In this document: piece by piece, positions 1 to 20,548 of the stretch
Layout of the letters: the number at the start of each line of letters is the position of its first letter
Numbering within the stretch: the first letter of the stretch is position 1
Virus record (IMG/VR): IMGVR_UViG_3300044611_001004
Span: 1-20,548 of that record
Source of the DNA: a virus
Reading direction: 5' to 3' (one strand)
Length of the DNA: 20,548 nucleotides
Notes under the pieces: generated by a model
Database searches by the model: none
Told to the model about the DNA's origin: nothing
The model's input: only the letters and a program-made list of their open reading frames with translations
Program-made: the position numbers and the translations under genes

Positions 1-386
1 GTTCATCAGGAACTTCAGGTTCTTCAGGAACTTCAGGTTCTTCAGGAACATCTGGAACATCAGGAGCCAACGGTTCATCAGGAACTTCAGGTTCATCAGG
101 AACTTCAGGAACATCAGGAACTTCAGGAACATCTGGTTCATCAGGCTCATCAGGAACATCTGGTTCATCGGGTTCAACTGGAACATCTGGCTCATCAGGA
201 ACATCTGGGGCAAATGGTTCATCAGGCTCATCAGGAACATCTGGTTCATCAGGCTCATCAGGAACATCTGGTTCATCGGGTTCAACTGGAACATCTGGCT
301 CATCAGGAACATCTGGGGCAAATGGTTCAAGTGGAACATCAGGGTCATCAGGTTCAAGTGGTACGTCTGGTTCAAGTGGAACAGGA
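1..386 (+). repeat. Gly-X-Y (collagen-like) coding repeat, copy A
   Basis: A 9-bp periodic coding repeat giving GTS/GSS triplets with occasional GAN and GST. It is cut by the window edge. All variation is in multiples of 9 bp, so the frame is kept. It ends at the GSSGTG to F transition near base 386. Confidence 0.9.
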
Positions 387-1025
387 TTCAACACAATAAA
401 CAACGCTGGTAATTTCCGTGTACTACTATCAGACGGTACAACAAATGCAGCTACTGCCTCATCGAATCTATCTATAAACGGTACTGCTTTATCACTCACA
501 GGTTCAGCCACAATTTCAAGTTCCGCCAACTCACAACTTACTCTTATTGGTTCAGGTTCATCTAACCCAATCTTTAAGGTACAAGGTTCTCTCGGTGAAT
601 TGTTTGCGGTAACTGATTCAATGTCAGGTTCTCTATTCTCCGTCAATGATATTTCAGGTCTTCCAATACTTGAAGTATTCTCGGATAACAGAATCTTGCT
701 GGGTGATATACAAGCCCCATCACTTTATACAACAAAGAGAAACTCACTTTCAACTGGTATAACAACACTTTATAGTTTACCGACGGGTTCTTACAATAGT
801 GCCCACGTCGAGTATAATTGTATCAGTGCTTCAAACGGAAGAGCTGGTACATTTACTGCATTTTGGATTGGTAGTACACTACAATTCAACGAAGTCTCAA
901 CAGTAGATGTTGGAAACTCAACAACACTAACTCTTTCAGGTAGTATATCGGGTGGAAACTTCAACTTACAAGCTTCTGCTTCAAGTGCATCGTGGGTACT
1001 AAAGACAATTATTAGAGGTGTGTAA
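1..1025 (+). CDS. Collagen-like Gly-X-Y phage tail fibre protein, 3' part
   Basis: The frame is already open at the left edge (first full codon at base 3), so the start is missing; 340 residues are visible. Residues 1 to about 128 are uninterrupted Gly-X-Y triplets (GTS, GSS, GAN, GST), with no proline. The rest (about 129-340) is Ser/Thr/Gly/Asn-rich and looks beta-structured, with segments such as LSINGTALSLTG and NPIFKVQGS, as in trimeric phage fibre shafts and heads. No transmembrane segment or signal peptide is seen. By analogy with phage collagen-like proteins it is probably a trimeric virion fibre; that role is inferred. Its stop overlaps the next start by one base (TAATG), so the two are likely translated together. 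The complete gene at 5563 has the same Gly-X-Y design and suggests what the missing N-terminus looks like. A TTG at 600 is internal and not a credible start. Confidence 0.85.
   Translation, partial: SSGTSGSSGTSGSSGTSGTSGANGSSGTSGSSGTSGTSGTSGTSGSSGSSGTSGSSGSTGTSGSSGTSGANGSSGSSGTSGSSGSSGTSGSSGSTGTSGSSGTSGANGSSGTSGSSGSSGTSGSSGTGFNTINNAGNFRVLLSDGTTNAATASSNLSINGTALSLTGSATISSSANSQLTLIGSGSSNPIFKVQGSLGELFAVTDSMSGSLFSVNDISGLPILEVFSDNRILLGDIQAPSLYTTKRNSLSTGITTLYSLPTGSYNSAHVEYNCISASNGRAGTFTAFWIGSTLQFNEVSTVDVGNSTTLTLSGSISGGNFNLQASASSASWVLKTIIRGV
123..329 (+). repeat. Exact 99-bp direct repeat, period 108 bp
   Basis: Bases 123-221 and 231-329 are identical over 99 bp, read base by base, and are offset by 108 bp (12 Gly-X-Y triplets, 36 residues). 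Identity at silent positions points to recent duplication rather than selection on the protein. Confidence 0.92.
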
Positions 1026-2563
1026 TGGCTTTTAGCTTTCAACCAAAGGTTATATCGGATGGAATGATTTTATACCTTGATGCTGCCAATACAAGGTCAT
1101 ATCCTGGAAGTGGAACAACTTGGACAGATTTAAGATCAACTGGAATAACTGGTAGTTTAACAAATGGTCCGACTTTTAGTTCGGAAAAAGTTGGTGGTAT
1201 AGTTTTTGATGGTACAAATGATTACGTTAATATGGGTTCGGTTACAAACTTACAATTTACGAATACACAACCATTTACAATTTCTGTTTGGGCAAAATGG
1301 ACGGAAACGAGAACCACCGGCTCTACTCTTTTTGCATACAGTTTATGGAGCGGTGATTACAGGGGATATTATCTAAGTCTTGATCCAGGTGAATATGGTT
1401 TTGGTACAAACATATGTTTATACGATTATTATGATGGGACAACATATAGGGGATTGATTTCTCCGTCCAATTCAATTCCAAAAGACACATGGTTTAATTT
1501 ATGTGGAACATCCGATTCATCAAATTCTGTTAATGGTATGAAAATATATGTTAATGGGTTGCAGGTATCTTCTTCAATTAGAAGTGCAGGTACACCGTCT
1601 ACAATAAATTTTTCAGGTTTAAATGCACAGATTGCTTCACGAGAAGGTCTGAATTTATTTAAAGGGAATATATCATCTATTTCGATTTACAACCGTGCCC
1701 TATCCGCCACAGAAGTCCTACAAAACTACAATGCCTTATCTGGTAGATTCGATAAAACACCATCAGTAACAGATTACGACGCCCTAAACTTTGTAAACGC
1801 TGCACTCATATCAAATGAAACACAACAAATTGCAATAAACACACTCACCACCGACCTAAAAAATGCTGGTCTATGGTCAAAGATGAAAGCTATTTATCCG
1901 TTCGTAGGTGGAACCGCCGCATCCCATAAATGGAATTTAAAAGACCCAAGAGATTTAGATGCTGCATTTAGATTATCGTTTGTTGGTGGTTGGACACACA
2001 GTAGTACGGGGGCAGATCCAAATGGAACGAATGGTTATGCCAATACATTTTTATGGCACGCCGGTGCATTACAGCGAGATAGTGCGCACTTGAGCATATA
2101 CATACGAGAAATCTCAACTCAAAATTCTCCTACAAGAATCCCGATTGGTACATTTGGTGCAAATGGAGGAAATGCCTTCTCATTTATTGCACCTGCTATG
2201 TCCGGTGGCTCAACCAGTGAAGGTCAAATGAATGGTACAAACTATAATCCAGCTGTTTATACGGATACAAAAAAACGTGGATACTATACTGTATCGAGAA
2301 CATTATCTACGGAATACGAAATTTACGATACTGGCGCAAGCCGTCAAACAAAATTGAATAATAGTAGCGCCTATACAGATAACTTGGCTAGGTCAATCTA
2401 TATTGGTGCTTTGAATAATTTAGATGGGGTTGGTGGTGCATATTATTACACTGACAGTCAAATATCATTTGCCACCATCGGAGACGGTCTCACAGACACC
2501 GATGCCGCTAATCTCTACACAATAGTCCAAAAATATCAAACAACATTAGGAAGACAAGTATGA
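1025..2563 (+). CDS. LamG-like plus phage fibre C-terminal module protein (copy 1)
   Basis: 512 residues in two parts. Residues about 8-238 form a LamG / concanavalin A-like jelly roll: an opening YLDAANTRSYPGSGTTWTDL stretch, then VFDGTNDYV, FTISVWAKW, KIYVNG, and a closing ISIYNRALSATEVLQNY. Residues about 245-512 form a second module with SKMKAIYPFVGGTA, KWNLKDPRDLDAAFRLSF, GGWTHSS and a terminal IGDGLTD...LYTIVQKYQTTLGRQV. LamG-like domains in phage proteins usually bind glycans or cap fibres, so a host-surface adhesin or virion tip is the likely role; the ligand is unknown. The ATG overlaps the upstream stop by one base. It is paralogous along its full length to the gene at 3931, and its second module to the gene at 3090. 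Confidence 0.85.
   Translation: MAFSFQPKVISDGMILYLDAANTRSYPGSGTTWTDLRSTGITGSLTNGPTFSSEKVGGIVFDGTNDYVNMGSVTNLQFTNTQPFTISVWAKWTETRTTGSTLFAYSLWSGDYRGYYLSLDPGEYGFGTNICLYDYYDGTTYRGLISPSNSIPKDTWFNLCGTSDSSNSVNGMKIYVNGLQVSSSIRSAGTPSTINFSGLNAQIASREGLNLFKGNISSISIYNRALSATEVLQNYNALSGRFDKTPSVTDYDALNFVNAALISNETQQIAINTLTTDLKNAGLWSKMKAIYPFVGGTAASHKWNLKDPRDLDAAFRLSFVGGWTHSSTGADPNGTNGYANTFLWHAGALQRDSAHLSIYIREISTQNSPTRIPIGTFGANGGNAFSFIAPAMSGGSTSEGQMNGTNYNPAVYTDTKKRGYYTVSRTLSTEYEIYDTGASRQTKLNNSSAYTDNLARSIYIGALNNLDGVGGAYYYTDSQISFATIGDGLTDTDAANLYTIVQKYQTTLGRQV
2513..2561 (+). repeat. 49-bp identical gene-end repeat, copy 1 of 3
   Basis: This stretch encodes the last residues LYTIVQKYQTTLGRQV and is identical at every base, including silent positions, to 3855-3903 and 5431-5479. 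It ends just at the stop or start junction of each gene. Confidence 0.93.
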
Positions 2564-2814
2564 AACTAACAGACATATCACAAGAGGAATGGTCAACCTA
2601 CGTCGGTATTCTAACCGAAGAACAAAAGGATTCCATAGTCGGTCAACAATTTACTACCGATAGTTTCTTCAATCCTATTCAGGATAAAAATGATAATTGG
2701 ATTATCTCGGTAGAAGAAATGGCTTATTGTACAAAGTCAACCTTCTTATGGGTAAAAGACCTTGACCTTATTCCTTACGAACAAAAAGAATATCCATCAC
2801 CATTCGGAATATAA
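2560..2814 (+). CDS. Small phage accessory protein (84 aa), function unknown
   Basis: The start ATG overlaps the upstream stop as ATGA, which favours coupled translation. The protein is acidic, has no membrane segment or signal peptide, and contains FFNPIQDKNDNWIISVEEM near residues 36-55 and WVKDLDLIPYE near 64-74, ending in PSPFGI. I recognise this as the type of small protein that recurs beside tail-fibre modules in phages, but I know of no assigned function. A role as a fibre-specific chaperone or small virion part would fit its position, but that is a guess. It shares length and a PFG-type ending with the next gene, though little else. Confidence 0.75.
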   Translation: MKLTDISQEEWSTYVGILTEEQKDSIVGQQFTTDSFFNPIQDKNDNWIISVEEMAYCTKSTFLWVKDLDLIPYEQKEYPSPFGI

Positions 2815-2831
2815 AAACGGAGGTACATTAA

Positions 2832-3086
2832 ATGCAAGAAAGAACATTTCTTATTATACCCGTCTCGGAATTGAGTAAAGTAGATTTTACACAAGTTCTA
2901 GAAACATCACCCGATACCGTTCGTAAATCAGTTGACGGAACGAAAACGTTCATCAAGTGGGAAGGTGAAACACCCCTTTTCATCGGTGATATAGTTGGTT
3001 CAGAAGGGCCGTACACGTATGGTGAGATATTAGAGATACTATCAACACCTGAATGGACTAATCCAAATCCGTTTGGTGTGGGGTAA
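2832..3086 (+). CDS. Small phage accessory protein (84 aa), function unknown
   Basis: The start is supported by a strong Shine-Dalgarno site, GGAGG at 2819-2823, eight bases from the ATG. Readable features are FLIIPVSELSKVDF near the N-terminus, TVRKSVDGTKTFIKWEGE near residues 30-47, and GPYTYGEILEILSTPEWT near 58-76, with no signal peptide or membrane segment. It resembles small hypothetical proteins found next to phage fibre genes; no biochemical role is known to me. It is followed in the same reading frame, after TAA and one codon, by the next gene at 3090. An antisense frame at 2828-3139 is a shadow. Confidence 0.75.
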   Translation: MQERTFLIIPVSELSKVDFTQVLETSPDTVRKSVDGTKTFIKWEGETPLFIGDIVGSEGPYTYGEILEILSTPEWTNPNPFGVG

Positions 3087-3089
3087 GAT

Positions 3090-3905
3090 ATGTCAGGTAA
3101 TGTGGGTAAAATGAATGACCCAGATGCAAGTTTATTCATTCAAGTATCTGAAATAACAGGTTCTACTCAACGTGGTGCCATCGTTGACCTTATAAAAGAT
3201 TTGAAATCAAATGGTCTATGGTCAAAGATGAAAGCTATCTATCCGTTCGTTGGTGGAACTGCAAGTACACATAAATGGAATCTAAAAGACCCACGAGATG
3301 TAGATGCTGCATTTAGACTATCGTTTAGTGGTGGGTGGACTCATAGTTCAAACGGTGCTTTACCAAATGGAACTAATGCTTATGCAGATACATTTATGAT
3401 AGCAAATCCAACCATAAGTGAAACATCTAATCATCTATCGTACTACTCAAGAACTATTGGTTCCGGCACCAGTACGGTTAGACAAGATATTGGTGCAGCA
3501 GATAGTCCATCGTATAATTCTAATATACTATTAGCGATTAGGCAAAGTGGAGTTTATTATGCTATAAGTTTTACAAATGCTGCACTTGCTTCTATGATTT
3601 CGAACACTAACGCCGATTCACACGGGTTTTATAACAATTCTAGAACGAGCTCAACTTCTCACAAGGCGTACAAAAATGGTGTTCAAATCGGTTCTACAAA
3701 CACAACCGTCACCAGTGGTTATAGTTCTATGACATCGGCACGAATCTATATTGGTGCAACAAGTGTATCTGGTACAGGTATCAACAATTATAGTGACCGT
3801 GAATGTGCATTTGCAACTATCGGCGACGGACTCACAGACTCAGAAGTATCAACACTCTACACAATAGTCCAAAAATATCAAACAACATTAGGAAGACAAG
3901 TATAA
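3090..3905 (+). CDS. Stand-alone phage fibre C-terminal module
   Basis: 271 residues corresponding to only the second module of the two LamG genes on either side: LWSKMKAIYPFVGGTA near residues 43-58, KWNLKDPRDVDAAFRLSF, GGWTHSS, PNGTNAYADT, and a C-terminus identical to both neighbours. Within it, HKAYKNGVQIGST and SARIYIGA look like the YxNG and IGG strands of LamG-type jelly rolls, so the module may itself be a lectin-like sandwich. There is no LamG domain ahead of it; the N-terminus MSGNVGKMNDPDASLF matches the linker of the gene at 3931 (DPDASLF). A GGGG run at 3080-3083 could serve as ribosome site. Role inferred: exchangeable fibre tip or adhesin. Confidence 0.82.
   Translation: MSGNVGKMNDPDASLFIQVSEITGSTQRGAIVDLIKDLKSNGLWSKMKAIYPFVGGTASTHKWNLKDPRDVDAAFRLSFSGGWTHSSNGALPNGTNAYADTFMIANPTISETSNHLSYYSRTIGSGTSTVRQDIGAADSPSYNSNILLAIRQSGVYYAISFTNAALASMISNTNADSHGFYNNSRTSSTSHKAYKNGVQIGSTNTTVTSGYSSMTSARIYIGATSVSGTGINNYSDRECAFATIGDGLTDSEVSTLYTIVQKYQTTLGRQV
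3855..3903 (+). repeat. 49-bp identical gene-end repeat, copy 2 of 3
   Basis: Identical at every base to 2513-2561 and 5431-5479. It covers the 3' end of the stand-alone module gene and stops just before its stop codon is complete. Confidence 0.93.
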
Positions 3906-3970
3906 TGTCTAACAACTCGGAGTATAAGGAATGGCAACAGGAACAACACAGACGATTACAAATGGGCTGA
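3905..3970 (+). CDS. Possible 21-residue leader ORF or gene remnant
   Basis: The ATG overlaps the upstream stop (TAATG), as at 1025, and encodes MSNNSEYKEWQQEQHRRLQM plus G before a TGA. It runs into the first codons of the LamG gene at 3931 in another frame. The composition is charged and protein-like rather than random, so it may be the relic of an N-terminus displaced by insertion of the LamG cassette, or a leader that carries ribosomes to 3931. It may equally be chance. Confidence 0.2.
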   Translation: MSNNSEYKEWQQEQHRRLQMG

Positions 3971-5481
3971 TATTTTATGTAGATGCCGCTAATGTAAAGT
4001 CATATCCTGGTAGTGGAACAACATGGACTGACTTGAGTTCTACTGCAATAACCGGTAGTTTGACGAATGGGCCAACATTCAATTCTGCAAACGGTGGTAG
4101 TGTAGTTTTTGATGGAACAAATGACCATATTACTTTTGGAAATAATTTGAATTTTGAGATTACATCACCATTTACAGTTTCGACTTGGTTTAGAACAACA
4201 CGAACAGGTGAGTTCGTTGGTGTTATTGCCGGTAAAAATAAACTACAAGTTTCTCCAGCAGATTATACCGGTTATTCGATTGGTATGAATGTTGTTTCTG
4301 GCTCATCAACTAATGCTGGAAAATTTGGAGTAGTTTTTGTATCCTCTCCATTTGTGGGACTATCAAATGTAATGCGAATTCAAACGTCGGCGTCATATAA
4401 TGACGGGAACTGGACGAACGGTGTTATTACATACAATGGAAGTGGTAATAGAAGTGGAATGACCATATACATAAATGGTACTTCTCCTGCAACTGAAAGT
4501 TATGATAGTAACAGTATATCAGGAACTATGATAACAACTGCTAGTTTTCAATTAGGTGCTCGCGACGGCACACAACAACCATTTTCTGGTAGTATTGGTC
4601 AAGTATCGGTATTCAACCGTGCCCTATCCTCTGATGAAGTCCTGCAAAACTACGAATCAACTCGTGAACGATTTAATTTGAGGGGAATTGCCATAGACCC
4701 AGATGCTTCTCTTTTCTTACGAACTGCCGGTATAACAGACACCTCACAACAATCGGCGATAGACACCCTCGTATTAGAACTGAAAAATGCCGGTATATGG
4801 TCAAAGATGAAAGCTATTTATCCGTTCGTTGGTGGAACGGCAGCAACTCACAAATGGAATCTAAAAGACCCAAGAGATTTAGATGCTGCATTTAGATTGA
4901 CATTTAGTGGCGGTTGGACTCATAGTTCAACAGGTGCAGACCCGAATGGTACAAATGCCTATGCTAACACTAATTTAATCCCAAACAACGTAATATCTTC
5001 TAATCTTTCAATGCACATTAGTTATTATTCTCGTCAGAATAGCACGGGTGTAGAAGTTGAAATAGGATCAGGGGACTACGTTGCACCAAATGATGAGCAA
5101 CGGCGTTCTTTTATTGAAGCTAATACTTCAGGAACTTCGTATTGGACAGTAAATGGTAATAACCCATCTGATTTTTTTTCAACTTCAGATACTGATGCTG
5201 CTGCATTTTACATAGCATCAAGAACGTCAAGCACAGTTATGGCAGCTTTTCGCAATAATAGCAAAAGCGGAACCGCAACTAAAGCCGCTGGGAATTTATC
5301 GCAAAATTCTATATATATTGGTGCATATAATAGGCCACAATTCGGATCACAGCAAGCATCATATTTTTCTACAAAGCAAACTGCTTTTGCCACCATCGGC
5401 GACGGCCTCACCGATGCCGAAGCTACCAACCTCTACACAATAGTCCAAAAATATCAAACAACATTAGGAAGACAAGTATAA
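3931..5481 (+). CDS. LamG-like plus phage fibre C-terminal module protein (copy 2)
   Basis: 516 residues with the same two-part design as the gene at 1025. Residues about 10-245 are LamG-like (FYVDAANVKSYPGSGTTWTDL-type start, VFDGTNDHITFG, FTVSTWFRT, MTIYINGTS, FQLGARDG, VSVFNRALSSDEVLQNY). Residues about 255-516 are the C-terminal module (DPDASLF, WSKMKAIYPFVGGTA, KWNLKDPRDLDAAFRLTF, GGWTHSSTGADPNGTNAYA, and the shared end). The middle of the module, roughly residues 350-490, is the part most different from its paralogues, which suits a variable ligand-binding face. GGAG at 3919-3922 lies eight bases from the ATG and supports this start. Probable host-surface binding or fibre-tip protein; the ligand is unknown. 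Confidence 0.85.
   Translation: MATGTTQTITNGLIFYVDAANVKSYPGSGTTWTDLSSTAITGSLTNGPTFNSANGGSVVFDGTNDHITFGNNLNFEITSPFTVSTWFRTTRTGEFVGVIAGKNKLQVSPADYTGYSIGMNVVSGSSTNAGKFGVVFVSSPFVGLSNVMRIQTSASYNDGNWTNGVITYNGSGNRSGMTIYINGTSPATESYDSNSISGTMITTASFQLGARDGTQQPFSGSIGQVSVFNRALSSDEVLQNYESTRERFNLRGIAIDPDASLFLRTAGITDTSQQSAIDTLVLELKNAGIWSKMKAIYPFVGGTAATHKWNLKDPRDLDAAFRLTFSGGWTHSSTGADPNGTNAYANTNLIPNNVISSNLSMHISYYSRQNSTGVEVEIGSGDYVAPNDEQRRSFIEANTSGTSYWTVNGNNPSDFFSTSDTDAAAFYIASRTSSTVMAAFRNNSKSGTATKAAGNLSQNSIYIGAYNRPQFGSQQASYFSTKQTAFATIGDGLTDAEATNLYTIVQKYQTTLGRQV
5431..5479 (+). repeat. 49-bp identical gene-end repeat, copy 3 of 3
   Basis: Identical at every base to 2513-2561 and 3855-3903. Copies 2 and 3 both continue into TAA, while copy 1 runs into ATGA of the next gene. 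Confidence 0.93.
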
Positions 5482-5500
5482 CAGGATTCCTTCGGTATCT

Positions 5501-5510
5501 CATATTTATA
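5501..5510 (+). promoter_or_regulatory. Candidate phage promoter box CATATTTATA
   Basis: It lies in the 81-bp gap before the fibre gene at 5563, 53 bases from its ATG. The same ten bases recur at 15403 and 17885, each in an intergenic gap ahead of a new gene block, with a variant at 8534. The core TATTTATA is the exact reverse complement of the T4-type late box TATAAATA, so direction is uncertain. No -35 element is obvious. Confidence 0.45.
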
Positions 5511-5562
5511 TCTATACATAGTAAAACTACACCACTAATCTTGGATAGGGAAAAGATATAGT

Positions 5563-7359
5563 ATGCCATCGGAATTTATCATCAAGAATGGTTTCTTCTC
5601 ACAAGGAAACTCAAACGTCACCGGTTCATTTAATGTTACCGCCGGAATAACAGGTTCCCTCTTTGGAACTTCATCATGGGCATCTAATTCTGTAACTGCT
5701 TCTTATGCTGTAACCGCTTCTTATGTTTTAAGTGGTGGAAGTGGTACATCTGGTACAAGTGGTACATCTGGGTCTTCGGGAACATCAGGGACATCTGGTT
5801 CATCAGGAACTTCAGGAACATCTGGGTCTTCGGGGACATCGGGTACATCAGGTTCGTCTGGAACTTCAGGTTCATCAGGAGCCAACGGTTCTTCAGGAAC
5901 TTCAGGTTCTTCAGGAACATCAGGTTCATCGGGAACATCAGGAACATCGGGAACATCTGGAGCCAACGGTTCTTCAGGAACTTCAGGTTCTTCAGGAACA
6001 TCAGGTTCATCGGGAACATCTGGAGCCAATGGTTCATCAGGAACATCTGGAGCCAACGGTTCTTCAGGAACATCAGGACAAACTGGTTCATCAGGAACAT
6101 CTGGAGCCAACGGTTCTTCAGGAACATCTGGAGCCAACGGTTCTTCAGGAACATCAGGAACATCAGGTTCTTCAGGAACATCAGGACAAACTGGTTCATC
6201 GGGAACATCCGGAACATCAGGTACATCCGGAACATCAGGTTCATCAGGAACTTCAGGTTCTTCTGGAACTTCTGGTTCATCGGGGACTTCGGGAACATCA
6301 GGTTCATCAGGAACATCTGGTTCTTCGGGAACTTCGGGAACTTCGGGAACATCTGGTTCTTCGGGAACTTCGGGAACTTCGGGAAGTTCGGGTACATCTG
6401 GTTCTTCAGGAACATCTGGTTTAAGTGGTGTAGTAACTGGATTTACAAGTTCATTAGAAACGACTAGTCCAAATAATACAGTTTTTGCTTCTAGATTACT
6501 TGCTAGCGGTTCTGCAACAAATATTGATGTTGTTATCCAACCAAAAGGTTCAGGTGCTATTCTTGGACAACTTCCCGATTCAACTACAACAGGTGGAAAT
6601 AAACGTGGACAAAATGCTGTTGATTTAGGAACTACAAGAATAAATGCAGCTGATGTTGCAAGTGGTAATAACTCTATACTCATAGGTTCATTCAACCGAG
6701 CATCTGCATTAGGTGCTGTTGCTATTGGATATGGTGTATATGCAACAGGACAAACGAGTATTGCACTTGGAAACGGTAGTATCGTTACTGCAACCAATGC
6801 TGTTTCATTGGGAGTAAATAATAGAAACGAAGGAGTTGGTGCAACAACAATAGGATATTATGTTTCTGCATCAAATAATGGATATTACTCACTCGTAGGT
6901 GGAAACCGTGCAAAAGGTGATATACCGTATTCACGTATTTGGTCTGGTGGTAGATTTTCTACTGATGGGGACAATCAAGAATATCAAACACAATTTTATA
7001 TAACTACATATACAAATACAAAAACCGAATTATTTGTAGACGGGGATTTTGTGTCTACTAGATTTTCACTTTCTTCCCCTGCAACATATGCCTTCACAGG
7101 TATGGTAGTTGCCAGAAGAACTGATGCAGATGGAGAATCTGCGATGTGGAGAGTTAGTGGTCTTATTTCAAATGATAGTGGAACTGCATATATCGTTGGT
7201 TCACCACTTATAGAAAGTATAGCCGATACATCTGGTGGTGCATGGGATGTTTCGATAGAAATTTCTAACTTTTCTAATTTTGGATTATATGTAACTGGTC
7301 AAACTAGTAAGACAATACGATGGTCGTCTACTATAACGTTTATGAAAATATCGGAGTAA
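5563..7359 (+). CDS. Trimeric tail fibre: collagen-like stalk, YadA-like repeats, C-terminal tip
   Basis: 598 residues, complete. Residues 1-60 are an N-terminal segment with GSLFGTSSWASNSVTASYA and the ASYAVTASY pattern common in phage fibres, probably virion attachment. Residues 61-288 are 76 unbroken Gly-X-Y triplets, mostly GTS and GSS with GAN, GQT and a final GLS, without proline. Residues about 367-445 hold repeats of the YadA/trimeric autotransporter head type (SILIGSFNRASALGAVAIGY, then YATGQTSIALGNGS and similar). Residues about 465-598 are a tip domain with VVARRTDADGESAMWRVSG and VTGQTSKTIRWSSTI that is shared with the gene at 7624. All parts favour trimers, so a trimeric receptor-binding fibre is the best reading. 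A weak AGGG lies 12 bases from the ATG. Long open frames in other frames here are repeat shadows. Confidence 0.88.
   Translation: MPSEFIIKNGFFSQGNSNVTGSFNVTAGITGSLFGTSSWASNSVTASYAVTASYVLSGGSGTSGTSGTSGSSGTSGTSGSSGTSGTSGSSGTSGTSGSSGTSGSSGANGSSGTSGSSGTSGSSGTSGTSGTSGANGSSGTSGSSGTSGSSGTSGANGSSGTSGANGSSGTSGQTGSSGTSGANGSSGTSGANGSSGTSGTSGSSGTSGQTGSSGTSGTSGTSGTSGSSGTSGSSGTSGSSGTSGTSGSSGTSGSSGTSGTSGTSGSSGTSGTSGSSGTSGSSGTSGLSGVVTGFTSSLETTSPNNTVFASRLLASGSATNIDVVIQPKGSGAILGQLPDSTTTGGNKRGQNAVDLGTTRINAADVASGNNSILIGSFNRASALGAVAIGYGVYATGQTSIALGNGSIVTATNAVSLGVNNRNEGVGATTIGYYVSASNNGYYSLVGGNRAKGDIPYSRIWSGGRFSTDGDNQEYQTQFYITTYTNTKTELFVDGDFVSTRFSLSSPATYAFTGMVVARRTDADGESAMWRVSGLISNDSGTAYIVGSPLIESIADTSGGAWDVSIEISNFSNFGLYVTGQTSKTIRWSSTITFMKISE
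5743..6426 (+). repeat. Gly-X-Y (collagen-like) coding repeat, copy B
   Basis: 684 bp encoding 76 consecutive Gly-X-Y triplets with a 9-bp period, and no interruption. Codons alternate between a few near-identical 9-mers (ggaacatca, ggttcatca, ggttcttca), so replication slippage could change stalk length by whole triplets. Confidence 0.93.
5878..6020 (+). repeat. Exact 62-bp direct repeat, period 81 bp
   Basis: Bases 5878-5939 and 5959-6020 are identical and offset by 81 bp (nine Gly-X-Y triplets). Both begin at a GAN triplet, which appears to mark the duplicated unit. Confidence 0.9.
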
Positions 7360-7366
7360 TTTAATA

Positions 7367-7618
7367 ATGGAACCAAATATAAACATACAACCAATACAAA
7401 CTTCAAAACCGGCAGTAAAAGCTGTTATGAATTTTGTTACAATAGAATTTTCTTCTGATAAATACGCTTACGGTAGATTGTCATTATTAGATGAAGACAA
7501 CACCATCGTTTCTGTAAATGATGTTGATTTTACACTTGAAGAACTAAATTCATGGGGTATGGATGATAATTATGTATTGGAACTTGCTCTTCAAAAACTT
7601 GGAATATCCTTTGGATGA
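7367..7618 (+). CDS. Small conserved phage protein (83 aa), function unknown
   Basis: GGAG at 7353-7356, overlapping the end of the upstream fibre gene, lies ten bases from the ATG. The protein is acidic, with a predicted beta-rich middle (KAVMNFVTIEFSSDKYAYGR, LSLLDEDNTIV) and a C-terminal part VDFTLEELNSWGMDDNYVLE that looks helical. There is no signal peptide or membrane segment. The pattern of a strand, an acidic turn, then W-G-x-D-D-x-Y-x-x-x near a C-terminal LG resembles small hypothetical proteins that recur among phage fibre genes. No function is known to me. It sits between two fibre genes that share a tip domain and is likely co-transcribed with them; a minor virion part or fibre accessory is possible. 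Confidence 0.72.
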   Translation: MEPNINIQPIQTSKPAVKAVMNFVTIEFSSDKYAYGRLSLLDEDNTIVSVNDVDFTLEELNSWGMDDNYVLELALQKLGISFG

Positions 7619-7623
7619 AATAA

Positions 7624-8538
7624 ATGGGTAGATACTTATCGAAATATATTTCAGCATCAGTAGACGTAACACTAACATATCCAACGTCTTCTGGAACTTT
7701 TGCACTTACAAGTCAACTTGGTAGCGGTGGTGGAGCAAGTGTTTCAAACTTTAGTGGTAGTAGATTGGTATTGAGTGGGCCAAGTAGTTCCGACTTAACT
7801 GGTTCTGCAAATATAACGTTTAACGGTTCTGTACTTACAGTTTCATCGAGTACATCTACTGCAAATGCACCGATACGAAACCTAAATTTAATAAACAACA
7901 CAACAGGAACTGCCACACAAAGTTTTGGTGTTGGCATCGAGTTTGAATCAGAAACGAGTACAACGGAAAACACAACCGTTGGTTTTCTTGATTATGTATG
8001 GACAACACACACAAATGGAAGCGAATGGGGTCAATCGGAAATAACTCTTAAAGATACAGGAACTTCTGTCCGTTCTCATATGTTTGGTCCTGGTGTTATT
8101 GGTTCATTCAACGGTGGACTTATATCTGCAACACCACAATTAGGAGATTTCTCAGCTGCGTTTCCAGAATATAAAGTTTATGCGTCGGGTAGTACAACAG
8201 ATGGAAATCAAACATCACTTCAATTTAACGTATGGAACAATCCAGCTGGTCTTGCTGTTCCAAATGATACAACTTGGATGTTTACTTCGTATATTGTTGC
8301 AAGAAGAACGGATGCTGATAATGAAAGTGCTGCTTATTGGTTACAAGGTGCTATAGATAATAATGCAGGGGCAGTTGCTCTTGTAGGGGCTGTTCAAGTC
8401 ACGGCAATAGAAGATACACCGGCATGGGCAGCAACTGCGGTTGCTATTGGTGGTAGATTAGTATTACGAGTAACGGGTGAAACTGCAAAAACAATTTATT
8501 GGAATGCCGTAACACATATTGTTCAGGTTAGTGGATAA
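7624..8538 (+). CDS. Phage tail fibre protein with shared C-terminal tip domain
   Basis: 304 residues. The N-terminal 35 residues (MGRYLSKYISASVDVTLTYP) look like a short attachment segment. Residues about 40-90 are Ser/Gly-rich and beta-structured (SNFSGSRLVLSGPSSSDLTG, ITFNGSVLTVSSS). A middle region includes GVGIEFESET and FLDYVWTTHTNGSEWGQSEI. Residues about 180-304 form the tip domain shared with the fibre at 5563, marked by IVARRTDADNESAAYWLQGA, IEDTPAWAATAVAIGG and VTGETAKTIYWNA. Unlike that fibre there is no Gly-X-Y stalk. It starts five bases after the previous stop; the ribosome site is weak (GGATGAAAT). Probably a shorter fibre or base-plate-proximal spike; the role is inferred from domain sharing and position. 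Confidence 0.8.
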   Translation: MGRYLSKYISASVDVTLTYPTSSGTFALTSQLGSGGGASVSNFSGSRLVLSGPSSSDLTGSANITFNGSVLTVSSSTSTANAPIRNLNLINNTTGTATQSFGVGIEFESETSTTENTTVGFLDYVWTTHTNGSEWGQSEITLKDTGTSVRSHMFGPGVIGSFNGGLISATPQLGDFSAAFPEYKVYASGSTTDGNQTSLQFNVWNNPAGLAVPNDTTWMFTSYIVARRTDADNESAAYWLQGAIDNNAGAVALVGAVQVTAIEDTPAWAATAVAIGGRLVLRVTGETAKTIYWNAVTHIVQVSG

Positions 8539-8548
8539 TTATAGTAAA
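8534..8548 (+). promoter_or_regulatory. Variant promoter-like box GATAATTATAGTAAA
   Basis: Matches CATATTTATAGTAAA at 15403-15417 in 13 of 15 positions. It overlaps the stop codon of the gene at 7624 and lies ahead of the gene at 8564 and the giant RCC1 gene. A promoter here would let the RCC1 pair be transcribed separately. This is the weakest member of the motif family. Confidence 0.35.
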
Positions 8549-8563
8549 AAGGAGTAATTGTTT

Positions 8564-8929
8564 ATGTCAAATTGGTCTCGGTCTCTTGATGGAGTACAAA
8601 CCCTTTCAGAAGTAAGTGCGAGTGCATCAATTAGTGGTGGCACACTTACATTGAATTTGAGTACCGCTGGTATTTTTTATGTAAATTTAAATGCAAACGT
8701 AACTACTTTGACAATATCAAATACTCAACCAATCGCTGCATCTTCTTTTACAATTATATTTACTGCCGATGGAACTGCAAGATCAATTACATGGCCAGCT
8801 AGTTTTTTATGGCCAAGTGCAGCTGCACCAACACTTACTTCTACAAATGGTAAAGAAGATATATTTTCATTCGTAACGATAGATGGTGGTACAACTTGGT
8901 TTTCATTTGTAGGAGGACAAAATTTATAA
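8564..8929 (+). CDS. Small beta-rich phage fibre tip / receptor-binding-type protein
   Basis: 121 residues from ATG 8564. GGAG at 8551-8554 is nine bases from this ATG, whereas the in-frame TTG at 8558 would leave only three, so ATG is preferred. The sequence has a recurring phage fibre pattern: ISGGTLTLNLSTAGIFYVNL, VTTLTISN, SFTIIFTADGTARSITWP, a PTLTSTNGKEDIFSF segment, and a C-terminal GGTTWFSFVGGQ. In larger phage fibres this module usually lies at the C-terminus, so here it may be a free-standing tip. Its TAA stop is followed in the same frame, after one codon, by the ATG of the 2141-residue RCC1 gene, so the two may once have been one gene or may be joined by occasional readthrough. 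Confidence 0.8.
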   Translation: MSNWSRSLDGVQTLSEVSASASISGGTLTLNLSTAGIFYVNLNANVTTLTISNTQPIAASSFTIIFTADGTARSITWPASFLWPSAAAPTLTSTNGKEDIFSFVTIDGGTTWFSFVGGQNL

Positions 8930-8932
8930 GTT

Positions 8933-11900
8933 ATGCCGTTTATAAAAAACATAGTAACACAGGTATCGAGAAGTTATACACCATACATTCCACCTCAATA
9001 TACACTTTGGGGTTGGGGTGATGGTACATTCGGTCAAACGGATAATAGTATATTGACATATGTTCCATATCAAATTGATTCAGAAACAACATGGGTGAGT
9101 GGAAGTGCTGGTACTACAAATACATTTGCTATAAAATCAAATGGAACTCTTTGGGGTTGGGGAGCAAACGCAAACGGCGAACTTGGTCTTCGTGATATAG
9201 TATCTCGATCATCACCTGTTCAAATAGGAACTGATAGTAATTGGTTAAATATTTCCGGAGGTGGCTCACACACAATTGCTTTAAAAACTAACGGAACATT
9301 ATGGACATGGGGCTATAATCTGTATGGTCAACTTGGTAACGGAACAATTATTAATAGGTCATCGCCTGTCCAAATCGGTACTTTAACAGATTGGTTATCT
9401 GTTTCAGCTGGAAATCTTAATACTCTTGCAATTAAAACAGACGGAACTCTTTGGGGGTGGGGATATAATGCGGACGGACAACTTGGACAAAATAATACAA
9501 TAAGTAGAAGTTCACCCGTTCAAATTGGAACACTTACAAATTGGTTTAAAATATCAGCTGGTGCCTCACACATCATGGCAATAGACACCAGCGGTTCACT
9601 CTATGGTTGGGGTCTAAATACATCAGGTGAACTCGGTAACGAACCAATAACACCAACGAGATTGAATATAGACACTTGGTCTGATACCGACGCTGGTTAT
9701 TCTTATACAATGGGTATTAAATCAGATGGTACTCTGTGGAGTTGGGGTAATGATACAAATGGAGAATCTGGTATAAGATTATTTTACTCACTTCCAAGAC
9801 TAATTGATAATAACACAAATTGGGCAACCGCAAGTGGTCCAAGTCGTCATATGCTTGCTATAAAAACTAATGGAACTCTTTGGGCTTGGGGTGAAAATAC
9901 ATTCGGTCAAATAGGTGACATAACAACAATATCTAGAAGTTCACCTGTTCAAATAGGAACTTTGACAAATTGGTCAAAAGTAGCAATAGGTGGTTCTCAC
10001 TCAATGGCTATCAAAACAGATGGTACTTTGTGGGGATGGGGATGGAATTCAACATATGGACAACTTGGAGACGGAACATCTGTGAATAAGTCATCACCAG
10101 TTCAAATAGGAACCAGAACTGGTTGGTATGATATTAGTTGCGGAGTCGCTCACACAATAGCAACTAGAACCGACGGAACGTTATGGGGATGGGGGTATAA
10201 CAGTGCTGCTGGTAATGTGGGGGATGGAACTACTATAAACAGAAATTCTCCTGTTCAAATTGGAACACTTACCAACTGGCTAAAAGTATCAGCGACCAAT
10301 GGTTCAACTTCTATGGCTATAAAAACAGATGGAACTCTATGGGGTTGGGGTGCAAACGGGTCTGGACAACTTGGAGACGGAACAACTGTATCAAGAAGTT
10401 CTCCTGTTCAAATTGGAACTTTAACAAATTGGGCAATAATCAATCAATCAAGAGATAGTTCATATGCGATTAAAACAGATGGAACTCTTTGGGCTTGGGG
10501 TTCAAATTCAACCGGACTATTAGGATTGAATGACACTATAAGTAGAAGTTCACCTGTTCAAGTCGGCACATTAACAAATTGGGCATCCATGTCAGCATAC
10601 GGAAGCACACTTGCGATAAAAACTGATGGAACCCTTTGGTATATTGGAGGTGGTACTTATTCTGTAACTGATGGTGCTATCATTACACGTTCTTCTCCTG
10701 TGCAAATAAGTACACTAACAAACTGGGCATCTTTACCATCAAGTGTAGCTGCAATAAATACAAGTGGAAATCTTTATGTTTGGGGCGATAATGCACTTGG
10801 TCAATTAGGAACAAATAATTTAATAGGTACAAATATAACAGTATGGTCATCACCTGTTCAGATAGGAACTGATACAAATTGGTCAAAAATATCAGCAGCT
10901 AACGCCTTCACAATAGGAAGAAGAACCGATGGAACCCTTTGGTCATGGGGTATTAATACCACTGGTCAACTTGGATTGGGTAATATATCGTCTAGATGGT
11001 CTCCAACACAAATTGGAACAGGAACTGATTGGACATCTAATTTTAGTTCATATAATTCTCACTCAATGGCAATAAAAACAGATGGAACTTTATGGGGTTG
11101 GGGTAGTAATACAAATGGTGAATTAGGTCAAACCAATGTTATACCAAGATCATCACCTGTTCAAGTAGGTACACTTACAAATTGGTCAAGGGTATCGACT
11201 GGTGGTAATCATACACTTGCAATAAAAACCGACGGTACTCTATGGGCATGGGGTTCAAATTCAACATTTGCTCAAATTGGAGATGGTACTGCCATAAATA
11301 GAAGCTCTCCGGTACAGATAGGTACTTTAACAAATTGGTCAAAAGTTTCTGCTGGTGAGAACCACTCTATAGCTATTAAAACAGATGGTACAATTTGGGG
11401 TTGGGGTAATGATTCAAATGGACAACTTGGAATACGACCATTACAATTAACACAAATTGATAATAATTTAAATTGGTCTGTAATATCAAGTACATCACAA
11501 ACCATGGCTATAAAAACAGATGGTACACTTTGGGCTTGGGGTGGTAATGCATTTGGTTTATTAGGGTTAAATAATACAATCAATAGAAGTTCACCTGTTC
11601 AAGTCGGAACACTAAATAATTGGTCAAATGTATCGACTGGGTTTTCTTCTACAATGGCAATAAAAACAGATGGTACAATTTGGGGTTGGGGTAGAAACTC
11701 AAATGGAGAAATTGGAGTAAACAACACAACATCATATTCATCACCTATACAAATAGGAACTCTATCAGATTGGTATTCCATATCAGCTGGAAGTATACAT
11801 ACGACTGCAATAAAGACAAATAATACAATATGGTCATGGGGTAACAATGGCTCTGGGCAACTCGGACAAAATAATGTAACAAGTAGAAGTTCACCTGTTC

Positions 11901-14900
11901 AAATAGGAACACTAAATAATTGGTCAATTGCATCCTCTGGTGCTACTCACACAATATCAGTAAAAACGGATGGGACGCTTTGGGGGTGGGGTATAAATGC
12001 TTCTGGACAACTTGGAGACGGTACTGTTGTGAATAGAAGTTCACCCGTTCAAATCGGAACTCTTACAAATTGGTCAAAAGTATCGGCTGGTGGAAGTAAT
12101 AGTATGGCTATTAAAACCGACGGAACTTTATGGGGTTGGGGTGTAAATACATATGGTGAGATTGGTGATAATTCTGGATTCGCAAGAAGCTCGCCGGTTC
12201 AAATAGGAAGTTTAACGGATTGGTTGAATGTATTTGTTGGTACAAGTTCAACATTTGCTATAAAGACCAATGGAACTTTATGGTCATGGGGATACAATAT
12301 AAATGGGGGTTTGGGTACAGAATCAATAATTAATAGAAGCTCGCCTGTACAAATTGGAACTTTAACAAATTGGACATATGCCGGTGTAAATTTACTATTT
12401 AATTCAGCTATTGTAGCCGGAGGCAATGGATTATATGCAACTGGTGAAAATGGATTAGGACAATTAGGTCTAAACTCAACTATAGGTGGCGGAGATTCGT
12501 TACAACTTTCTCCTGTTCAAATCGGTACTCTGACCACTTGGTCTGATGTATGGGCTACAATCAATCGTACCTATGCTACAAAAACCGATGGAACACTTTG
12601 GGGATGGGGTGTTGCAACAAACTATCTCGGTGATACACTTGCCTCAAATGTAGGATTTGGTACATTTCCAACTGCACCAACAACTCGTTACTCTCCTGTC
12701 CAAATAGGAACAAAAACAAATTGGTTTGAAATTGGTCGTGGACAAAACCATATCATCGGTTTAAAATCGGATGGTTCTATGTTAGGTTGGGGTTTGAATG
12801 CACAAGGTCAATTGGGTCTAAACTTTATAGGCTCAAGAACCACACGTTCCTCACCAGTTCAAATTGGCGATGATAGATTCTGGTCGGAAGTTTCTGCTGG
12901 CGCTAACCATACACTTGCTGTAAAAAATGACGGTACACTTTGGGCTTGGGGAAATAGTGGTGGCGGTCGTATTGGTGACGGTCAAGTTATCAGTCGTAGT
13001 TATCCTGTTCAAATCGGCACCCTTACGTCATGGTCAAAAGTAAACTCAAACATAGACCATTCTGTTGCTATAACCACCTCTGGAAATCTTTGGGGTTGGG
13101 GAACAAATACAACAGGTAAACTTGGTGATGGTACAATTGTATCAAGAAGTTCACCTGTTCAATTACCGGGTTCAAATTGGAAAGATGTAAACGGAATCGG
13201 TTCACATTCAATCGGTGTATCTACCGGTGGTAATCTTTACACATGGGGATTACAAACGTCAGGTCAACTCGGATATACGATGCAACGTTCATCACCGGTA
13301 CAAATTGGAACTTTAACGAATTGGTCAAATATTGATACCGGTGCTTTAGGAATGCATGCACTGGGTATTAAAACAAATGGTACTCTGTGGGGATGGGGTG
13401 CAAATAACGCCGGACAAATTGGTGATAATACTGTTGTTTTTAGAAGTTCACCTGTACAAATTGGTACACTCACAAACTGGTCGCAAGTAAGTCTTTCTCA
13501 TTCACATACAATATCTTTGAAAACAGATAACACAATTTGGACTTGGGGTGCAAATGATAGAGGTCAACTTGGCCAGGGTGATATAATTAATAGAAGTTCT
13601 CCTGTTCAAATAGGAACAGATGCAAATTGGGCAAAAATTTCTGCCGGTGGTGGTGATGGGGCAATGATAACAATGGCTATAAAGACAAATGGATCTTTGT
13701 GGGCTTGGGGTAATATTACAAGTGGTAAATTAGGAATATATCCAACGGCCCCACGATTAGTTGACTCAGGAACAAATTGGTCAAAAATACCTGCAGAACA
13801 GGCCAGTCAATCCCACACACTTTCTATAAAGACAGATGGAACTCTATGGGTATGGGGTTTAAACGGATCAGGACAACTTGGTGACAATACAGTTGTATCA
13901 AAATCATCACCTGTTCAAATAGGAACTCTTACAAATTGGTCTAAAATTGCAGGAGGACAAGCTCACACACTCTCCGTAAAAACCGACGATACTTTATGGG
14001 GATGGGGACTCAATACGTCAGGACAACTTGGAGACGGTACTGTTGTGAATACAAGTTCACCCGTTCAAATAGGAACACTCACAAATTGGTCAAAGATTTC
14101 TGCCGGTTCATCTTATTCTATGGCTATAAAAACTGACGGCACATTATGGGGATGGGGATGGAATACATCTGGTCAACTTGGTGATGGAACTTTTATAAGC
14201 AGAAGTTCACCCGTTCAAATTGGAACTCTTACAAATTGGTCAATAATTTCCGGCGGCGCAACTCATACATCAGCAATAAAAACAGATGGTACATTATGGG
14301 CATGGGGATTAGGAACGAGTGGGCAGTTGGGAGACGGAACTGTTGTTAGTAAAAATTCTCCAGTTCAAATCGGAACTCTGACCAATTGGTCGAATGTTTC
14401 ATGTGGTGTTTCACACACAATCGCAATCAAAACGGACGGAACTCTTTGGGGATTGGGCACAAACGGATCAGGACAACTTGGACAAAATAATATAATCAAT
14501 CGAAGTTCACCCGTTCAAATCGGAACTCTTACAAATTGGTCAAAAGTATCGGCCGGTTCTGACTATTCTATGGCGATAAAAACCGATGGAACTCTATGGG
14601 GATGGGGACTGAATTCAAGTGCTCAATTGGGTGACGGAACCACTGTTTCAAAATCATCTCCCGTCCAGATTGGAACTCTTACAAATTGGTCGAATGTTTC
14701 ATCTGGTTTTTCATACACTATTGCTATTACAACTACCGGTAATTTGTATGGATTTGGTAGAAATTCTCAAGGTCAACTTGGTTTTAATAATACAATAGAC
14801 TCGTCTACCGCAAGCGTATTAACACCCGTTCTTGTACAACCTGATTTAAATTGGTCAGAATTATCACTTGGTGGAGACCACGGTGTGGCCACAAAAACAA

Positions 14901-15358
14901 CAGGAACACTTTGGGCTTGGGGTACAAACACCGCCGGTCAAATCGGTGATGGTACGGTAACAACACGTTCCTCTCCAATTCAAATCGGTACACTTACAAA
15001 CTGGTCAAAGGTTTCTGCTGGTGTTTCACATACAATGGCAATCAAAACAGATGGAACACTTTGGGCATGGGGACTTAATACATTTCGTCAATTGGGAGAT
15101 GGTACAATCATCAATAGATCATCACCTGTTCAAATTGGAACACTTACAGACTGGGTATCTGTTTATTCTGGATACTTATTCACAACTGCAATTCGTGGAA
15201 ACGGCACACTTTGGGCATGGGGAAGAAATGCAGAAGGTCAACTTGGTAACCCAACAAGTTTACTTCCTAGTTCTGTGCCAGTACAAATCGGTACATACTC
15301 TAAGTGGATTAAATCATGTTCTAGTATATCGCATACCATAGCTATTCGTCAAGAATAA
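8933..15358 (+). CDS. Giant RCC1-repeat beta-propeller protein
   Basis: 2141 residues. A short 23-residue N-terminus is followed by 42 RCC1-type repeats of about 50 residues to the very end. The consensus is TLWGWG-x-N-x-x-GQLGDGT...RSSPVQIGTLTNW-x-KVSAG-x-xHT-x-AIKTDG. RCC1 repeats fold as blades of seven-bladed propellers, so 42 repeats could make six. No signal peptide, membrane helix, coiled coil or enzyme motif is visible. Repeats 5, 6, 17 and 32 lack the SSPVQIG strand pattern; 12 is short (TLWYIGGGTY); 13, 24, 25, 26 and 39 carry loop insertions. RCC1 itself is a eukaryotic nucleotide-exchange factor for Ran, but RCC1-type repeats are used widely as binding scaffolds, so a virion surface or receptor-binding role is more likely here. 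The only good ribosome site, AGGAGG at 8911-8916, is 16 bases from the ATG, suggesting coupling to the upstream gene. Confidence 0.9.
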   Translation: MPFIKNIVTQVSRSYTPYIPPQYTLWGWGDGTFGQTDNSILTYVPYQIDSETTWVSGSAGTTNTFAIKSNGTLWGWGANANGELGLRDIVSRSSPVQIGTDSNWLNISGGGSHTIALKTNGTLWTWGYNLYGQLGNGTIINRSSPVQIGTLTDWLSVSAGNLNTLAIKTDGTLWGWGYNADGQLGQNNTISRSSPVQIGTLTNWFKISAGASHIMAIDTSGSLYGWGLNTSGELGNEPITPTRLNIDTWSDTDAGYSYTMGIKSDGTLWSWGNDTNGESGIRLFYSLPRLIDNNTNWATASGPSRHMLAIKTNGTLWAWGENTFGQIGDITTISRSSPVQIGTLTNWSKVAIGGSHSMAIKTDGTLWGWGWNSTYGQLGDGTSVNKSSPVQIGTRTGWYDISCGVAHTIATRTDGTLWGWGYNSAAGNVGDGTTINRNSPVQIGTLTNWLKVSATNGSTSMAIKTDGTLWGWGANGSGQLGDGTTVSRSSPVQIGTLTNWAIINQSRDSSYAIKTDGTLWAWGSNSTGLLGLNDTISRSSPVQVGTLTNWASMSAYGSTLAIKTDGTLWYIGGGTYSVTDGAIITRSSPVQISTLTNWASLPSSVAAINTSGNLYVWGDNALGQLGTNNLIGTNITVWSSPVQIGTDTNWSKISAANAFTIGRRTDGTLWSWGINTTGQLGLGNISSRWSPTQIGTGTDWTSNFSSYNSHSMAIKTDGTLWGWGSNTNGELGQTNVIPRSSPVQVGTLTNWSRVSTGGNHTLAIKTDGTLWAWGSNSTFAQIGDGTAINRSSPVQIGTLTNWSKVSAGENHSIAIKTDGTIWGWGNDSNGQLGIRPLQLTQIDNNLNWSVISSTSQTMAIKTDGTLWAWGGNAFGLLGLNNTINRSSPVQVGTLNNWSNVSTGFSSTMAIKTDGTIWGWGRNSNGEIGVNNTTSYSSPIQIGTLSDWYSISAGSIHTTAIKTNNTIWSWGNNGSGQLGQNNVTSRSSPVQIGTLNNWSIASSGATHTISVKTDGTLWGWGINASGQLGDGTVVNRSSPVQIGTLTNWSKVSAGGSNSMAIKTDGTLWGWGVNTYGEIGDNSGFARSSPVQIGSLTDWLNVFVGTSSTFAIKTNGTLWSWGYNINGGLGTESIINRSSPVQIGTLTNWTYAGVNLLFNSAIVAGGNGLYATGENGLGQLGLNSTIGGGDSLQLSPVQIGTLTTWSDVWATINRTYATKTDGTLWGWGVATNYLGDTLASNVGFGTFPTAPTTRYSPVQIGTKTNWFEIGRGQNHIIGLKSDGSMLGWGLNAQGQLGLNFIGSRTTRSSPVQIGDDRFWSEVSAGANHTLAVKNDGTLWAWGNSGGGRIGDGQVISRSYPVQIGTLTSWSKVNSNIDHSVAITTSGNLWGWGTNTTGKLGDGTIVSRSSPVQLPGSNWKDVNGIGSHSIGVSTGGNLYTWGLQTSGQLGYTMQRSSPVQIGTLTNWSNIDTGALGMHALGIKTNGTLWGWGANNAGQIGDNTVVFRSSPVQIGTLTNWSQVSLSHSHTISLKTDNTIWTWGANDRGQLGQGDIINRSSPVQIGTDANWAKISAGGGDGAMITMAIKTNGSLWAWGNITSGKLGIYPTAPRLVDSGTNWSKIPAEQASQSHTLSIKTDGTLWVWGLNGSGQLGDNTVVSKSSPVQIGTLTNWSKIAGGQAHTLSVKTDDTLWGWGLNTSGQLGDGTVVNTSSPVQIGTLTNWSKISAGSSYSMAIKTDGTLWGWGWNTSGQLGDGTFISRSSPVQIGTLTNWSIISGGATHTSAIKTDGTLWAWGLGTSGQLGDGTVVSKNSPVQIGTLTNWSNVSCGVSHTIAIKTDGTLWGLGTNGSGQLGQNNIINRSSPVQIGTLTNWSKVSAGSDYSMAIKTDGTLWGWGLNSSAQLGDGTTVSKSSPVQIGTLTNWSNVSSGFSYTIAITTTGNLYGFGRNSQGQLGFNNTIDSSTASVLTPVLVQPDLNWSELSLGGDHGVATKTTGTLWAWGTNTAGQIGDGTVTTRSSPIQIGTLTNWSKVSAGVSHTMAIKTDGTLWAWGLNTFRQLGDGTIINRSSPVQIGTLTDWVSVYSGYLFTTAIRGNGTLWAWGRNAEGQLGNPTSLLPSSVPVQIGTYSKWIKSCSSISHTIAIRQE
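9002..15355 (+). repeat. 42 tandem RCC1 coding repeats, about 150 bp each
   Basis: The 42 units were counted by their TLWGWG-type start, beginning at residue 24 and ending at the stop codon with no partial unit left over. Mean unit length is 50.4 residues. Most repeats differ at silent sites, but some share longer exact DNA, for example 31 bp at 12005-12035 and 14021-14051. Confidence 0.9.
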
Positions 15359-15381
15359 AAAGATTGGTATTCCAAAAAAAT

Positions 15382-15417
15382 TTTACTATATTCATACCAT
15401 TCCATATTTATAGTAAA
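15382..15417. repeat. Nine-bp inverted repeat overlapping promoter-like box
   Basis: TTTACTATA at 15382-15390 and TATAGTAAA at 15409-15417 are perfect reverse complements with an 18-base spacer. The right arm overlaps the CATATTTATA box. An AT-rich hairpin this weak without a following T-run is a poor terminator; an operator or an mRNA 5' or 3' structure is as likely. Confidence 0.4.
15403..15412 (+). promoter_or_regulatory. Candidate phage promoter box CATATTTATA
   Basis: Identical to the box at 5501 and 17885. It lies in the 95-bp gap after the RCC1 gene, 41 bases before the ATG at 15454, where it would start the glycosyltransferase-methyltransferase block. The five bases that follow, GTAAA, are shared with the variant at 8534. 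Confidence 0.5.
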
Positions 15418-15453
15418 CAAAAAAGTTACGTTTAATAAAAGGTTATGTATCAT

Positions 15454-16482
15454 ATGAAGAACCGAGCAGACAAAATAGAACCGGGTCAAATGCACCCACT
15501 TGATATTGCACTTCAAGCTTCAATCAACGGACATCCTGAAATTAGTGAGGATATTCTACGTTCCCAACCACAAGATGACCTACGGGTTCTTTTTAATCTT
15601 GGTTGGCACGAAATGAGACACGGTAATCTCAAAAAGGCAATGGAACATTTTAACTACGGTCGGTATATCGATGTATTTGGATTACCACCACTTCCAGGAA
15701 AAATTTGGAAGGATGAGCCACTTGAAGGAAAAACACTTCTTTTCAGATGTGAAGGTGGTTACGGAGACCAAATTCTTAACTTCCGTTTTGCAAAAAATTT
15801 CGAAGAAAAAGGAGCAAGGGTTCTTGTTTCTTGTGCACCAGAACTAAAAGAATTATTTTCTCGTCACGGGTATATTTGTATTGATAATGAAGTTGCACTC
15901 GGTGCTCATTATGACTATTGGGTTCCAGCTATGTCAGCTGCATTTATCTTGGACATGGAATATGAAGACCTTGATGGTTCACCGTTCTTAAAACCAAAAG
16001 AACGAAGAACACTTTTCGCAAAGAAAGGTTCTTTAAAGGTTGGTGTTCGTTGGTCGGGTAGTCCTGATTTTGAAGATGAACAACATCGCCGTTTCCCACC
16101 TGAATTAATGATTGGACTCCACGATATTCCAAACACAACATTTTATTCACTTCAACGTGATGAAAATCTAATTGATGGTCTACCGTTCGGAGACATGAGA
16201 GAACAGATGAAGTCGTGGGATGATACCGCAAACATTATGGCAGACTGTGACATTATTATTAGTTCGTGTACCGCGACTGCACACCTTGCAGCAGCAATGG
16301 GTAAACCAACTTGGGTTCTAACTCCAATTATGCCTTATTATACATGGGCAGTTCCTGGTGACGGTTCAAGATGGTATGATTCAGTAAAATTATACCGTCA
16401 AGTAAAGTACGGTGAATGGGATGTTCCATTCCAACAGATTAGAGAAGACCTTACAAAGTTAGCTGAAGAACATAAAGGGTAA
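15454..16482 (+). CDS. GT9-like glycosyltransferase with short helical N-terminal region
   Basis: 342 residues from ATG 15454. An ATG nine bases upstream (15445) is only two bases from the AAAAGG ribosome site, so the second ATG is preferred, with 11-base spacing. Residues about 15-70 look like a degenerate TPR pair (LDIALQASINGH, LGWHEMRHGNLKKAMEHFNYG). Then comes a GT-B, GT9/heptosyltransferase-like domain: FRCEGGYGDQILNFRFAKNF at about 97-116 is the usual glycine-rich opening of this family, VGVRWSGSPDF lies mid-protein, and SSCTATAHLAAAMGKPTWVL at about 270-289 is the C-terminal donor-side motif, followed by the WYDSVKLYRQ ending. It probably transfers a sugar in the cytoplasm; substrate and acceptor are unknown. 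Phages carry such enzymes for virion or host-glycan modification. It heads a block with a methyltransferase and a GT-A enzyme. Confidence 0.82.
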   Translation: MKNRADKIEPGQMHPLDIALQASINGHPEISEDILRSQPQDDLRVLFNLGWHEMRHGNLKKAMEHFNYGRYIDVFGLPPLPGKIWKDEPLEGKTLLFRCEGGYGDQILNFRFAKNFEEKGARVLVSCAPELKELFSRHGYICIDNEVALGAHYDYWVPAMSAAFILDMEYEDLDGSPFLKPKERRTLFAKKGSLKVGVRWSGSPDFEDEQHRRFPPELMIGLHDIPNTTFYSLQRDENLIDGLPFGDMREQMKSWDDTANIMADCDIIISSCTATAHLAAAMGKPTWVLTPIMPYYTWAVPGDGSRWYDSVKLYRQVKYGEWDVPFQQIREDLTKLAEEHKG

Positions 16483-16487
16483 TCCGT

Positions 16488-17108
16488 ATGTCATACTTGA
16501 AGGAAGCTTTTTATCCTAAAAGTTTAGAACACGCAAAGGATATTTGCCTTACTCCAGATGGTCGAGTACCGCAAAAGTTTACAAAAGAAACGATGTTTCT
16601 ATTAGACTTTCTATTAAAAGAAAATCTGGCGAACAATTACTCAAAGGTTGCAGATTTTGGTTGTGGTGTTGGTCGTATGAGTAAAGCACTCATACAACGA
16701 CTTGGCTGTCCCGTGACGGGGTTTGATATTAGTGAACCTATGTTGGGTTGGGCAAACGAATTTGTGTTAAGTAGAATATTTACACCCGTGGTATATTCGA
16801 AAGGATTTGTACCGACGGAAGATATGAAATACGACCTTGTTATGGCTTTGTTTGTATTACAACACAGTGAACATCCAATCCAAGATATTGAGTTTATCCA
16901 TTCGATTCTGAACAAAGGTGGTAAGTTTGTTTTGATGAACGAAGAAAAGAGATTTGTTCCGAGTGGTATTGACGAAACTCGTAATATCATTTGGAATGAC
17001 GATGGTATCAATATCGAAGAAGAAGTGAGTAAGAAATTCAAGTTTATTGGTCGATACGATTACATAAACAGATACGATAAAAAACTGACGGTATGGGAAA
17101 AAGAATGA
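16488..17108 (+). CDS. SAM-dependent class I methyltransferase
   Basis: 206 residues. Motif I is clear: VADFGCGVGRM at residues 54-64 (D56, G58, G60, G62), followed by GFDISEPML at 79-87, whose Asp80 is the usual adenosine-ribose binding acidic residue. VMALFVLQHSEHP then fits motif IV to V, and LNKGGKFVLMNE the strand that follows. The fold is that of small-molecule or sugar methyltransferases rather than DNA methyltransferases: there is no NPPY or DPPY motif. AAAGGG at 16474-16479 lies eight bases from the ATG. Between two glycosyltransferases, methylation of a glycan or a capped sugar is the simplest reading, though the substrate cannot be seen. Its stop overlaps the next start as ATGA. 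Confidence 0.83.
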   Translation: MSYLKEAFYPKSLEHAKDICLTPDGRVPQKFTKETMFLLDFLLKENLANNYSKVADFGCGVGRMSKALIQRLGCPVTGFDISEPMLGWANEFVLSRIFTPVVYSKGFVPTEDMKYDLVMALFVLQHSEHPIQDIEFIHSILNKGGKFVLMNEEKRFVPSGIDETRNIIWNDDGINIEEEVSKKFKFIGRYDYINRYDKKLTVWEKE

Positions 17109-17881
17109 TTAAATTAGATGTAATCTTACGAACCCACGATAAGAGGGAAATTCACGTATCAAAAGACCCACGTTATTGTAAAGCAAATAAAACAACGGTG
17201 GTAAAGAAATGTGTAAAATCTTTGGTAGAAACTTGTAATAATTCGGAACACGATATAACGTATTGGTGGTACGATGACCATTCTTCAGAACAAACGATAG
17301 AAGAACTCCATCAGATTTTCAAAGGGACAAAACATCCTTACAATTTCATACCATTAGAATCTGAAGGTTGGCAAGGAAGTGGTTTGGCTCAATTTGAACG
17401 TGGTAGAGATTCGGATGCTGATTTAGTTTACTTTGTGGAAGATGATTACCTTCACTTTCCGACTGCAATCGATGAGATGGTTGACTCCTATTATAAGTTC
17501 AAAGAAAATTTGGGTAGAGAAATCTCTATTCATCCATTCGATGACCCTGATAATTATTTACCTGTTTGGATAGAACCTTGCCGTATTGTTTATGGTAAAA
17601 ACCGTCATTGGAGAACAAATCTACATACCACGTTCACCTTTCTTTGTAATCCGGAGATAGTTAGAGCCAGATGGCACGTATTTTATACAATGGCAACAGA
17701 GTATGGAACTCTTTGGGGTGAAATGAATCACGTCAATGAATCAACTATGATAAATAAAATATGGAGAGAAGAAGTAACTCTATTCACTCCAATTCCATCG
17801 GTAGCTCTTCACATGGCTTATGAAACACAAAAAGACCCTTACTTAGATTGGAAAGAACTTTGGGATTCGTTTTCTGTCTAA
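17105..17881 (+). CDS. GT-A (GT2-like) glycosyltransferase
   Basis: 258 residues from ATG 17105, which overlaps the upstream stop as ATGA; an in-frame ATG at 17093 would add four residues and is less typical. The start LDVILRTHDK suits the first strand of a GT-A fold, YWWYDDHSSEQT at about 53-64 its second acidic site, and YFVEDDYLHFPTA at about 109-121 has the DxD-like VEDD that binds a metal-sugar nucleotide. The C-terminal half has W, H and Y-rich motifs (KNRHWRTNLHTTFTF, GEMNHVNESTMINK) that are not diagnostic. No membrane helix is seen, so it is a soluble cytoplasmic enzyme. Likely partner of the other two genes in one glycan-building or glycan-modifying pathway. Confidence 0.75.
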   Translation: MIKLDVILRTHDKREIHVSKDPRYCKANKTTVVKKCVKSLVETCNNSEHDITYWWYDDHSSEQTIEELHQIFKGTKHPYNFIPLESEGWQGSGLAQFERGRDSDADLVYFVEDDYLHFPTAIDEMVDSYYKFKENLGREISIHPFDDPDNYLPVWIEPCRIVYGKNRHWRTNLHTTFTFLCNPEIVRARWHVFYTMATEYGTLWGEMNHVNESTMINKIWREEVTLFTPIPSVALHMAYETQKDPYLDWKELWDSFSV

Positions 17882-17884
17882 TTT

Positions 17885-17894
17885 CATATTTATA
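17885..17894 (+). promoter_or_regulatory. Candidate phage promoter box CATATTTATA
   Basis: Third exact copy of the box, four bases after the stop of the GT-A gene and 23 bases before the ATG at 17918. It fits a new transcript for the chaperone-like gene and the large gene after it. Confidence 0.5.
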
Positions 17895-17917
17895 GTTATT
17901 AAGATAACGGAGTAAAT

Positions 17918-18427
17918 ATGAGATACGTGTATGTCCAAGATGGACAAGTAATAGAAGGTCCGGTGATGTTACCAATAAATTGGAAGAATATTTCCAACTT
18001 TAAAGTATTGGACAATGATACTCTTAAATTATATGGTTGGTATCCCCATCGTTTTGTTGAAGCAACTTTAGGTGAAAACGATAAAGTAACCGGTTCTTAT
18101 TTTGTAATAGAAGAAACCGAAGTAGTTGAGTATCAAACTGTTGCAACAAAAACAGAATCGGAAATACAAGATTTAATCAACCAGAAATGGATTAACATTC
18201 GTGCTCAACGAGCAATTTATCTTCAAGAATGTGATTGGACACAACTTTCAGATGTACCAATGTCAGATGAAAAGAAATTAGAATGGACAACATACCGTCA
18301 GGCATTACGTGATATAACAAATTATGAATCACCTGATATGGTAATATGGCCTGAAAAACCATCTATGGATGACCCAACATATAGATTAATAACACCACCA
18401 GATGAGAACGGAGTGATAAATGAGTAA
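17918..18427 (+). CDS. Phage tail assembly chaperone-like protein
   Basis: 169 residues. GGAG at 17909-17912 is five bases from the ATG. The N-terminal 70 residues (YVQDGQVIEGPVMLPINWKN, KLYGWYPHRFVEATLGENDK) look like the small beta domain found in fibre-assembly or fibre-associated proteins. Residues about 85-147 match the pattern I know for the tail assembly chaperone family Phage_tail_APC: WINIRAQRAIYLQECDWTQL, then PMSDEKKLEWTTYRQALRDI and VIWPEKP. Such proteins help fold or place fibre or tail components and may not stay in the virion. Position after the fibre locus agrees with that. Its last eight bases overlap the next gene's start. Confidence 0.83.
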   Translation: MRYVYVQDGQVIEGPVMLPINWKNISNFKVLDNDTLKLYGWYPHRFVEATLGENDKVTGSYFVIEETEVVEYQTVATKTESEIQDLINQKWINIRAQRAIYLQECDWTQLSDVPMSDEKKLEWTTYRQALRDITNYESPDMVIWPEKPSMDDPTYRLITPPDENGVINE

Positions 18428-20548
18428 ACTCGTCGAAAGTATATTAAAAGAAATAAGACTTCAAATTTTTAATGAAGATAATTCTGATAAAGGAAATCTT
18501 GTTGCCGTATATCCTGGTCGTTTTCAACCAATGGGAGTCCATCACAAAGATTCATATATTTGGTTAAGAAAACAATTTGGAACAGAAAACACATATATTG
18601 TAACTTCTAATAAAGTAGATGGTCAAAAGTCACCGTTCACATTTAGTGAAAAGAAAAGAATAATGTTAAAGCACGGTGTACCAGAAAGTCAAATAATAGA
18701 AGTAACAAATCCATATAGTCCACTTCAATTCTTTGAAAAATCGGGTCTCGATCCAAAAGAAACTACTATTGTTTATATGATTGGTGAAAAGGATAAGGGA
18801 AGACTCCGTGGTTTCAAACGACTTATGGTATTTAATAAAACCACATATGTTCCAGCAAAAGATTTAGATGACCCATACACCTACTATGTGTATGCACCAC
18901 ACGTATCATATAACATACCATCGGCGGGAGAAATGTCAGGAACAAATATTCGTAAGGCACTCGGAGACCAAACAGCAAAATTATCCGAATTAAAACATCG
19001 ATTTAAACAAATTTTTGGTTGGTTTGATGCTGGTATTTTTAACATGGTTATTGGTAAACTCAATGCAAAACGTGGTAAACTAAAAGAAGACTTGAATGAA
19101 TGGTTTCGAGTTCTTTTAAATATGTCAGAAGAACAAAGTATGATGTTCTTCGATATTCTTAAAAAGGAATATGGTGATACAAAGGATTTGCTTCCAATAT
19201 TACAAAAGTTTATTAAAACAGGACAAATAACAGACCGTGAAAAGGTATTATTTAGAAATCAAATGAAAGACCTTTTAAAGTTAACTGGACTTGGAGCAAT
19301 AGCAGCGATTCCAATTCCAGGAACTATGTTAATGATTCCGATAATAATCCAACTTGCTAAAAAATTCAAAATAAATCTTCTCCCAGAAAATACAGAACCC
19401 GAAAAAGAAAGACTTGATATTGTTCGTAGAGAATTTTGGAATGAAGTATTTACAGAAGTTGCCAAAGATGATAGACCACTTATTACAGAAGGTGGTGCTG
19501 CTGGACACATGGCTCATCCATTTGAAGATTTTGGTCTTACATTTGGTGACATGAAAGAAATGTTTAGACTTGGATTGTCTGGTGAAATTACTGTTAAAGG
19601 AAATCCAACTGAAAAATTAGACGGTCAAAATCTTTTTGCTTCATTTAGAGAAGGTAAACTATATGCTGCCAGAAATAAATCAGACATCAAAAATGGTGGA
19701 ATGGACTATCAGACAATTAAGACAAAGTTTAGTGGTCGTGGTGCTATTGAAGAGGCATTTACAATTGCTTTCTCTGATTTGGAAAAATCAATTCAACAAC
19801 TTACTCCAAAACAGCAAGAGAAAATTTTTCAAGGTGGTAAGGCGTGGATGAATCTTGAAGTAATGTACCCAAAAAGTCAAAACATCATAAACTATGACGG
19901 TGCATACATTGTTTTTCACGGTGTTTCTTTGTATAATGATAGTGGTGAAAAGATAGAAGATTTTCCACAATATGCTAGAATTTTAGCTGGTATGATTAAA
20001 CAAGCAAATGCTCATACTCAAAGTACATTTAAAATAAGTGAACCTAAAAGAATAGTAGTTACAAAATCCAAAAAGTTCAACGAAAGATTAGGATATTTCA
20101 TAGGAAAATTAACAGCACTACAAAATAAAATGAAATGTTCTGATACAGATACAATCGGTGTTTGGCATCAAAGATGGTGGAAACGTTACATAAATAAAAG
20201 TCTAAAAGAAAATGGATTGGAGTTGGAAAACTCTATAAAAGATAATTTGGTTAAGAGATGGGCATTTAACGATAAATCTTTTGCACTAAACAGTTCAAAC
20301 ATACCAGATTCAAACGTTTTGAAGTGGGCAAAAGAAATGGATAAAACTAAAGTAGAAGAACAAGTAAAAACCAACGTTCTTCCATTTGAAATTTTGGTCT
20401 TGGAGTTCGGTGCAGAAATTTTGAAGAATGTTCAAAATGTAATGGCTTTAAATCCAACGAATACTACTAACAAAATTCGTAGAGAAGTCGAACTCGCAAT
20501 CAACACACTTTCAAATTCTAATAAATTAGAGGATATATCTACTTTAAA
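18420..20548 (+). CDS. Fused HIGH-type nucleotidyltransferase, LETM1-like and KxDG ligase-like protein (3' end missing)
   Basis: The frame is open from ATG 18420 to the right edge, 709 codons with no stop. GGAG at 18410-18413 is six bases from the ATG. Part one, residues about 25-185: VAVYPGRFQPMGVHH at 29-42 and SGTNIRKAL at 173-181 are the two ends of a NadM/cytidylyltransferase-type HIGH fold. Part two, about 225-330: FRNQMKDLLKLTGLGAIAAI followed by a proline-containing hydrophobic stretch and INLLPEN matches the LETM1-like pattern. Part three, about 350 onward: GGAAGHMAHPFEDFG, then EKLDGQNLF with Lys399 as the likely covalent nucleotidyl-lysine, LEVMYP near Glu480 (motif III-like), and YIVFHGVSLYN near 490-500. 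This suggests an RNA/DNA ligase or capping-type domain. Roles may include nucleotide-cofactor or RNA-end repair chemistry; none is proved. The C-terminus lies beyond the window. Confidence 0.72.
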   Translation, partial: MSKLVESILKEIRLQIFNEDNSDKGNLVAVYPGRFQPMGVHHKDSYIWLRKQFGTENTYIVTSNKVDGQKSPFTFSEKKRIMLKHGVPESQIIEVTNPYSPLQFFEKSGLDPKETTIVYMIGEKDKGRLRGFKRLMVFNKTTYVPAKDLDDPYTYYVYAPHVSYNIPSAGEMSGTNIRKALGDQTAKLSELKHRFKQIFGWFDAGIFNMVIGKLNAKRGKLKEDLNEWFRVLLNMSEEQSMMFFDILKKEYGDTKDLLPILQKFIKTGQITDREKVLFRNQMKDLLKLTGLGAIAAIPIPGTMLMIPIIIQLAKKFKINLLPENTEPEKERLDIVRREFWNEVFTEVAKDDRPLITEGGAAGHMAHPFEDFGLTFGDMKEMFRLGLSGEITVKGNPTEKLDGQNLFASFREGKLYAARNKSDIKNGGMDYQTIKTKFSGRGAIEEAFTIAFSDLEKSIQQLTPKQQEKIFQGGKAWMNLEVMYPKSQNIINYDGAYIVFHGVSLYNDSGEKIEDFPQYARILAGMIKQANAHTQSTFKISEPKRIVVTKSKKFNERLGYFIGKLTALQNKMKCSDTDTIGVWHQRWWKRYINKSLKENGLELENSIKDNLVKRWAFNDKSFALNSSNIPDSNVLKWAKEMDKTKVEEQVKTNVLPFEILVLEFGAEILKNVQNVMALNPTNTTNKIRREVELAINTLSNSNKLEDISTL

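Follow-up and report, generated by a model that had tools for sequence, protein, structure and literature searches.

A gene at the end of a 20,548-nucleotide stretch of viral DNA (IMG/VR record IMGVR_UViG_3300044611_001004, positions 1 to 20,548; hereafter the window) raises the question of why a phage should join nucleotidyltransferase domains of different chemistry in one polypeptide, and whether they act there as a single enzyme. An earlier note on this DNA took the frame for a genuine gene, and retrieval of the whole gene from three IMG/VR contigs (L002, L003 and L004) bears this out; their proteins are 99.86% identical to the window's 709 residues.

17918..18427, + strand: gene upstream, for a tail fibre assembly chaperone (Phage_tail_APC, E 1.4e-15); its end overlaps the polyprotein gene's start
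18420..20548, + strand: polyprotein gene; 709 open codons in the window (18420-20546), running off the window; 760 aa in a complete relative

The explanation we favour, with moderate confidence and on sequence evidence, is that this gene encodes a head-packaged, protease-matured polyprotein of RNA-repair enzymes in a T4-type phage, which would be cleaved into its modules and would act on RNA. It is built on computed folds, catalytic motifs, a junction motif, a repeated targeting-like peptide and a linked protease gene, and packaging gains indirect support from the published proteome of a homologue, which places the transferase family in virions; from these we infer cleavage, injection, ligase activity and RNA as the substrate.

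The first catalytic module lies close to the N-terminus.

18495..19073, + strand: HIGH-superfamily nucleotidyltransferase module, residues 26-218, with GRFQPMGVHH and SGTNIR

GRFQP (residues 33-37, 18516-18530) and SGTNIR (residues 173-178, 18936-18953) lie where the earlier note placed them, and its assignment to the HIGH nucleotidyltransferases holds for the fold and for SGTNIR, while the canonical HxGH motif is altered to GxHH. Residues 26-219 match NMN adenylyltransferase/PPAT structures, the closest being the NMN adenylyltransferase/Nudix protein 2r5w (Z 11.9 over 157 residues); adenylyltransferases also head the full-length Foldseek search, where ligases are weak. Among 49 distinct copies of the transferase, 47 feature GxHH, one AxHH and one (L083) the canonical HxGH, which is additionally present in L193-L195. 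The substitution in 47 of 49 copies leaves transferase activity uncertain. The (I/S)SxTxxR-type motif takes the form SGTxxR in 45 of the 49, and the window protein matches PHROG 395 (E 8.7e-6). Phages are described as carrying NadM/NadR against NAD+ depletion (PMC9503650), and the HIGH domain might likewise be an NMN adenylyltransferase that restores NAD+ after a host NADase defence, with the ligase-like part secondary. The 2r5w match speaks for such a NAD-supply role, as does the sequence match of L083 to 2qjt/2r5w (E 0.0008), but HxGH is altered in the window family and the Z scores of phosphopantetheine adenylyltransferases lie no more than 1 below the best, so that the fold does not fix the substrate; we consider this role unlikely.

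Between the catalytic modules lies a helical segment.

19089..19454, + strand: helical module with one hydrophobic segment; low-confidence helices in the model, stand-alone homologue in L085

The earlier note had read a three-part fusion with a LETM1-like centre. Its two outer parts, a HIGH-type transferase and a ligase-like C-terminal domain, are recovered here; LETM1 homology is unsupported because the Pfam LETM1_RBD score (12.4 bits, E 0.12) falls under the cut-off of 25.3, and the region is modelled as helices at low confidence. The stand-alone homologue spans 144 codons.

The C-terminal module contains the motifs of a covalent nucleotidyltransferase.

19491..20548, + strand: RNA-ligase-like covalent nucleotidyltransferase module, from residue 358 as far as the window reaches; motifs IV and V follow outside it, as L004 shows
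19614..19625, + strand: motif I, KLDG, residues 399-402; Lys399 is the predicted nucleotidylation site (motif conservation)
19668..19676, + strand: motif Ia, ARN, residues 417-419 (motif comparison)
19854..19862, + strand: motif III, LEV, residues 479-481, with Glu480 (motif comparison)
19911..19922, + strand: motif IIIa, VFHG, residues 498-501 (motif comparison)

KLDG, LEV and VFHG were correctly located by the earlier note, which had named loss of KxDG in relatives and the absence of a structural match to the ligase/capping fold as refuting outcomes; neither is observed. All 103 distinct relatives, collected by another motif (GHMxHPFDD and variants), keep KxDG. The motif IV/V pattern EGxV(F/L)...YKxTG occurs in 97 of 101 distinct relatives with an intact 3' end, and the remaining four (L109, L125, L159 and L192), read by eye, still show EG and the Lys in a slightly changed pattern. 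A count of 72/72 for motifs IV and V is true by construction, its rows having been picked by those motifs, and the invariant motif columns of alignments A3 and A4, picked by the same motifs, carry no weight. Following the weak full-length ligase matches, the C-domain was folded alone (pLDDT 86.9, pTM 0.84). This model matches Naegleria RNA ligase (Z 9.1), T4 Rnl1 (Z 8.2) and T4 Rnl2 (Z 8.1); ligases fill ranks 1-40 of the fold list, and the first unrelated row follows at rank 41 (Z 6.4). Foldseek E-values for the domain are weak (best 0.033, with an unrelated second-ranked chain), and a sequence-profile search of the domain against PDB chains returned no ligase, its best match being a leucine-rich-repeat regulator (E 0.048). 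Pfam RNA_ligase (PF09414) has weak matches in 28 of 44 members, the best at E 0.0032 (two scores, of 14 and 15.3 bits, lie below the cut-off of 27), every other family is matched by at most five, and L004, near-identical to the window, has no PF09414 match at E 1. The model points to a covalent nucleotidyltransferase fold nearest to RNA ligases, and two different nucleotidyltransferase chemistries do meet in one protein, as the earlier note had claimed.

T4 Rnl1, Rnl2 and other ATP-dependent RNA ligases resemble this module in fold and also have its motifs I, Ia, III, IIIa, IV and V; compared with these ligases it features a large helical insert between motifs IIIa and IV in the model, and the parts aligned to Rnl1 and Rnl2 are 10-14% identical. 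The same six motifs are common to ligases and capping enzymes. A virion-packaged RNA-capping enzyme, nucleotide-cofactor enzyme or protein AMPylator that joins no strands could present them equally, and the long insert, the lack of a recognised ligase C-terminal domain and the pairing with a HIGH transferase are in its favour. We judge this possibility about as improbable as the NAD-supply role, given that RNA ligases top the fold list, that Pfam RNA_ligase is the sole recurrent family, and that the kinase and tRNA nucleotidyltransferase partners found in some relatives suit end repair.

The argument for a processed polyprotein begins at the module boundaries, where candidate cleavage sites recur (arrows mark the bond in question).

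19080..19088, + strand: candidate cleavage site LKE↓D, residues 221-223, in the linker that connects the transferase to the helical module; [ILV]xE in 20/20
19380..19388, + strand: conserved LPE, residues 321-323, bordering the disordered linker that leads to the ligase module; 18/20
19482..19490, + strand: candidate site for the prohead protease, ITE↓GG, residues 355-357, ahead of the ligase module; 16/20 have [ILV]xE

The window's ligase junction reads LITE↓GG, i.e. L/I-x-E at a domain boundary. E↓GG is found at 73 of 92 distinct ligase-module junctions, and in these P3 is L in 48 cases and I in the other 25, with seven different residues at P2, a pattern of fixed P3/P1 and free P2 that agrees with the L/I-X-E cleavage rule given for the T4 prohead protease gp21 (PMC9026906). 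Residues 219-225, around the first site, have pLDDT below 50 in the model, and of the six [ILV]xE sites conserved in the window clade, four fall in low-confidence linkers (binomial chance 0.002, ignoring possible Glu richness of linkers). The other 19 junctions have Met (16) or Cys (3) in place of Glu, so cutting at precisely this bond would not be shared by all members. Fourteen of the 16 Met junctions have AAGGAG nine bases upstream of that ATG, which from sequence suggests a possible second release route for the ligase module. Met-type junctions do not form one clade (at least five E/M changes; AU p 2.4e-38 in a tree test), so they arose repeatedly, were lost, or moved between lineages by recombination. 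Stand-alone forms open with junction-like sequence, namely MKFLKSYEEFLNENLILE↓GG in L084 and MNKTLLTE↓GG in L194.

The N-terminus features a similar motif.

18420..18476, + strand: N-terminal peptide MSKLVESILKEIRLQIFNE, proposed capsid-targeting propeptide; helical in the model, [ILV]xE ending at residue 11

The [ILV]xE ending at residue 11 is conserved in 17 of 19 members of the window clade. A matrix built from N-termini matches exactly at the ligase junction in 8 of 102 proteins (scores 8.6-23.1); elsewhere inside the same 102 proteins it finds seven matches with a maximum of 10.4, and in 1.68 million shuffled residues 39. Its 37 N-terminal matches among relatives are mostly training material, and the window's own peptide is not a match, those of its relatives L009 and L037 being so. 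The set of ORFs intended as a control still contained polyproteins, which account for 11 of its 19 matches; the other eight scored 11.3 or less. A scan of other ORFs for similar N-terminal peptides gave three of T4 type in S-SM2 and a small number of weak candidates in Microcystis phage Mel-JY01 and the long contigs, so the polyprotein peptide is not demonstrated on the other genes of the latter phages.

A suitable protease is encoded nearby. Within 26 contigs chosen for length, 18 encode a gp21-type (S77, PF03420) protease 5.8-10.1 kb downstream, and none of the 18 that extend 12 kb or more past the gene lacks it. In L003, with a gene 99.9% identical to that of the window, the protease lies 10.05 kb downstream; the window record ends before that point. 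Six of the eight contigs without it have less than 4 kb of downstream room, and L017 (8.0 kb) and L109 (9.8 kb) lack it though their room matches what the nearer protease genes need.

That the fusion merely co-expresses two enzymes in an ordinary cytoplasmic bifunctional protein, its linker motif incidental, would fit a short [LI]xE that is frequent by chance, the 3 Cys and 16 Met junctions, and the finding that 50 of 51 complete distinct ORFs keep the two enzymes fused or adjacent, but we regard this as the least likely alternative in view of the N-terminal matrix matching exactly at the junction, the conserved P3/P1 beside a free P2, the junction-like starts of L084 and L194, and the protease linked in all 18 contigs with sufficient room. 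The protein belongs to a family of modular polyproteins, overlooked by the earlier note, with prohead-protease-type junctions and capsid-targeting-like peptides, so that its domains probably work as separate enzymes after cleavage; the fusion of two chemistries described in the earlier note stands, and a single bifunctional enzyme is the less probable form of it.

According to the favoured polyprotein reading, the N-terminal peptide would send the chain to the prohead core, where the S77 protease would cut after L/I-x-E at the linkers and free three products inside the head: the HIGH-type nucleotidyltransferase, the helical hydrophobic module and the RNA-ligase-like enzyme. The enzymes would enter the host along with the DNA and act early. 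Most likely they would rejoin host or phage RNA, chiefly tRNA, after its cleavage by host defence RNases, with the transferase providing a nucleotide-based cofactor or modifying ends; RNA-end repair, which the earlier note had raised, is a plausible role.

Each element has known counterparts. The T4-like cyanophage cytidylyltransferase T4-GC190 (PHROG 395), a cluster reported in S-SM1 virions (PMC3037559), is a HIGH transferase, as is the first module of the polyprotein, and has a T4-type targeting peptide; the S-SM2 copy starts MKSFFQFLSE↓A and matches PHROG 395. Unlike the polyprotein, it is a separate 408-aa gene without a ligase module, and its kinship to the window, via PHROG 395, is limited to the transferase domain. 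T4 Alt starts MELITE, comparable to the ITE of the window's ligase junction, and T4 ipII/ipIII start MKTYQEFIAE↓A. As described in PMC9026906, the T4 internal proteins and Alt have a short N-terminal peptide ending in L/I-x-E and belong to a head gene cluster with an S77 protease, as proposed here; they are single proteins with end propeptides, whereas here multiple modules and candidate sites occupy one chain. Polyvalent proteins of phages and conjugative elements are large multidomain proteins that combine unrelated enzymes and are predicted to be co-injected with DNA (Iyer et al. 2017, PMC5512222). Likewise, the window gene lies near structural genes and combines unrelated enzymatic domains in a single polypeptide; L083 has a ParB-like module in common with polyvalent proteins, and the phage proteins it matches carry the annotation PLxRFG-domain or internal virion protein. 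The account of polyvalent proteins proposes likely processing by zincin-like metallopeptidases and states that their 2H domains were never seen with RNA ligases; the portions of it drawn on here do not name a HIGH transferase/ligase pair (PMC5512222), and we propose prohead-protease processing at repeated targeting peptides instead. Among open-licence PMC papers, PMC5512222, PMC9503650 and PMC7824862 yielded no prohead-protease-processed phage polyprotein with an RNA ligase. On the favoured reading, the system would be a variation on the polyvalent-protein and T4 internal-protein theme.

More tentatively, and with rather less than even confidence, we suggest that a virion-packaged RNA-repair polyprotein, its modules bearing targeting and protease signals of their own, is carried by T4-type phages in lakes and oceans, and that lineages switch at the same junction between L/I-x-E cleavage and an internal ribosome-binding site (AAGGAG) plus start codon that yields a free ligase. 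If so, phages would deliver ready-made RNA-repair enzymes together with their DNA, and tRNA-cutting defences could thus be answered before phage gene expression. The repeated targeting peptide plus L/I-x-E would be a rule predicting which phage proteins are packaged, injected and cut, and a single bond that serves either as protease site or as internal start codon would offer natural alternatives for studying how polyproteins originate from separate genes.

Additional modules occur within the family: a P-loop kinase in 8 of 35 members and a tRNA nucleotidyltransferase in one of 35 (PHROG 2244, E 1.4e-57), the latter on a contig binned as Flavobacteriales. Besides its 639-aa polyprotein form, Mel-JY01 encodes a separate gene annotated RNA ligase.

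The polyprotein gene of the window (18420-20548, plus strand) lies after a tail-fibre assembly chaperone gene, and its frame stays open for 709 codons from 18420 up to the window end. The full-length gene, of 760 aa, is carried at 99.86% identity by contigs L002-L004 (L numbers denote sequences of relatives), and the 51 residues absent from the window contribute EGIVF and YKLTG. The earlier note had read this frame as a HIGH-type nucleotidyltransferase (here, the transferase) joined to a ligase-like domain, and every motif it named is present. Two IMG/VR scans found relatives encoded by 179 and at least 587 stretches, from each of which 80 were retained. The folds, motifs, junctions and gene linkage described here are computational observations, and are best read as those of a head-packaged, protease-cut polyprotein for early RNA repair.

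The transferase occupies residues 26-219, which contain both GRFQP and SGTNIR and match the NMN adenylyltransferase/Nudix structure 2r5w (Z 11.9), with phosphopantetheine adenylyltransferases reaching Z 11.5; its match to PHROG 395 has E 8.7e-6. At the HxGH position, GxHH stands in 47 of 49 distinct copies; of the other two, L157 has AxHH and L083 keeps the canonical motif. Modelled by itself (pLDDT 86.9, pTM 0.84), the C-terminal module retrieves ligases alone at VIA-align ranks 1-40, including Naegleria RNA ligase (Z 9.1), T4 Rnl1 (8.2), T4 Rnl2 (8.1) and a fungal tRNA ligase (8.1); unrelated structures begin at rank 41 (Z 6.4). Foldseek matches were weak (best E 0.033, T4 Rnl1; rank 2, an unrelated chain), and a sequence search of the PDB with this module found no ligase. 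Pfam RNA_ligase matched weakly in 28 of 44 members searched, and did not match L004, a near-identical copy of the window protein. KxDG is present in all 103 distinct relatives, and EGxV(F/L)...YKxTG in 97 of the 101 with an intact 3' end, the remaining four differing slightly. Between what we take to be ligase motifs IIIa and IV, predicted structures place a long helical stretch.

Among 51 complete distinct ORFs carrying the ligase module, the transferase precedes it in 46, follows it in two, lies in an adjoining upstream ORF in two and is absent from one; L193, whose 3' end is open, also has the reversed order, making three such cases. Because both orders occur, these data suggest that transferase and ligase module are functional partners. 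A search of 35 representatives out of 56 ORFs for partner domains found P-loop kinase families in eight (Zeta_toxin/AAA_33; PHROG 12810, 2071), two of which bear polynucleotide kinase PHROG 505, a tRNA nucleotidyltransferase in one (PHROG 2244, E 1.4e-57) and a ParB-like domain in one. The closest PDB sequence to the L075 kinase is L-seryl-tRNA(Sec) kinase (E 0.0015), and the adjoining upstream ORF of L079 fuses a PAP2 phosphatase to the transferase. The longest frame, 1744 aa (L191 2-5233, 5' open), joins tRNA nucleotidyltransferase, transferase and ligase; its contig was binned as Flavobacteriales and has, downstream, a frame that resembles terminase by eye. In L195 the reversed-order ORF, which may belong to a prophage, sits inside a MAG chromosome of 2.8 Mb whose label is candidate division WOR-3. 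The N-terminal halves of L053 and L144 hold a module with IGKNRDRNY...CYMID/CYVID, presumably resembling an N-terminal-nucleophile hydrolase.

The ligase module begins with GG, and by the preceding residue (P1) the 92 distinct junctions fall into 73 with Glu, 16 with Met and three with Cys. The Glu junctions admit seven different residues at P2 and two at P3, Leu (48) and Ile (25); T4 gp21, the prohead protease, is described as cleaving after L/I-X-E (PMC9026906). T4 Alt begins MELITE, and T4 ipII/ipIII begin MKTYQEFIAE/A (slash, module junction or candidate cut). A position matrix made from 25 N-terminal peptides was run on 102 distinct proteins, giving 37 N-terminal matches (mostly its own training material), eight precisely at the ligase junction and seven elsewhere internally; shuffled copies gave 39 per 1.68 million residues. 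In L131, for example, the junction reads LGQWLANQILLVE/GG and the N-terminus LGNYLAEQILLE. Stand-alone or ligase-first genes start MKFLKSYEEFLNENLILE/GG (L084), MNKTLLTE/GG (L194) and M/GG (L195, with AAGGAG 8 nt upstream). Among close relatives of the window protein, [ILV]xE is kept in at least 80% of rows at residues 11, 123, 190, 223, 323 and 357; four of these six sites fall in stretches with pLDDT < 50 (binomial chance 0.002), and each inter-module linker holds at least one such low-pLDDT site.

The gp21 family (S77, Pfam PF03420) was found in 5/6 and 13/20 contigs searched, which were picked for length. In all 18 the gene lies 5.8-10.1 kb downstream of the polyprotein gene (10.05 kb in L003, where the polyprotein gene shares 99.9% identity with that of the window), and these are every searched contig with at least 12 kb of downstream room; the remaining eight have at most 9.8 kb after the polyprotein gene, and six have no more than 4 kb. 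In Microcystis phage Mel-JY01 the polyprotein gene is upstream of the terminase, prohead protease and capsid genes, and the capsid protein of this phage, like homologues in five of these contigs, has a candidate QLI[DS]E/[SA] site. T4-GC190 of Synechococcus phage S-SM2 (L188 26762-27988; PHROG 395, 3.5e-104) begins MKSFFQFLSE/A, and purified virions of S-SM1 are reported to contain T4-GC190, a putative citidylyltransferase (PMC3037559). By analogy with this homologue, the polyprotein may be present in virions.

We infer its cutting, injection and substrate: the N-terminal peptide would lead to packaging into the head, the prohead protease would cut the polyprotein, and delivery with the DNA would allow early RNA repair. 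Phage RNA ligases are described as countering tRNA-cutting defences, and phage NadM/NadR enzymes as countering NAD+ loss (PMC9503650, PMC7824862). Polyvalent proteins, as described in PMC5512222, and T4 internal proteins share the theme, whereas the window polyprotein has its own enzyme pair, a repeated targeting peptide and, likely, processing by the head protease. Several points weigh against the best reading: the virion evidence coming from a homologue, the 19 of 92 junctions without Glu, the window protein's own N-terminus, which the matrix does not match, the altered HxGH and the weak Foldseek values.

All 16 Met-type junctions, some from near-duplicate ORFs, encode LLLM/GG. AAGGAG lies nine bases ahead of the ATG in 14, with AAGGGG and AGAGAG in the remaining two.

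Relatives whose in-frame ATG, exactly at the ligase-module boundary, has AAGGAG nine bases upstream
L051, L057, L060, L063, L076, L116, L143
L146, L151, L152, L154, L155, L156, L163

Lys-Glu is written AAGGAG at 14/14 of these junctions against 1/100 elsewhere in the same 16 ORFs, where 26% of Lys codons are AAG and 25% of Glu codons are GAG. AAGGAG/AGGAGG stands 5-11 bases upstream of 16 of 397 in-frame internal ATGs in Met-type ORFs, 14 of the 16 being the junction, and of 4 of 1538 in Glu-type ORFs, none at the junction. From sequence, this fits an internal start that would free the ligase module as a second release route. The AAGGAG and ATG could instead be a relic of a former separate gene. 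Met-type junctions do not form a single clade. The three Cys-type junctions have neither Glu nor an AAGGAG-preceded ATG. Cys for Glu (LLTC/GG, LLVC/GG) occurs in L026, L029, L034 and L043, scattered across the tree, and L034 has a CEECGEKM insert nearby.

Elsewhere in the window, a 2141-residue protein among tail genes (8933-15358) has repeats WGWGxNxxGQLGDGT...SSPVQIGTLTNW, which we take to be RCC1-like, and is perhaps a host-binding fibre. Long low-complexity SGTSGSSGTSG tracts mark 1-1025 and 5563-7359, the latter protein matching collagen-like and tail-fibre PHROGs. Three proteins (1025-2563, 3090-3905, 3931-5481) have a common C-terminal part (FVGGTA..HKWNLKDPRDLDAAFRL...), two with an extra N-terminal domain, and both scanned members match PHROG 17104. 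Between tail fibres and chaperone, 15445-17881 gives glycosyltransferase-9 (weak), methyltransferase (clear) and glycosyltransferase-2 (weak) matches.
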